DNA from: Ephemerocybe angulata
Taxonomy: Eukaryota > Basidiomycota > Agaricomycetes > Agaricales > Psathyrellaceae
Direction of reading: 5' to 3'
NCBI GenBank assembly: GCA_013368325.1
Contig: JAACJK010000109.1
Coordinates: 1,612,001 to 1,676,000, forward strand
Length of the DNA: 64,000 bases
Position 1 is the stretch's first letter; every line of letters begins with the position of its first letter. Position numbers and translations under genes: made by a program. The notes beneath the pieces are model-generated. The model made no database searches and was not told the DNA's origin. It worked only from the letters and a program-made list of their open reading frames with translations. This document shows positions 1-64,000 of the stretch, piece by piece.

Positions 1-988
1 GCAGCGGAGAGGAGCGTGCTCAAAAGGGTGGACTTCATGGCTGAAGGAGTGGGCGGAGTGAAGTGTCGGATGGATGAAGAAGGTGTGTAGGAACTTGTAC
101 GTAGTGCAGTAGGAATTGCTCGCTGACAGACCAGCTGTAACGAAGCCATCTACCTAGGCTCTATGTTTATATATTCTTCTCCTCGTAGTAAAGCCGGGCT
201 GACGCCGGTCTCCGAGCCCCAGTCGCACTACACAGGCCAAAGTATCCTCAGGAAACGCTCTATAATTACGCTCACTACACCATTGTGGCATTGCCGCTTG
301 ACGGCGGGCGCTTACCGCTTAGCCTAGAAGCGCCACCCCCGCCTGATACGGACCACAGACAACGAACCCATGCCAGTAAGCAATACCACGAATATAGCTC
401 AAGTGCCTCTCTTGAAGGCAAAGCGCAGCAGGAAAAACACACAGAAAATGATCCAGATGTTTTATCGCAGTGACAAGTTTAGACGCGCAGCGCGCCAAGG
501 ATTCAGGTGTCACCGTTCGAACTTCGAAACGTCCAGTTAAATTGGTCCAGAGTGAGTACAGCGTTCGGTGCGCCGGCATCCACTTCCAGTGAGCCGACAC
601 CTTATGAACCTGCGAGGACCCCAAGCTCAAAAGGCTTGATTTGAGAGAGAACGATTTTCTTCTCTCATAGAGGATGGTTCACGAATCTGAGATAAGCTGT
701 AGTAGTATATCAGAGTGATAGACATTGCAATAGTGACTGCATGCGATGCGCACCAGAGCAAGAGAGAGAGAGAGAGAGTGGAGATGGGAGCGTGTGTCGA
801 TGCTAGAAGATGTGGATGAAAAGATGCAATGCCATGCCATGCGTAAGAGAGAAGAAAAAATAAGTACAATTGAAGATTCTCGAAACGATTCGATTTTTGA
901 GATACGAAGTAATCCTGACCACCCCCAAAAAAGCCCAAATTACACCCAACCCCAACCCAAATTACAAGAAACCCCAGCGCCACGCGCC
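1..988. other. Intergenic stretch with a short GA repeat
   Basis: I see no gene that can be supported here. The open frames are short and have no recognisable protein character. A GA dinucleotide run lies at about 762-778. The right end is the 3' flank of the minus-strand dioxygenase gene. Confidence 0.5.
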
Positions 989-3315
989 TCACGAGCTACT
1001 CATCCCACTACTCCCTCCCCCCTCCTCCCCACTCTCCTCCATCATCATCCCCACCTCATACTCCCCACACACATCCCACCGACTCCCCTCCGCCGCCGCA
1101 CTCACATACTTCACAAACCGCATCACCCTCTCATCCCTCAACACCAAAAGCAACCGATTAAACCCCGGCTGCACCGTCAAAAGCGTACTATCCTCCTCTT
1201 CCTCCTCCCCCTCACTCCCCATCTCCGCATCCGAATGCTCACTCCCCCCAACCTGCTTCAAGTTCTTCCCCGAACTACTCGAGCTAGGCGTCGGCGACGG
1301 CGGGCCCCTCGCCTTCTCCCTCGCCTCCGCCGCCGCCTTCTCCTTCTTATGCACACTGCTCCTATACACAGCCGGATCGTCCTCCTCATTATGCGGCGCC
1401 ATATAACACTCCCATCCCCCCCACTCCGCACTCTGCCACCCCCTCTGCACCCTCTGCCGCCTATAATACCCCTCCCCACCCTCCTCGCCCTCACTCTCCG
1501 CCTCCCCCAGCACCCGCGGCGTCAACCCCAGCACAACATCCAACCTTGCCTCCTCCTCCTCGCTCGTCGCAAGCGTATAGTCCAAGCCCGGGCGGAACCG
1601 CCGCGCCTCCACGCGATGCCGCATCGGAATCAGCTTCGTCACGAGCGACAGCCACGCGCGGAACGGCGCGCTGCTAAACAGCTCGTCCTGCAGACTCCGC
1701 ATGTTCGCGTCCACGCTCGGGTTCGCCGCGCGCGGGGCGACGGCCTCGATAACACTCCCTTCGCCCCTTTGCTTCAAAGTGCAGTAACGCCACTTATGCG
1801 GCGGCCCGCGGATGGCCCACCCGCTGCTGCTGCTACCGCTACCGCTACCCCCCTTGCCGTCGGAGCTGAGATCGACCCCGCTGGAGTGCGGCGGGATCTT
1901 GCCTGCGCGGTCGGCGCCCAGGCCGTCGCGGTCGTCCAGCGCGCGCAGGCGCGTCTCGAGGGACTCGGCGATTTCGGCGGTGAGGAAGGAGTGTAGCTCT
2001 AGCGACGATTCTTCGACGAAGCGCTGGGCGAGGGCTTTCATCGTGCGCGGTTTCAGGTAGACTGGGTTCAGGAATTCGGAGAGGAAGGCGGTCTGGGATT
2101 CGGTGAGGCGCGAGGGGATCGTTGCTTCCGAGGAGTCGGGGTAGCCTGTAAAGTTCGTCGAGGTGGATGTCTGCGATCGTGCGTAAGTACACGAAAAAGA
2201 AAAGAAAAAGGGTGGATAGATAACGCACTAGCTGCTCTCGTGAGCTTTTAGCCTCTGCAGGCTTCTCCGGCTCGTACCCCTCCTCGCCCTCCTGGATATG
2301 GTGGAACCACCCACTGATACTCAGCCTCTCCCTTCCATCGCCCCCAACCACGACCTCCTCCACCGAATGGAAGCTCTTGCCCGGCTGCACCTCAAAGAAG
2401 ATAAACTGATTCCAGCTCGGAGGGATGCTCTTCGACGGCACGTTCATAGGTTCAGGCTGCCCATCCTCGCCGATCTTCGTGGGGTACAGCTCGAGCGCAC
2501 CGCCCCAGTCCTTCTGCCACAGCTGGTAGTGCGGCAGGGGCATGTAGAGGATGTAGGATACGCGCCGGCTGCCGATGACATCGTCGTGGTTGAGGAGGTG
2601 GCAGCCGCGGGTGTAGGTGTTCACGGACATGTCCTGCTTCGTGCCGGAGAGGGGCCCGCAGCCCGTCACGGATTGCAGGAAGTCGCGGAAGGATTTGGAG
2701 TAGAGGGCATCGCGCAGCGCGAGGAGGTTCGGGAGGCGCGCGAGCTGGTCTGGCGCAAGGTAGTTGAGCGATGCGAGGTCCCCCGTTTGGTTCACCTGAT
2801 CATGGTGGATAGATACAGAGATAGATAGATGGACAGGATTAATGGACGATTGAATTGCGGCACTGATTAGCGACGTCGGGGACGGAGATCGCAGCGGAGA
2901 CCCATACCTTGTAGATATCGGTCTCCTTCTCCGTAAAGCTCAGTTCGCGCAGACACTCATCCTTGACGTTTTTGAGCAGCTCGTCCTGGAAGAGCTTCTC
3001 GACGACGGCGTATTTGTACGGCTCGTTCGTGATGTACGACTTGTGCAGCCGGCTGATGTTGTCCGACTCGAACAGGCCGTTATTGAACCTGCCCGCCGCC
3101 GGTGAAGGCGCGATATCGACGGGGGTCGTGGGGGGTGAGTGCATGCCGTTGCCGTTGGTCGTCGTCGTCGCCTTCTTCGCCTTCTTCCCAGACGGTGTCG
3201 CGGTGTTGATCGGGGCTGGGACGGACGAGGAGACGTGGGAAGTCTTGAGGCGCTTGACGATGGTGGGTGCGTCTGCGGGGTCGGGGGAGCGGGACCTCTC
3301 CTTTGTGCGGGCCAT
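989..3315 (-). CDS. Ofd1/Tpa1-type prolyl 3,4-dihydroxylase (2-oxoglutarate/Fe(II) oxygenase)
   Basis: Three exons, 3315-2908, 2795-2229 and 2170-989, encode 718 aa. The family hydroxylates a proline of ribosomal protein uS12 and links oxygen level to translation termination and, in fission yeast, to sterol regulation through Ofd1; that role is family knowledge. The N-terminal catalytic domain shows the iron-binding HDD triplet (about His206 and Asp208) in HLLNHDDVIGSRRVSYILYM, the distal SFHSVEEV histidine (about 279) and the cosubstrate-binding RLSISGW arginine (about 293). The C-terminal half is the degenerate second oxygenase-like domain typical of Tpa1. The start at MARTKERSRSP was chosen because a basic, Lys/Arg-rich N-terminus fits nuclear localisation; an in-frame ATG also exists at 3462. 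The C-terminus has acidic, Ser-rich low-complexity inserts. Introns are 112 and 58 nt. Slightly longer than yeast Tpa1 (about 644 aa). Confidence 0.9.
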
Positions 3316-6300
3316 GGGTGAGAGATGCGAGAAGCAGGGGTGCGATGTCCGGCGTTTTGGGATCTGTGCAGGAACGTATATAATTGAATTTCCCGACCCA
3401 AACTGCACTTGGGAATTTTTTGATCGAGACTGCCCCGATTTGGGCGAGGCTGCTCTGGCCACTTTTCCGCGCTTGCCTGCCTTTTTCTTTCATCCCGCCC
3501 ACCATCGTCGTTTCTGCCGCTAAACTATGCCCAATTCCACGGCATGGATCGCTGAGAATGTGCACTAAAGTGTACTCTAGGGACACTTTCGCTCAGAGGC
3601 TTGGGCCACTATCTTCGGACGAGACCCGGGGGACAGCCAATCACAGCGCGGGATCTCCTGGTTGGGCCTGGGTCTGCCTCCTTCCTCCGCTGGTTCCCCA
3701 CATCGCTCCAACAGCCGCTCTCGCCTCCGCTATCTCCTTCTCCTCGCCTCTCTGCACCCTGCGCCGCCCCCATTCTGGACTCTTTGGGCACGTCCTCCCC
3801 CTCTGGGACGAGGTCCGAAATAGACTCGCCATCCTCGTTTCATTTCATCTAGTCTGAAGACTCTGTCTAGAACGCTTTTTGACGCTGTGTCGTCATTCTT
3901 CTTTGTAGCGTGGCCTATGCTCGAGGCCATGTGCGCGCGTGCTGCACGGACCGGGCGTTCCTGACCCCGGTGTGGCGTCCTCCTCGAAGTATCATTAAAA
4001 TGTTACCAGGCTACTCGTATCCCACTGTTAATTGGTGGTCCCCTTGCTCGTACCCACCCAGCCCCGCATGCCGGCTGCGTATGCACGAGGCTTACGCACA
4101 CCCCGGCTTCGATCTTCGACCCAACTGAACTCAGATCTCAATTGCCACATGCAGTGTACCCCTTCTCAAGTTCTTCCTTCCTGGCGGCTCGGGGTACAAG
4201 ACAGCTTGTATACCCTTTACGGCAGCGAGCATCGAGCGCCATAGGCTGGCCAGCATCTGCAGGCTATAGACTGCGAACTAGCCCGCGGCAGGCGCTCATA
4301 GGCTAGCTCTAGTCCCTCGGCCTACACTCAAATGTCAAAAGCTCTATCATTCTAATCGCCGTATATGTCTAATGTTGCCAGACGGGTATACACCTGAGGG
4401 CATGGCCGTGTTTGTACGTATATCCACTTGCACTCTGTTATATCCTCTGAATCCCCCAGGCCCTTTAACCTGCGTGATGTATCCATTTCCCATCACCTCG
4501 TGCGCAGCGTGCAGATTTACTGGGCGAGACTAGACCGCTCGCCCATCCCGACTCGACCAGTCGACCACGATCTCGAGGAGGTCGTCATGCTGATCGTCAG
4601 ATAGATTGTAGATGCCTCTCGCATTCGTTCCCATTGCTTTACTTATCTATCACCATCCTGATCAGAGTCGCATTTCTCCGGGGAGCCAATACGGTAAGAC
4701 TGGCCTTGAAAGGAGAAAAAGAAGAGAAGAGAAGAGAAGCAGCCTGTGTTTCTTTCAGGATACTTACCTTCCGCGATTAGGTTACTGAAGAGTGGGCCGC
4801 TCCATATATGGGGTTTTTGTTCTATACTGCGCGATGGTGTTCACGCTCTGAGGTCTAAGAGCCCTCTCGAACGCTCAAGACACCTTGAATAACGTTAACA
4901 GCAATCCACAGCCAACCTAAAATTCGGAACCCTTCCCTCCGAGGTATACCCTCCTTCACACATTATCCACCCACCTTCAAACCTCATTACCAACCCCATC
5001 TTCTGTGACATAAATTTTCAAAACATCACAACATCCCAAGTACGCCAGAAAAGCAACCTCAGCTCGTCGACAACAGGACGTGTGCTGCCCCGGCGCTCAT
5101 TGGTTGGGACCTATAGCAACTGTAGCGTACGTGGTAGTCTTCCTCCAGATTCCCATACGCCAATTCCCATGTCCAGCACCCTTCGACTTCTCCGATTCAA
5201 TTAAAGATGCCCTCGCATCCATCCTTCTTCCTTATCTATGCGCAGCTGCCTCTCGTGCCCTCCTTCTAAATTCTGAATCACATACGATGTACCCAAATTT
5301 AACTTTACGAACTTGAACACGGGGTGGGTGAGCATCCGACCGTGTTATCAACAGATATCATTGACACAGCTGTTTAACTTCCGCTGGGCCAACGTCCCGC
5401 TGGCCAGGCAGGTCTTGGCGCCTCTGGACGAATCTCGGGCTGAGGTAGAACACCAAGGGGGCGTCTAGAAGTCCGAAAAACGCTGCGCTTAGATGTTCTA
5501 GTCTCCCTGAAAATCGTGAAGTCTTGCACGCCATACTGATCCAATTTTTTGGCTTTGTGAAAGGGTTCGAACGTCGACCCCGGATCCACGCCGAAATCAG
5601 AGGCGTCTGAAATTCTCTGAATCCGGTACCGTGCACATCCTCTCTCGCCGCTGCTCAAGTACATGGTCGGGTTCTCCCTGCACCTTAAATACACATGACT
5701 GAGAGTACCAAAGATGGAGGCGCGTCCGGAACGACGGGGAGACCGCTTGCAACTTGTTGGATCGATCGCACTTGATGCTTTCCTCCCGGCGCTTAAATGT
5801 AAAGGTTATCTGATAAGAGCATCAATCAGACGCCTGGATGTGCTAAACACATGCTTGTGGTTACATGGTTCAACCCACGACAGTCTGTGGCATGTGGGGA
5901 CAAGAGTCAAGACTATTTATCAGGAGTCTGACTTCCAAGAGGTGTTCTGGCCTTGATAATGACAAATAAGCATATGATTCGCCAAGTCTCAAACGTGCGT
6001 CAGGGATCTTCCTTGAAAGGCAGGGGATGATCCTGATGCGGAGACTTGAGTGAGGTACTGCGACGCTCGTTATGACGTCGCTTTGAGTTTGGTACCACGG
6101 GGGGATTGAAGGACCCGGAAAGTTGCCTTTGACTTCGAACTTCGAAGGGCTTCTGTTGTTTCGTCGCATCTCGGTAGCTTGAAGGTATGTTGGTGAGGAA
6201 GCGTCTATGTAGGTCATGGATGTGGGTTGTATCAATGAAGATTAGATCAACAAACCATTACCCAACACTGGCGAGGTCTATAGATAAGCGCCCAAAGGGA

Positions 6301-6337
6301 CTTCTCATTCCCAAGATCATGGGATGTCAAGTGTCCA
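3316..6337. other. 3-kb gene-poor region
   Basis: The first few hundred bases are the promoter side of the dioxygenase gene. Beyond that I found no supportable coding region, tRNA or complete mobile element; the open frames are short and in no consistent strand. A GA-rich tract (repeated AGAAG) lies near 4715-4740. The region borders a pseudogene, so it may be old decayed DNA. Confidence 0.4.
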
Positions 6338-6724
6338 GCAAAGATCGCATCCCACCCAAACACCTTCGTCCCCCGCGACTGCACGATCTCCCCCGCCGTG
6401 CGCCCCTCGAAAATCAGCGGCTCCGTCCCCGGCCCCGCCGAGTACGCGAACGTGCAGATGGCCTCCGCGCCGCGGTCGCTGGGGCCGTCGAGCAGCTTGT
6501 TGAGGGCCTTCGTGTCCGAGGTTTGCCATGAAGTGTTTGATGTACTAGGGACCGGGGAGGCCCCGAGGGCGGTGAAGCCGAGTGCGGTGTCTTCTGTGAT
6601 GCAGGGGCGGTTGAGCTGAATGTGGGGTTGGGGTTTGTGAGTGCGGTGCGGTTGAAGGGGAGGGGGTGCTTACGAGTTCGGCTGCGCGTTTGCATTTGTC
6701 GATCGCTACTTCGACGGTGGTTCC
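6338..6724 (-). pseudogene. Broken fragment of inosine triphosphate pyrophosphatase (HAM1/ITPA)
   Basis: Reading the minus strand, a short exon gives GTTVEVAIDKCKRAAEL, followed by a GTAAGC...CATTCAG intron, then LNRPCITEDTALGFTALG, then fragments of the GPYIKHF region, then LNKLLDG, RGAEAICTFAYSAGPG and KVFGWDAIFA. These are the central motifs of the nucleoside triphosphate pyrophosphatase family (TEDT substrate loop, GWD motif). The copy is disrupted by a one-base loss after TALG, an in-frame TAG next to the GPY position and a further one-base gain before LNKLL. The N-terminal third and everything after GWDAIF are missing. The intron is retained, so this is a decayed genomic duplicate and not a retrocopy. 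Confidence 0.8.
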
Positions 6725-7003
6725 CTAAGGAGGGGATCGTGAGTACGATTGCCACGTGGAAGACAAATAAATAGGACACGCCAGGTGGCATCGCCTTCCT
6801 CCTTCAAGTTCATCCCTCTCTGTCGGACCGTACTATCTGCTTGTGATCCTCTTCTACCTCCCCATTCCTCGGAAACGGGTCAACTTGAGTAAGATCGAGA
6901 ACATCAGGACTGTTATTGCTATCCCGTTGGCAAGTTACCTTATTCCGCCTTCTATAGCAGATCGCTGACCGAGCACGACGGCTAATAGCTCCAGAAATCC
7001 ACC

Positions 7004-8356
7004 ATGGCTGACACTGCTTCTATGTTCTCAAATGCAACCAAGGCGTTGTTAGAAGACGCAGGAGTCACGGACGTGCCAAGCCACCACGAGAAGGTGGACA
7101 AGCGGATCGTTGAGCTGGAATGCGAAATCCGGGCGATGAAGAGTTCCCGCAACGCTGTGACGACCACCTGCCGCCTTCCGAACGAAATCCTATCCAGCAT
7201 CTTCCTTTCCCTCTTTCTCATGGACACTACAGACCTAGATAAGCCACTATACACAAGGGTATCTTGGCTTCGGGCTACTTTTGTGTGCCGACACTGGAGA
7301 TTTGTAGCCTTGGGGTGTGCTGCCCTATGGACCACGCCCCCGCTTGATAAGCCTGAGCTAGCCGAGACGATGGTGTCTCGTTCTCAAGGGGCGCCCCTGT
7401 CAATTCATTACAAGGAAAGGGCGTCGCGGTGGGCAGGATCTCAGACTCTCATCCTTGACAGATTTCTGCCTCACCTCGACCGTTTGCGCTCCGTCAAACT
7501 GGAAGGTGTGCTTGGGTACAAAGAGCTGGACTTCCTGAGCCTTTTATCGCACTGGACTGATGCAACACTCCCCGTTCTCGAAAGCCTTCACTTATCGAAC
7601 TCCATCTTATGCGACGACAACCCATTGCCAGTTCGCATTTTGCAAGGCGGCGCTCCACAATTGCGGCACCTCACTCTGTTGCATTGCGGAATCACCTGGG
7701 ACCAAGCGCCGTTATTCCCCAGCATAACCCGCTTATCGTTGGAGGGATCCCCGAAAAACCCATCGAACAACTCGCAACGCCCAACCGTGCCAAAACTGGT
7801 GGATTCTTTGCGACATCTACCACATCTCCAACACTTGGACCTCGTCTACTGTCTCCCACTCGCAACAACCGCGCCTCGTATAGCACCAGCTCGCCTCACC
7901 GCTCTCCGTTCCCTAAAACTTTGGGACACAGCAACGACCTTCGAAAGCTTCTTTCATGTGGTGCAAGTCCCCAAGACCGCACGCATGGGATTCCGCATTA
8001 CAGAGTGTTTTGCACATGACAGGATAGTATTTAAAGAGATGTTCGACGCTATCAAAGCCTCGATCGCCATCGAAGGCGGTGATGTGACTTGCAGCATCCT
8101 AGGCGAGGCTCAACAACTCCATGTTCGGTATGAAACACGCATTGCCAGAACACGCAACTTAGCCCCAGGGAACAGCTTTGATTTCTGGTTTCGGGGCATT
8201 ATGGGGTTACCTGACCTGACCTTCGCCTTCGACGGGTACGAAACCCGCAACATCGCACCCGTCATCTTCGACAGTTTTAAGGTGGCTGCCATGCCTTCTT
8301 TAAAGCTTGGATTCCTCTCTGTGGAGGATGTCTGCTTCTGTGCCTGTAGAAATTGA
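7004..8356 (+). CDS. F-box family protein, C-terminally short paralogue
   Basis: A single uninterrupted exon encodes 450 aa; the ATG sits in a good context (CCACCATGG). An N-terminal helix (KVDKRIVELECEIRAMKSS) precedes the F-box-like segment CRLPNEILSSIFLSL...SWLRATFVCRHWRFVALGCAALW (about residues 50-110), the region that would bind Skp1 in an SCF ubiquitin ligase. The rest is an irregular leucine-rich tail. The four relatives in this window are 553-563 aa; this copy loses similarity after SLKL near residue 435 and ends with an unrelated Cys-containing tail, VEDVCFCACRN. It converges on the next F-box gene with only 31 bp between the stop codons, so the 3' end was probably lost when the pair formed. 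Substrate unknown. Confidence 0.8.
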   Translation: MADTASMFSNATKALLEDAGVTDVPSHHEKVDKRIVELECEIRAMKSSRNAVTTTCRLPNEILSSIFLSLFLMDTTDLDKPLYTRVSWLRATFVCRHWRFVALGCAALWTTPPLDKPELAETMVSRSQGAPLSIHYKERASRWAGSQTLILDRFLPHLDRLRSVKLEGVLGYKELDFLSLLSHWTDATLPVLESLHLSNSILCDDNPLPVRILQGGAPQLRHLTLLHCGITWDQAPLFPSITRLSLEGSPKNPSNNSQRPTVPKLVDSLRHLPHLQHLDLVYCLPLATTAPRIAPARLTALRSLKLWDTATTFESFFHVVQVPKTARMGFRITECFAHDRIVFKEMFDAIKASIAIEGGDVTCSILGEAQQLHVRYETRIARTRNLAPGNSFDFWFRGIMGLPDLTFAFDGYETRNIAPVIFDSFKVAAMPSLKLGFLSVEDVCFCACRN

Positions 8357-8387
8357 GCGTTGACTCACCAAAATTTGACGCCTCCAG

Positions 8388-10079
8388 TTATGGGAAGAAT
8401 GACCAGTTTACCTTCAATCCTACCGTCGCCTGCTTCAGTTCATCGACGTAGTCTTTGTTCAAGTCGGGGCATTTGGCGAAGTAAACATGCATTTTGAAAG
8501 AGTGATCTGTAGAACGTTCTTTCAACACCTGGACAAGAAGACGAAGGGTTTCGGCCTTCTCGTTTCCCAAATCCATTGCCTCGAATACTATTTGAGCCAG
8601 GCCCGGGAAATGTCGCTCCCCATTCTCTGCCCAGTGACCCTGTGAGTCGGTAGGAGGGTCATATCTCAAGATTTCAAGCCACTCCTGCAAAGGGCCTTGC
8701 TCGAGACATAGAGCCTCCAAGTTGGGTAACTGGCCAAGCGTCGTTCTCCATTGGCTCTTGGACATGAGATGGGACGCGTCGACATGAAGGGTGTGCAGGG
8801 AGTCCAGGACAAGATAGTTGAGCAGTCTGAAGACGGGCTGATCTGGGTCATCGTCGGAGTCCAGACTAAAATGAAAGAAATGGTCCGGCAGTGCATCGAA
8901 GTCGGGACGGTGGCCTTGCGACCAAAGGTAGACTCGCGGGCATATGCCAGGAGCCGAACTTCCTCGGACGGACATGTGCCGTATGCTTTCTTGTGAGTTG
9001 TGGAAGGTGCTGCCTCCCTTTGTTGCGAATACCCCAGCGTTGTCGATAATCTCCTCAAGCATGTCGAGATCGTCGATATCCGAGAAGACGAGTCCGAGCT
9101 TCGTTTCTCTGGGAACTCGGAGGAATCGAAAGAAAAAATTCACGTTCCATTGTGGATCGCCAACTGACAGGTATCGAAGTTTGGGGGGATGGAGGTTATT
9201 CGGAGGTAACACCACTGCGTCTTCTCTGCCGGGAAGCATTTGATTCATGACCGTTAGGCCAACTAAAAAGGGAAGTCGTTTGAGACACGAAACAAAGGCG
9301 GCTTGCGTTGGGCGCCGAGGAGGGTTGGCGGGACTGCCTATCATGATAAGGGTGGTGATGGTTGGACCGATTGGTAAATTATCCCAAGTGTTTCCCCACA
9401 TATGCAACCCGAGGTATTCTAGGGAAGGGGTTCCTCCTTGAAGAAAGTCTATTGGAAAGGTGTAGGTTCCTTGGGTTGCGGCATGCGCTGAAGTCTTGGC
9501 CATATGTAACCTTGTGAGGAGAGGGGCTTGACCAGTCCAACTCGACAACACTTCCTGAATCTGAGAGTTTCCTTCGGCGACCTCCTCGAGCACAACGATG
9601 CGCAAACGATTGAGCTGGGACAAGGCTTTATAGAGAGCTCCCGAGGGTTCTTCCGCTTCCCCGTTGAATAGGATTCTGAGTGGAGCGTCCTTAGAGCGGG
9701 CGAGCATCGTTTCAGCCAGCGCAGGCTTAGCGAATATAGGGGTTGTCCAGAGTTCCGCGCAGCTCAAAGCCACATCCCTCCAACGACGGCACACAAAGGT
9801 ACAGATGAGCCAATCCACCCTTTTGTGCACAGGATCCGTTGGGTTCAGGGAGAGGAAGATCTTGGACAGAAGCTCGGCTGGGAGGCGACAGGTAAAGGTG
9901 GCGGCGTTACGGCGCGTCTTCAACGTCCGGATCTCGCATTCCAAGTCGTAGATTCTTGAATCAACTCTGTGGTGGAATTCCTCGATGTCGTCGATTCCGT
10001 CTCCTTCAACTTGTAGCGGGTTGCTCAAGTTGGACGATGAGCAGGATGTTATGGTCGCGCCGTGTTCCAAAGAGTCCAT
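8388..10079 (-). CDS. F-box family protein
   Basis: A single exon encodes 563 aa. It has the same architecture as the other four family members: an N-terminal helix (RIYDLECEIRTLKTRRNA), an F-box-like segment CRLPAELLSKIFLSLNPTD...DWLICTFVCRRWRDVALSCAELW at about residues 55-115, then a long LRR-like region ending in a Phe/Trp-rich tail (KVNWSFFP). By family knowledge it should be a substrate receptor for a Skp1-cullin-F-box ubiquitin ligase. The sequence is clearly more diverged from the 25-, 57- and 62-kb copies than those are from each other, and is closest in arrangement to the convergent 7-kb copy. No introns are needed. Confidence 0.85.
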   Translation of the reverse strand: MDSLEHGATITSCSSSNLSNPLQVEGDGIDDIEEFHHRVDSRIYDLECEIRTLKTRRNAATFTCRLPAELLSKIFLSLNPTDPVHKRVDWLICTFVCRRWRDVALSCAELWTTPIFAKPALAETMLARSKDAPLRILFNGEAEEPSGALYKALSQLNRLRIVVLEEVAEGNSQIQEVLSSWTGQAPLLTRLHMAKTSAHAATQGTYTFPIDFLQGGTPSLEYLGLHMWGNTWDNLPIGPTITTLIMIGSPANPPRRPTQAAFVSCLKRLPFLVGLTVMNQMLPGREDAVVLPPNNLHPPKLRYLSVGDPQWNVNFFFRFLRVPRETKLGLVFSDIDDLDMLEEIIDNAGVFATKGGSTFHNSQESIRHMSVRGSSAPGICPRVYLWSQGHRPDFDALPDHFFHFSLDSDDDPDQPVFRLLNYLVLDSLHTLHVDASHLMSKSQWRTTLGQLPNLEALCLEQGPLQEWLEILRYDPPTDSQGHWAENGERHFPGLAQIVFEAMDLGNEKAETLRLLVQVLKERSTDHSFKMHVYFAKCPDLNKDYVDELKQATVGLKVNWSFFP

Positions 10080-10572
10080 TTGCAGATTCGCAACGCCTGT
10101 ACTGTTGACACGAGTCCTCAGTCGCCCGTTCCTGGCGATGAATGCAACGCTTCGCTACACAACCTTTTCTTGATATCGAACGAAGGTCGGTCGGCCGGAG
10201 GCTAAGCAGAAGCAGGATGGCAGGTTGAGGGAAAGTGCCAGGATGGCGGCAAGTCGCAATCTGCAACCTGGGCCCGGATTTGTGAAGTGAGGAGCTTTGT
10301 TTGATCCATGAGCTCGAAGCCAAACAAGCTATTCCAAGCCATTCCGATGGGAACGGGCGTCTAACTGTAGCGGGGAGATTTTGAGACGAGAAAGAAGGTA
10401 ATTCCAGATCTAGAGGTAGTAGGTCGTTATTTTTCCATTTTTGAAGCGTAGCCCTGGTCGGAGGCTCGGAATAAGAATAAAGGACACACTGGCCAATAGA
10501 CTTGGTGTTCTCCATGCACCAGAGCGACCAGACTCGCAGGTGAAATATAAATAAAATAGTCCACCTATCCCA

Positions 10573-11509
10573 CTAGAGTTTCGCCGCAAATATAGGTGAC
10601 GTGCCCAAGGCCGGCGATGTGAACGGTTGATTGCGATTACTCGGCGGCTGCTGTGCGCTGGTTGACGGAAGGCTGGCACGTATCATCTTCTTTGGTGCGT
10701 TTACGAGAGAGTGTACACCTGAAGCGCAGAGCTTATTACCGTTCCATAGCTACAGCGAAAGGACGTGAAGGATAAGTGACTGCTTCCAAAGTAAGGACGA
10801 ACTTAATTGCCACTTACCTCGCTTCGGCATGTTCGAACTCGCCCGCGGATGACCATAGACGTGTTTACGATTCGGAGTTTCGCGCCTCTGTATTTGAAGC
10901 CCTTGTGAGATGGGAGGGTGTAGAAAATGAGACGTGTAGGACGTACAAGGGTGCTGCTTCGACCCAGACGATGTTCATTGACTGGGACAAGCCCGTCCCA
11001 TCTTCGCCTATGTGACATCCAAGCGCCATTGTTGAGGTCACAGAGCAACTATAGCAGTTTCCAGTCAGTAAGAGGTCAACAGAGAATGTGAAGAAAGCGC
11101 CGTACTGGTCGATTAGGTATGCCGTGCATCCGCCGTGGAGGATGCCAAACAGGTTGCACATATCTAGAGAAAGAAGAGTTAAATCCACTGTCAGCTCGTT
11201 ATCGAGATACGACGCACCAGGAGTGACCTCCACCTCAAAGACAGTCTCTGCCCGTGGTGCCTCTTCCGAAGGCGAAGCGGTGGAGGGATCCTTGGGGCCC
11301 CAGACGTTGACCTCCTTGCATTGGATGCTATCCCCTATCGAGTGGTTGAACCATCCGGGACTACCCAGAAGATATTTGAACGTCGACCAGACTTGGCGTT
11401 TCGTTTCGTCGGACGCGTTTCCCTTGACATTCGATATGTCGACGACCGGGAGGTCGGTGAACTGTGAAGCGGCGGCTGGCATTCCGGGTATTTGACTGTC
11501 ACAGAGCAA
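10573..11509 (-). CDS. HotDog-fold acyl-CoA thioesterase (ACOT13/THEM2-like), paralogue 1
   Basis: Five exons (11509-11218, 11163-11106, 11048-10947, 10887-10818, 10749-10573) encode 232 aa. The catalytic segment VTPDMCNLFGILHGGCTAYL followed by ID matches the THEM2-type N...HGG...D site, followed by the HotDog strand NIVWVEAAPLGAKLRIVNTS and LWNGNKLCASGVHSL. The family hydrolyses acyl-CoA thioesters; the substrate cannot be told. The fourth acceptor was chosen at AATACAG because only this keeps the GAKLRIVN strand in phase. It is divergent from paralogue 2 across a 661-bp shared upstream region, and exons 2 and 4 have exactly the same lengths as in that gene (58 and 70 nt). It has a longer C-terminal extension than its partner, rich in Ser, Pro and Gln. 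An alternative start is the ATG at 11482. Confidence 0.85.
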
Positions 11510-12170
11510 AGCGAATGGTTGATGATGATAGAGCTGGTGGGTGGGTAGATGGATGTAACTTCAACGAAAGTTGGTCAAGATAAGCAAAACGTTCCTCGCA
11601 GCCCGCTGCCCCTTATTGCCGGGCAGCGGAAACCCATTGGAGCAGACCGTTTTCGGGGGAGGATCCGCATGAACGTTGAACCCTTCTCCTTCTGAGAGAT
11701 ACGCGAGCATTTAACTCCGAGGGACTTGGTGTTTTCCTCGATAACCCGAGCGTCTGATTGGCAGACGGTGAACGGAACAAAGTGAGTTCGCCTCGCACCA
11801 GCAGGAGGAGCGCTCGGTCATTCAGTCGCCGATTCGAGGAATGCTGATTAAGCGCCGGCGTTTGGCACCTATAAGCCCGCCAAAGCTCGGCCAGTGGTGT
11901 TCGTGTCCAGGATGGAAGAGAAAATCGGCCTGGGCGATAGACAACGACATGTTGGAGGAGCAAAGGCAACAAGCGCCCAGGCTTGGCAGCGGACACTGAA
12001 ACGTGTCATGTGCAATTGACTACCGGTTCCGGGTGTTTTGGTCTCCGGAGTCAAAGCTCCCATTGCTCGTTGCGTTATGATTATCAGGCACCTCCGTCCA
12101 CATCGCTGCCGCTATAGCGTACGTTTGACCACAGGGACACACAGGTCTCCATAAGCTACAAGAGTTACCT
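11510..12170. promoter_or_regulatory. Shared upstream region of the two divergent thioesterase genes
   Basis: This 661-bp gap separates the start codons of two head-to-head paralogues, so it must hold both promoters. I could not assign individual factor sites with confidence. Confidence 0.5.
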
Positions 12171-12988
12171 ATGGACGCAATTCCCCGAAACATGCAGCAA
12201 GAAGAAACTCAGCAGTTTCTCGCTTTGCCTTTGGACGCGTCGGTAATCGAAGCCATCGAAGGAAACGCCCCTATACGCATTAAGGAGCTCCCTGTCAAAT
12301 GGCTGGCTGTCTTTCGAAGCCGAGGGAACGGGTTCTGCAACGCTGTCGCTGAGAGGGTGAAGGTCACCGAAACCTGGGTCGTCCCTAGTGTCGAAGATCC
12401 TGGGAGGCTAGAAGGAAAGGTGGTCTGTGAAGTTGAGGCTACCCCAGGTAAGTGCGACCGAACACACTACTTGTGCTGGGATAGACTGTAGCTGACCTTC
12501 GCAGATATGTGCAATTCTGAAGGAAATGTTCATCAAGGGGTTTTGGTCTTCCTGATTGACGAGTACGTCTATGTGTACATACGCTCAAACTATGTGTACT
12601 GACCCGTAATGATGAGATGCTCGACCCTGTCAATGGTGGTTGCGAACGCTTCAGAAGGTCGGAATACACGACCAGGGGTATCATGCTCCATTAACTCATT
12701 TTTCCATGGCCATGCACGGTCGTAAGTGCTTCGCTTCGTATTCACAGAGAATTCTTGCTGATACCCATGTCTCGCAGAGGTACAACTCTGCGAATCGTGA
12801 ATCGTTCACTAGGCACAGGCGATGCCTCGAATACTGGCCGCACTGAGGTGTGTCCTTTCTCGCAAGATAATTAATGCCTGCACCCCCTCATACGAACACC
12901 AACCTAGATCTGGGACAAGGGTAATCATAAACTGATCGCGAGCGGCACCCAGATGACGATGCCTCCGACTCATCATCGGATTTTGTGA
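12171..12988 (+). CDS. HotDog-fold thioesterase-like protein, paralogue 2, altered active site
   Basis: Five exons (12171-12447, 12505-12562, 12617-12721, 12778-12847, 12908-12988) encode 196 aa. Joined sequence runs VEATPDMCNSEGNVHQGVLV, FLIDECSTLSMVVANASEGR, PGVSCSINSFFHGHARSGTT, LRIVNRSLGTGDASNTGRTE, IWDKGNHKLIASGTQMTMPP: a full HotDog domain with the expected closing WDKGNHKLIASGTQ strand. Intron positions and phases match paralogue 1. The HGG motif has become HQG, so the glycine that forms the oxyanion hole in THEM2 is replaced by glutamine; the conserved Asn and Asp remain. It may have reduced or changed activity. No stop or frameshift interrupts it, which argues that it is still a working gene. 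Confidence 0.8.
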
Positions 12989-14733
12989 TCGTAAGGTCAG
13001 CAACGGAGACTACGATGCCTCCTTCGTTGCCAGGCAGTGGGATGAACTAGCTGTAGATGTAAGGTTCCATGCTAAGTACCAAGGCCGAAGGCCCGTGGAT
13101 ATACCTCGAATTAGAAGATAAATACCACCTTCTAGTTAATTCAAAAAAGGGTGTCAGAGCTTCATGTGGGCTTTCCCCGATGGTCCATCTTGTTCGTGCT
13201 AAATGCATAGCTTCTGGAGCCAGGCGGTGATTAGTGCCCAAGAGTTATGACGGCCCGAGGTCAGCGTAAAGGCGTGTCCAGTAGGTTATGAGGAGCTGGT
13301 TGAGTTGCTTGTCATTGATAACTGCTTTGAAGCAAAGCTCATGAGGCGTGGTAGCTTTCGGGGCATACATGATTCGGATGGCTCGGGTTCTTGGCTGTCG
13401 GCTTGGTGAGAGGGGCAAGTAACTTGCAAACTGGGGAGTAGAGCAGACTCGTTTCGACGGGTTGACAGTTGTGAAGCCCTGGATAGTCCAGATCACTTAG
13501 ATTGTGCGAGCGTCGTGATTATCGTCAAAGGCGCCGGCGTAAAGCGCAGCAGCGCTTCATGAGCCTTGCCTCGTGCGTGGTGCGTAGGCCAACGAGACTC
13601 TGTATAGTATTTGTCGAGATAGTATGTCGGTTTTTGTCATCAAACAGAAGACCGATCTTGTTTTTTTGGCCCTTGTTATGTTGCCAGAAGTTGAAAAACG
13701 TCGGCTTTGAGCCACGAGAAGTCGATGGAAGATTGTCAGAGGGATAGTGCTGGTACCTCAGTAAGTAGTATCGGACCTGTGGGCCGTTTCCTCGCAGTAT
13801 TGTCCGAAATGCACCCTGCCAATGGTCCGGGTGGCGGTTTTCAACTGAGAGTCAAGACAGTCGAGACAAAGCAAAACTGATCCACTGGATAATGGATGAC
13901 CCCCGCACCTTCGACCTACCCATCGAACCCTTCCCAAACCTCTTCTCATACTATACAGCTATACCTTTCTCGCCCTAGACCTCCTGATGTTTGCACTCAT
14001 TTTATGGACTTACATTTCGGATTTCGTTTGAACTCTCCAGAAGGGTGGTCTTTTAGTAGTAGGTTAGTATACAGTAGGTAGAGTTAGACCACCTCGTACT
14101 CTTAGCACCTTACGGTCGCTTTAAATAGATTAAAAAAAAAAAAAAAAAAAAAAAAAAAGCAAAACTGATTCGATCACATCGGAGAACTTTTCCCACAGAC
14201 ACCCTTCTGCTATCACCATCATCCCCACCGAGGGCAGTGGACTCAGCAAGCCTGCACAGTGTCATAGACGCCCAGCGCTGACAGGACTTCTTCTAAACCT
14301 GATTTGGCGCGGAGATTCGAACACCAGCTACTCAGCTAGTAGAGACTTTTGGGCCCCACTCTCCACTGGTACGCCTGCTGCTTCTGACGGACTGAACCTC
14401 CTATCGAAAGCGACCTTTTGAGTGGCTCTGTTCTGGAATATATTTACCAAAGCGCCGGGTCATGGCTTCTGTGTACTTGGATAAATGCAAACTTGTCGCT
14501 GCGAGGTACAGAAAGCCGGGCACGGGCAGTGTGGGTGGAAGGCAAATACCTCATTCGACTCCGACCCAATCCCAAAAGCGACAACGTAACATTCGGTTCC
14601 ACTATCTGTGCCACACCTCCACAGAAGCTCTTCTGTCTGTGATTGTCTCTTCAGCTTGCGGTAGGCCCCTGCGCGGACCTTGGCACGGCATCCGTCTCTC
14701 GTCGAATTTCGCGTCTCCGGCACACTTTGGCGT
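12989..14733. other. Intergenic region containing a small retroposon
   Basis: No host gene is supported between the thioesterase and RNase III genes. The only defined structure is the poly(A)-tailed insertion at 13882-14158, listed separately. The rest holds only short open frames. Confidence 0.45.
13868..14169 (+). mobile_element. Small poly(A) retroposon with 14-bp target-site duplication (SINE-like or truncated LINE)
   Basis: The direct repeat AAAGCAAAACTGAT occurs at 13868-13881 and again at 14156-14169 (its first three As overlap the tail). Between them lie about 250 bp ending in 27 consecutive As (14132-14158). A target duplication plus a poly(A) tail is the signature of LINE-machinery retroposition. 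The last 50 bp before the tail share ordered blocks (TAGA, AGACCA, GTACTC, GGTC, TTTAAA) with the 3' end of the LINE found at 36961-43517. The body holds no long open frame, so it is a SINE-like element, a truncated LINE tail or a transcript retrocopy. Confidence 0.75.
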
Positions 14734-16462
14734 ATGTCCTTTATGCGTCCCGCTGCCCGCATCGTTCTTAATCGCTGCCATCTATCTCTACCCAAGCTAC
14801 CTACACAGCCCTTGACGACTTCAACTGCCATACAAATTTTCGATCCACTAGGACAGATGAGACTAGAGTGAGTGTATTTTTCTATACTTGATCTGAGCAT
14901 GCCAGGCTTGTATCTGTCACCCCACCCAACGGCATGGCGTCGAGCTCCAGAGATAAGTGGTGTTTGCCACCTTACTGACACAAACCTATCCAGGCCAGAC
15001 TTCGGACCCAACTCCGTGTACCTTCCTCCCCTCCCCGTTATCCGTGACCCTCGGATTGGGGAGCAGGTCTTCACCCACCGTAGCGTTGCTGCGCGGCTGA
15101 CGCACGTCTTCGAAGACCTGCCTGATGATCCCAGCCCAGATAACGAAAAGTAAGCCCGTTTTCTCGCGCCGGCGTCTTGTGAGGTTAGTTGGTTTTCGAA
15201 CCACTCCTTGCTGTCTCTCTTTGCCGGGGCTCCTCTGCAGTTGGCTGGTCCAAGAAAAGATGGGGTCGAGATGACTGATTCTGCTTCCTCTCGCCTTCTC
15301 TTCTTTACTCGTTTCAGATATGAGCATCTGGGCGATTCCGTGCTGGGCTTAGTCGTCACCAACTTGATGTTCGAGCTCTTTCCTGGGCTTCGAGTTGGGC
15401 CCTCCACTGTAAGCCACATACAGTACCGTCTCCCCGTCGTGTCTACGCTGACAAGTCTACCATGCTTTCAGAAAATCCGGTCCCTGGTTGTGTCAAACTT
15501 TACGTTGGCTGATATGTGCGTCTAACTTGATGTGGCCTGGTACCCCACGCGGTGATGAAGAACTGACGAACTTTAAATCCTTATCTCCTGTGGTTCTTCG
15601 GTTTCGTCCTCCTTCCTTCCACCAAATTGTCTTCTTCGTCCCCTTCGCTTCACTCAAATAGCTCGAAGCGTTACAAGCTTCCCGACCGCCTAAGGCTCCA
15701 CCAAGCACAGGCCCTCACCCTCCGCGCCTCTACCAATGTCCAAGGTCCGTCTTCACCGACTCTCTCCTGTCCTTCAGACACTAAAACCGGCCGGGCAATT
15801 CAGCCGATGTCTTCGAAGCCTTCATAGGCGGTCTCTTCCGGGACCAGGGCCTCCCTGCCGTTCAAGCCTGGCTCAAACCGCTCTTCGAACCCTTCGCCCG
15901 CGAGGCCTACCACCTGGTTCGCAAGCAGCACAGTCTCCCGCCCCTCCCTCCCTCCCATTCTGCCCTGGGACAAAGCTCGGCGGACATTGCGACGGGCGGC
16001 TTGGGCTCGGCGCCGACTATAGGCCACCTAGCGCTGTTCAACCAGCTCGTGGCGAAGACGAACAAGAAAGTCGAGTGGGTGCACTCGGATGGGAATGAGC
16101 CTGCCCTACCGCAGACTATACTGCTGCCTGCGCCGGGGTGCAGTTTGCAGCCTAATGGAGCCCATGCTGCACCGATTGCGAATGACTCTGGGGCCTCGAC
16201 TACGCCCGACCATGATCAGCTCAACGGCGTGTGTGACGCTGCCGTGAATGGCGTCAACGGCCACAACGGGAATGGAACCTGGTACGCGGACCCCCTGGTT
16301 CCTTCGCACCTCAGGATCAAGGGGACGCACACGACGCCCGTGTGGTATGTCAAGGTGTTCGTGGACGGCGAGTTCTACGGGCGCGGCAGGGGAAATACGA
16401 AGAAGGCCGCTAGGAATGAGGCAGCGAGGGAGGGCCTTCTCAAACTGGGAGTCGAGGTCTAG
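14734..16462 (+). CDS. Ribonuclease III with C-terminal dsRNA-binding domain
   Basis: Six exons (14734-14867, 14994-15149, 15318-15408, 15472-15515, 15662-15744, 15804-16462) encode about 388 aa. The spliced signature DNEKYEHLGDSVLG holds both glutamates and the aspartate of the RNase III NERLEFLGDS box, with the intron falling inside it (after NEK); the second catalytic box is ADVFEAFIGG (Asp and Glu present). The dsRBD spans GHLALFNQLVAKTNKKVEW to WYVKVFVDGEFYGRGRGNTK and KAARNEAAREGLL. All catalytic acids are present, so it should cleave double-stranded RNA, as in rRNA or snRNA processing. The N-terminus is the uncertain part: this start gives an Arg-rich, acid-free leader (MSFMRPAARIVLNRCH) like a mitochondrial presequence; a start at 14934 (MASSSRDK) would need a 37-nt intron. 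Confidence 0.85.
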
Positions 16463-17612
16463 TCGAGGTGTACGGCGGTCGATCTATGTCGGTGAAGCAA
16501 CAACTCTTTCTTGGATATAATAACCTTCCTCTCCTCCTCCTGATCGCTTTCTTTTATTTTACTGAAGCCTCCCACCTCCGTTGACACGTCCTCTCCAGAC
16601 TCAGGCTAGACTTTTGACTGGTTTATGCGACCGGCAACTCTGTCTGCCCTCGCTCATTCCCTAGTCTCCTGTCTAGCTTTGGTGTGGAGAGGCCATGCCA
16701 CTGTTCTGGGATGCGCTGATCCATGTCAAAGCTTACACTGATCGTGTTCTTTCGGAAAATTCTCGTATCTACCAATGTATATGTGACTCTACATCTGCCG
16801 TGCCTTCCTCCTTCTCCAATGTTCGTTAATGGTCTAGGCTTACTGGTATCTACACTGCCAGGCTCCCACATGACTACCACGACATAGATCCAATCAATGC
16901 GCAGGAAAGTGCTCTCTCGACTCCGCCAGCGGCGCCATCGCGAAGCGCAGCGGCAGGACGGATCATGCCAATAATCTATTTCACAGGGTTGCAAACGGAG
17001 CGAAGATCAGTGCGAGACTTGATCTCTTGCGTCATGCTCTAGCTGTTGTCATGATACCGTCCGTCACTGACAACTTTATCCCGATCTAGGCTTCGTCGAA
17101 TGTCCCGGCGGGTCGACCTGTGTTCTATTCAACATGAATAGCAGCGTGCTCCTTGCTAATTACACATAATATTTTAGCGAAACATCCCAAATATCTAAAA
17201 ACCTGAACGGGCAGCGAAGACTCCGAGTTGGGTCACATCAAAATAGCCTCACTACATCCCCGTGGTCTCGCCTTAGTCCATTGTCGGTTTCCTGTGTAGA
17301 TAGATAGAAGCGCGGGGGGCACAATAGTCTCTCTCTAAGGGGCTTATGATGTGTGGCCAACGCGGTGACGACCGCGACGAACGCACTTGAACAAATAAGC
17401 GCCAGGGCGCCAAATTGGAGTCCTGCCCCCAATCTGACAGTGTGGGCTGTAGAATCGAGACCAACAGTTCTTGGGCACTTATATGGGGCTGCGACGCTAA
17501 AAAGATACCTTAGTACTCGGCTCGTATGTCCGAAATGCCCATGTACATGTGACGAGAAGGTGTACATTTGGTGTAGTATATACATAGATACAGAGTGACC
17601 TTTCGTCAAAAA
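16463..17612. other. Intergenic, nothing recognised
   Basis: This is the 3' flank of both the RNase III gene and secreted gene A, which converge here. I find no coding or RNA feature. Confidence 0.45.
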
Positions 17613-18534
17613 TTACATACATGAAACGTCTCCGTTCGACATTTCACAAGCCCTCGACACTACATTTCGCAGCATCAGCGCTCGCTCCTCGGGTGAATGT
17701 TTGCAGCAAAATGAACCCACCAATATTGCCGTCCTCGTTCCGCATGACAAGGTCAAAGGTAGAGTACTGACTGCGCTCAACTGAACGTCTGTCGTGAGTA
17801 CGACTGCTTGGTGGACTGTGAACAGCTAATTTACTCACCAAGATTCATTCTCTCGTCGCGTTCTACGATTTCGAAGTCCCGTCTGTTCATAATGGTCTTC
17901 TCTTCCGACAAATCCCTCTTGTGCTTCTTGTTATGTTTCTTCTTCTGCTTCTTATGAGGAGCCTTTTTAGGTGCTTCCTTATGCTTGCCGGCCTCTCTCT
18001 CCTTCTTGTCTTTGTTGGACTTGATGACCGCCATAGCAGCGTTTTTGGCAAGGCTCACGGCTCCGCCAAGAGGGCTGCGACCAAGGCTTTCTCCGACGAG
18101 CTTGAGCGCCATCTTACCATTGGCACCTGTCTGTCGGACGGCGTCCTGGAAGCTTTTGTTCCAAGGTACACCGGTGCAATACCTCTGTGCAGCCATTGCC
18201 ATGCATCCACCAGCGGTACCGCATGCCAGGACACTGGTGCAGCTACGAGCATCTGTTTCTTCGTTGAGTAGTAATCATCGTTGGGTTGATTGAAAGCGGC
18301 GTACCAAGGTCTTCGTACGTGTTCACAAAGTTTCGGTCGACTACACCAATGAACTCTTAGCATGCAATGGGAGCTATGAGAAGTAGAAAGGGGTATACCA
18401 ATCTCTCCATTTAGTGCTCGTTCGACGACGTGGAAATGCCTGACGTTGAGAGCACCTTCCGCAGTGGGGATGTAGGCATGCACTTGGGAGGCCAAGGCAG
18501 CAGCAAGAACGGCGGACACAACAGTAGACTTCAT
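17613..18534 (-). CDS. Secreted Cys-core/Lys-rich protein family, member A
   Basis: Five exons (18534-18399, 18340-18305, 18252-17839, 17780-17721, 17659-17613) encode 230 aa. A signal peptide (MKSTVVSAVLAAALASQVHA) is followed by YIPTAEGALNVRHFHVVER, then the Cys core CTSVLACGTAGGCMAMAAQR plus YCTGVPW, then FQDAVRQTGANGKMALKLVG and ESLGRSPLGGAVSLAKNAAM. A Lys/His-rich tail, the shortest of the family, ends at HKRDL, a possible Kex2 site. The acidic C-terminus contains NRRDFEIVERD and ends SNGDVSCM. Exon 2 is 21 nt shorter than in B and D, removing seven residues. I do not recognise this family. It is probably secreted, since it has a clear signal peptide and no membrane segment. Same strand as B and C. 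Confidence 0.8.
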
Positions 18535-18611
18535 GTTGGATGAGTGATAAGAGAGACGGAGTAAAGGAAAGGGGGGAGGTATGCTTGGATGGAGGCTCGC
18601 TCGATGACAGG

Positions 18612-18655
18612 ACCAGCTGTGAGAGTTAGATCTCCACCATCGACCCCTCTTTATA
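18612..18655 (-). promoter_or_regulatory. Core promoter of secreted gene A: TATA box and CAGCTG element
   Basis: In gene orientation TATAAAG (18655-18649) is followed 27 bp later by CACAGCTGGT (18621-18612), which ends 77 bp before the ATG. The same pair at the same spacing precedes all four family genes. Confidence 0.65.
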
Positions 18656-20016
18656 CCCTTCTTCCTGTGGCTCGTCTGAGCCGGGGTTATCCCTGAGCCG
18701 GAGTCCTGGTAGCAATGGCCCCCCAGTGCTCGCCTCGTTCTTGTGGCCGGTGAGCATCTCGGGTCGCTGTTATTTGCAGCAAGTACCGAGATTTTCTCAG
18801 CGGCAGGTAGGAATATGCGAGATGTGTATTGCCGGGAGCATTCTATTGCCGTAAGATGAACGACCATTGGCATATTGTGATTCGTGAGCGCCAAAGCGCA
18901 GCTCACGATACATGCGGGTCGACCGTCCTGAGCTGGATTTCGGGGCTAGTGTTGCCGTCGAACTGAACTTCAATTCGACAAACTGGCGATGAAAGACAAT
19001 TCGTTGACAGTTCAGTTTGCGAACTGTCCAAACGATCAGAGTTCGCGAACCCGGCGGTCGGCACTCAAGAAATCAGTGATGAGTTATATACTATACCGAG
19101 AGCATTGTCCGGGGCGCACTGAGGAGGGGCTTTCGAGTATGCTTCTGGTACCTTGAGTTACTGTAGCAGCTATGTGGTATGGGAAGTGTACTTTGAAGTG
19201 GTTCATATTAGATTGAGCACGATGATCTCAACAAGATGGACGCTTCTAAGTTCTCACTACTAGCCTGGACATGTTCAGTTAGCAGGTGCAGGGCTCCAAG
19301 ATCATGCCGATCCTGATCATTTGTTGGTGAGAAGTGCCGGATGCTCGCTTAACCGCTTAACCGAGAGGGGAGAGGGCTGTGGAGGTCAGCATTTCATGAA
19401 TGCTGGCCCAATTGAAGTCTGTCTGAGTCTCGTGTCAGCGTCGTCGTATGTGGAGATTATTGAAGGCGTGGAATAGGAAAATTCCTTGTCCGTGCTTTGT
19501 TTCTGACTTCGAAAGGCCGATTCAGGGTATAGGCGATAGACATAGTCCTGCTCATCACACAACGCCTTCGAATGGTCGCCGCTAGACTCGAGGCCCGACG
19601 CGTCTCCTCAGCCGCGCGTCGCGTGCACGCGTCGGCTACGGCTACACCCTTTTAGGAATATCGGCCGAGCATTATTAAGCGCCGAGGCGCCAAATCCGTC
19701 TGACCAATCCTCACTCGGTTTTCTCTGAGTACGGTACTGCTTTATCTCTCTCTCGAAGGTTCGGCTTCCGTCATTGCTGCGCACCTCATTTGTGTGAGCC
19801 TTGGCCTTCGAAGATCAGGTCGCAATTGCATCAAGCCCTGAATATTTCCCAGCGGTTGGATCGATCGCATGTATGCGTCATGGTGCTATCACTGACATAC
19901 CGAACTTCAAATCATCGGCCATCGGGGCTCCTCTCCGGAATGAGCACGAAGAAATATGGCATTCAGCAATACTGGTTTATCATATACAATATGAAACCAA
20001 GAGCTACGATTTCCCT
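18656..20016. other. Intergenic between secreted genes A and B
   Basis: The part from about 19280 to 20016 resembles, in inverted orientation, the 3' flank of secreted gene D (about 60060-60320), for example the paired tract with GTTAAGCGGTTAAGCG. No coding feature is supported. Confidence 0.5.
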
Positions 20017-21496
20017 CTACATGCAGGACACCTCTCCGTTAAAGCTTTGGCAGTCCCGCGATACTGTAAACCGATTGATGGTCAGGCACCCTGAACTAGG
20101 GAATATACTGGAGGTTACTCACCAACTTCGCCATTCTCGTCCCTGCTGATAAGGCCGAAGACGGAGTACTCGCCGCGTTGAACTGGAAGTGTCCTTCGGT
20201 GAGTAATCGTAGCGGCATGGGAGTGAAAGTATGGAAGAACGTACCCAGGTTCAAATCCCCATCACGCTCGACGAATTCGAAGTCCCGCCTGCCGACGATA
20301 ACCTCGTCTTCAGCGCCCAAGTCACGCTTGGTCTTCTTGGCAGCAGGCGCGGCTTTGGGCGCCGGCTTCGGTGCAGCAGCCTTCTTGGGAGCGGGGGCAG
20401 CCTTCTTCGGCGCAGCAGCCTTAGGCGCAGCCGCCCTTCTTGGCGCAGGAGCGGCCTTCTTTGCAGGGGCAGCCTTTCTGGGGGCAGGAGCAGACCTCTT
20501 CGGCGCAGCCTTTCCAGGAGTCGCCTTCCTCTGAGGGGTGACCTTATGAGTCTTCAGCTGCTTCCCTGGCGCAGACTTCCTTCCGCCGCCAGGAGCCTTC
20601 TTGACTGGGCCCTTCCTCAGGGTGGTAGCGGGACCCTTCTTGACTGGGCCCTTCTTCAGGGTGGTAGCGGGACCTTTCTTGGGGGTCGATTTCCTCGCCG
20701 GGGACTTTTTGGCGGGGCCCTTCTTGGCAGGACCCTTCTTGGGAGTCGACTTCCTAGCTGGGGACTTCTTTGCTGGACCTTTCTTGGGAGTCGATTTCTT
20801 CGCTGGTGTCTTCTTAGCAGGACCCTTCTTGGGCGCTTTCGTCTTGGGTGCCTTCTTCGCTGGGGCCTTCTTCGCTGGGGCCTTCTTAGGAGGGTCAGGC
20901 TTTTTCTTCTTCGCTTCCTCAGCCTTCTTCCTCTCCTCCTTCTTCGCGGCGATCTCCTTGTTGGCTTTGATCACCTCCATCGCCGTGTTTTTGGCTAAGC
21001 TGATGGCCCCGCCGACGGGACTGCGCCCGAGACTCTCGCCGACGAGTTTGAGGGCCATACGTCCATTGGCACCTGTTTGCTCGACGGCGTCGTTGAAGCT
21101 CTTCTGCCAAGGGACACCATCGCAGTACCTTTGGGGGGCCATCGCCATGCAGCCACCGGCAGTACCGCAGGCCATGACGCTGGTGCACCCACGAGTCTCT
21201 GTTGGTCGTGTAAGCGAAGATTATTTGTCGATCATCAGTGGAAGACGCACCGAGGTCTTCAGAGTCACGCGGAGCGACGTTGTAGTTGTTCACGAAAGTT
21301 CGGTCAACTACATGAGATACGGTAAGTAAAGGAAGACGATGATGACCGGAATCTTCATACCGATCTCCCCATCCATGTCGCGTTCGACGATGTGGAAGTG
21401 TCTGACATCAAAAGCACCCTCTTCAGTGGGGATGTACGCATACGCCCGGGAGACCAAGGCGGCAGCGACGAAGCTCGACAGAACGATGGACTTCAT
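20017..21496 (-). CDS. Secreted Cys-core/Lys-rich protein family, member B (longest tail)
   Basis: Five exons (21496-21361, 21307-21251, 21198-20245, 20182-20123, 20063-20017) encode 417 aa. Signal peptide MKSIVLSSFVAAALVSRAYA, then YIPTEEGAFDVRHFHIVERD, then the Cys core (VMACGTAGGCMAMAPQRYCD) and the conserved GANGRMALKLVGESLGRSPV. The large third exon carries about 180 residues of Lys/Ala/Pro/Ser/Thr repeats built on KKGPAKKSPARKSTP and KKAAAPKPA units, resembling the C-terminal tail of histone H1 in composition. The tail stops at KTKRDLG, a dibasic site, followed by the acidic VGRRDFEFVERDGDLNL and QRGEYSVFGLISRDENGEV, ending REC-like RDCQSFNGEVSCM. Nearly the same protein as D apart from tail length. 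Function unknown; binding of polyanions outside the cell is an inference from charge only. Confidence 0.85.
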
Positions 21497-21574
21497 ATTG
21501 GAAATGGGTTAAATGGAAAGGATACGCGAGAGATGGAGGTGAGTATGTGCTTGGTTAGGCTCGCTCGTGACAGT

Positions 21575-21617
21575 ACCAGCTGTGGGGAATCTACTTTGGC
21601 AGACGAGCGCTTTTATA
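21575..21617 (-). promoter_or_regulatory. Core promoter of secreted gene B: TATA box and CAGCTG element
   Basis: In gene orientation TATAAAA (21617-21611) precedes CACAGCTGGT (21584-21575) by 26 bp; the element ends 78 bp before the ATG. The position fits a transcription start element. Confidence 0.65.
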
Positions 21618-22845
21618 GCTTTCTTGAATGTAGAGCGTTGTTCGTGACATTGACATGCAAAGATCACGTCTCCTTGCTGTACTCTTCGCCGGATATGCGC
21701 TATCCTTCGGATACTGTAAAGAGTAAGATAACCGTAATGTAATGGTATGATTAAAACGCCAATCCCATGTCACTCACCGTTCGCATCTGTGATGAGGATC
21801 CCAGTCGAGCGAGATGATTACCATTTAATTCTTTGTGGGGCGCTGAAACCGCCGATATCTGTGTCGTGTTGTGATCATAGAATTCACCAGGTCGGCGAGG
21901 ACTTTATATATAGAGTTTACTTGTCTTCAGCACCCCGAAGGTCATTGAAATCCGAGCCTGGAAACAAATCGGTCACAGCATCAGTAGTCAGGCTATGCGA
22001 TCGCAGCAGAAACCGAAGTCCTGCCAGCGCTTCCACCACGAGGTACCCAATGATGCACCAAGGTCCCATATACATGCCTGACCGCACGCCTTAGGGTATG
22101 AAGCTCGGCATCGGCTGATGATTTAAGGGCTATGCGCGCATTTGCGGCATGGAAGCCATGGCACCACGACCTGACCTCGACAAATGCAGACTCTGTTCTA
22201 GTGGTAGGCACTCTGGTAAAGAGACGGTAAAGAACATCGTTAACAATCACAGACTCCATCATAGCGCTGAAAGATGACTACCGTGACGTACCATTGACAG
22301 CCTCATCCCCATGCCCATGAATGTAACGCACAATCTCCCTGTTCTGAATACTGCAACTTTCACAGCATCACTCAGTGGCCGATGCAGCCTCCCGTAGACC
22401 TCAGGAAATCCGCCGTTTCTGCATCCATGTCCAACCTGCTACGGCGCTGCGACCATGGTTTGCGAGTCGTGGCGACAAACCAGTACACAACCTGGCCCGC
22501 TGAGCATAGATTACTGGCCTTTGACAGCTCTTTTTCTGGCCTCTTGATAGAGCTCTCAGTACATGAGAAGTTCCTGGAGATTCTGATCGAAGTAGGCATT
22601 GAATTGCTCGATTATGCATCGAGCTAAGATGAGAGGTGAGGAAAGAAGCGGTAATGTGGCGGTGCTTGTGAGCCCATATTGATGCGGCGTTTCAAAATCT
22701 TCGCAGTTTGCCGCACAGTTGCCAACTTTAATTCCTTTGCCAGTCTTCTTTCGTTACTCCAACTCGACTCGTCAAGTTGACAAGTCCGTACAGGAAGCGC
22801 AGCACAGGGAAGTAGTAAAATATGTCGAGAATATGCCGACCGCGT

Positions 22846-23841
22846 CTAACTGCAGGAAACCGCTCCGTTGAATGCCCCGCATTCCCTGTACACTGAGGTC
22901 ATGCGAATATTGGCCTTCAGGAACACTCAAAGAAATTAACAAACACTACTCACCAACTTCACCGTCCTCGTTCCTGCTGACAAGTTCGAAGTGAGAGAAA
23001 TCTCCTCTTTGAACTGCCGAGCTCCAGTGAGTTAGATTGCATTAAACGGGGCAGGCTGTATACTCACCAAATTCCATATTCTCATCACGCTCAACGAACT
23101 CAAAGTCGCGCCTATTGACAATACTAATATCATCTTCCAAGTACTCCCGCTTGCCCTTCTTCGACTTGGTTGCCTTCGCCTTCTTCTCCTTCTTGGGCTT
23201 AGGCGCCTTCGCCTTCTTCTCTTTCTTGGGCTTCGGCGCTTTCTTAGACTTGTTCTCCGCTCCCGCCTTCTTGCCCTCGACGATAGCGGCCTTGACGATA
23301 TTCGCGGCGCCGCCGAACGGGCTGCGTCCAAGACTCTCCCCGACGAGCTTGAGCGCCGTCTTAGCGTTCCTGCCCGTCTGCCGTGCGGCATCCTGGAAGC
23401 TCTTCTTCCAGGGAACGCCCGGGCAGGAGCGGATTGGAGACATTGCCATGCATCCGAAGGGAGTGCCGCACGACGGGATGGCGGTGCAACCACGGCGGGC
23501 CTCTGTGGGACCAGCCACCACCGTGAGCGAGTGAATCTTATGAATGAAGCAAAATGGGGACGGCGTACCAAGGTCTTCGAACTCTCCGTCGCGTGGTTCG
23601 AGGTCGAAGATGTTTAGGAACGTGCGCTCGACTGCGTTGAGGAAGGAACGATGTTAGCGACAGTCCTGGTGAGGATTCGGATCGGCGTAGTGGTCGTACT
23701 GATCTCTCCATCCTCCAAGTCCCGCTCGGCGATATGGAAGTGCCTAACGTTGAAAGCGCCCTCGTCGGCCGGGAAGTACGCATACGCCCTGGAGGCCAGG
23801 GCCGCAGCGACGAAGCTCGACATAAAGATGGACCAGTTCAT
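22846..23841 (-). CDS. Secreted Cys-core/Lys-rich protein family, member C (most diverged)
   Basis: Five exons (23841-23700, 23631-23569, 23502-23068, 23013-22954, 22892-22846) encode 248 aa. The start MNWSIFMSSFVAAALASRAY gives a signal peptide, followed by FPADEGAFNVRHFHIAERD. The Cys core is CTAIPSCGTPFGCMAMSPIR and SCPGVPWKKSFQDAARQTG, with all four cysteines kept, then ALKLVGESLGRSPFGGAANI. The tail consists of three imperfect KKAKAPKPKKEK-type repeats and ends at KGKREYLEDD. The acidic end has NRRDFEFVERDENMEF and VQRGDFSHFELVSRNEDGEV, closing with YRECGAFNGAVSCS. Divergence from A, B and D with an unchanged exon plan suggests selection for the layout. It lies divergent from the F-box gene at 24970. 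Confidence 0.8.
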
Positions 23842-23909
23842 TTTGGAACGACTGTGCTGGTGAGTTGCAGGAGTTGCGAGAAAGGTGGTAGTATGTGTAG
23901 GTAAATCAG

Positions 23910-23954
23910 ACCAGCTGTGGGCGGGTGCTCTTTGAATGTTGACGAGCGCTTATA
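23910..23954 (-). promoter_or_regulatory. Core promoter of secreted gene C: TATA box and CAGCTG element
   Basis: In gene orientation TATAAG (23954-23949) is followed 29 bp later by CACAGCTGGT (23919-23910), ending 68 bp before the ATG. The 10-bp element is identical to that of A, B and D although the coding sequence has diverged. Confidence 0.65.
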
Positions 23955-24969
23955 CTGTGTAGACCTTAAATAGCTGGTTTTGCCTATCCTCTGGCGGGAA
24001 TCTCAATCTCCGTCTGGAAGCGCCCATCGGCCATCCGCCACAGTTCCCGCCGTACACACATTAAACAACTAAATTGCAGCAATTGGCAATCGAATGACAC
24101 TCGACTGCCTGCATCTGTGATGCGGATCCTCTCGACAAGATGGATGTCATATACGTCTCTCCCCCGGCTGTCGCAACTAACAGGATCTGTATCACTTTAG
24201 CGCTCGTGTGGTTCTTTGTGTGTACGCCAAGACGATTGGGCGCTCCGAGGAGCCATGGGCGTTAGACGCCGAAGTATTCGAAGGTTGGTCGGTCGCCCAC
24301 AGCTGGACTCGGTTGCTCGGATAATGGGGCGACTGGATAGCCTCTGTATTCGGCACTCCATACCTCTCTGGATCTTGGCTCGGGAGGGTCCTTATCGATG
24401 TCGTACGTACACCCACAACCTGGATCGAGAGGTGTCGACCGAAGGGGGTCATCAACAAACGCTCATCCTCAGGCTGTGTGTTTAGATAAGTCTGGCTACG
24501 GGAGTCTACTACTAGACCTGTAACGGGTCGGATGGCGAAGCCGGTCTATCAGGCTACCAGGAATCCAGCTTTTACTTGATTGTTATCTTCAGCGGGAATT
24601 GCTGTTGGAGGACTATTGAAATACCATTTTTTATGCACAGTCCTCCTGGAAATATAAGAGCAGCTCAATACATTACCAGCAACACCAGATGTTTTGACAC
24701 GAAGTCTGGTGGGCCGGGGTGGCTTCAGGGCATGTTTGGGACAAGGGGTGGAAGCAAACAGCACTCAAATCATTGGACCGCTTGACAACATCTCACTTCT
24801 CTTCGCTCATCTGACATCCACCCCAGAATCAAGCGTCAAGGACCACCGACGTAATATCTCTTGAGTATAATCGAAGCCGACCCAAGACAGCACTTAGGAG
24901 TGAGGTTTGTGTTCGATGAATGGAACTATTCGTCGCTAACGGTGGTCCATTGAACAGGCCCAGCACCTC
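23955..24969. other. Divergent intergenic region between secreted gene C and an F-box gene
   Basis: The last 150 bp before the F-box ATG (about 24820-24969) match, inverted, the upstream sequence of the F-box gene at 55818-57488. No coding feature is supported in the middle. Confidence 0.5.
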
Positions 24970-26652
24970 ATGGAGCCTAACCTTGCCCACCCGGATCCCT
25001 CCCATTTTTCAACTGAAACAAAAGATTTAATGGATGTTGCTCAAGTCTCTGACGTTCCAAAGTACCACGGCATGTTGGCACGTCGCATTCACCAACTGGA
25101 ATGCGAGCTCTGGGCGTTGAGAAGCTGCCACAACGCGGTGACTCTGACCTGCCGCCTTCCACCCGAGATCCTGGCCAGGATCTTTATTGACCTCGCATCG
25201 ATGGGGCTAAGCGCATGGTACACTCTGGCGGCCAACAAAAAACCTCGAAAAGTATCGGTGTCCTGGCTCCGAGTCACTTTCGTGTGCCGGCACTGGAGAT
25301 CGGTGGCGCTGCAATCCCCTTCCCTTTGGTCAAATCTCGTCTTTTCGAACGCAAACCTCGCGGAGGCGATGTTGACACGTTCGAAGGGCGCCCCGCTGAC
25401 AATTTGGTACAATGGTATGAAAGACAAACCGTCTTCGGTTTTGACCACTGCGCTGTCGAGCGTCGATCGGTTGCGTTCTGTCAAGTTCAGCTTGGACAAG
25501 GACTCTTACATTCAACCTGCACTGTTGGCATGGGCTCAGAAAACAGGCCCGACCCTCACGAGCTTCGAAATGTCTTACGACATTGGGAACAGCGGCTCCC
25601 TGCCCAAAGCATTTCTGCGTGCCAGCTCCCATTCCCTTCGGATACTCTCCCTGATCAGGTGCGGCTACACCTGGGGGGACCTTCCGATCGGTCCCAGGAT
25701 TACCCATCTCTCACTTGACAGCGGCCATATGTTCAGCGACACACACCGTCCGACACATTCGATGTTTGCGTATTCATTGCAGCAGATGCCCCACCTGCAG
25801 TGCTTCAACCTGATCGGGTTTCTCCCCTCCGAAGCCGACACTCAGTACCCCGAACCCATTCACATCCCATCCTTGCGCAGCCTTTCACTTGAAGATGATG
25901 CCCGAATAATTGAGGTGTCCCTTCGCATCTTACGGTTCCCCAGAGAAGCGAGGATTGATCTCAACCCGTGGTATTTCGACGATACGAACAATATCGCAGA
26001 GAGAGTCGGCCAGACTCTGCGTGGCCTGCGTGGCTTCGTACCCGCGAACCGAGCGTTCCGAAAACTCTCCTTCCATCTTGAATCGCAGATTTTCCGGGAT
26101 GCTGCCCACTTTGAATTCTTTTTCGAAGAGGGCGTTGACGAAAGCCTTGCAGGACCGTGCCTCACCCTCTCATTTAATGGCCACTTGGTGGACTTTCTCC
26201 CTGACTATGTTTCCCTTATCTACAAATACCTCGATATCCCGGATTCGATGACTTTGCATCTCAAGGGGTACCTTCGCATGTCGATCCACACCTTACGGAC
26301 AACATTAGGACGAATACCGCAGCTGAACACCGTTACGTTCGAAGAAGTCCCTTTCAGACACGTCCCCAAACTCTTGACAAGGCCCGTTCATTCGGATGGT
26401 ACGGATGGCACGTATGCTTCCTCGGACGAGGGTGGATGTTTCCCGGGCCTTACGATCATCAACTTTGTTGCCCTTGATATGGGGGCCTTGCACGGGCAGG
26501 ACGAAGTCATCGTTTCCATGCTCGATGGTCACGCAGTGCACGAAGTCAACTTCCGGAACTGTACGAATATCCAGAAGAAATGCTTCGAGATGATGAAGGA
26601 AACGCTTCCCTCTGTGCTCTTTTCCTGCGATACTGTGATCAGTGAGACCTGA
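24970..26652 (+). CDS. F-box family protein
   Basis: A single exon encodes 560 aa starting MEPNLAHPDPSHFSTETKDL. The N-terminal helix (RRIHQLECELWALRSCHNA) leads into the F-box-like CRLPPEILARIFIDLASMGL and SVSWLRVTFVCRHWRSVALQ at about residues 55-120; the long C-terminal part shows irregular LRR-like strands. It is very close to the copies at 55818-57488 and 60897-62558, including its 5' flank. By family it would present substrates to an SCF ubiquitin ligase. The first ATG conserved among the three close copies was used as the start. It is divergent from secreted gene C, as the 57-kb copy is from secreted gene D. Confidence 0.85.
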   Translation: MEPNLAHPDPSHFSTETKDLMDVAQVSDVPKYHGMLARRIHQLECELWALRSCHNAVTLTCRLPPEILARIFIDLASMGLSAWYTLAANKKPRKVSVSWLRVTFVCRHWRSVALQSPSLWSNLVFSNANLAEAMLTRSKGAPLTIWYNGMKDKPSSVLTTALSSVDRLRSVKFSLDKDSYIQPALLAWAQKTGPTLTSFEMSYDIGNSGSLPKAFLRASSHSLRILSLIRCGYTWGDLPIGPRITHLSLDSGHMFSDTHRPTHSMFAYSLQQMPHLQCFNLIGFLPSEADTQYPEPIHIPSLRSLSLEDDARIIEVSLRILRFPREARIDLNPWYFDDTNNIAERVGQTLRGLRGFVPANRAFRKLSFHLESQIFRDAAHFEFFFEEGVDESLAGPCLTLSFNGHLVDFLPDYVSLIYKYLDIPDSMTLHLKGYLRMSIHTLRTTLGRIPQLNTVTFEEVPFRHVPKLLTRPVHSDGTDGTYASSDEGGCFPGLTIINFVALDMGALHGQDEVIVSMLDGHAVHEVNFRNCTNIQKKCFEMMKETLPSVLFSCDTVISET

Positions 26653-27164
26653 CAAGGCTGACATCAAGGGGAACTCGAACTCAAAGAGAACCCATGTATA
26701 GGTTCCAATCTGATACCCGATACTTCATGTCATGTAAATACAGATTCTTTTTACATTCAAATAGTGATACTGCACGGGCGCCTACTAACGCCAGCCATTA
26801 GCGATCTAGTCTTGGTCAATCCTGGCCTGCCACCAGTTTACGACGCAAGGATTCAAATTAATCCAGACGCGTCCCGTCCACCAGCCACACCCAAACTCCG
26901 GATCCTTCCACCATCTCCTACACTTCCAGTATACCACACTCGTATCATAGCTCCAGGTTATTTGCACATAACGCACCTCGCTGGTCTCACAACCTCACGC
27001 AATCCATCAACCGCACTCGAGTCTCGACCTCGACCGACCGTCTGTCCCGAGACTTCATGCCCAAGGAGCACTGTGGGAGGTTCGCGACACCCACCCCTTG
27101 CTAGTGTCGGTACTGCCCACTTTAACACAGAGGGGGAGTCAAGTCAGTAAGTACGGAGAAATCT
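26653..27164. other. Short intergenic stretch before the transposon block
   Basis: This is the 3' flank of the F-box gene and the left flank of the MULE target site. No gene is supported. Confidence 0.4.
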
Positions 27165-27173
27165 CCGGCACAG
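27165..27173. repeat. MULE target-site duplication, left copy
   Basis: CCGGCACAG, repeated at 44247-44255 on the other side of the element. Confidence 0.6.
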
Positions 27174-29028
27174 AGTTGGCCGTTTTCCGCCCCTCTTTTC
27201 AAAAAGGGAAAACGTCCGAAAAGCGACCGGCTCGCGTTGGTCAGCACACAAACACCGAGAAATGAGCCAGCGCGACTTCGAACTTGGCGATAATTGCCAA
27301 ATAATTGCCACTCAGTCATATTTACGGTACAATAGAGCTGTAAGTACTAAGTAGTGAAGTATAAAGGTACATTCAGGTAGAGATATGTTGAGAAGGGATA
27401 AGGGCCTGCAATCGTGCAATAATGTCAGCATTTCGGTTGCCCGCTGAAACACCATATCTCGCACACAACTTATTCAGTTGTGGACGCTTCAACTTGTGCA
27501 AGGCATCGTGGTCCCGAAGGTCGAAAGTGGCTGGGTCAAATACGACGTCAGCTGTAGTGCTTGAAGGGGGCTGATTCACGGTGTTGATAGGCTGAGCCGG
27601 CATTGATTGCAATGGTGCAGACGTAACTTGAAGTGCGTCTGGCCGAGCTTTCTTTCCAGAGCGCTCTCCACCACCGTATGGATCTGTGTGAGTGGTTTTC
27701 CTTTTACCCTTGACTTGTCCCATCGTCATCCCGGTTTCGGACCAGGTATGCTGGTTTGGTGCGATGCGCACCGGCCTTGGTAAGATATCATCCTCGGCAA
27801 GTGATGCCACCAACATGCCATCGACTGTTTCCTTCAACGATTTCAGCTCGGCAGGATCAAGCGGCAGCTTCTGCGTATCTTTGAGGCGGCAAACGAGACT
27901 AGAAAGAGACGAGATCGTCTCTGCAATGAGGCGAGAATTTGTAGTATCGGAATCCAAGTCAGAAGGGGATTCTTTGGGGCTCGGCTGAGTAATTGGACCA
28001 TTAACCTCAAAGGTATCGGCTGGTGATATGTCGAGAGTTGAGCAGGGAACTGGCTGACAGAGTTCCGGGAAGTGAAGTTGAACAGCATATATATGCTTAC
28101 ACAGGAGGACCTTTGGAAAGGACGGACAGGTGCAGTCGTACGCATCGATATCGACAGTGTAAGTCTTGTTGCGGTTTGTTTGTGACTTGACCGTGAACAT
28201 TGAAGCTTCGACGTCGGATTGGTGAATGTCCGCAGTGGTAATCAGTTTTGCGAGTGATTCTATGCGTAGTCGCTCTTGAGCTTCGAGATCAGGGCCTTCA
28301 AATCCATGTTCTTGAGCTCGATGGCGATGGATAAAGTGTGGTATCGTTTGTTTGATGAGGATGTACACCAGGTGGTCGAGGCGCCTGTTGCGCTTGCCCT
28401 GCATGAACTTTCCCTTCAATAAATGATGCCATGCCTCCACGAGCATGTTTGTATCACAGTCCTGAAAAATAGTGCGCTCTGTTCGGTAGACAGCTGACCA
28501 CATCTTCGTTATTGGCATCCAGTTTTTCTCCAGATACTCAATGACACTTGCTGGGGCAATAGCTTTGATTGACGCCCAACGCTCCGAGAACTCGCTCGCA
28601 TCAGTGATGCGTACCCATGTCTTCATTAGACGCCAGACCTCGGGGTATGCAGTGATGCTGATGTGCTGCTGCCAAGCGTGAAGGACGTGCCACCAGCAAA
28701 GGAGAATCTCGGCGCTTGGATGTACTCGGCCAATTGAATTGATCTGAGCATAATCCTTATCCGTCATGAAATATTCCGGGTTTATGTCTGGAAAGCGCGA
28801 GTGTATAGACTCAAGGAAGAGTGAGACCGTCTCCTCTGTTCCATCAGAGGATATCATCCATGCGCATGGCATTCCTGTATAGAGCCAGAATGTAAGCTGT
28901 TATTTCTGGACTTCAGTATTTACGAGTCCGTTTACGGATTCGTTCTGTGGTGTTGATCCCGGTAAGACGTTTGTGATCCAATTCCGTGATGCGATCAAAC
29001 AGGACTCACCATTCGGGCACTGGGCAGT

Positions 29029-29175
29029 TGGGGTCGCCATAAGACGCCTGGCAACCCATCAGTTTGTACATTGTTTGGCGGATACGGGCATCGGGCAGAG
29101 GCAGGTCGGGTCGCCCTAAGACGTCTGGCGACCCATCACTTTGGTTGCTGTTTGGTTTCCACCTTCCCCTGTAAG
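29029..29175 (+). repeat. Imperfect tandem repeat, period about 77 bp
   Basis: GGGTCGCCATAAGACGCCTGG near 29031 recurs as GGGTCGCCCTAAGACGTCTGG about 77 bp later, each followed by an ACCCATCA block; a third, weaker ACCCATCAGTCAAT unit follows. It lies just inside the left terminus of the 7.4-kb insert and may be subterminal repeat. Confidence 0.5.
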
Positions 29176-29581
29176 ATTCCTGTTGACCCATCAGTCAATC
29201 GATATTCGGTTCATGCACAGAGGGCAGACGACGGTAGCACCGGGGAGTGGTTAGACAATAAAATTGCAGAAATCTATTCATTGTGGTATACGAAGTTACA
29301 TGGCCACTCCTCATGGATGCCGAGCGGGAGTATCGTTACAGGTGCGCACACCGATGTTGAGGTAGCAGAGGGGGAGCGGTTGGGGCGGTTGAACTTGGGG
29401 CGACTCAAAGAGGCGAGGGTCGAGAGTGGATCTTATGAGCGGAGAGGCGGAAGGCGAGCAATGAGTATGCTAAAAGAAGGGGCGACCGTAGTTGGAACAG
29501 TGGTGTGGAGGAGACGTGGTCATCGTGCAGGATGTCACACCTTGTTGATATGTAAGACGGCGGTGTGATCGGGGGGCCCGG

Positions 29582-29791
29582 TGGAGTCGTCCAGACCTCC
29601 AGGCGCGTGTCTAGGTGGGCAGGCTCGGAACCGCGTCGAGCAGGTGGAGGGGGGAAGCAAGGCTTGTTGTCTATTCTCGGCGCGCTGGCGTCGTCTACAT
29701 CGGTAAGTGATCCCATCAGCATCTAATCTAATCTCAGTCCGTGTCTAGGTACGAGGAGGAGAGGTGGCGAGTGCCCACAGGCACTGCCACA
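29582..29791 (-). repeat. LTR, 3' copy in element orientation
   Basis: 210 bp, TG...CA, same sequence as 31489-31698. Confidence 0.8.
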
Positions 29792-29807
29792 TGTGCCCAC
29801 CCCCCTA
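29792..29807 (-). other. Polypurine tract of the LTR element
   Basis: On the minus strand a run AGGGGGGTGGG lies directly upstream of the 3' LTR, where plus-strand DNA synthesis would be primed. The stop codon of the gag-like gene overlaps it. Confidence 0.55.
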
Positions 29808-31151
29808 GTAGCAACGCCCTCGTTGCGTCCGCGAACTCGTTCTCCACTCAGGGACTGTCGGAAGTTTCTCGCTCGCAACAGGGCATCTGTGCATGCACGA
29901 GCAAACGAGCATCGGGAAGTGATGAGGGCGCCTAGCGTGTTGGATCCGGTCGTACTCGCGAGCACGACGGTAGTTTCTCTGGGTACGCGAAGAGCGGTGG
30001 CGGTGGGTACGTGGGTCGCGTCCGGTTCTCTGGTGGATGCTCTTCCAAGGATCGGCGCATGGGCTACGGAGGTCCGAGAAATCTCGAACGAAAGACGGCG
30101 TCGGTTGCACAGAGGGCGTGAGTTGTGGATCTGGCTTGGTGTCGGTGTCAAATTCAGTCTCGTCGGCCCAATCGAGGGAAGTGTCGTTTCCAGCTGGACG
30201 TGGTGTTGCCTGGGTATCTGGAAGCATCCGGGTGGGTAGATGGGGCGGCGGAAGGGGTGAATCTAATCTCTGGCTCGTTGGCGCGGGAACTCGGTGGGTG
30301 TCCGTAGCTGTAGTGGGTAAGTCGGCGATGACATCGTCAGTCTGAGTGGTTGCCTCTGAAGAAAGGGGTACTGCTTTCGCTGTTGCAGCTGGGTGGACTT
30401 CCGGCGCGAAATCCGTCTGAGTTCCCATCTCCGAAGAGGTATGTAGCACGAGATTTGGCGAGGACAGATCTGAAGCTGGGTCTGGTGCTGCGACGAGACG
30501 AGCACGTTCCTCGAGAATGCCAGAATGCTTTCCTCTAAGGAAAGACATCTCCTCGAACATCTGGAGTCGGCGCTCATGTTTGTTGACTTCCCTGAGTCTC
30601 CCTTTGACTTCCTGGATGACGACACTGAGCTCTGGCGGGATCTCGTTCGGGAAGTGCTCGGTGAGCGAGGTGCAGAGCTCGGTGATGGAGGGACATTGGT
30701 CAACGAATGGCGAGGGGAGCGATGGAAGGCCGGGTGAGGCCGGGTTTGGTGTCCAGAGCGCTCGTTCAGCTGCCACTCCCATCGCGTATGCGGCGTCGTG
30801 CGTCGAGTCGAAGCGGCGCTCGCAGCTTTCCATGAACGTCGTAAGGGCTTGAACCATCTCCTGGAATCTCGCCGCCATTCTCCGCTCTCCGATCTCGAGG
30901 CCGAGTCGAACGCCGTGCTTCAGTGCTTCGGCAGCCAGCGGATCGTCGAGCGAAAGGCCCGCGCTATATTCCTTGAGCGAGGCGATCAGGCCAGCTGCGG
31001 GGTCGAGAGGTGCTTCCGGAGCGCTTTGAACAGATGGGGGATCGGAGCCGTCAGGTGGTTGAACGTCGGTGTGCTCAGTGTCGGTCGTCGTCTGGGCTTT
31101 CGAGTTCGCCCTGTTTGCTCGTTGACGAGCGCGCTTGCCAGGTGCGGGCAT
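29805..31151 (-). CDS. Gag-like structural protein of the LTR element
   Basis: One uninterrupted frame encodes 448 aa and fills most of the interior of the element. The N-terminus is basic (MPAPGKRARQRANRANSKAQ). A helical, capsid-like region follows (about residues 75-230), including EALKHGVRLGLEIGERRMAA and LRGKHSGILEERARL. A Ser/Thr/Pro-rich middle and a basic, Arg-rich tail follow; no CCHC knuckle is visible, though a Cys/His cluster (VCSCMHRCPV) lies near the end. No significant family name can be given from the sequence alone; assignment as Gag rests on position between LTRs, size and layout. The stop codon lies in the polypurine tract. Confidence 0.6.
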   Translation of the reverse strand: MPAPGKRARQRANRANSKAQTTTDTEHTDVQPPDGSDPPSVQSAPEAPLDPAAGLIASLKEYSAGLSLDDPLAAEALKHGVRLGLEIGERRMAARFQEMVQALTTFMESCERRFDSTHDAAYAMGVAAERALWTPNPASPGLPSLPSPFVDQCPSITELCTSLTEHFPNEIPPELSVVIQEVKGRLREVNKHERRLQMFEEMSFLRGKHSGILEERARLVAAPDPASDLSSPNLVLHTSSEMGTQTDFAPEVHPAATAKAVPLSSEATTQTDDVIADLPTTATDTHRVPAPTSQRLDSPLPPPHLPTRMLPDTQATPRPAGNDTSLDWADETEFDTDTKPDPQLTPSVQPTPSFVRDFSDLRSPCADPWKSIHQRTGRDPRTHRHRSSRTQRNYRRAREYDRIQHARRPHHFPMLVCSCMHRCPVASEKLPTVPEWRTSSRTQRGRCY

Positions 31152-31468
31152 AGTGGGGGAGTCGGGTGTTTCAGGCGATATAATAGTGGCCTAGGTAAAT
31201 CGGAAGTAGTCGCTTGGTAGTCGCTTGGTTCGCTTTGTCGCTGTTGTCGCTTTAGTCGCTGTATTCGCTTTCTGATCAGGTCGGTCGCTTGTAGTCGTCT
31301 AGATGGCTGGACGGCCGTTGTCGCAGAGCTAGGGGCTCGTATGCGAGGGTTGTGCTGGTTGGTGAGGCCTCTCGGTGTGTACTAACAGCTGGTAGGCAAA
31401 GTCGGCGGGTGGTCGCGTCAAGCCGTGACACGTGTCTCGAGTGTGAAGCAGTTAGAGGAACGTCGTCG

Positions 31469-31486
31469 AACCCACTCTCATCACCA
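31469..31486 (-). other. Putative tRNA primer-binding site of the LTR element
   Basis: TGGTGATGAGAGTGGG begins two bases inside the 5' LTR; the leading TGG would pair with the CCA end of a tRNA. The tRNA species is not identified. Confidence 0.45.
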
Positions 31487-31488
31487 GA

Positions 31489-31698
31489 TGGAGTCGTCCA
31501 GACCTCCAGGCGCGTGTCTAGGTGGGCAGGCTCGGAACCGCGTCGAGCAGGTGGAGGGGGGAAGCAAGGCTTGTTGTCTATTCTCGGCGCGCTGGCGTCG
31601 TCTACATCGGTAAGTGATCCCATCAGCATCTAATCTAATCTCAGTCCGTGTCTAGGTACGAGGAGGAGAGGTGGCGAGTGCCCACAGGCACTGCCACA
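31489..31698 (-). repeat. LTR, 5' copy in element orientation
   Basis: 210 bp, TG...CA, same sequence as 29582-29791. A short open frame (MLMGSLTDVDDASAPRIDNK) appears in both copies but is a by-product of the repeat. Confidence 0.8.
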
Positions 31699-32352
31699 CC
31701 GGCAACAAGTTGGAGGATGGCGCACTCGGCCGAGGTCTGGCGGACGGAGATGTGGAAGCGGGAACGAATGCTATAGCTTTTGCTGCGTCGGCAGGTGCGG
31801 TCACCGGGAGTGTCTAGCAGGGTCCCGCCATCGCTAGAGGGTTAGAGACAGGCGAGGTGGTGACGTTGGGGAGATGACGGTAGGGCAACGTGGTAGAACA
31901 TAAAGTAACAGGTGCCAGGTGGGGTGGTTGAGCCCAATGCGCCCACGTGGGATATGCAAAGCCCGGATCGTGTTAACGGAACCTGGAGTTTAGATGCGTG
32001 GGCGACACGAACTGGGATGCAGCTGAAGAAGGCCGTCAGTTGGACGCGGTGACCGACGCGGGCTAAGCACAACGGTTGGAGTTGGCGACGCCGATGACCA
32101 TCGCGAGTTGAGGGATGTCATAACGCAGTAACGGGGTGCCGGCGAATGGAGGGCTGGTGACGAGCAGGAGAGGACTGAGGAAGGGCAGAGTCCGTGTGCT
32201 CAGTGCAAGGGGATGAAGGGCTGGTGATGGCAGCTCAGCGCACGAGCGCCGCGTAGTAGAGAGGCAGAGATTCGGCCACGACAATTCGGGGTGAACTGCA
32301 CCGGCGTCAACAATACGAGCATGAATGATGAATGATGATACCCGCCACGCAC

Positions 32353-32621
32353 CTTCTCAATAACGCTTTGCGCTACCTCGTTGACCTTTCCGAGTAGCCT
32401 GAATCGGGCAATGCAACCGTAAAGTTCTCCCCATTCTTCCCGTGGTCGACACCGGTGTATGCCTTCTCGAGGTTGAGCCCGCACGCGTCAGAGAGTAGCT
32501 GAGCAATGGCAATGCGAAACGAGTCAAGCACCAAGCAGAAGAGTCTCTCTCGGGTACATTTGGAGGGTGAAGGGAGGCTGAACGACAACGGGTATGTCAT
32601 CAGGAGTTCTGTAGTCGCCAT
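32353..32621 (-). pseudogene. Captured N-terminal fragment of arginyl-tRNA synthetase
   Basis: The minus strand reads IAQLLSDACGLNLEKAYTGV, DHGKNGENFTVALP, then after a one-base loss RFRLLGKVNEVAQSVIEK up to a GTGCGT splice donor. This matches the N-terminal additional domain of fungal cytosolic arginyl-tRNA synthetase (GVDYGKKG.DFTVALPRFRL). The catalytic domain is absent. The single-base frameshift and the truncation at an intron boundary show a dead genomic fragment inside the 7.4-kb insert. Confidence 0.65.
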
Positions 32622-34522
32622 TCAGTATCTCGTTGCGCGGAATAACTCAGGGAAGGCCTTGTTACGCACCAGTACGTGAGGAGACTGTGGCATGTGAAAA
32701 AAACTGGCCTTCTTCTAAGTCACCATTAATTCATGGCACGCTGGGGCGTGGTGGTACGAGCGTCGAGGACAGGCGGGCCCGGACAGGAAGTTGTGCGTGG
32801 CACAAATCACAATGTCACATGGCTCAGAAATGTCCGAGACGCCGCATATGCCGGACCCCCGAAATTGCGGATTGACGATCTACTCGACCTAACGTTCGAG
32901 CCTCCAGCCCTCACTAGCCAGCACCACCATGATGCCGTCGCTCGGATTTTTGGACGAGAGGTAAGCCTTTCGCCCCTGCACAGTCTCACAACCAGCATCA
33001 TCACTGATGCTGTTGCAGGGGTGAAGCGGGGCGTGCTGGTGCGGTGTTTTGAAGCTCGGCATCGAGGTGGGCGCCAGTTTCTCATCGCGTGCACTGCTCT
33101 CTCGATCGAATATCCACCTCCTGGCTTCCCGATTTCTGCAATCTTGGCGTCAAGTGCGTCTGCGTGCCTCGCTCTGCACGCCCCGTGTCTCATTAACCCA
33201 AAATATCCCTTACCTTTCTTCGGCCGTACACCCAAATTTCGCGTCGAAGGCGTCGTCGTCCCCTGGCCCTGCGTGTCGATGTTGCGTTGTTCGTAGCGCT
33301 CTGTGGTGGTTGGTGGCGATGCGAGGAGCATGGGGTGCCGTGTGTCGAGCCTTCGATAGGTGTAAGGTGAGTACCGCGTCGCTTTACTTGATGATGCAAA
33401 CGAGACTGACCTTTTGACTTGCGCCTTAGCTTCAAGGAGTCCGTGCGTGTGGCAGCCTGGCGTTGCGACGCCGGGGCTATGTGCGTGTGGGCTGGAGTTA
33501 CGATTGACTATTCGATTGTGAGTGTGCCATTGAGTATCTGGGGAGCGGTAAACTCACCTTGTGCACCCGCACGTCTCGTCGGCCACGGTACTATGTGCAA
33601 TTCCGGGTCTAGTCTAAGGGCCGCGTCGGATCTCGTCGGTCTTGGGGGGTTTGATTTTGCGTGAGGCGACTGAATGCTGCGTTTGTAAGGGAATTGGTGA
33701 GGTTTGGAGCGAAGTGAGGGGTGTATGATCGTTGTAGGGGGTGGAGTGTTGACTTTTCGAGGTCAGAAGATTCGTGTATTGTGAGTATTGCGTCGTTTCG
33801 ACTGAATCGGGAGTGTGACTGACCTTGGATTCCACCCAGCTTTGCAGTCGTGTTCACGCCTCCATCCAGTCTCGCGTGCCGAGCTATGCGAGCGTAGACT
33901 TGGGGTGCGGGTGGGGCTTCGCTTGGATGCAAAAGGTGAGTATATCGCAGTCGAAATGTATTATTCAACTCACTCAGGACCCTGTGCAGGCCTTTCTCGC
34001 ACAGCAGCGGCCCATTTCGCCCATTCCCACTGCGTGCAATCGTTGCTGGTGCTGCGGGTGATCAAGCCTGGGTAATGCGAATACTGCATTGAACGACGTC
34101 TAGTGCTGCGATGGTGGATGTGAGCGGCGCGGTGAAAGAGTGGAAAGACAGCTACTGACCTCTGCCAAGTGCCAGAAAACGCGCCCAGCTCAAGCCAAAA
34201 CGCGCAAAGGAGGGACGTCCCAAACGCCTCTTTCAGCAAATCAGCGGCCTTGGGAGGTTTTCGACGCTGGCCCGGCAGCCAATGGGAGACGTCGGGAGGT
34301 GTCGAGAGGGGCGGGGACTAGGATCAAGAGAGCGATGATGATGCAACGCTAGGGCTAAATTAGACGCGGCGAAGTCCGAATGTGTGCTTTGCATCGTCTC
34401 TCTCTGCAATGGTCTCCGCCAGTACACACACTCTCACTGCTCGCCTCCATGGCCCACCCATCCTTTCTTCCTTTTCCCCACCATCCCCCTGTCCACAGCG
34501 ATATCGGGCGCGCACCGCCACC

Positions 34523-35710
34523 ATGATCCCGTCGAGTAATCTCCTGCTCGTCGCGGCCTCCGTCGTCTTCACTATCTTTCTCTTGCGCGCGATCTACGAC
34601 CTGTTTCTCTCACCACCGAGCGCAATCCCAGGGCCTTGGTATGCAGCAGTCTCCAACATATGGATCAAGTATCACGTCCTTAGGCTTCGACAGTGCAAAT
34701 GGTGCAGCAGCTCTTCGAAATATACGGGCCCGTAGTGAGGATTTGGCTAACAAAGTCGCGTTCTGCGATCTCTCGAGTATGCGGAATGTCTACTCTGTGT
34801 ACAAGTTCGATAAGAGCACATACTACAAGAGCCTTCTCATGTACGTGTTTCCTCGCCTCGCTCTGCGTGGTATCAGTGGTTTACCTAGAGGATTTCGCAG
34901 AAACGAAAGCGACCAAGCGTGAGTACGGTCCCTTCTCATCCCATACGCAACTCTGAACCAGCTGTAGTACGACCGCATTAGACCATGCTAGCCATTCTAT
35001 TCGACGCAAGAGCTACATGTCGCACTACAGCTCCAGCAACGTTGCCAAGTTTCAACCCGAAATGCACGAGACGACCCTCGAACTCGCCGCGGTACGCAGT
35101 CTCCTTTCCCGCGTGATTTGGAACTGACCTTCACTCAGTTCCTCGAGAGTACAGCTGGAAACGCCTCGCTCGAATGCCTGGCCATGTTCTGCAATCTCAT
35201 GGTGGGTGGAGGGAGAAGATGCCATCTTCTCCCTCTTTGGTTATCGCCTCGGAGCAATGGGAAAGTGGATACAGGGAGTGGAGGACCCTCTCTCCACGGC
35301 GATAAACAATTTCCAAAAGCGTGGCATTTTAGTATGAGATTTATCACTTCATTTCAATCGTGCTCAGCCGTTGTTACAGCGCAGCGTGGTCCCCACCTGG
35401 GCATGGAACTTGGTGTGTCGAGTGCCCAGCAACTGATGGTGGCAGCTGTGCGACTCGGATAAGATAATGGCCGAAGTAAGTCATGTGCCTCTCTGAGAGA
35501 ACACTTCTGACTGTCTGAAGTTCGTTAGTGGACGCGTATATGAAACGCGAGCCCAGATGAACACGGGTGACTTCACTCCGATTTCAGAAGGTAAACACAA
35601 TTCTGATGGTTTTTGTGTATTATAGCTTTAGGAGTTCAGCTCAAGGTACGAGGCAGAGACATTGAGGAATCCTAATAAGACGGACATTGCAGATGTTATC
35701 GTATATGTGT
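34523..35710 (+). pseudogene. Captured 5' fragment of a cytochrome P450 gene
   Basis: The fragment begins with an ATG in good context, a membrane anchor (NLLLVAASVVFTIFLLRAIY) and the proline-rich hinge PPSAIPGPWYAAVSN, then MVQQLFEIYGPVVRI, NKVAFCDLSSMRNVYSVYKF, LDHASHSIRRKSYMSHYSSS, FLESTAGNASLECLAMFCNL and DAIFSLFGYRLGAMGKW. Introns with canonical ends are still visible (for example GTACGCAG near 35091 and CTGTAG near 34968). At least three lesions break it: one-base shifts after RLRQCK and near RIWLT, and a 13-base gain before DAIFSL; further stops follow near 35330. The I-helix, ExxR and heme-binding cysteine loop are absent. Confidence 0.75.
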
Positions 35711-36948
35711 TCGACTCCAGCGAACTTCTTTCGCAGCAATATAGCCTAGATCATATGCCAACCCCTCTTTGTGGCAACAAAGTCTGACCTGAACCTAGCA
35801 ATGCAGGTGGGTGATGAGCAAGGCGCCAGGACGTGTGGAGAGATGTGCAGATTCTGCTGGTGGCCGATGGTGAACACGAAATATTTTTGCTTCCTGGGAA
35901 CACAAGTTATTGAATGGGACTGTTCCCAGAGGGTGCTAGCAAGAGCATGATAGTTACTTCCCTGGTCAAGGAGTCCTTCGTGCCCCATGTACATCTGTAC
36001 CTTCCTATATTCCTCAAAGAACAGAATTTAAAGCTCATGCCAGGCCCCAATCCAGGTGCAGCACCTTGAACACAGTCCACAACTGAAGAACTTGAGCTAG
36101 AAACTATGGCACCTCCAGAACCTCATGGGTGATAAGCCGCGATATGTACTGATATTAGATCTAAGATAACATGAAGTCCAAACATGAATTTAAGGCACTC
36201 AGAGACTCTCCAAATGCATGGGTGATAAGCTCGACAAAGGGCAGTGAGTAGCACCTCTAGTTATCTCCAAAACCCTCAGCCTTCAGGAGTCAGAGCATCA
36301 TTGTCCGAAACGGACTCGTAATTGCCAGGCGATAGCTCTGGCCACGGCACAAGTAAAGTTATAGACGCACCATGGCCCCAGCGATCACGCGCGAGTAGAG
36401 TAAACAGACTCATGTTTTCGTAATGAGTGGTGTTGTGGGTAGCATCGATTCCGGCAAAGCGGCTCCCATGTTTTTGCCAAAACTCTTGTTGATACCGGGT
36501 CTGGATAATGAGAATAAATGTGTCCTTCCGGACACCTGGTGCTTCGCCAGCTGTCTCCCCACTCCTCTTCAAATACACATAGTGGCCTTGCTTTCAGAGT
36601 TCATCAACCCACTTCAATACCGATGGGCCATCATGCTGCGCCAAGCGAATGGTTTCCTGTTCGATCATTTTCTCAACCCAGCGCACATCTGCGCGAGAAA
36701 TGAATTCTGCTCGAGTTACTGTCTCAGGATTAGAATCCTGCAAAGTCTCTTCATCGTAAGAGCGTCCACGGACGTGTTCAAGCTGTGCAATAAGTTAATA
36801 TCAAATCTGCCGTCAACTTGAAGAAAACGAGCACGGCGTACCACTTTCATGGGCTCAATTCCCATCCGAAGCATCCCTTCAATTTGCTGACGTGACTTCT
36901 CTGATATCCGAGCAAAACGAGCATTAACAGCACCCAGGTCATGACTAT

Positions 36949-36957
36949 GTTCAGGCG

Positions 36958-36960
<3 letters not shown>
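36949..36960. repeat. LINE target-site duplication, left copy
   Basis: GTTCAGGCGCAT, directly before the poly(T) run; repeated at 43518-43529. Confidence 0.85.
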
Positions 36961-36991
<31 letters not shown>

Positions 36992-37558
36992 ATATCATTG
37001 TTTAAAGACCACGGGGAGTACCCCATGTTGGTCTGTGTCTAGTGTCGTACATAATAGTACCTATAATCGTAACGGGCCCCAATGCCCTATTAAGTGCCGC
37101 CTCCCGTTCAGCCCGTGTGACGGACTACTAAAGTCCCCCACACGTCCGGCAAAGGAACACCGTTTGAACGAGCAGGTCGTGGTGGGATGGCATGTCTTCT
37201 CGCTGCGCGGTCGGATGCGGCCGCGCTACCGTTCGTGCACCCAATCGTCACCTCCGTGGAGGCAACGAAGTGCTTGTCCGACCAACCACCTAGGTGGGGC
37301 AAGACGCGGAGCGGGTGAGTTATTAGTTGGGGTTTGAATGTATGGTAAAGGTAGGGTTGAAGTGATGTAAAAGTGGCACGAAGCCTGGGCAAAGAGTAGG
37401 ATGGAGTGTAAACTACAAGTAAGGAGAGATGAAGGGGAATATATGTGCACGGTTAAAGAATATTGAACGAGTGATTATAGGGGGGTTATGGTATCATAAG
37501 GGAAGATTAGGGTGGGGGATTTAGACAAATGGGAGGGGGTGGAGGGGGGGGGAGGGGA

Positions 37559-37581
37559 GGGCGGGGCGGAACGCCCCGCCC
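37559..37581 (-). other. Perfect GC hairpin at the ORF2 end of the LINE 3' UTR
   Basis: GGGCGGGGCG and its exact complement are separated by a 3-nt loop, giving a 10-bp all-GC stem 34 nt after the ORF2 stop codon. It would form in the LINE RNA. Confidence 0.6.
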
Positions 37582-37614
37582 TTCCCTTTCCTTCTCTTCT
37601 GTGCTTGACTGCCA

Positions 37615-40600
37615 TTATGTTTGGATTGGTCGTTGGGGTGCGTTGGTCTTCAACCGACCTGTACTTGCCATGTACGTTGCTAAGGCCTTGAGGTCGCTTT
37701 TGCTCTTCATGACCTTCTTCATGTCATGTCGTCTCTCGCCGAGCTCTTCGTGTAGTTGCCTCCGTTGCTCGTGGTAGGCTGGGCATTCGTTGAGGAAGTG
37801 TGCGATGGTCTCTCGTCTGTAGCCCCTACACTTTTGACATTTGTTAGTAGTGGATAGATCTCTGGTGTGAAGATACTCGTTTAGTGGGAGGTGACGTGTC
37901 CTGAGTTGTATGAGTAGTGACGCTTGGTATCGGGGGAGTTTGGACGTGAGTTCTCGAAAGGTCTTGCATGGGACCTCGGTGTCGTACTCGTCGAGTACTT
38001 TCGCTCTTGGCGAGGCGCGCCATTGGGTCGTCCAGGAGTCCTTCATGGCTCGTTTCATCCCTTGTTGTAAGGCCGACTTGCTGATCGGTAGCGCCTCACG
38101 TCGTAGTCGGTTTGGCAGCTGGGACCATTCTGAGGACTTGCCGGCTGCGGCTGCTTTCGCCTCCTCGTCGATCGCCTCGTTCTTGCTAACTTCGCTGTGG
38201 GCGGAGATCCATTTCATGGTGAAGCACGGGGCGGTCCCGATGGGTCTGTTTGGGGTGTCAGCTATCTCGTCTGCTAATTTTAGGAATGCTTCTCTGAGGT
38301 ATTGTCCCGTCGCCGGTCGAGGGTTGCGGACCGATTTGATCACACTTTGGTTGTCGATGTAAAGGCTGACTGGGACCAGCCCTATGACCTCCTTCGCTAT
38401 GGTGCTGATCAGCCATAGGGCGAGGAGGGCGCCTACCCACTCGGCCTCGTAGGTCGAGTGTTCCTCTTTCGAGCCAATGTGGAGGTGGATGGTCTTCATG
38501 GGCCTGGTGTCGGTCCCTCGGTATAACGATGCAGCCGCCCCTATTTTGCCGTCGATGCCCGACCCGTCACAGTATACCTTGATGGGTGCGTCGTCGTTGC
38601 GCTCGTGTTCGATTGAGAGCTCTCGGTCCGGTTCAATCAGAGTGTCGAAGGTTTTGGGAGCATCTGGCGAGCGGCCGGACGGGGCGATGGTTTCGACTGT
38701 CCTTGGGTCGATACGGTATCTGCGCGCCATTGTGTCGATGGGTGTGGGGTGTTCCCGTCTTTCCTCTCTCTCGCAGTAGGCGTTGATAGCCTTGGGCCCT
38801 AGGATGTGAGTTTCCGGAAGAGTGCAAAGACGGACATACGCTCTCTTATGTACAGTCTCGAGCAAGATGTCCATTGGAGTGATTCCTGCGTGTACGTCGA
38901 GGGCATCGTAGGCCGTTGATTTGAGCGCCCCAGTGATTGCGACTGCCGCCGTCTTTTGGATCCTGCGGAGTTGGGTGAGTGCTCTTACCGATCCTATCGC
39001 TCGCTTCCCTCCCTCGTTCACTTGGGGAGGGGTGTACCACACGTCGGCTGCATAGGTTATCTGGGGGATGCCGACTGACTTGTAAAGATGACGCATGACC
39101 GTTGAGTTGATGCCCGAGTTGGTCTTCGCCAGGCGTCTGAAGAGGTTCACCCAATACGTGGCTTTCTCGATCACCCGATCGACTTGAGCGTTCCAGCGAA
39201 GTTCGGGGTCGATGATAACGCCTAGGTATTTGTACTTTTCCGCGACAGCGATACGAACACCTTGCACTGTGAGCCTGGGCGCCGTTTTCCTCATTAGCTT
39301 GTTGGGCTTGTTGGGGTCTTTACGTCTAGAAAAATGCATCAGCGCGACTTTTGACATTTCGAATCTCGAGTTATGAGTCCGGGACCAATCGTTTGCGCCG
39401 CCCTCCCTTGTCATCATGTTTTTGAGCATCCTAGTCGTGTCCTTGAACGTTTTCCCCTCTGCGATTAGGATGGCGTCATCGACGTAGCCTATGGTGCGTT
39501 CGTCCATGTCCTGCGTGATCTCGAGTAGGTCAGCGTTGTATATGATGTAGATTATCATGGAGAGGGGGCATCCTTGTCCTATTCCGTTGTCGATTGACTT
39601 GAAGTCCGACAGGTAGTCGTCAAACCGTAGTCTTGTGCGTCTGCCGTCTAGTAGTCGTTCGATCATTTGGATGTAGGGAGTTGGAACGCGCCTCTTTCGC
39701 AGGTTTTGTAGGACTTTCTCGGTGACTGCATTGGGGAACGCGCCTTCGACGTCGAGGAATAGGACAGATACGACCCTCTTGTGTCGCCAGGCAGTTTTGA
39801 TCCTGTCGACCAGGAAGTGGAGGGCGTCAGTTGTGGTGCGACCGGGGCGTCCTCCGAAGTGCGTGTGCGGAAATTCCCAGTTGGATTCCAGGAGCCGGGT
39901 GATGTCCTCCGCTACTATGGCCGATAGGAGTTTGCCAATGGTGGGGAGGAGAGCGATGGGGCGGTATGCCTTGGGGACCTCGTAGGATGGCTTGCCGGGT
40001 TTCCGTAGAACGCAGGTGATCGAGTCTTTCCAACCTTGATAGTATACGTTCAGCTCGAAGACTGCGGTATATATCGTTGCTAGGTGGGGGGAGAGACTGT
40101 TAGCGCATTTCTGAAGCACAACGTTGGGTATACCGTCGAGGCCTGGGGCCTTGTGCGGGGCGAGTTTGAGCATGTGCCTTCGGACCCTGTCGGGGCTGAT
40201 TGGGAGTGCGGCTTCTAGAGGAGGGTCATATTCCTCTTCTGGGATCGCGCTGGGTGGGGGCTTTGGTGGGAGGAACGCCTCCATGAGAATCTGTGCCTTC
40301 TCCTCGTTAGTCGTGACCAGTACTTCCCTACCATCGCGCATGGTTTTCATGGTGGGGATGCGGGACTTCCCGTCGCCTGGCGGGGACTTCATGTAGCCTC
40401 CAATGGTCGATAGATCTTCGATGCTGGCGTTGGTCAGGTATTCTTCCCAGTGTTCGTTCTTTGCCTTTATGATCTCTGTGGCGTAGTCGACAAGGTGTTG
40501 TTTGAGCTCGGCGTGAATGGGGTGGTCCGGCAGGGCTCTGTAGCGTTTCGCGGATTCGCACATTTCGATCTTCTTGTCGCGCATTTCGCTAAGTTGGGCG

Positions 40601-41586
40601 TTCCACCATCTTCGGGCATATGGGGCTTTCTTCGCTAGGGGGACGGCATATTCGACGGCTTTCTGAATCTTCCCGATCAGGTCCTCGACTCTTTTGACGA
40701 AGGTGGCTTCGTCTGGGATAGGCTCGTCTGGTGGCTGGTCGGCGAGGAGGTCTTGGAGGTACTCTTCGAAGTGTGGCCAGTCGACCTCTTTGAAGTTGCG
40801 GATCGTCTCGACTGGGGCTAGGGTTAGTTCGGCGTTCAGTACTGTCTCGATGAAATAATGGTCTGTCTTGACTCCTCTCTCGTTGAGTACGTTGCACCTA
40901 ATTAGCATGTCAGCAGACTGGCGCGAGATGAATACATTGTCCAGCCTTGATTCGTTCCCCGAGGCGTTATGCTGAAGGGTGCGGACACCTTTCGGTAGGG
41001 CCATCTCCATATCCCAGTCGACCAGCAGGTCGATGAGGGTGTCGGCTTTCTCGAGTGCGTCCGCTGTGAAGAGGCGAGCGTCGTCTTCGTGATCCCACAT
41101 GGGGTGGTGTCGATTGAAGTCGCCAGCCCAAATAACGTGCTTGTTCTCTCCGTATGTGGCTGCTGCGTTGCGGTTAAGGTAGTTGTTGAGAGCGGTCGTT
41201 GTTCGGTCGTGAAGGCAGTCGTTGTAGATGTTGAATATGGAGAGCACTCCGAATTCCCCCTTGATCCGTACTGCTGTGAGGTCTGGGCAGTCGCCTACTA
41301 TGAGAGGATCCCATCCGTTAGTAGATAGGGCCTCATTTACCCATATTCCAGAACGAATCGTGTGCGTTTCTCGGACTGCGTCCGGGGGGTAAACCGCTTG
41401 AAACCCTCGTGGGGTTGCCGACTTCTTGTAGTAATTCTGGTGAAGTTCTTGGAGCAGGATGATGTCCCATTTCCTATGTAAATCGCTGTTAATCAGTTCA
41501 TAGTGAGTGGCCGGGGACTTAGCCATATTCAGCTGCAGTATCCGCAGCTTGTCTCTCGTCCGGGTTTCGTTGGTCGTGCTATTCAT
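37615..41586 (-). CDS. LINE ORF2: AP-type endonuclease, reverse transcriptase, RNase H
   Basis: An intact frame encodes 1323 aa. The endonuclease (about residues 10-250) shows ILQLNMAKS, IILLQELHQN, VIWAGDFNRHHPMWD and LDNVFIS ending GVKTDHYFIE. The reverse transcriptase (about 500-780) shows YRPIALLPTIGKLLSAIVAE, FGGRPGRTTTDALH, the FLDVEGAFPNA box, the NGIGQGCPLS loop and the catalytic GYVDDAIL. RNase H (about 1005-1140) shows VYCDGSG, YEAEWVGALLAL, LYIDNQSVI and KWISAHSEVSKNEAIDEEAK. A C-terminal Cys/His motif (CQKCRGYRRETIAHFLNEC) follows. The presence of RNase H plus AP endonuclease fits the Tad1/I groups. The ATG overlaps the ORF1 stop as ATGA, so translation probably depends on reinitiation after ORF1. 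Confidence 0.9.
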   Translation of the reverse strand: MNSTTNETRTRDKLRILQLNMAKSPATHYELINSDLHRKWDIILLQELHQNYYKKSATPRGFQAVYPPDAVRETHTIRSGIWVNEALSTNGWDPLIVGDCPDLTAVRIKGEFGVLSIFNIYNDCLHDRTTTALNNYLNRNAAATYGENKHVIWAGDFNRHHPMWDHEDDARLFTADALEKADTLIDLLVDWDMEMALPKGVRTLQHNASGNESRLDNVFISRQSADMLIRCNVLNERGVKTDHYFIETVLNAELTLAPVETIRNFKEVDWPHFEEYLQDLLADQPPDEPIPDEATFVKRVEDLIGKIQKAVEYAVPLAKKAPYARRWWNAQLSEMRDKKIEMCESAKRYRALPDHPIHAELKQHLVDYATEIIKAKNEHWEEYLTNASIEDLSTIGGYMKSPPGDGKSRIPTMKTMRDGREVLVTTNEEKAQILMEAFLPPKPPPSAIPEEEYDPPLEAALPISPDRVRRHMLKLAPHKAPGLDGIPNVVLQKCANSLSPHLATIYTAVFELNVYYQGWKDSITCVLRKPGKPSYEVPKAYRPIALLPTIGKLLSAIVAEDITRLLESNWEFPHTHFGGRPGRTTTDALHFLVDRIKTAWRHKRVVSVLFLDVEGAFPNAVTEKVLQNLRKRRVPTPYIQMIERLLDGRRTRLRFDDYLSDFKSIDNGIGQGCPLSMIIYIIYNADLLEITQDMDERTIGYVDDAILIAEGKTFKDTTRMLKNMMTREGGANDWSRTHNSRFEMSKVALMHFSRRKDPNKPNKLMRKTAPRLTVQGVRIAVAEKYKYLGVIIDPELRWNAQVDRVIEKATYWVNLFRRLAKTNSGINSTVMRHLYKSVGIPQITYAADVWYTPPQVNEGGKRAIGSVRALTQLRRIQKTAAVAITGALKSTAYDALDVHAGITPMDILLETVHKRAYVRLCTLPETHILGPKAINAYCEREERREHPTPIDTMARRYRIDPRTVETIAPSGRSPDAPKTFDTLIEPDRELSIEHERNDDAPIKVYCDGSGIDGKIGAAASLYRGTDTRPMKTIHLHIGSKEEHSTYEAEWVGALLALWLISTIAKEVIGLVPVSLYIDNQSVIKSVRNPRPATGQYLREAFLKLADEIADTPNRPIGTAPCFTMKWISAHSEVSKNEAIDEEAKAAAAGKSSEWSQLPNRLRREALPISKSALQQGMKRAMKDSWTTQWRASPRAKVLDEYDTEVPCKTFRELTSKLPRYQASLLIQLRTRHLPLNEYLHTRDLSTTNKCQKCRGYRRETIAHFLNECPAYHEQRRQLHEELGERRHDMKKVMKSKSDLKALATYMASTGRLKTNAPQRPIQT

Positions 41587-43367
41587 TGGGCGAACGAGTT
41601 TGCGAGTGAGCTATCGGCGCCTGAGGCGAAGGACGGGGCGGGGGTGTCGCCCCAGTTAGCGGTCGGGGCGCCCATCTCTGCGAGCGGGTCGTTGCCCCAG
41701 TTGAGGTCCGAGCCTGGCGGAGCAGCTCGATGTGAGGGTGCCTGAGTCGAGGAGGGGGCTGGGGTTCCAGCACGGGTGGGGGCCGTCGGGCGGGAGGAGC
41801 TTCGCCATCCTGAGTCACTCTGGAAATGAACCTTGCCTTTGCCTTTGGCCTTCTTCCACGCCTTCCGGGCCTCCTCTCTGGCTAGATATCCCTCTCTTGC
41901 TCGTACGTGGATGTCGAAGGTGGGTTCGTTCGCGGTCGTATACGCCCTCGGCTGTGGTCGTGCCTCTGGCAACCAGGTCCATGATTCGTTAGTGGGGAAG
42001 TAGGGGAGGTTGTTCTCCGGGAGCTTTCGGTTGAGACCTTCGATGTGGCGGATTCGCGATGGGCAGTTCCTGTCCCAGCTGGGGTGACCGCTGTTGTTGC
42101 ATGCGACGCAGGCCGGGCTAGGGTCATCGCCGCATTCTTTCGTCTTGTGAGGGCCTTTGCATGTGCCGCAAGTGTCGCTTTCGGCCCTGCACGTCTTCGC
42201 GATGTGTCCGTAGTTGTAGCATTTGTGGCACTGGGTGGGCTCCTTCCTTAGTTTGAAGACCTCTAGGTGACGTCCCCCTACGGTGAGTCCGCGTGTTATG
42301 GCCTCGTTGGCCGCGTTCGCAGAGGTGAAGTCGACAACGACGTGGGCCGTAGTTTGGGCGTCCTTGCGATAGGCGATTGCCTTCATCCATCTGACGGACC
42401 GTATGTCGGTGGGGTCGAGGCCGTTGGTTTCGCATAGCTCGTCTAAGTGGGCTACGGGGTCAAAGGTGATTGGGAAGAACTTCCCGATCGTCTTGTAGCT
42501 CCTGGTTCGGAGCTGGGCGCCAAGCTTGGTGGTGAGCTGGTTGAGGCGGTCGCCGGCTCTTAGCCAGTCCGCTGCCTCGTCCGAGGCCATCTCTAGGAGG
42601 ATCGGACTAGTCGAGTCGTCTGAGTTCCTGTTCTTGGTGGTTTGCTTCGTTGCGCTCTTTAGCTTGATGTCTTCCGGTGCGCCGATGCCTGCTAGCGCCG
42701 CCTGCACGAGGTTTTTGGCTTCCGTGTTGTCCGCCTTTCGTCCTAGACTGTCCGAGTCGTTGGGTACGTCGATGAGGAACTGTCGGGCTTGTATTGAATG
42801 ACGTGCCAGGGTTCTGGCGTCTACTCCGGTCGGTAGGGTGCCCGAGACTATGTTGCTATAGGAAGGTCTATCGGAGGTGTGGTTTGCGAGGGAGGTATGA
42901 ACTTGTTTGGCCATATCGATGACCGAAGAGCTAGCAGCATGTGAGCGCTCGTTAACTTCCGCAAGACCTGACCTTAGCGCCTCCTTCATCTCCTCCTTTG
43001 CCTCCTCTAGCGCATCCCGTATGTAGTCTTGTACTACTTCTAGCTTCCCGGTCGCGTAGTGGGTAATCAGAAACGAAATCGCTTCGTACGGCTTTCGGTC
43101 GTGGTTGCTTATTTGGATTTGCTGCTGCCCGCTGGCCTTGTCTTTGGCGGCGTACTTGCCTAGGGCGTTCGCAAGTGCCGATAGGGAGTTGGCCTCGATG
43201 ACCTTCGTAATGATCTTCGCCTTCTTCAGTACCTCTATAGCTTCTGTCTTCGTGGATATGGGCTGTGGTTGGGATGGAGGCTGTTGGGGGTCGGCTGGTT
43301 CGGGTGCTGCGCCGGAGCGCGTGCCCGCGGCTGGGCCGTCTTTGTTCGTCTTCTGGCCGTTCGTCAT
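41583..43367 (-). CDS. LINE ORF1: RNA-binding protein with three zinc knuckles
   Basis: An intact frame encodes 594 aa. The N-terminal half is helical and polar, with a Pro/Gln-rich start. The middle (LGAQLRTRSYKTIGKFFPIT to VVVDFTSANAANEAITRGLT) looks like a substrate-binding fold of the RRM type. Three consecutive zinc knuckles follow: CHKCYNYGHIAKTC (CX2CX4HX4C), CGTCKGPHKTKEC and CVACNNSGHPSWDRNC. The C-terminal tail is low-complexity Ser/Pro/Gly. The family binds LINE RNA and acts as a chaperone in the ribonucleoprotein particle. It ends in the ATGA overlap with ORF2. Upstream lies a 150-nt leader, which would have to carry an internal promoter. Confidence 0.85.
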   Translation of the reverse strand: MTNGQKTNKDGPAAGTRSGAAPEPADPQQPPSQPQPISTKTEAIEVLKKAKIITKVIEANSLSALANALGKYAAKDKASGQQQIQISNHDRKPYEAISFLITHYATGKLEVVQDYIRDALEEAKEEMKEALRSGLAEVNERSHAASSSVIDMAKQVHTSLANHTSDRPSYSNIVSGTLPTGVDARTLARHSIQARQFLIDVPNDSDSLGRKADNTEAKNLVQAALAGIGAPEDIKLKSATKQTTKNRNSDDSTSPILLEMASDEAADWLRAGDRLNQLTTKLGAQLRTRSYKTIGKFFPITFDPVAHLDELCETNGLDPTDIRSVRWMKAIAYRKDAQTTAHVVVDFTSANAANEAITRGLTVGGRHLEVFKLRKEPTQCHKCYNYGHIAKTCRAESDTCGTCKGPHKTKECGDDPSPACVACNNSGHPSWDRNCPSRIRHIEGLNRKLPENNLPYFPTNESWTWLPEARPQPRAYTTANEPTFDIHVRAREGYLAREEARKAWKKAKGKGKVHFQSDSGWRSSSRPTAPTRAGTPAPSSTQAPSHRAAPPGSDLNWGNDPLAEMGAPTANWGDTPAPSFASGADSSLANSFAQ

Positions 43368-43517
43368 TTTCTCGGTTGGTGTGTAGATACAAGAGGTGTA
43401 GTTTTACTCTATTCTAGTGCTCAAACGGGTGCGAGGAGCGCCGGAGGCCTGTAGGAGAAGACTCCCTACTTGCTTCCGTGGCTGTGCACATCGTGGTACG
43501 AGATCAAGAAGAGTCCC

Positions 43518-43529
43518 GTTCAGGCGCAT
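43518..43529. repeat. LINE target-site duplication, right copy
   Basis: GTTCAGGCGCAT, identical to 36949-36960, marking the 5' end of the LINE. Confidence 0.85.
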
Positions 43530-44246
43530 ACGTCCCCAGAACTGTGTCTTTGTTTGGGAACAAGGTGAGGGTCAAACGGCATCTGCATTCCGCTTTGACG
43601 GTGGGTATCTTGCGCGAGTTGTCGTTCTTCTTGGTGTACTTCTTGGTCCCTCCAGTAGCTCCACGTCGACATACATAGATGATCTTCTTGTGCCACGAAT
43701 CAGCACCCCGGTTCGCGTTCTTGTTGGGCTTTGTATGCTTGATAGCAAAGCTAAACACTTTCTTCTTGCACTCTTGCTCTATCCATTGCTTTGCAGCCTC
43801 CATATTATCCCAGGTAAACCTGATCCACTTAGAGCTGTCTTCTTCCTCGGGGTCTTCCACTCCCGGGACACAGTGCTCAAACATGAATGGTTGTGAAGGC
43901 GTTAAAGTAGGCGCGCCACTCGGCGCGGACTCGCCACTGGGCATCGACATGGGAATTGTTGGGGAATTAGGATTTACAAGAACAGTCCGGGAGGTAGACA
44001 AGATGGGGGGTAAAGAGAGAGAGACGGGGGTTCAAAAAAAGGAGTCCAACCTTTTCATTCACCCATCATTTGCTCTTTGTTGCACCCTCCACGGTCAACA
44101 ATCGTCGACCGTCGCGATGCCTGTAATTAGAACGCGCCTAGGTAGTCCCGTGACGAAGTGTGGCTGTGCGCGGCACAAACCGAGCTGCTCAACGGTCTCT
44201 TTTGGGCGTTTCCACTTTGGGAAAGTAGGGCGGAATGTCAAAAGCT

Positions 44247-44255
44247 CCGGCACAG
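44247..44255. repeat. MULE target-site duplication, right copy
   Basis: CCGGCACAG, identical to 27165-27173. Confidence 0.6.
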
Positions 44256-45532
44256 GGTTGGCACAGGGTCAGAACCACCTCCCCAATCCCTCTCACTCCC
44301 TCACTCTGTGTTGTGTAAGTAGAACGGGAAGTCCAATAACGCCGTATTCGCTCACAATCGATAGACGCCCACTGGCCCTTTCTCATCAAAGCCAAGCCAA
44401 GCCAACCAAAAACCCTAGTAACTCCAACTCGAAAATCCAACTCAAAAACCCTACAAGACCAACCCCGCCCGAGCATGGCCCGTGTCCAGCAGTTGGAAAG
44501 ACCTACGGCCCCGAGGAACGTCATCCCGCTGACAGGCTTCTGAGGACTTTGCCAAGAAAATCTGCCCCGACGCCATCCACACGATCATAAGTCCCCGGAG
44601 CCTCCATGTGCCAACTCCGAATTACTCAAACATACCCGCGAAGAAAGAACGAAGAGGAAGAAAGAAAGAAGAACGAATGAACGAACGAACGAGCGAGCGC
44701 TAACGTCACCCCTCCCCTCGGACACCCTCAAGCATAAGCAATCCTGACTCACCCCCTCCTGCATAAGGCCTTCGGAACCATCCCAAATTCAGATCCTCAG
44801 CACTCAGTACTGAACTTGCTTCAAGAAACAAACCAGCACATTCCAAAGAACCCGCCAAGGACGAAGCAAAATCACGAGCGAAAGAACGAGCGCTAACGTC
44901 ACCCCCTCCCACCCCTCTCAAGCCACACCCTCCGTCATAGTCACCCTCAAGTCTAAGCATAAGCATCCCTGACTCACCCCCTCCAAAACACGGCGCCATA
45001 CTTCCATAATATCCATATACCACGGCAAAACGGTACGCAAATAAAATAACGAAACAAAGCCCCGGTCCGCTGCCGCGGCGGCCGCAGAAGCTTGTAGCTC
45101 TGGGGAGGAGAAGAGAGCGGATGCCCATGTGGTATGTGGGAATGCGCTATGGGAAGAAAGAAGAAAGAAGGACGGGGTGGACGAGAGCGGCGGACGCGGA
45201 CGCAGCGAGGCAACAGCGGGGTCGCTCGCTGAATAATAGGGTAGCTCTCGAGGTGTCTTCATCGACAGGGACGAATAGACGAGAGAGTGAGAATGTGTGA
45301 CTGAACCAATCGAGCATGAGCAGAGACGAAAAGACGAGAGAGCGAGAAATGTGTGATCTGAGCGCGAACACCACCCGGTAGAATGGTTCAACGCAGTCTG
45401 TCTGTCTATTAAAAGTGTGGGTAACCAGCGGGCAGACGGTCAGGGTTGGGCTCGGCGTATAGAGGTAGAGGTAGAGGCAGAGGGATATGGTATTACTGCG
45501 CAAGGGAATCCAAGATAAGGTGCGAAAGGAAT
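44256..45532. other. Intergenic region with simple repeats and an imperfect direct repeat
   Basis: A GAAA/GAAC-rich tract lies at about 44637-44700. A block GAGCGCTAACGTCACCCC... at about 44695 recurs about 190 bp later (44888), each followed by a CTCAAG..TAAGCAT..CCTGACTCACCCCCTCC segment. TAACGTCA resembles a CRE-type half-site, but I do not assign a factor. No gene is supported. Confidence 0.45.
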
Positions 45533-46387
45533 CTAGAGGGCGCCGGTGGTGTAGAATCTCCAGCCGAAGTAGGCGCCGAGCAGGCCGAGGGGGACGAAGT
45601 ACATGAGACTGTCAGACTCGTTAGTAATTGCATTCTGAGGGAAGATACATTCTGAGGAGAGATAGAGCAGGGGAGGAAGGGAGAGAGGGAAGAGGGGGAA
45701 GAGAGAGAACGCACTTTGACCCCTGCTCGACGGCGCCTGATACACGGTTTGCCTGTGCGGCTGCTGCACCCGACTTGAGCTTCAGCTCCTACAGCATATC
45801 ATTAGTAACGTTCTTCAAAGGACGGAGGCATGCGTGCGTGTGTTTCGGGCGACGGGGAAATGGGAAAGGGTACGGGAAAGGGAGAAGGGAAGAGAAGGGA
45901 AGGGAACGGGGTGACACGTACGCTGTTCTGCTCGAACTCGCCGACGAGCATGTCGGGGAGGAGCGCGCGGGCTTCGTCGCTGTGTCCTACGTCTTCGAAG
46001 GCCTCTGTGGCGTCTTGCCCTGCTCATCCATTAGCCAGGTTCATTCATTTGTTGAGTGAATTGGAGTAGGGGGGTTGGGGTTGATACGAGGGGCGGGGTT
46101 ATTTGGTGACACGTACCTGCTTCTGCGAGGATGACTTCGTCGCCTCCGGGGTGCTGTTACCCAATAAGTATGATACAACATGGGGAGTGGAGGGAAATAG
46201 CGCACCTCGTCCAGGAATTTAGTGACGTCGTAGACTACACCCAAAAGTCAATAAAGAGCGAAAAGTGGGTGTGTGATGGGACAGACAACGCACCCTTGCC
46301 GTGGATGAGGGCGTAGAAGCTGTCGCGGGTCTTGTGCGCGCGGAGCTCTTCGAGGGTGACGATCTTCTTGTCTGTGGAGGTCGACAT
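45533..46387 (-). CDS. Cytochrome b5, tail-anchored
   Basis: Six exons (46387-46294, 46234-46206, 46153-46117, 46019-45922, 45788-45715, 45608-45533) encode 135 aa. The joined sequence has the heme-binding [20 protein letters not shown] and the second histidine region [20 protein letters not shown], both axial histidines being present. A linker ([20 protein letters not shown]) leads to one C-terminal membrane segment, [18 protein letters not shown], with a short TTGAL tail, as in ER tail-anchored b5. It passes electrons to fatty-acid desaturases, sterol enzymes and some P450s. Length is normal for the family. Five introns in a 135-codon gene is dense but usual for Agaricomycetes. The fourth acceptor was placed to give [13 protein letters not shown] in frame. 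Confidence 0.9.
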
Positions 46388-47068
46388 TCTGGATGGATAG
46401 GCGGGGTGGAGGGGTGGTGGTGTGGTGGGTGTGGTGGTGGTGTGAGCTGCTCGGTGCCAGGGTTTGGACAAATCGTTGGATTTCTATTTGCGGGTGAGTT
46501 TTTGATTTCCCACGTGCTTTTTCGATAGGGCTCTCTGGGTGGTGCGGTGGAGGAGTGCGGTGGGGAGTGCGGTGGGGTGTACTCCGGGTTGGATGGTGTG
46601 TCGTTAGTGCTGCGTAGAGCGGTCGAGGAGGGTTCTAGGACGTGCTGGGCGGCGGGCAGATCGTAGTTGGATCACAGATAGTAGTAGGCAAAAGGATCGT
46701 TGATTGATAGTGCTACAGATACAGCAGTAGATAGTGGTATGTATGCTCGGTTTAGTACTCGAATGACCATGGTAGTAGCAAAAAGGATCGCTGGACATTC
46801 AAGCGTGGACCAAGAAAGGTGGATCTTCCAAGGACTAGTAGGAAGCGAACGGACGAGGACCACTGCTTCCAGGCATAGTTCCCTGGGTCAGACAAAGAAA
46901 TCACACACAGAAAGTAAGAGAAAAGAGCACAACCATGTTAAAGAGAAAGCACAACCCGCACAGCCCAAAAAAAACGCGGCGCAGCCTTATATACCCCCCC
47001 AACCAAACAAGACCAAAGCCTGCCACAAGTGATCGCATGGTCCGTCCCCCTTTGTCTCCCCCACTGCC
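46388..47068. promoter_or_regulatory. Divergent upstream region of cytochrome b5 and a small membrane-protein gene
   Basis: 681 bp separate two start codons pointing away from each other, so both promoters lie here. No individual site is assigned with confidence. Confidence 0.4.
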
Positions 47069-47590
47069 ATGGACCCCGAGCAGCAAGACATCCTCGGGCA
47101 GCCGACGCTGCCCGTCCTGGAGGGCTTCCCCGCGGCGCCCGCGCGCCTCACCCTCCTCAACACCGCCCTCCTCCTCCTCGCCCTCGCAGGTCTCTCCGTC
47201 CTCGCCCTCCGCCTCCGCCAGGAATACCTCCTCTCCCAGGAAAAGTCCTTCAAACTGTGCGTAGCTCCGCCTTTCCTCTCTCGTTTAGCTTGGTAGTGCA
47301 TGGGAGAAGGATATTGACGAGTGTACAGGGCCACGCGGCGAAAACACGGGATCCCGGACACCGACAGGCGGCCCTTCAATGTGGCATACGCAGCGGCCAT
47401 GAACGCCCGAGAAGAACGCGAAAAAGAAAAACAGCAATCGGACCGCACCCGCCGCCCAGGCCCCGCCCGCCCCCCACAACAGCCCGATCCTGCCCAATCC
47501 CAATATCCGCAAAACACGCTCTCCAACCGCACTGGTCCGCCTATTTTCATTTTTTGCCCGATTTACGACGACTTAGTCTGGATATTGTAG
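47069..47590 (+). CDS. Small single-pass membrane protein of unknown function
   Basis: Two exons (47069-47256 and 47329-47590; intron GTGCGT...TACAG) encode 149 aa starting MDPEQQDILGQPTLPVLEGF. One membrane segment, LTLLNTALLLLALAGLSVLALR (about residues 27-48, abbreviated here to its core), is followed by a highly charged helix (AAAMNAREEREKEKQQS) and a Pro-rich region, ending FIFCPIYDDLVWIL. I do not recognise a family. The exon phase match (CT|G) and the absence of stops support it as real, but the position of the 3' end is less sure. It lies divergent from cytochrome b5. Confidence 0.55.
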
Positions 47591-47613
47591 AACGATACAG
47601 AAGCTCGACCTCG

Positions 47614-50600
47614 ATGCCTCAAATCCCCGGTGGATTCATCTCTCCCCAAGCTCAAAAAACCTACTCGTACGTCCGCCTTCCTCCCTCTCCTCACCCCTCC
47701 TCTCCCATCAAATTCAAATTCAAATTCAAAAACTCACCTCCCACCACGCATGCACAGCTCTCCGTCTCCCTACCCACCCACCCCCGCCCCCGAACAACCC
47801 TCCTTCCCCCGCAGAGGCGGCCCCACACTCCACCCCCGCCTCGCAGCCCGGCGCACAGTCGACCTTACCTCCGAGCCCCCGTCCCCATCCCTCAGGAACA
47901 AACGCGATCTCGAGCACTCCCCCTCCGACGACGACCTCCTCGCTGAAGGAACGGCATCCAAATCCAGACGCGTTGATCCTACTAATGGCGAAGGAGAAGG
48001 CGAATACTACTCAGAAGACCAACTGGGCCACGACTTCTACGCAGATGAAGAAGACGAAGACGAGCTGATGCGTGATGACTCGGAGGCCTACACGACCGAC
48101 CCCGACACCGAGACAGGCTGGGGCGAAGACTTCGAAACCGCCCTCTCGCACCAACGCGGGGCGAAGCGCGCACTCCTCCCCGATGACGATCTGGACAAGC
48201 ACAAGCGCGCACGCAAGATCTCTCTACTCCCCGGGAATTCGGACGACATGGACGTCGACGCGTTCGAAAACGAATTTTATCAGGATCAAGATAATGATGT
48301 GCAAGGCGAGCTGGATGACGACCTCCCCGACATGCATCGAACCTCTCCCTTGCGCGGGCGTAAACGCGATCGGGCAGAGGCGGGGTCGACGTTCGGCGGG
48401 GACGATGACGACGATGAAGAGCAGGAGAATGAGCTGTTGAACGAGGATCGCAAACGGCGAGGCCGGAAGAGGCGGACTGTGGCGAAACGTAAATCGGATT
48501 CAGGGCTCCTCTTCCTCAACGGTTCTGGCAAGACCCGCAAGCGCGATCGTGATGTGGATGATTCGCTTGATGATGATGCTGAGGAGGAGCTTGGGGGAAG
48601 GGAGAGGAGGCTGCATAAGAAGGGGAAGCGGCATTCCGGTTTGGGTGGACGAAGAAGGGAGAGGGAGGGGGACGATGTTTCGGTGGATGGGAGTCTCGTG
48701 AGCTCTGCGAGCGCGTTGGGAAGGAAGGGCAGCCGGAAAGTCGGAGAGGAGTGGGAGAGTAATGGCGTGAAGTACAAGATTGCGCCGAGTGGGGAGAGGT
48801 TGCGGCAGGCGCTTGTTAAGAAGGCAAGGAATAAGTTTGTTATGGTGCGCCCATCTCTTTAAATTTCAATGACACGGGAACTGATGATATTCTGGTAGCC
48901 GCAAGATTCGGTGCACCCTGATAAACTCGAGAATCTGCAAGTCTACGTCGAGACGTGGCTTACGGAGGAAGAGTACAAGGAGGCGAAAGATAAGATGCTC
49001 CTCGCATGGCAAGACACGCCCAAGCCCTCCGCCGAACCCGAGCCATCCTCCTCCGCGCTCTCCGTCAAGATCCCACCCAATGGCAAATCCGCATCATCGA
49101 CATCGCAAGGGGGCGGCAAGAACCTCCTCTGGCAAAGCACACTCTCCACGCCCTCCGGCTCACCAGCGCACTCCTCAGCTGCTTCAAACGTTAACGGCGT
49201 TAACGGCGTGAACCCCCTGCATGTGAACTCAGCCCACATCAACCCGCTGCAGCAGCCTTCGCCGCTGTCGACGCCGAGCAAGGCGCTGCGCGGGCCGGGG
49301 AGATATTCGCTTGGAGGCGCGGGGCTGAGGCCTGGGCATAATCCGTTTGAGAAGCAGAGCGAGATCTCGACGAAGCGGATTGCGAGTGCGAGTTTGATGC
49401 GTGAGTCTCTCAGTGCGGGGTCGGGGATACATGGGGACGGGGCGGGGACCAACATTAATGCGTCTGTGAATGGATTTCATGGACATGGGGGCGCCTTGGG
49501 GGATAGCACGAATAAAGGTGTGAGGCCGAGGAATCTGAGTAAGTGGGAGAGGCAGGAGGCGGAGGCGGAGGCGATCTTTAAGTTGAGGGCTGCGCGGCAG
49601 GCGGAGATTGATGCCAAGGCGCGGGAGGTGAAGGAGAAGGAGGAGAGGGAGGTCAGGGAGAAGCTGGAGAGGGAGAGGGTGGAGAGGGAGGCGAGGGAGA
49701 GGGCTGTGAGGGAGAAGAATGAGAGGGAGAGGGTGGAGAGGGAGAGGGTGGAGAGGGAGAAGCAGGAGAGGGAGAGGCAGGAGAGGGAGAAGAAGAGTGT
49801 GCCGAGTATTTTGGTGACGCAGCCGACGTTGCCTTTGGCCCCCACTGCTGCTGCACCTGCTGCTGCTGGTGGGTTTAGCTTTGGGATGCCTGCGCCTGCG
49901 CCTGCTGCTGCACCCGCTGCTGCTCCGTCTGCGGCCCCCGCCCCCGCCCCACCTGCGGCGGGTGGGTTTAGCTTTGGGATGCCTGCCCCCACAGCACCGA
50001 CTGCACCTGCTGCTGCGCCGTCGACAGGCGCCAAGTTGACCTCGACGTTCTTCGGGCCTCCCGCCACCTCTACAGCGCCTAGCACCTCGACGGCCACTAC
50101 GACGACTGCCCCTGCTGCCCCTGCTGCACCCGCTGCACCGGCGACGGGTGGACCAGGAATGTTCTCGTTCAAAGCTCCAGGGGCGCCTGCGAGCGCGACG
50201 ACGCCTACGGGTCCGAGTCCTAGTCCGTTCGGGTTCGGTGGTGGTGGGAAGGGTGCGACTACGGAGGAGAAGAAGGATGTGGGGCCGGCGGGGGCGAAGG
50301 CGGGTGGGTTTGGGTTCCCGTCGAGTGGGACGACGAGTGGGGGCTCGGTGTTTGGACAGCCTTCGACTGGGGCGAGTGCGTTTGGAGGTGGAGGTGGAGG
50401 TGCGAGTGCGTTTGGAGGTGCGGGGACGGGGACAGGGACGAGTGCGGCTCCTACTCCTAAATTTGATTTCTCGGGTGGGAAGAAGGAAGAGGCTAAGCCT
50501 GCTGTGCCGGAGTTGATGAAACCGAAGGCGGGGATGTTTTCGTTTAAGCCTGCGACTACTACTACGACGCCTGCGGCATCTGGGGCACCCGCGGCGTCTG

Positions 50601-51207
50601 GGGCTGCGACGACGCCTGCAACGACGGAGACGCCGAAGTTTAGCTTTGGTGGTGGATTTGGAGGTGCGGGTGCAGGTGCGACAGGTGCGGCGGGTGGGCC
50701 GGCGCCGAGCTCGTCCTTGACTGGGGCGTTGGGTGCTGGTGCCGCGGGGACGGGCACAAGCACGGGATTGGGGAGTGGGTTCTCGTTTGGGTCGGCGGAT
50801 AAAGGCAAGGGTGCGGCTACGGCTAGCAATGCACCTGCGGGTGGGTTTGGGGCGTTTGGAGGAGGAGGAGGTGGGGGTGGTGGGGGGGCGTTTGGTGTTA
50901 AACCTGCGGAGGGGAAGAGTGCGTTTTCGTTTGCGACGCCGAAGGCGGGTGGGGCGGGAGCGTTTGGTGGGGGACGACGACGACGCCGGCGGGTGCGCCT
51001 GGGGGGTTTAAGTTTGGAGGTGGGGGGGCGTTTGGTGCGGGTGGGAATGGGAGTGCAACAGGGAGTGCGGGTGCGGGGCCTTCGGCGTTTGGGTTTGGGA
51101 CGCCTACGGGGGCGGGGGGTAGTGGGAATGGGGGGAGTGTGTTTGGAGGTGGGGCGACGACGACGCCTGCGGGGGCGCCGAAGACGTTTGATTTTGGGAA
51201 GAAGTAG
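47614..51207 (+). CDS. FG-repeat nucleoporin (nuclear-basket Nup1/Nup60-like), one-base frameshift near the 3' end
   Basis: Exons 47614-47666, 47758-48844 and 48899-51207. The start MPQIPGGFISPQAQKTYS was chosen because a GTACGT...GCACAG intron joins it in phase. An acidic/basic N-terminal third rich in KR clusters (likely nuclear import signals) is followed by YKIAPSGERLRQALVKKARN and LENLQVYVETWLTEEEYKEA, a charged coiled coil of ERVERE-type repeats (about residues 590-690), then a long Ala/Pro/Gly-rich tail with many FSFG, FGFG, SAFG and FKFG units. The tail ends KTFDFGKK in a different frame from the rest: a run of five Gs at 50969-50973 needs one more G to keep frame. Without it, translation would run to 51451 through Arg- and Leu-rich sequence. 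FG nucleoporins line the pore and bind import receptors. Exact subtype uncertain. Confidence 0.75.
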
Positions 51208-52210
51208 TTGGGGTGTTATTTACTTATTTCTCTTTTCTTTCCTTCTCTTTTTTTTTCGCTGTGAACGTTTGAAATTTGAACGTTACTACTTACTTTGCAT
51301 ATTACATACCATACATCAAGCTCAAGAACTTGTTGAATTCTTTCTCTCCTTCTCTCTCGTGTGTCTGTCTGTCTGTCTGTCTGTCCGTCCGTCTCTCTGT
51401 CTGTCTTTTGCTTGCTTTCGCTGTACTATAGCTGTTTGGTGTAATTGGTGAGTACTTAGGTGTGGTTCAGAGTGAGGAGTTGTATATACCGCGGGTGGAC
51501 TTGTAGATATACAGTTACTGGTATCGGTTCAGGGTCTAAGTAGGAGTTACCCTGTCCTTGACCAGAGTGGACTCGCTGCACGACTCGTAACTTGACTTGA
51601 GGTTGAAGAGGATGAGGTGAGGTGCCATGTGTGGGCTTTTGATGGGCTGATGGAAGTGGTCCAGGTGGCTGGTTGCCTTTTCTTCGCTGTACGCTTGTGA
51701 CCGACCTTCCCCTATCCGCCTCGTTTTCAGTCTCTTCGACTTATACCCTCTCCAGCTGTAGGGACGTTCAAGCCCTACGACGCAGCGACAACACTCGGCT
51801 AGGACCGTTCCAAAAGTCGAACCAACATCCGCCGAGAAGATTCCGCCACCCGGTGGTTGGCGCAAGTTCCGGAATTGGTCCCTCTACCCTGTTCTTACCC
51901 TGTACGGACGACATAACATACGTACGACGGAAGAAGGCAGGCCTTGAGGCTCGGTTAGCGCGATAGAGGAATCAGGAGCCCTTCAAGCTACACGTGGAGG
52001 ACGCACTGCGACCTCGTTCGAAAACTATATCTCTCTTCGACTCGACTCAACTTTAACGACGACTATCTACACGACACGACCGACACGACACTTTTCTTGT
52101 GCTCTAGCTGTTTGTTTGTTGTATAACACGACGAACGGACGGTCGAGTACGACTGCTATCACTGCATTACCATCGGCATACAATACTAGGATCCAGGAGC
52201 ATTGTCAAGT
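51208..52210. other. Intergenic with a GTCT microsatellite
   Basis: A pyrimidine-rich tract with (GTCT)n lies at about 51361-51405. The rest is the 3' flank of the nucleoporin gene and the promoter side of the next gene. No other feature is seen. Confidence 0.45.
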
Positions 52211-55200
52211 ATGCTCAACGCACGTTCGCAGACGCCTTCTCGCCCGCGGCCGCCAGCGAAAGTGAGGCGGCAGTCCGCCATGGAGCCAGGCTCGCTCTCG
52301 CGCTCGACGTCCGTTGCGGAGCGGTTGGACGGCGGCGGCAGGTCCAGGAACGCTGGTGACAGCAGCGGCAGTGTGTCGCCGCCCCCCGCGTATGGGGAGC
52401 TCGCGAGGGACTCTGAGGAGCGGGGTGGGAGGAGTCGGAGGGGGAGAGTTGAGGAGACGTTGTTGGGGTCGCCGATTCCGACTACTTTTAAGCTTATGGG
52501 GGGTGGTGGGGAGGGCGAGGAGTGGATGCATGAGAGGAGTAAGGAGGAGTTGACGGGGCTTTTGTTGAAAGCTGGGGATATCATCAAGGAGAGGGAGAAT
52601 GGTGCGTATCTGTCTTCAACGTTGGGTTGAGTGAGGCTGGGACTGATTCAGGGTTTCTAGAATTGGGGTTGACGTCGAAGGCCGTGAAAGGCTTGTATGA
52701 AAACAATGTCGCGCTGAAGACGAAGCACGAGGCGCTCCTTGCGCGTATTCCTGTCAATGCCGACCCCGCCGAGTCGCCCAGCGCGTCCCCAGACCGCGTC
52801 ATCTCGCGCAACAACAGCTACTCAGACGGATTCCCGCAGCGGCGATACTCGCCGTCCCCGCCCATGTCTCCGTCGCCCTCAGTCCCACCTCCGCTGTACA
52901 GAGGCCACGCACGTCGGGCGTCCATCTCGACGAACGACATCTCGCAGCTCGCAGACCAGAACGCCGAGCTCCTGAGCAAGCTCGAGCAGCTGGAGTCGGA
53001 GTCGACGTCCGCGGACCACGCGGGGCGGCGCGAGCTGCGGCGGCTGGAGCGCGAGATCGCGACGCTGCGGCAGGCGCTGGAGCGCACGCAGGCCAAGAGC
53101 GAGGAGCTCGAGGCGAAGACGAAGGGCCTGGATAGGGGCATTGATCGCGTGGTGGAGGATGCGTGGAAGAGGAAGAAGGAGCGCGAGCAGAAGATGCGGG
53201 CGATGCGCAATTCGACGACTGCGAGGAATCATTGGGGCGGGGCGGAGGCGCGCGGGGAGGTGGATGAGATGGGGGCTGTGCGCGACTTTGCGCCGAGGGG
53301 GACTGGGTTTGGGGGACCGTCGAAGGCGTTTCCGAGCAGGTCGATGGGCAGGGTACAGGTGGATGTGGAGGACGAGGATTCATCAGTTGAGAGCAATGAA
53401 GCGGAGGTGGTTCCTCCACCGCCGCAGCCGAAGCCTGAGCTTGAGCTGGTGGCACAGCTTTTGCAGAAAGTGAAGGAGCTGGAGCAGACGAACTCGAGGA
53501 TTCTGCAGCAGCAGGCAGAGACGACGAACCAGCTGCAAGCTGTGCAGAGGGACACAGAGAATATCACCAAGGCATACGAGTACCTTGCCGAGCCGGAGGA
53601 CCTCGAGTTCGAAGATCCGCCGATGGCGAGGGGCCTCATGGATCTTAGCCTAAGCGAGGTCGCGTCGTCGACTCCAAACAAGTTCGTGCGTCGCCGGGTA
53701 GACTCGACGTCGAGCATGAGGCGGGGTAAACTCCGTAGGTCTCTTCACGGTTCAGCACTCGGCGACTTAACTCCTTCGAACTCGACGCCCTTCGCTCACG
53801 CGAACCAGAACCTCGACCTCCCTGCTGCGCCTTTCGCTTCGTGGATAAACGAGAACAGGCACCGCTCCTCCTTCTCCATGGGCAGCGCCTCGGGGCTCGC
53901 TTCCCCGCTAACCTTCCACGACTCGGACCCCCTTGCGGAGCTCTCGCCAATTGGCACGAGGCTCACCCTGGAGAGCGAGTTGCAGCCGTTCTCCGCTGGC
54001 CTCGCTGGGGAGTTGGACAGCGAATTGCAGCATAGGGCGTGGCATTTGCGGAGCCAGAGTCTGAGCAACCTCAGCCAGTTCTCCGTACCTTCGTCGCCTG
54101 CTCCTTTACCTTCTGTTGTTGGGATGGTCGCGGTCATGTCCAGTGGTGATAACAAGACGCCTGTGGCTGCTGATTTTCCGACAACTGAGGCAGGGCCTAG
54201 GACACCGAGCCCACGGCCGATGCCTGGGATGCTGCCCCTTCCTCAGACTATCGTCTCACCGCCAACATCTGCTTCTACGTCAACGAAACCGGGTCTGAAC
54301 ATCCTCCCGCCCACACCATCGAAGAACCGCGTCCTCCACCATGCCGCCTCGGCGTCACATTTGAACGACGGCGATGACGAGGGTGCGGCGCTCGCGGCAC
54401 TGGGCAAGTCTCCGCGGCATGAGTTCATCTCGCAGCGCATCCGGGCACGCAAGTCGCGGTGGGAGGATGGAAGGTTCGGCTCGATGAGCTCGACGGCGGG
54501 CGAGTGGGGCAGCCCCACTAAGGGCCAGCCGCGAATGCTCGGTGATATGCTGCAGGGACCGGTGTTTGTGCCGCCGCCTGGGGGCACGGGGAGGCTGAAT
54601 CCGCTTGCGTTGAGGGTTGATGGGAGTAGTCCTAGGAGGAGTAGGGCTGGGAGCCCGGCGGGGGTGCAGGTGCGGATGCCGGTGCCTGCGATGAAGATTT
54701 CGACGATTGTAGATACCCTTGTGGATACGTTTGAGGGGGCGGATGATGTTAGTGATCTGGATGGTGAGGAGGATGAGGAAGGTGCGGGAGAGCGGGAGGA
54801 GAGCGAGTATGAGGATGCTGTGAGCGAGGCGTATGATGAGACTGGGGACGAGGCATCGTTTAGGACCAGTGGGGGAGCGTTTGATGATGGGTTTGACGAT
54901 GAAGACGATGAGAGGGATGACGAGGATGATGATGAGCTGACGATGGTGAACCGCACACCGCAGTTCGCGGAAGACAATGCCCTGCAGCTGCACCATCCTG
55001 GCCTTAAGAATCGGAGCGCGTCACTGTCACCGTCGTACAGCTCAGGCAAGTTCATTTCTGACGGGAGTCCGCATAGTACATCGTCGCTTCCCGGAAGCGG
55101 GTCTAGGAAGAGCAGGGGTCGGAAGGGGACTGTCACAGCTGCAAATGCACATCTGTCGGAGAACGGAGTCGTGAAGTCTGGAGGCCCAGGCAAGTGGGGC

Positions 55201-55356
55201 AGCGTGCTGCTGGAGGCGTGGTTGTGGCTTCAGTTTGCGGTTATCATCTTTGTGTTTTTGTGTGCGATGGCGAAGAGGGGGCCCAAGGCTGTTTTGGCGG
55301 ATGCGGAGCACAGGACGAGGACGAGGAAGGAAAGTGTGCATTTGAGGAGGAGGTGA
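52211..55356 (+). CDS. Long coiled-coil protein with a C-terminal membrane anchor; possible dynein-adaptor-like motif
   Basis: Two exons (52211-52601 and 52661-55356) encode 1028 aa; the spliced join reads KERENELGLTSKAVKGLYEN. After a Ser/Pro/Arg-rich N-terminus come a helix (EELTGLLLKAGDIIKEREN), a second helix SKAVKGLYENNVALKTKHEA, and coiled coils around residues 230-310 (LADQNAELLSKLEQLESE, LRRLEREIATLRQALERTQA) and 400-460 (VAQLLQKVKELEQTNSRILQ). A long disordered Ser/Pro/acid-rich region follows, then one membrane segment near the end (LEAWLWLQFAVIIFVFLCAM) and a basic 30-residue tail. The pattern A..G..L.EN...L....E.L resembles the CC1 box of BICD/HAP1/Spindly dynein adaptors; that is a motif resemblance only. 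I cannot name the family. Confidence 0.7.
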
Positions 55357-55817
55357 GGGGTGGCCTGTGGTGTGTATTCTGCTGTATGAAAACGTTTCTT
55401 CTTTCTTCCTTCCCTTCCATCTCCCTTCGATCCCCATGGTTATGCCCTTCGTTCCGTTTGCTTCTATTCCCTCCTGCCTCACTGTGTGATGTTTCTAACC
55501 TTCACACCACCACGCTCCTTGTTCGCCCTGATTCCATGCGTTCCGCTTCGTTTCATTGGACGCATCTTCCACATTCCTTGCGCTATGTATTCAACACATT
55601 GCTTCACGTTGCATAGGACTTTCATTTTCACTATGGATCTCTGTAATACTATCCTACCAGCAATTCTACCTGATCAAGAAGGGCCTATTCGTGAAACTAC
55701 TGGGCTGAGGAATCTATTCAGACGGGATGTGGAAGGCTAATGGCTGAGGTTAGACGCCCGTGCTGCATCACTATTCAAATGTAAAAATTACATAAACACA
55801 TGGCATAAAGATTTGGG
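55357..55817. other. Short intergenic stretch
   Basis: This is the shared 3' flank of two converging genes, T/C-rich, with no supported feature. Confidence 0.45.
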
Positions 55818-57488
55818 TCACTGTAGTCTGTCGCAGGAAAAGAGCACAGAGGGAACCTTCTCCTTCATCGTCTCGAAACATTTCTTCCTGAAATTTTTAC
55901 AGCTCCGGAAGTTGATTTCGCGTATGGTGTGACCATCGAGCATGCGAACGATGACTTCCGGCAAATCGTCGCCCAGCGCCCCCATATCCAGGGCAACGCA
56001 GTTGATGATAGTAAGGCCCGGGAAGCATCCACTCGAGGAGGCATACGTGCTATCCGAATGTGCAGGACTTTCCAAGAATGAGGGGATCTCGTTCAATGGG
56101 AGTGCTTCGAAAGTAATCGTCTTCAGCTGCGGAATTTGTCCTAGTGTTGTCTTTAAGGTGTGGGCCGCCGCGCGAAAGTGCCGGTCCCCCTTGAGATGCA
56201 AAGACATTGAATCAGGAAAACCGAGGTGATTGTGGATGAGGGTAACGTAGTCAGTGAGGGAGTTCATCAAGTAGCCATGAAACGAGAGGGTGAGGCATGG
56301 TCCTGCACGGTTTTCGTCAACTTCGAACCAAAATTCAAAATGAGCAGCATCACGTTGCCAGATCCGCGATTCCACATGGAAGAGGAGTTTTCGGAACGCT
56401 CGGTTCGTGGGTACGAAACCACGCAGTTCACGTAGAGTCTGGCCGACTCTCTCTGCGATATTGTTCGTGTAGTTGAAATACCACAGTTTGAGATCAATTC
56501 TCGCTCCTCTGGGAACCCGTAAGGTTCGAAAGGACACCTCAATTATACTGGCATCATCTTCGAGAGAAAGGCTGCATAAGGAAGGGATGTAAATGGGTTC
56601 GGGGTACTGGGGGTCAGCCTCAGAGGGGAGAACCCCGATCAGGTTTAAGCACTGCAGGTGAGGCATCTTCTGCAAGGAATACACAAACGTGGAATGTGTC
56701 GGACGATATGTGGCGCTGATCATCTTGCCGGTGCCACCAAGTGAGAGATGAGTGATGTTCGGACGAATCGGAAGATCCCCCCAGGTGTAGTCACCCCTGA
56801 TCAGGGAGAGTATCCGAAGGGAGTGGGAGCTGGAACGCAGAAATGCTTTGGGCAGGGAGCTGGTCCTAATGTTGTCGTGCGTGTAAGACATTTCGAAGCT
56901 CGTGAGGATCGGGCCTGTTTTCTGAGCCCACGCCAACAGTGCAGTTTGAATGTAAGTCTCCGGACCCGGATCCCCAAGCTCGCAGACCTTGACAGAACGC
57001 AACCGATCGACGCTCGACAGCGCAGTGGTCAAAGTGGGAGATGGCTCGTCCGTCGCGCCATTGTACCATATCGTCAGCGGGGCGCCCTTCGAACGTGTCA
57101 ACATCGCCTCCGCGAGGTTTGTGTTTGAAAAGACGAGATTTGACCAGAGGGAAGGGGATTGTAGCGCCACCGATCTCCAGTGCCGACACACGAATGTGAC
57201 TCGGAGCCATGACACCGATACCTTGTTGTTATCCGTGTACCATGAGCTTAACCCCATCAACGCGAGGTCAATAAAGATCCTGGCCAGGATCTCGGGGGGA
57301 AGGCGGCAAGTCAGAGTCACCGCGTTGTGGCAGCTTCTCAATGCCCGGAGCTCGCATTCCAGTTCCTGAATGCGACGTGCCAACACGCCGTGGTACTTTG
57401 GAACGTCAGAGACTTGAGCAACGTCCATTAAATCTTTTGTTTCAGTTGAAAAATGGGAGGCATCGGGGTGGGCAAGGTAAGGCTCCAT
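55818..57488 (-). CDS. F-box family protein
   Basis: A single exon encodes 556 aa starting MEPYLAHPDASHFSTETKDL. The layout is the same as the 24970 gene: helix RRIQELECELRALRSCHNA, F-box-like CRLPPEILARIFIDLALMGL with VSWLRVTFVCRHWRSVALQS, then the LRR-like tail. Compared with the 24970 copy it lacks a few residues in the F-box loop (SSWYTDNNKVSVSW against a longer version) and ends FSCDRLQ. Its upstream 150 bp match those of the 24970 gene. It is divergent from secreted gene D, with a 1.36-kb gap. Confidence 0.85.
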   Translation of the reverse strand: MEPYLAHPDASHFSTETKDLMDVAQVSDVPKYHGVLARRIQELECELRALRSCHNAVTLTCRLPPEILARIFIDLALMGLSSWYTDNNKVSVSWLRVTFVCRHWRSVALQSPSLWSNLVFSNTNLAEAMLTRSKGAPLTIWYNGATDEPSPTLTTALSSVDRLRSVKVCELGDPGPETYIQTALLAWAQKTGPILTSFEMSYTHDNIRTSSLPKAFLRSSSHSLRILSLIRGDYTWGDLPIRPNITHLSLGGTGKMISATYRPTHSTFVYSLQKMPHLQCLNLIGVLPSEADPQYPEPIYIPSLCSLSLEDDASIIEVSFRTLRVPRGARIDLKLWYFNYTNNIAERVGQTLRELRGFVPTNRAFRKLLFHVESRIWQRDAAHFEFWFEVDENRAGPCLTLSFHGYLMNSLTDYVTLIHNHLGFPDSMSLHLKGDRHFRAAAHTLKTTLGQIPQLKTITFEALPLNEIPSFLESPAHSDSTYASSSGCFPGLTIINCVALDMGALGDDLPEVIVRMLDGHTIREINFRSCKNFRKKCFETMKEKVPSVLFSCDRLQ

Positions 57489-58740
57489 GAGGTGCTGGGC
57501 CTGTTCAATGGACCACCGTTAGCGACGATAGTTCCGTTCATCGAACACAAACCTCACTCCTAAGTGCTGCCTTGGGACGCCTTCGATTATACTCAAGAGA
57601 TATTACGTCGGTGGTCCTTGACGCTTGATTCTGCGGTGGATGTCAGATGCAAGTGGCAAACTCAGACTGTTCGGCAGACTGCGAAGATTTTGAAACGCCG
57701 CATCAATATGGGCTCACTGGCACCGCCACGTTACCGCTTCTTCCTCACCTCTCATCCTGGCTCGATGCAATTCAATGCCTTTTCGATCAGAATCTCCAGG
57801 AACTTCTCATTTACTAAGAGCTCTATCAGGAGGCGAGAAAAAGAGCAGTCAAAGGCCAAGTCAGCCAGGTTGCGTACTGGTTTGTCGCCGCGACTCGCAA
57901 ACCATGGTCGCAGCGCTATGGAAGTAGCGGGTTGGACATCATGGATGCAGAAACGGCGGATTTCCCGAGGACTACGGGAGGCTGCATTAGCCACTGAGTG
58001 ATGGCTGCGGAAGTTGCAGTGTTCAGAACTGGGAGATTGTGCGATATTGGCGTCAAGTTCATGGGGGCTGTCAATGGTATGTCACAGCAGTCTTCTTTCA
58101 GCATCTGGATTGTTGTTAACGATCTTCTTTACCGTCTCTTTGCTACTACTGAAGCAGAGTCTGCATTTGTCGAGGTCAGGTCGTGATGCCATGGCTTGCA
58201 TGCCGCAAATGCGCGCATGGCCCTTAAATCACCAGCCGATACCGAGCTTCATACCCCAGGGCCTGCGGTCAGGTATGTTTTGTGCGGTTAGGTATGTATA
58301 TGGGACCTTGGTGCACGATTGGGTACCTCGTGGTGGAAGCGCTGGCAGTACTTCGGTTTCTGCTGCGATCGCATAGCCTGACTACTGATGCTGTGACGGA
58401 GTTGTTTCCAGCCTCGGGTTTCAATGACCTTCGGGGCGCCGAAGACAGTAGACTCCATATTAAAAGTCCTCGCCGACCTGCCGACTTCTACAATCACAAA
58501 ATGATATAGATATCGGCAGTTTCATCGCCCACAAAGAATTACATGGTAATCATCTCGCTAGACTGGGATCCTCATCACAGATGCGAACGGTGAGTGACAG
58601 AAAATTGGCATTTCAATCCCATTACGGTTATCTTATGCTTTACAGTATCCAAAGGATGGCGCATGTCTAGGGAAACTACTGCAAGGAGATGTGATCTTTG
58701 CACGTCAATGTCACGAACAGCGCTCTACATTCCAGAAAGC
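57489..58740. other. Divergent region between an F-box gene and secreted gene D
   Basis: The half next to the F-box gene (57489-57640) matches the upstream sequence of the 24970 F-box gene. The half next to gene D (57640-58740) matches, inverted, the upstream sequence of secreted gene B (about 21620-22720). This makes it a junction where both duplicated modules meet. Confidence 0.6.
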
Positions 58741-58783
58741 TATAAAAGCGCTCGTCTGCCAAAACAGATTCCCCACAGCTGGT
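58741..58783 (+). promoter_or_regulatory. Core promoter of secreted gene D: TATA box and CAGCTG element
   Basis: TATAAAA (58741-58747) is followed 26 bp later by CACAGCTGGT (58774-58783), which ends 69 bp before the ATG. Same order, orientation and spacing as in A, B and C. Confidence 0.65.
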
Positions 58784-58852
58784 ACTGTCACGAGCGAGCC
58801 TAACCAAGCACATACTCACCTATATCCCCTTTTCATTTAACCCATATCCAAT

Positions 58853-60060
58853 ATGAAGTCCATCGTCCTGTCGAGCTTCGTCGCTGCCGCCTTGGTCTCC
58901 CGGGCGTATGCGTACATCCCCGCTGAGGAGGGTGCTTTTGATGTTAGACACTTCCACATCGTCGAACGCGACATGGATGGAGAGATTGGTAAGAATTCTG
59001 GCTATCATCGACTTCCTTCACTCATTGTACCTCATGTAGTGGACCGAACTTTTGTGAACAACTACAACGTCGCCCCGCGTGACTCTGAAGACCTTGGTAC
59101 TTCTACTGATAATAATCCACATATAAACTTGGCTTACACAACCAACAGTGCCTCGTAAATGCACCAGCGTCCTGGCATGCGGTACTGCCGGTGGCTGCAT
59201 GGCAATGGCTGCACAGAGGTACTGCGACGGTGTACCTTGGCAAAAAAGCTTCCAGGACGCTGTCCGACAGACAGGCGCCAATGGCAAGATGGCGCTCAAG
59301 CTCGTCGGCGAGAGTCTCGGACGCAGCCCCGTCGGCGGGGCCATCAGCTTGGCCAAGAACGCGGCGATGGAGGTGGTAAAAGCCAACAAGGAGAAGAAGG
59401 AGAGAGAGAAGGCTGCGGGAGCGAAGAAGAAAAAGTCTGCTCCTGCTAAGAAGGCCCCAGCGAAGAAAGCGCCCAAGAAGGCACCCAAGACGAAAGCGCC
59501 CAAGAAGGGTCCCGCTAAGAAGTCCCCGGCGAGGAAGTCGACTCCCAAGAAGGGTCCTGCCAAGAAGGCCCCTGCCAAAAAGTCCCCGGCGAGGAAATCG
59601 ACCCCCAAGAAAGGTCCCGCGAAGACTCATAAGGTCACCCCTCAGAGGAAGGCGAGTCCCGGAAAGGCTGCGCCGAAGAGGTCCGCTCCTGCGCCAAGAA
59701 AGGCTGCTGCACCGAAGAAGGCTGCCCCCGCTTCCAAGAAGACCAAGCGTGACTTGGGCGCTGAAGACGACTCGGTTATCGTCAGCAGGCGGGACTTCGA
59801 ATTCGTTGAGCGTGATGGGGATTTGAACCTGGGTAAGTTCTTTTACACTTTCTCTCCCATGCGATTACTCACCGAGGGCACTTCCAGTTCAACGCGGCGA
59901 GTACTCCGTCTTCGGCCTTATCAGCAGGGACGAGAATGGCGAAGTTGGTGAGTAACCTCCCGTATATCCCGTAGTTCAGGGTGCCTAACCGCCAATCCTT
60001 GTGTGGTTTACAGTATCGCGGGAGTGCCAAAGTTTTAACGGAGAGGTGTCCTGCATGTAG
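58853..60060 (+). CDS. Secreted Cys-core/Lys-rich protein family, member D
   Basis: Five exons (58853-58988, 59040-59096, 59149-59832, 59888-59947, 60014-60060) encode 327 aa. Signal peptide MKSIVLSSFVAAALVSRAYA, then YIPAEEGAFDVRHFHIVERD and VDRTFVNNYNVAPRDSEDL. The core has CTSVLACGTAGGCMAMAAQR, YCDGVPWQKSFQDAVRQTGA and LKLVGESLGRSPVGGAISLA. About 110 residues of Lys/Ala/Pro repeats (KKGPAKKSPARKSTP type) follow and end at KTKRDLG. The C-terminal piece contains VSRRDFEFVERDGDLNL, QRGEYSVFGLISRDENGEV and ends SRECQSFNGEVSCM. Six cysteines in all apart from the signal. All splice phases agree and all four intron positions match members A-C. Divergent from one F-box gene and convergent with the next. 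Function unknown. Confidence 0.85.
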
Positions 60061-60320
60061 AGGGAAATCGTAGCTCTTGGTTTCATATTGTATATGATCC
60101 ACCTGTATTGCTGAATGCCATCTTTCTTCGTGCTCAATCCGGAGAGAAGCCCCGATGGCCGATGTTTTGAAGTTCGGTATGGACACGAGACCCAGACAGA
60201 CTTCAATCGGGCAAGCAATCCTGAGCTCTGCAGCCTCTCGGTTAAGCGGTTAAGCGAGCACCCGACACCCTTCACCAACAAATGATCAGGATCGGCATGA
60301 TCTTGGACGAACTGCCACAT

Positions 60321-60896
60321 GGCCAGTCCATCTTGTTGAGATCAGTGTGCTCAATCTAATATGGACTACATACTTCAATTTCTTAGATATGAGGTATTTT
60401 ATAGAACACTTAGCTTAGTCGCTAGCCTCGTCGATAGAAGAGCACAAGAGGACCCACCCAGAGACGCCGCCTGACGCAAGCCACCCTCATTTCTCATATT
60501 CAGCGACTTCCCGATTTGCTCCTTCCCCATTACTTACCCGATTCCTTATCGAGGATCGTTCGAACAGCGGTCCCAAGAGCACCCGGTCCGTTCCTGTTTG
60601 TCCCTTCAGCTTCCTAGATCCCTTCCGCGCAGCGTCGTCCATACCCTGATTGCGCTTACTACTTACTTCCGTGCATCAAGTAATTTGTTTTTCATCAGAA
60701 GAGGTGCCACAGCAGCGGCGAAGCTGCCCACGGCGATGACGCTTTTGTGTACAACCTACGTATCCTCTACCGCCACCACGTCGAAACGAAGTCTATCTCC
60801 CTGGGGAATCTATTATGTGGAGGGCTAATGGCTGAGGTTAGGCGCCCATGCTGTATCACCATTCGAATTGGATTCGAAAATATATAATTACATGGC
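60321..60896. other. Intergenic between secreted gene D and an F-box gene
   Basis: Beyond the end of the duplicated arm, about 575 bp show no gene. A short sequence near 60790-60900 resembles the 3' flank of the 55818 F-box gene (GAATCTATT...GGCTAATGGCTGAGGTTA). Confidence 0.45.
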
Positions 60897-62558
60897 CTAA
60901 AGAGTCAGGTCACTATCGCAGAAAAAGAGCACAGAGGGTGCCTTTTCCTTCATCATATCGAAACGTTCCTTCCTGAAATTTATGCAGTTCCGGAAGTTGA
61001 TTTCGCGTACGGCGTGTGGCACACCATCGAGCATGCGAACGATGACCTCCGGAAAGTCGTCGTCCTTTAACGCCCTCATATCCAGGGCAACGCAGTTGAT
61101 GATAGTAAGGTTCGGGGAGCATCCACCCTCGTTCGAGGAGGCAGACATGCCATACAAATGTGTAGGCCCTCCGAAGAACTCCGGGATATCCATGAATAGG
61201 AATGCTTCGAAAGTAATCGTCTTCAGCTGCGGAATTTGTCCCAATGTCGTCCTTAAGGTGGTGAGGGCCGCCAGGTGAAGGTACCCCTTGAGATGCAAAG
61301 ACATCATATCAGGGGAACCGAAGCGGTTGTGGATGAGGGTAACATAGTCAGGGAAGGAGTCCATCAAGTGGCCGTGAAACGAGAGGGTAAGGCACGGTCT
61401 TGCAAGAGTTTCGTCAACGCCCTCTTCGAACCAAAATTCAAAATGAGGAGACTCAAAGTCCTGTCGTTCAACACGGAGGAGGAGTTTTCGGAACGCTCGG
61501 TTCGTGGGTACGAAACCACGCAGGTCGCGCAGAGTCTGGGCGACTTTCCCTGCGATATTGTTTGTATCGTTGTTGAAATACCGCGGGTTGAGGTCAATCT
61601 TCGCTCCTCTGGGGACCCGTAAGATTCGAAGGGACACCTCAATTATTCGGGCATCATCTTCAAGTGAAAGGCTGCGCAAGGATGGGATGTAAATGGGTTC
61701 GGGGTACTGAGTGTCGGCTTCGGAGGGGAGAAACCCGCTTAGATTTAAGCACTGGAGGTGGGGCATCTGCTGCAGCGAATACACAAACATCGAAAGTGTC
61801 GGACGGTGTGTGTCACCGCTGAACACCTTGCCGGCGTCAAGTGAGAGATGAGTAATGCTGGGACCAATCGGAAGATCCCCCCAGGTGCAGCCGCACCTGA
61901 TCATGGCACGCAGAAATTCTTTGGGCAGGGAGACGCTGTTCCTAATGTCGTAAGACATTTCGAAGCTCGTGAGGGTCGGGCCTGTTTTCTGAGCCCATGC
62001 CAACGGTGCAGGTTGAATGTAAGAGTCCTTGTCCAAGGTGAGGTTGACAGAACGCAACCGATCGACGCTCGACAGCGCAGTGGTCAAAACCGAAGACGGG
62101 TTGTCATTCATACCATTGTACCAAATTGTCAGCGGGGCGCCCTTCGAACGTGTCAACATCGCCTCCGCGAGGTTTGCGTTCGAAAAGACGAGATTTGACC
62201 AAAGGGAAGGGCATTGCAGCGCCACCGATCTCCAGTGCCGACACACGAAAGTGACTCGGAGCCATGACACCGATACTTTTCGAGGTCTTTTGTTGGCCCC
62301 CACAGCGTACCATGCGCTTATCCCCATCGATGCGAGGTCAATAAAGATCCTGGACAGGATCTCGGGCGGAAGGCGGCAAGTCAAAGTGACCGCGTTGTGG
62401 CAGCTTTTCAATGCCAGGAGCTCGCATTCCAGTTGGTGAATGCGACGTGCTAACATCCCGTGGTACCTCGGAACGTCAGAGATTTGAGCCACATCCATTA
62501 AATCTTTCGTTTCGCTTGAGAAAAGGGAGACATCGGGGTTGGCAAGGTTGGGGTCCAT
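60897..62558 (-). CDS. F-box family protein
   Basis: A single exon encodes 553 aa from the start conserved with its paralogues (MDPNLANPDVSLFSSETKDL); an upstream in-frame ATG at 62657 would add 33 residues. It has the same helix, the F-box-like CRLPPEILSRIFIDLASMGI with SVSWLRVTFVCRHWRSVALQ, and LRR-like tail as the 24970 and 55818 copies. A small in-frame loss removes the SSSHSLRILSL strand found in both relatives (FLRA joins directly to MIRCGCTWGDL). Likely an SCF substrate receptor; substrate unknown. Confidence 0.85.
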   Translation of the reverse strand: MDPNLANPDVSLFSSETKDLMDVAQISDVPRYHGMLARRIHQLECELLALKSCHNAVTLTCRLPPEILSRIFIDLASMGISAWYAVGANKRPRKVSVSWLRVTFVCRHWRSVALQCPSLWSNLVFSNANLAEAMLTRSKGAPLTIWYNGMNDNPSSVLTTALSSVDRLRSVNLTLDKDSYIQPAPLAWAQKTGPTLTSFEMSYDIRNSVSLPKEFLRAMIRCGCTWGDLPIGPSITHLSLDAGKVFSGDTHRPTLSMFVYSLQQMPHLQCLNLSGFLPSEADTQYPEPIYIPSLRSLSLEDDARIIEVSLRILRVPRGAKIDLNPRYFNNDTNNIAGKVAQTLRDLRGFVPTNRAFRKLLLRVERQDFESPHFEFWFEEGVDETLARPCLTLSFHGHLMDSFPDYVTLIHNRFGSPDMMSLHLKGYLHLAALTTLRTTLGQIPQLKTITFEAFLFMDIPEFFGGPTHLYGMSASSNEGGCSPNLTIINCVALDMRALKDDDFPEVIVRMLDGVPHAVREINFRNCINFRKERFDMMKEKAPSVLFFCDSDLTL

Positions 62559-62658
62559 GAGATGCTCAGCCTGTTGACCACGGTCAGCGATAGATAGTTC
62601 CATTCTTCGATCACAAACCTCGCTTCTAGGTACTTTTTGTTCTTTGGTGGTACTCAAG

Positions 62659-63220
62659 ATATGCCAATGACCAATAACGCTTGTTCTGGGGCGGATGAGC
62701 GAGGAGAAGTCAGACCTTGTCTGGGTCTTGGTCCCTTATTTGCCTTACCCCTTCGCTACAAACAATGAGCAAGTCCACACCAAACTCCAAGTTGTATCGA
62801 AGGTTCCCAGTCAGAATCCCCTGAGGTTGACGGCAAATAAGTCATGGCGTAAGCAGTCCAATCATACGACCCGCGTAGCATGGAGAAGAACAACGGCAAT
62901 GTTTCTGTGGGTCCAACCTTCCCAACCCCTGCCAGAAACGCCAAAGTCATGCACACACACTTCAATTGTTTAGAGTCGTCGCTCTCTTGTCTTCATTGTC
63001 GTCCTTGGGAGGGTAGATGATACCTGGCAGTTGACGAAGCTGGAAGTGAACAAGGGAATGAAGGAGCTCGAAGGATCAGCAATCTATGTTACCAGTCAGT
63101 TAATTTGAGACACGTATACCGATCGTTAGGCTTCAAGCAATACAGAAAGAGGACAATACTTACTTACGGCCGAATGGAAGCGGAAGAGATTGGTATATTG
63201 GCATGGAAGAATACGATATA
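62659..63220. other. Intergenic, nothing recognised
   Basis: This lies between the start of an F-box gene and the stop of the WD40 gene. It holds only short open frames. Confidence 0.4.
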
Positions 63221-64000
63221 TTACACAGCGACGCTGGGCTCAATTTCCCCAAGCAACATCGTACCGTCTTTGCTGCCCGTGAGAACTACGTGTGCGTCAA
63301 CAAGCTGTCGAAGGCACGATTGAAAGGAGGACTTACTGATAGGTTCCTTCGGGTGGAAGTCAACAGCGGTGACTGTGCCCTTGTGCCCAGGAAGCTAAAT
63401 ACGTGCCATCAGGTCAGCGAAAAGATCAAATGAAGTCACAAAGTATCTATCTTACTTTGTAGAGAGTTTTGGAAGTCTCGACTTCCCAGATGCAGACCAT
63501 CCTATCCGCACCTCCGACAGCCACGCGTCGCCCACCATCGTCCTTGCTCCACGCGCCGCGAAGAAGAGTGTTCTCAAATCCAGCGGGAGCGCCGTGCAGG
63601 GTGCGATGTATCCGCGTCGGGGACGGGGAAAACGGCCGGATGTCGTGAATGAGGGTCTGCGAGGAGAGCGAAGGGGAAAGGAGGTAGTTTCCGTCCGGCG
63701 ATAGCGCCAAAGAGGTGGGCGTGTCGGTATGGCCCAGGAGCGAATACACTTCTTCTTGCTTTCGCAGATCGTATACCTGAAACCGGACGTTGGACGCGTT
63801 AGCCACAAGGCGAATGGGAGGGGAAGGGAGGCATAAATACAATACGCACATGAATCTCGTTGTCAATCGCTCCAATATACACGGTGTTTCCATCCGCGCC
63901 CCAGGCTACGGCGGTCACAGGACACCCAATCTCAAAGTTCGCCACTGGGTGCTTTTTGGCATCGTCCCCGCCCTCCCAGATCTTCACCGTCCCGTCATCG
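63221..64000 (-). CDS. U5 snRNP 40-kDa WD40 protein (SNRNP40-like), 3' part
   Basis: The gene runs off the right edge; visible exons are 64000-63850, 63776-63456, 63394-63337 and 63285-63221. The reading VKIWEGGDDAKKHPVANFEI, AIDNEIHVYDLRKQEEVYSL, LGHTDTPTSLALSPDGNYLL, IHDIRPFSPSP, GFENTLLRGAWSKDDGGRRV, ADRMVCIWEVETSKTLYKLP, GHKGTVTAVDFHPKEPI and LTGSKDGTMLLGEIEPSVAV follows the last four blades of SNRNP40/PRPF8-binding protein, including the family's NF/FEN..LLR..WS and LYKLPGHKG segments. The protein is a core part of the U5 snRNP of the spliceosome. All visible splice phases agree and the C-terminus is complete. The start codon and first blades lie outside the window. Confidence 0.85.

Follow-up and report, generated by a model that had tools for sequence, protein, structure and literature searches.

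A family of predicted secreted proteins in Ephemerocybe angulata with homologous domains at both ends and candidate Kex2 sites

Five paralogues of the ink-cap mushroom Ephemerocybe angulata (members A to E) and their relatives in public databases constitute, as judged from their sequences, a new and undescribed family of secreted proteins. Alignment and intron positions indicate that their acidic C-terminus is a second copy of the N-terminal part. On each side of a Lys-rich centre stand one copy of this small domain and a conserved candidate cutting site, which gives the proteins the look of precursors trimmed by a protease of the cell itself. The architecture is probably that of a secreted pro-protein, from which a Kex2-type protease would release the middle, a four-cysteine head with a Lys-rich tail.

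Gene models and locus organization

The window, which is the whole 64,000-nucleotide stretch of DNA analysed, contains four members and the start of a fifth:

17613..18534, minus strand: member A, five exons (18534-18399, 18340-18305, 18252-17839, 17780-17721, 17659-17613), GT-AG model with phase-1 introns
20017..21496, minus strand: member B, five exons (21496-21361, 21307-21251, 21198-20245, 20182-20123, 20063-20017), GT-AG model with phase-1 introns
22846..23841, minus strand: member C, five exons (23841-23700, 23631-23569, 23502-23068, 23013-22954, 22892-22846), GT-AG model with phase-1 introns
58853..60060, plus strand: member D, five exons (58853-58988, 59040-59096, 59149-59832, 59888-59947, 60014-60060), GT-AG model, identical to P0001
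1..38, minus strand: start of member E, the fifth member, with its other exons left of the window; equals public record P0006

The best-scoring GT-AG models have exon lengths of 136/36/414/60/47 (A), 136/57/954/60/47 (B), 142/63/435/60/47 (C) and 136/57/684/60/47 (D), with all four introns in phase 1 and the inner three exons multiples of 3. They agree with the five-exon plan and shared phases proposed in a sequence-only reading of this DNA, the agreement in length being partly by construction, as the exon-length ranges for model enumeration were set around that proposal. Lower-ranked models use another donor for exon 2 or 3, or other last two exons. The best models of D and E match public records; that of D is P0001 (D9611_002800, E. 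angulata) letter for letter, and E (C146:1611059-1612038) has exons of 139/57/423/63/56. In a second E. angulata assembly, P0002 has the same splice pattern as A, and the B-like P0003 agrees with B at both ends but is out of register between the late tail and the beginning of exon 4. Members A, B and C lie in tandem and D lies in an inverted duplicate, as had been read from the sequence; the duplicated segments are 19896-20416 versus 60181-59667 (88.1% identity) and 20667-22719 versus 59620-57666 (82.8% identity).

Family extent and database standing

Database members of the family number 32; five Agaricales species account for 15 of these, and the five are mostly decomposers. A chance origin is excluded because homologues exist in other species, such as P0009 of Coprinellus micaceus (E 3.1e-90); P0005 was excluded as unrelated, with E 0.85 and a match to the Lys-rich end only. 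One family alignment includes 23 of 24 proteins (P0023 omitted), and a larger one includes 30 of 32 (P0032 and P0033 omitted). Pfam searches with A, C and D gave nothing over the curated cut-offs (best 13.9 bits versus cut-offs of 22.3-27), which sustains the earlier reading, in which no described family was recognised. The family is new in that sense, but it extends beyond the locus to the database proteins above, and its members are not all new, since D and E were already public and labelled 'hypothetical protein'. No paper was traceable to the family in the literature covered, which takes in few subscription journals.

Protein architecture

The proteins are organized, from the N-terminus, with a signal-peptide-like start, an N bracket, an LxxR motif, a four-cysteine head that includes Gly-rich stretches, the Lys-rich tail, a Lys-Arg pair, a short acidic linker, and a C bracket that is homologous to the N bracket and has two cysteines at its end. 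As originally reported, each of A to D has the four-Cys core, the KLVGESLGRSP stretch, the Lys-rich tail and a pair of C-terminal cysteines, and by eye its start is signal-peptide-like. The N bracket consists of two modules of ~20 residues, one at the end of exon 1 and the other corresponding to exon 2. The tail is highly variable, from 6 to 213 residues among the 21 of 28 proteins that were split, and B has the longest Lys/Ala/Pro tail (213 aa). The linker has RR or KR at its end in 16 of the 17 full-length members. In D, the N bracket ends with LVPR-K directly before the first Cys. Features of D, and the corresponding Lys-Arg sites of A to C, are as follows:

58943..59159 (left end approximate), plus strand: D N-terminal bracket, formed by the end of exon 1, exon 2 and the first residues of exon 3, placed by alignment with the C bracket
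59160..59744, plus strand: the part of D predicted to be released (four-Cys head with the Lys-rich tail), between the LxxR and KR sites
59745..59750, plus strand: D Lys-Arg at the basic-to-acidic switch, a predicted Kex2 site
59788..60060 (left end approximate), plus strand: D C-terminal bracket, formed by the end of exon 3, exon 4 and the start of exon 5, and the CxxxNGxVSCM-type end
17915..17920, minus strand: A Lys-Arg at the basic-to-acidic switch
20324..20329, minus strand: B Lys-Arg at the basic-to-acidic switch
23147..23152, minus strand: C Lys-Arg at the basic-to-acidic switch

Duplication of the brackets

The acidic C-terminus had been described as a separate feature, and is instead a second copy of the N-terminal part: the two brackets, of ~41 residues each, can be aligned over their full length, and their introns fall at corresponding positions. 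Global-mode hhalign of the N and C brackets gives a probability of 93 and E 4.9e-8 (17 pairs), and their alignment scores 62.5 versus 8.9 ± 4.1 for shuffled sequences, with none of 1000 shuffles scoring as high (14 pairs). The 17-pair set is A to E (D being P0001 and E being P0006) with 12 more database proteins, omitting P0003, P0004, P0012 (a near-copy of P0009), P0017 and P0020-P0025; the 14-pair set further omits P0002, P0007 and P0016. Shuffling each sequence separately (17 pairs) gives a z of 29, which is too generous, and using one seed for all rows (14 pairs) gives 13.2. All six pairings of the four ~20-residue modules are related, with 0 to 4 of 500 shuffles matching the observed score. 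Introns 1 and 3 of D fall in the identical aligned column and in the same phase; introns 2 and 4 do so too, and in other members agree to within about a residue. The regular exon sizes and phases thus follow from the C-terminal part being a second copy of the N-terminal part. A search with the bracket alone returned 10 rows (best E 0.001), every one from the part of the contig that holds this cluster; as such a search has low sensitivity with 20-residue exons, other genes may also carry brackets.

Among A to E, dN/dS of the two brackets and the head is 0.07-0.58 (23 of 30 values computable), so the brackets are constrained about as strongly as the head. Values for the signal-peptide region (0 to 1.11) were kept out of these 30.

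Candidate protease sites

Of the 26 proteins that have the region preceding the first core Cys, 25 carry an LxxR motif no more than 9 residues ahead of that Cys; the sole exception is P0016, with an apparent unspliced intron at that place. At the basic-to-acidic switch, KR is followed by D, E or S in 33 of 36 rows, and the exceptions are the out-of-register P0003 and two fragments, P0032 and P0033. This count depends on the pattern, a stricter one giving 25 of 28 and the looser one, with more sequences, 33 of 36. According to PMC8528282, Kex2 takes Arg at P1 and prefers Lys at P2 (next best Arg, Thr, Pro, Glu and Ile) and an aliphatic residue such as Leu at P4. Cutting at the Lys-Arg is quite likely from the conserved motif, and cutting at the LxxR is probable.

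Dibasic pairs no more than 6 residues before the first Cys occur in 6 of 17 members; the others have the LxxR alone, with one having neither. Additional KR or RR pairs, which release of the middle does not call for, are present in the N bracket at a distance from the core (7/17), the C bracket (2/17) and the tail (5/17); the brackets of A, B and D contain no dibasic pair. Because such pairs occur inside brackets, bracket cutting is possible in some species. The genome has proprotein-convertase (PF01483) matches over the cut-off at four places, one with an internal stop, a result that does not single out Kex2. In the related Coprinopsis cinerea, knock-out of kex genes alters growth and fruiting (PMC9769878).

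Charge, structure and tail composition

Full brackets carry a charge of -1 to -14 while the tail carries +5 to +69 (21 of 28 splittable proteins), which weakens the idea that the brackets shield the charge of the tail. The idea of amphipathic antimicrobial helices in the head is also weakened, as these are not clearly amphipathic against shuffles: in ten tests of the helical moment, shuffles reach the observed value in 0.017 to 0.146 of cases, with four of the ten under 0.05. An AlphaFold full-length model has strands in both brackets (block pLDDT 73-82 for N and 53-81 for C) and in the head, which has low confidence when modelled alone (pLDDT 52), and comparison of the full-length model with solved folds gave no convincing resemblance. 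The tails have low-complexity matches at E <= 0.01 to NCBIfam hist_H1_lk_Burk (NF038053; 6/23 members) and Pfam HC2 (PF07382; 2/23 members), and the database entry of P0003 itself carries PF07382.

Proposed maturation and alternative explanations

In the proposed maturation, a Kex2-like protease would cleave behind LxxR and Lys-Arg late in the secretory pathway, and the brackets would act as a paired pro-domain that helps folding, keeps the head, or both. The freed cationic head and tail would act outside the hypha through polyanion binding, with microbial surfaces, extracellular nucleic acid and wall polymers as candidate targets. The balance is slightly against the brackets pairing with each other, and dibasic pairs inside the brackets of some members make such pairing less likely. 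That the released product binds polyanions or microbes is a tentative suggestion, weakened by the charge-shielding and helix tests. Taken as a whole, the proposal is rather unlikely to hold in full: the core would lie inside a duplicated exon cassette, and the half-domains encoded at the two gene ends would join as a pseudo-symmetric pro-domain that keeps hold of the cationic head until Kex2 removes both halves. The dibasic pairs inside brackets lower its odds as well. We know of no described family with a protected core between two homologous end-encoded half-domains.

The comparable constraint on brackets and head, and the modelled strands in all three, could also be expected of an uncut extracellular protein. 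In such a protein these parts would fold together, and the Lys-rich insert would be a flexible loop that adheres or cross-links to the wall or substrate. The range of tail lengths is what a low-complexity loop allows, and KR could arise by chance in a Lys-rich tail, as the additional tail pairs illustrate. Such a loop leaves unexplained why KR is fixed at one place, the tail end beside the acidic linker, and we consider an uncut protein unlikely. Alternatively, these could be Kex2-processed peptide precursors like the KEX2-processed repeat proteins (KEPs) known from C. cinerea (PMC9769878), with the acidic bracket peptides active and the Lys-rich middle a spacer or second product. The four related modules and the in-bracket dibasic pairs are consistent with this and the latter make it more likely, but those pairs are not conserved in place, and the constraint on the head is needless for a spacer; this explanation is improbable. 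A DNA-binding, histone H1-like and possibly nuclear protein is suggested by the tail matches, but these are compositional, tails are just 6 to 9 residues in 4 of 21 split rows, and the signal-peptide-like start and cysteines indicate an extracellular destination, making such a role very improbable. Release of the middle from a pro-protein is the reading we prefer.

Small secreted proteins are estimated to make up 40-60% of fungal secretomes and most are orphans (PMC7105643), so it is useful, if not startling, to have a family whose maturation route can be tested. The family unites orphan secreted proteins of ink-caps and relatives, its intron positions show a route by which duplication of ~20-residue exons can build such a protein, and its predicted protease sites can be checked in culture fluid by mass spectrometry.

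Comparison with known systems

The Lys/Ala/Pro tails resemble those of histone H1-like proteins (NF038053, PF07382) in composition alone, with no sign of a common head, brackets or cysteines. Like the agaricomycete KEPs (PMC9769878), the A-E family has a signal-peptide-like start, dibasic sites and internal repeats. The KEP definition given there calls for one or more partial sequences, bounded by dibasic sites, that resemble at least two others; the A-E family has four related modules, but dibasic pairs within these repeats occur in some members only, unlike in KEPs. In KEPs it is the repeats that are released, as peptide cores between KEX2 sites, whereas the A-E repeats flank a non-repeated core. 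The fungal Kex2-processed pro-domain (K2PP) proteins, described for plant-pathogen effectors (PMC8528282), resemble the predicted N-terminal half in plan. They are secreted, and the motif that closes their N-terminal pro-domain is of the Kex2 type, with Leu at P4 and Arg at P1. In the A-E family, a signal peptide (by eye) is likewise followed by a putative pro-domain ending in such a motif (LxxR, 25/26). Unlike the K2PP proteins as described there, the A-E family occurs in five Agaricales species that are mostly decomposers and has a second, homologous putative pro-domain at the C-terminus, and its cutting is predicted.

A five-exon gene family and its copies on the contig

The window (C146:1612001-1676000) lies in a 58.7-Mb genome of the Psathyrellaceae and carries four paralogous secreted-protein genes, members A to D. 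These were rebuilt by listing GT-AG models, with exon length ranges centred on the values of the sequence-only reading, and were then re-spliced. The top-scoring models reproduce the exon sizes claimed in that reading, an agreement that is partly built in because the ranges were taken from the claim, and all introns are in phase 1 in both the best models and the re-splicing. Independent support comes from public protein records: P0001, a record of Ephemerocybe angulata, is identical to member D, letter for letter, and P0006 is identical to member E, which lies just beyond the window. Two whole-genome searches place the further copies on the same contig, E at the window's left edge and the other two, F and G, beyond its right end, and give only weak matches elsewhere, two on contig C114 at E 0.5 and one on contig C115 at E 0.66.

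Family members in and beyond the window (L010 and L011, stretches holding F and G)
17613..23841 (-): members A, B, and C
58853..60060 (+): member D
from C146:1722846 (L010:6846-7494): member F, exons 1-3
C146:1730595-1730768 (L011:5095-5268): member F, exon 4- and exon 5-like pieces
L011, about 5620-6000: copy G

The exon 4- and 5-like pieces of F lie ~7 kb beyond its exons 1-3, and F therefore appears to be a gene split by a ~7-kb insertion near the end of exon 3; an unsplit relative is P0017, a protein from a second E. angulata assembly. Copy G, judged by eye, keeps a signal-peptide-like start, the N-terminal bracket, and the acidic part, and is missing the cysteine core. Member D had been assigned to a distant inverted duplicate, and the B region is indeed duplicated there in inverse orientation, with F-box gene copies adjoining D.

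Other features of the window
24970-26652 (+), 55818-57488 (-), and 60897-62657 (-): F-box-like ORFs adjoining the B/D copies, 80-84% alike in DNA
7004-8356 (+) and 8388-10079 (-): further F-box-like ORFs
27373-28872 (-): ORF matching a SWIM zinc finger and DUF5575_C, with a MULE-transposase match slightly below the cut-off
29582-29791 and 31489-31698: 210-base direct repeats, 100% identical, ~1.9 kb apart, perhaps the termini of a recent mobile element
29805-31151: ORF between these repeats, with no Pfam match
37615-41586 (-): LINE-like ORF carrying endonuclease and reverse-transcriptase domains

Silent sites of D and B are nearly identical at both ends of the gene (dS, 0.06 and 0.05), unlike the four-cysteine head, where D differs from B (dS, 0.61) about as much as from A (0.67). 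This mosaic pattern in D suggests gene conversion between copies at 17613-23841 and 58853-60060.

Homologous brackets flank the cysteine core

Two homologous segments flank the core: an N bracket, which begins in the last part of exon 1 and reaches the first core cysteine, and a C bracket, which begins in the last part of exon 3 and reaches the first of the C-terminal cysteines. The mean score of 17 bracket pairs is 58.4 versus 7.9 for shuffled sequences, a stricter shuffle of 14 pairs gives 62.5 versus 8.9 +/- 4.1 (0/1,000 shuffles as high), and global profile comparison gives a probability of 93 (E 4.9e-8). In member D, each intron of one bracket shares its aligned column and its phase with its counterpart in the other; in the other members the second intron may sit ~1 residue off because of alignment gaps. 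Each bracket is made up of two ~20-residue modules, with pairs 1-3 and 2-4 the closest (each 0/500 shuffles) and pair 2-3 the weakest (4/500). A simple history would be that one module doubled and the pair then doubled, with the core between both pairs. The dN/dS values of the brackets and head range from 0.07 to 0.58 (A to E; 23 of 30 values computable), although dS exceeds 1 in many of these comparisons and is uncertain there; the brackets are thus not free linkers.

An AlphaFold model of P0018, a database family member, built with 23 sequences, has a mean pLDDT of 63.4 and a pTM of 0.55. It places strands in both brackets, with block means of 73-82 (N bracket) and 53-81 (C bracket), and gives the core three helices, of which two score 35-41; the core modelled alone reaches just 52. 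Fold searches with the full-length model gave no convincing resemblance.

Distribution and probable intron conservation

A profile from members of the E. angulata genome (E <= 1) recovers 24 proteins, one from a wider alignment (E <= 10) recovers 31, the weakest at 3.8e-7, and their union is 32. Eight are from E. angulata, three from Coprinellus micaceus, one from C. aureogranulatus, two from Coprinopsis sp. MPI-PUGE-AT-0042, and one from Crepidotus variabilis; all 15 of these are titled "hypothetical protein." Coprinopsis cinerea is among none of the family rows, but the search relies on shared words and scores part of the candidates, so its absence is not proven. Nine of the 17 other family proteins (P0022, P0023, P0024, P0025, P0028, P0029, P0030, P0031, and P0033) leave the alignment at one common residue, the exon 3/4 junction, and in the alignments glycine is next in all nine, the residue predicted when translation runs on into a phase-1 intron that opens with GT. 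P0016, from C. aureogranulatus, behaves likewise at the exon 2/3 junction. The pattern, seen in proteins alone, suggests that the introns are common to species beyond E. angulata.

Predicted processing and function

Candidate cutting sites lie at the segment boundaries. Of the 26 proteins that include the region ahead of the core, 25 carry LxxR within nine residues of its first cysteine. In 33/36, a KR with D, E, or S directly after it marks where the basic tail gives way to the acidic linker (of the three rows lacking this KR, one is an out-of-register prediction and two are fragments), and a dibasic pair closes the linker in 16/17 members. The review PMC8528282 describes Kex2 as requiring Arg at P1, favouring Lys at P2 while tolerating others, and preferring an aliphatic P4 residue such as Leu. 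The picture is not clean, however, as a dibasic pair directly precedes the first Cys in just 6/17, and KR or RR also occurs within the N bracket at a distance from the core (7/17), within the C bracket (2/17), and within the tail (5/17). A proprotein-convertase domain scores above the Pfam cut-off at four places in the genome, one with an internal stop.

Charge could be split by segment for 21 of 28 proteins, with net values of +2 to +8 for the head, +5 to +69 for the Lys-rich tail, and -1 to -14 for full brackets. With head and tail both positive, binding to polyanions or microbial surfaces is a natural guess. Against easy versions of function, bracket charge does not track tail charge in these 21 proteins, and the helices of the head show no clear amphipathicity (4/10 tests below 0.05); nor can the tail be the whole function, since four rows have tails of merely 6 to 9 residues. 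The maturation route is therefore weighted above any activity, and the family is predicted to consist of pro-proteins that are processed by Kex2 and carry homologous domains on both flanks.

The literature searches yielded nothing that could be tied to these proteins, and the analysis supports the earlier proposal of a new five-exon secreted family. A pro-protein with twin homologous flanking domains is, to our knowledge, a design known from no described family.
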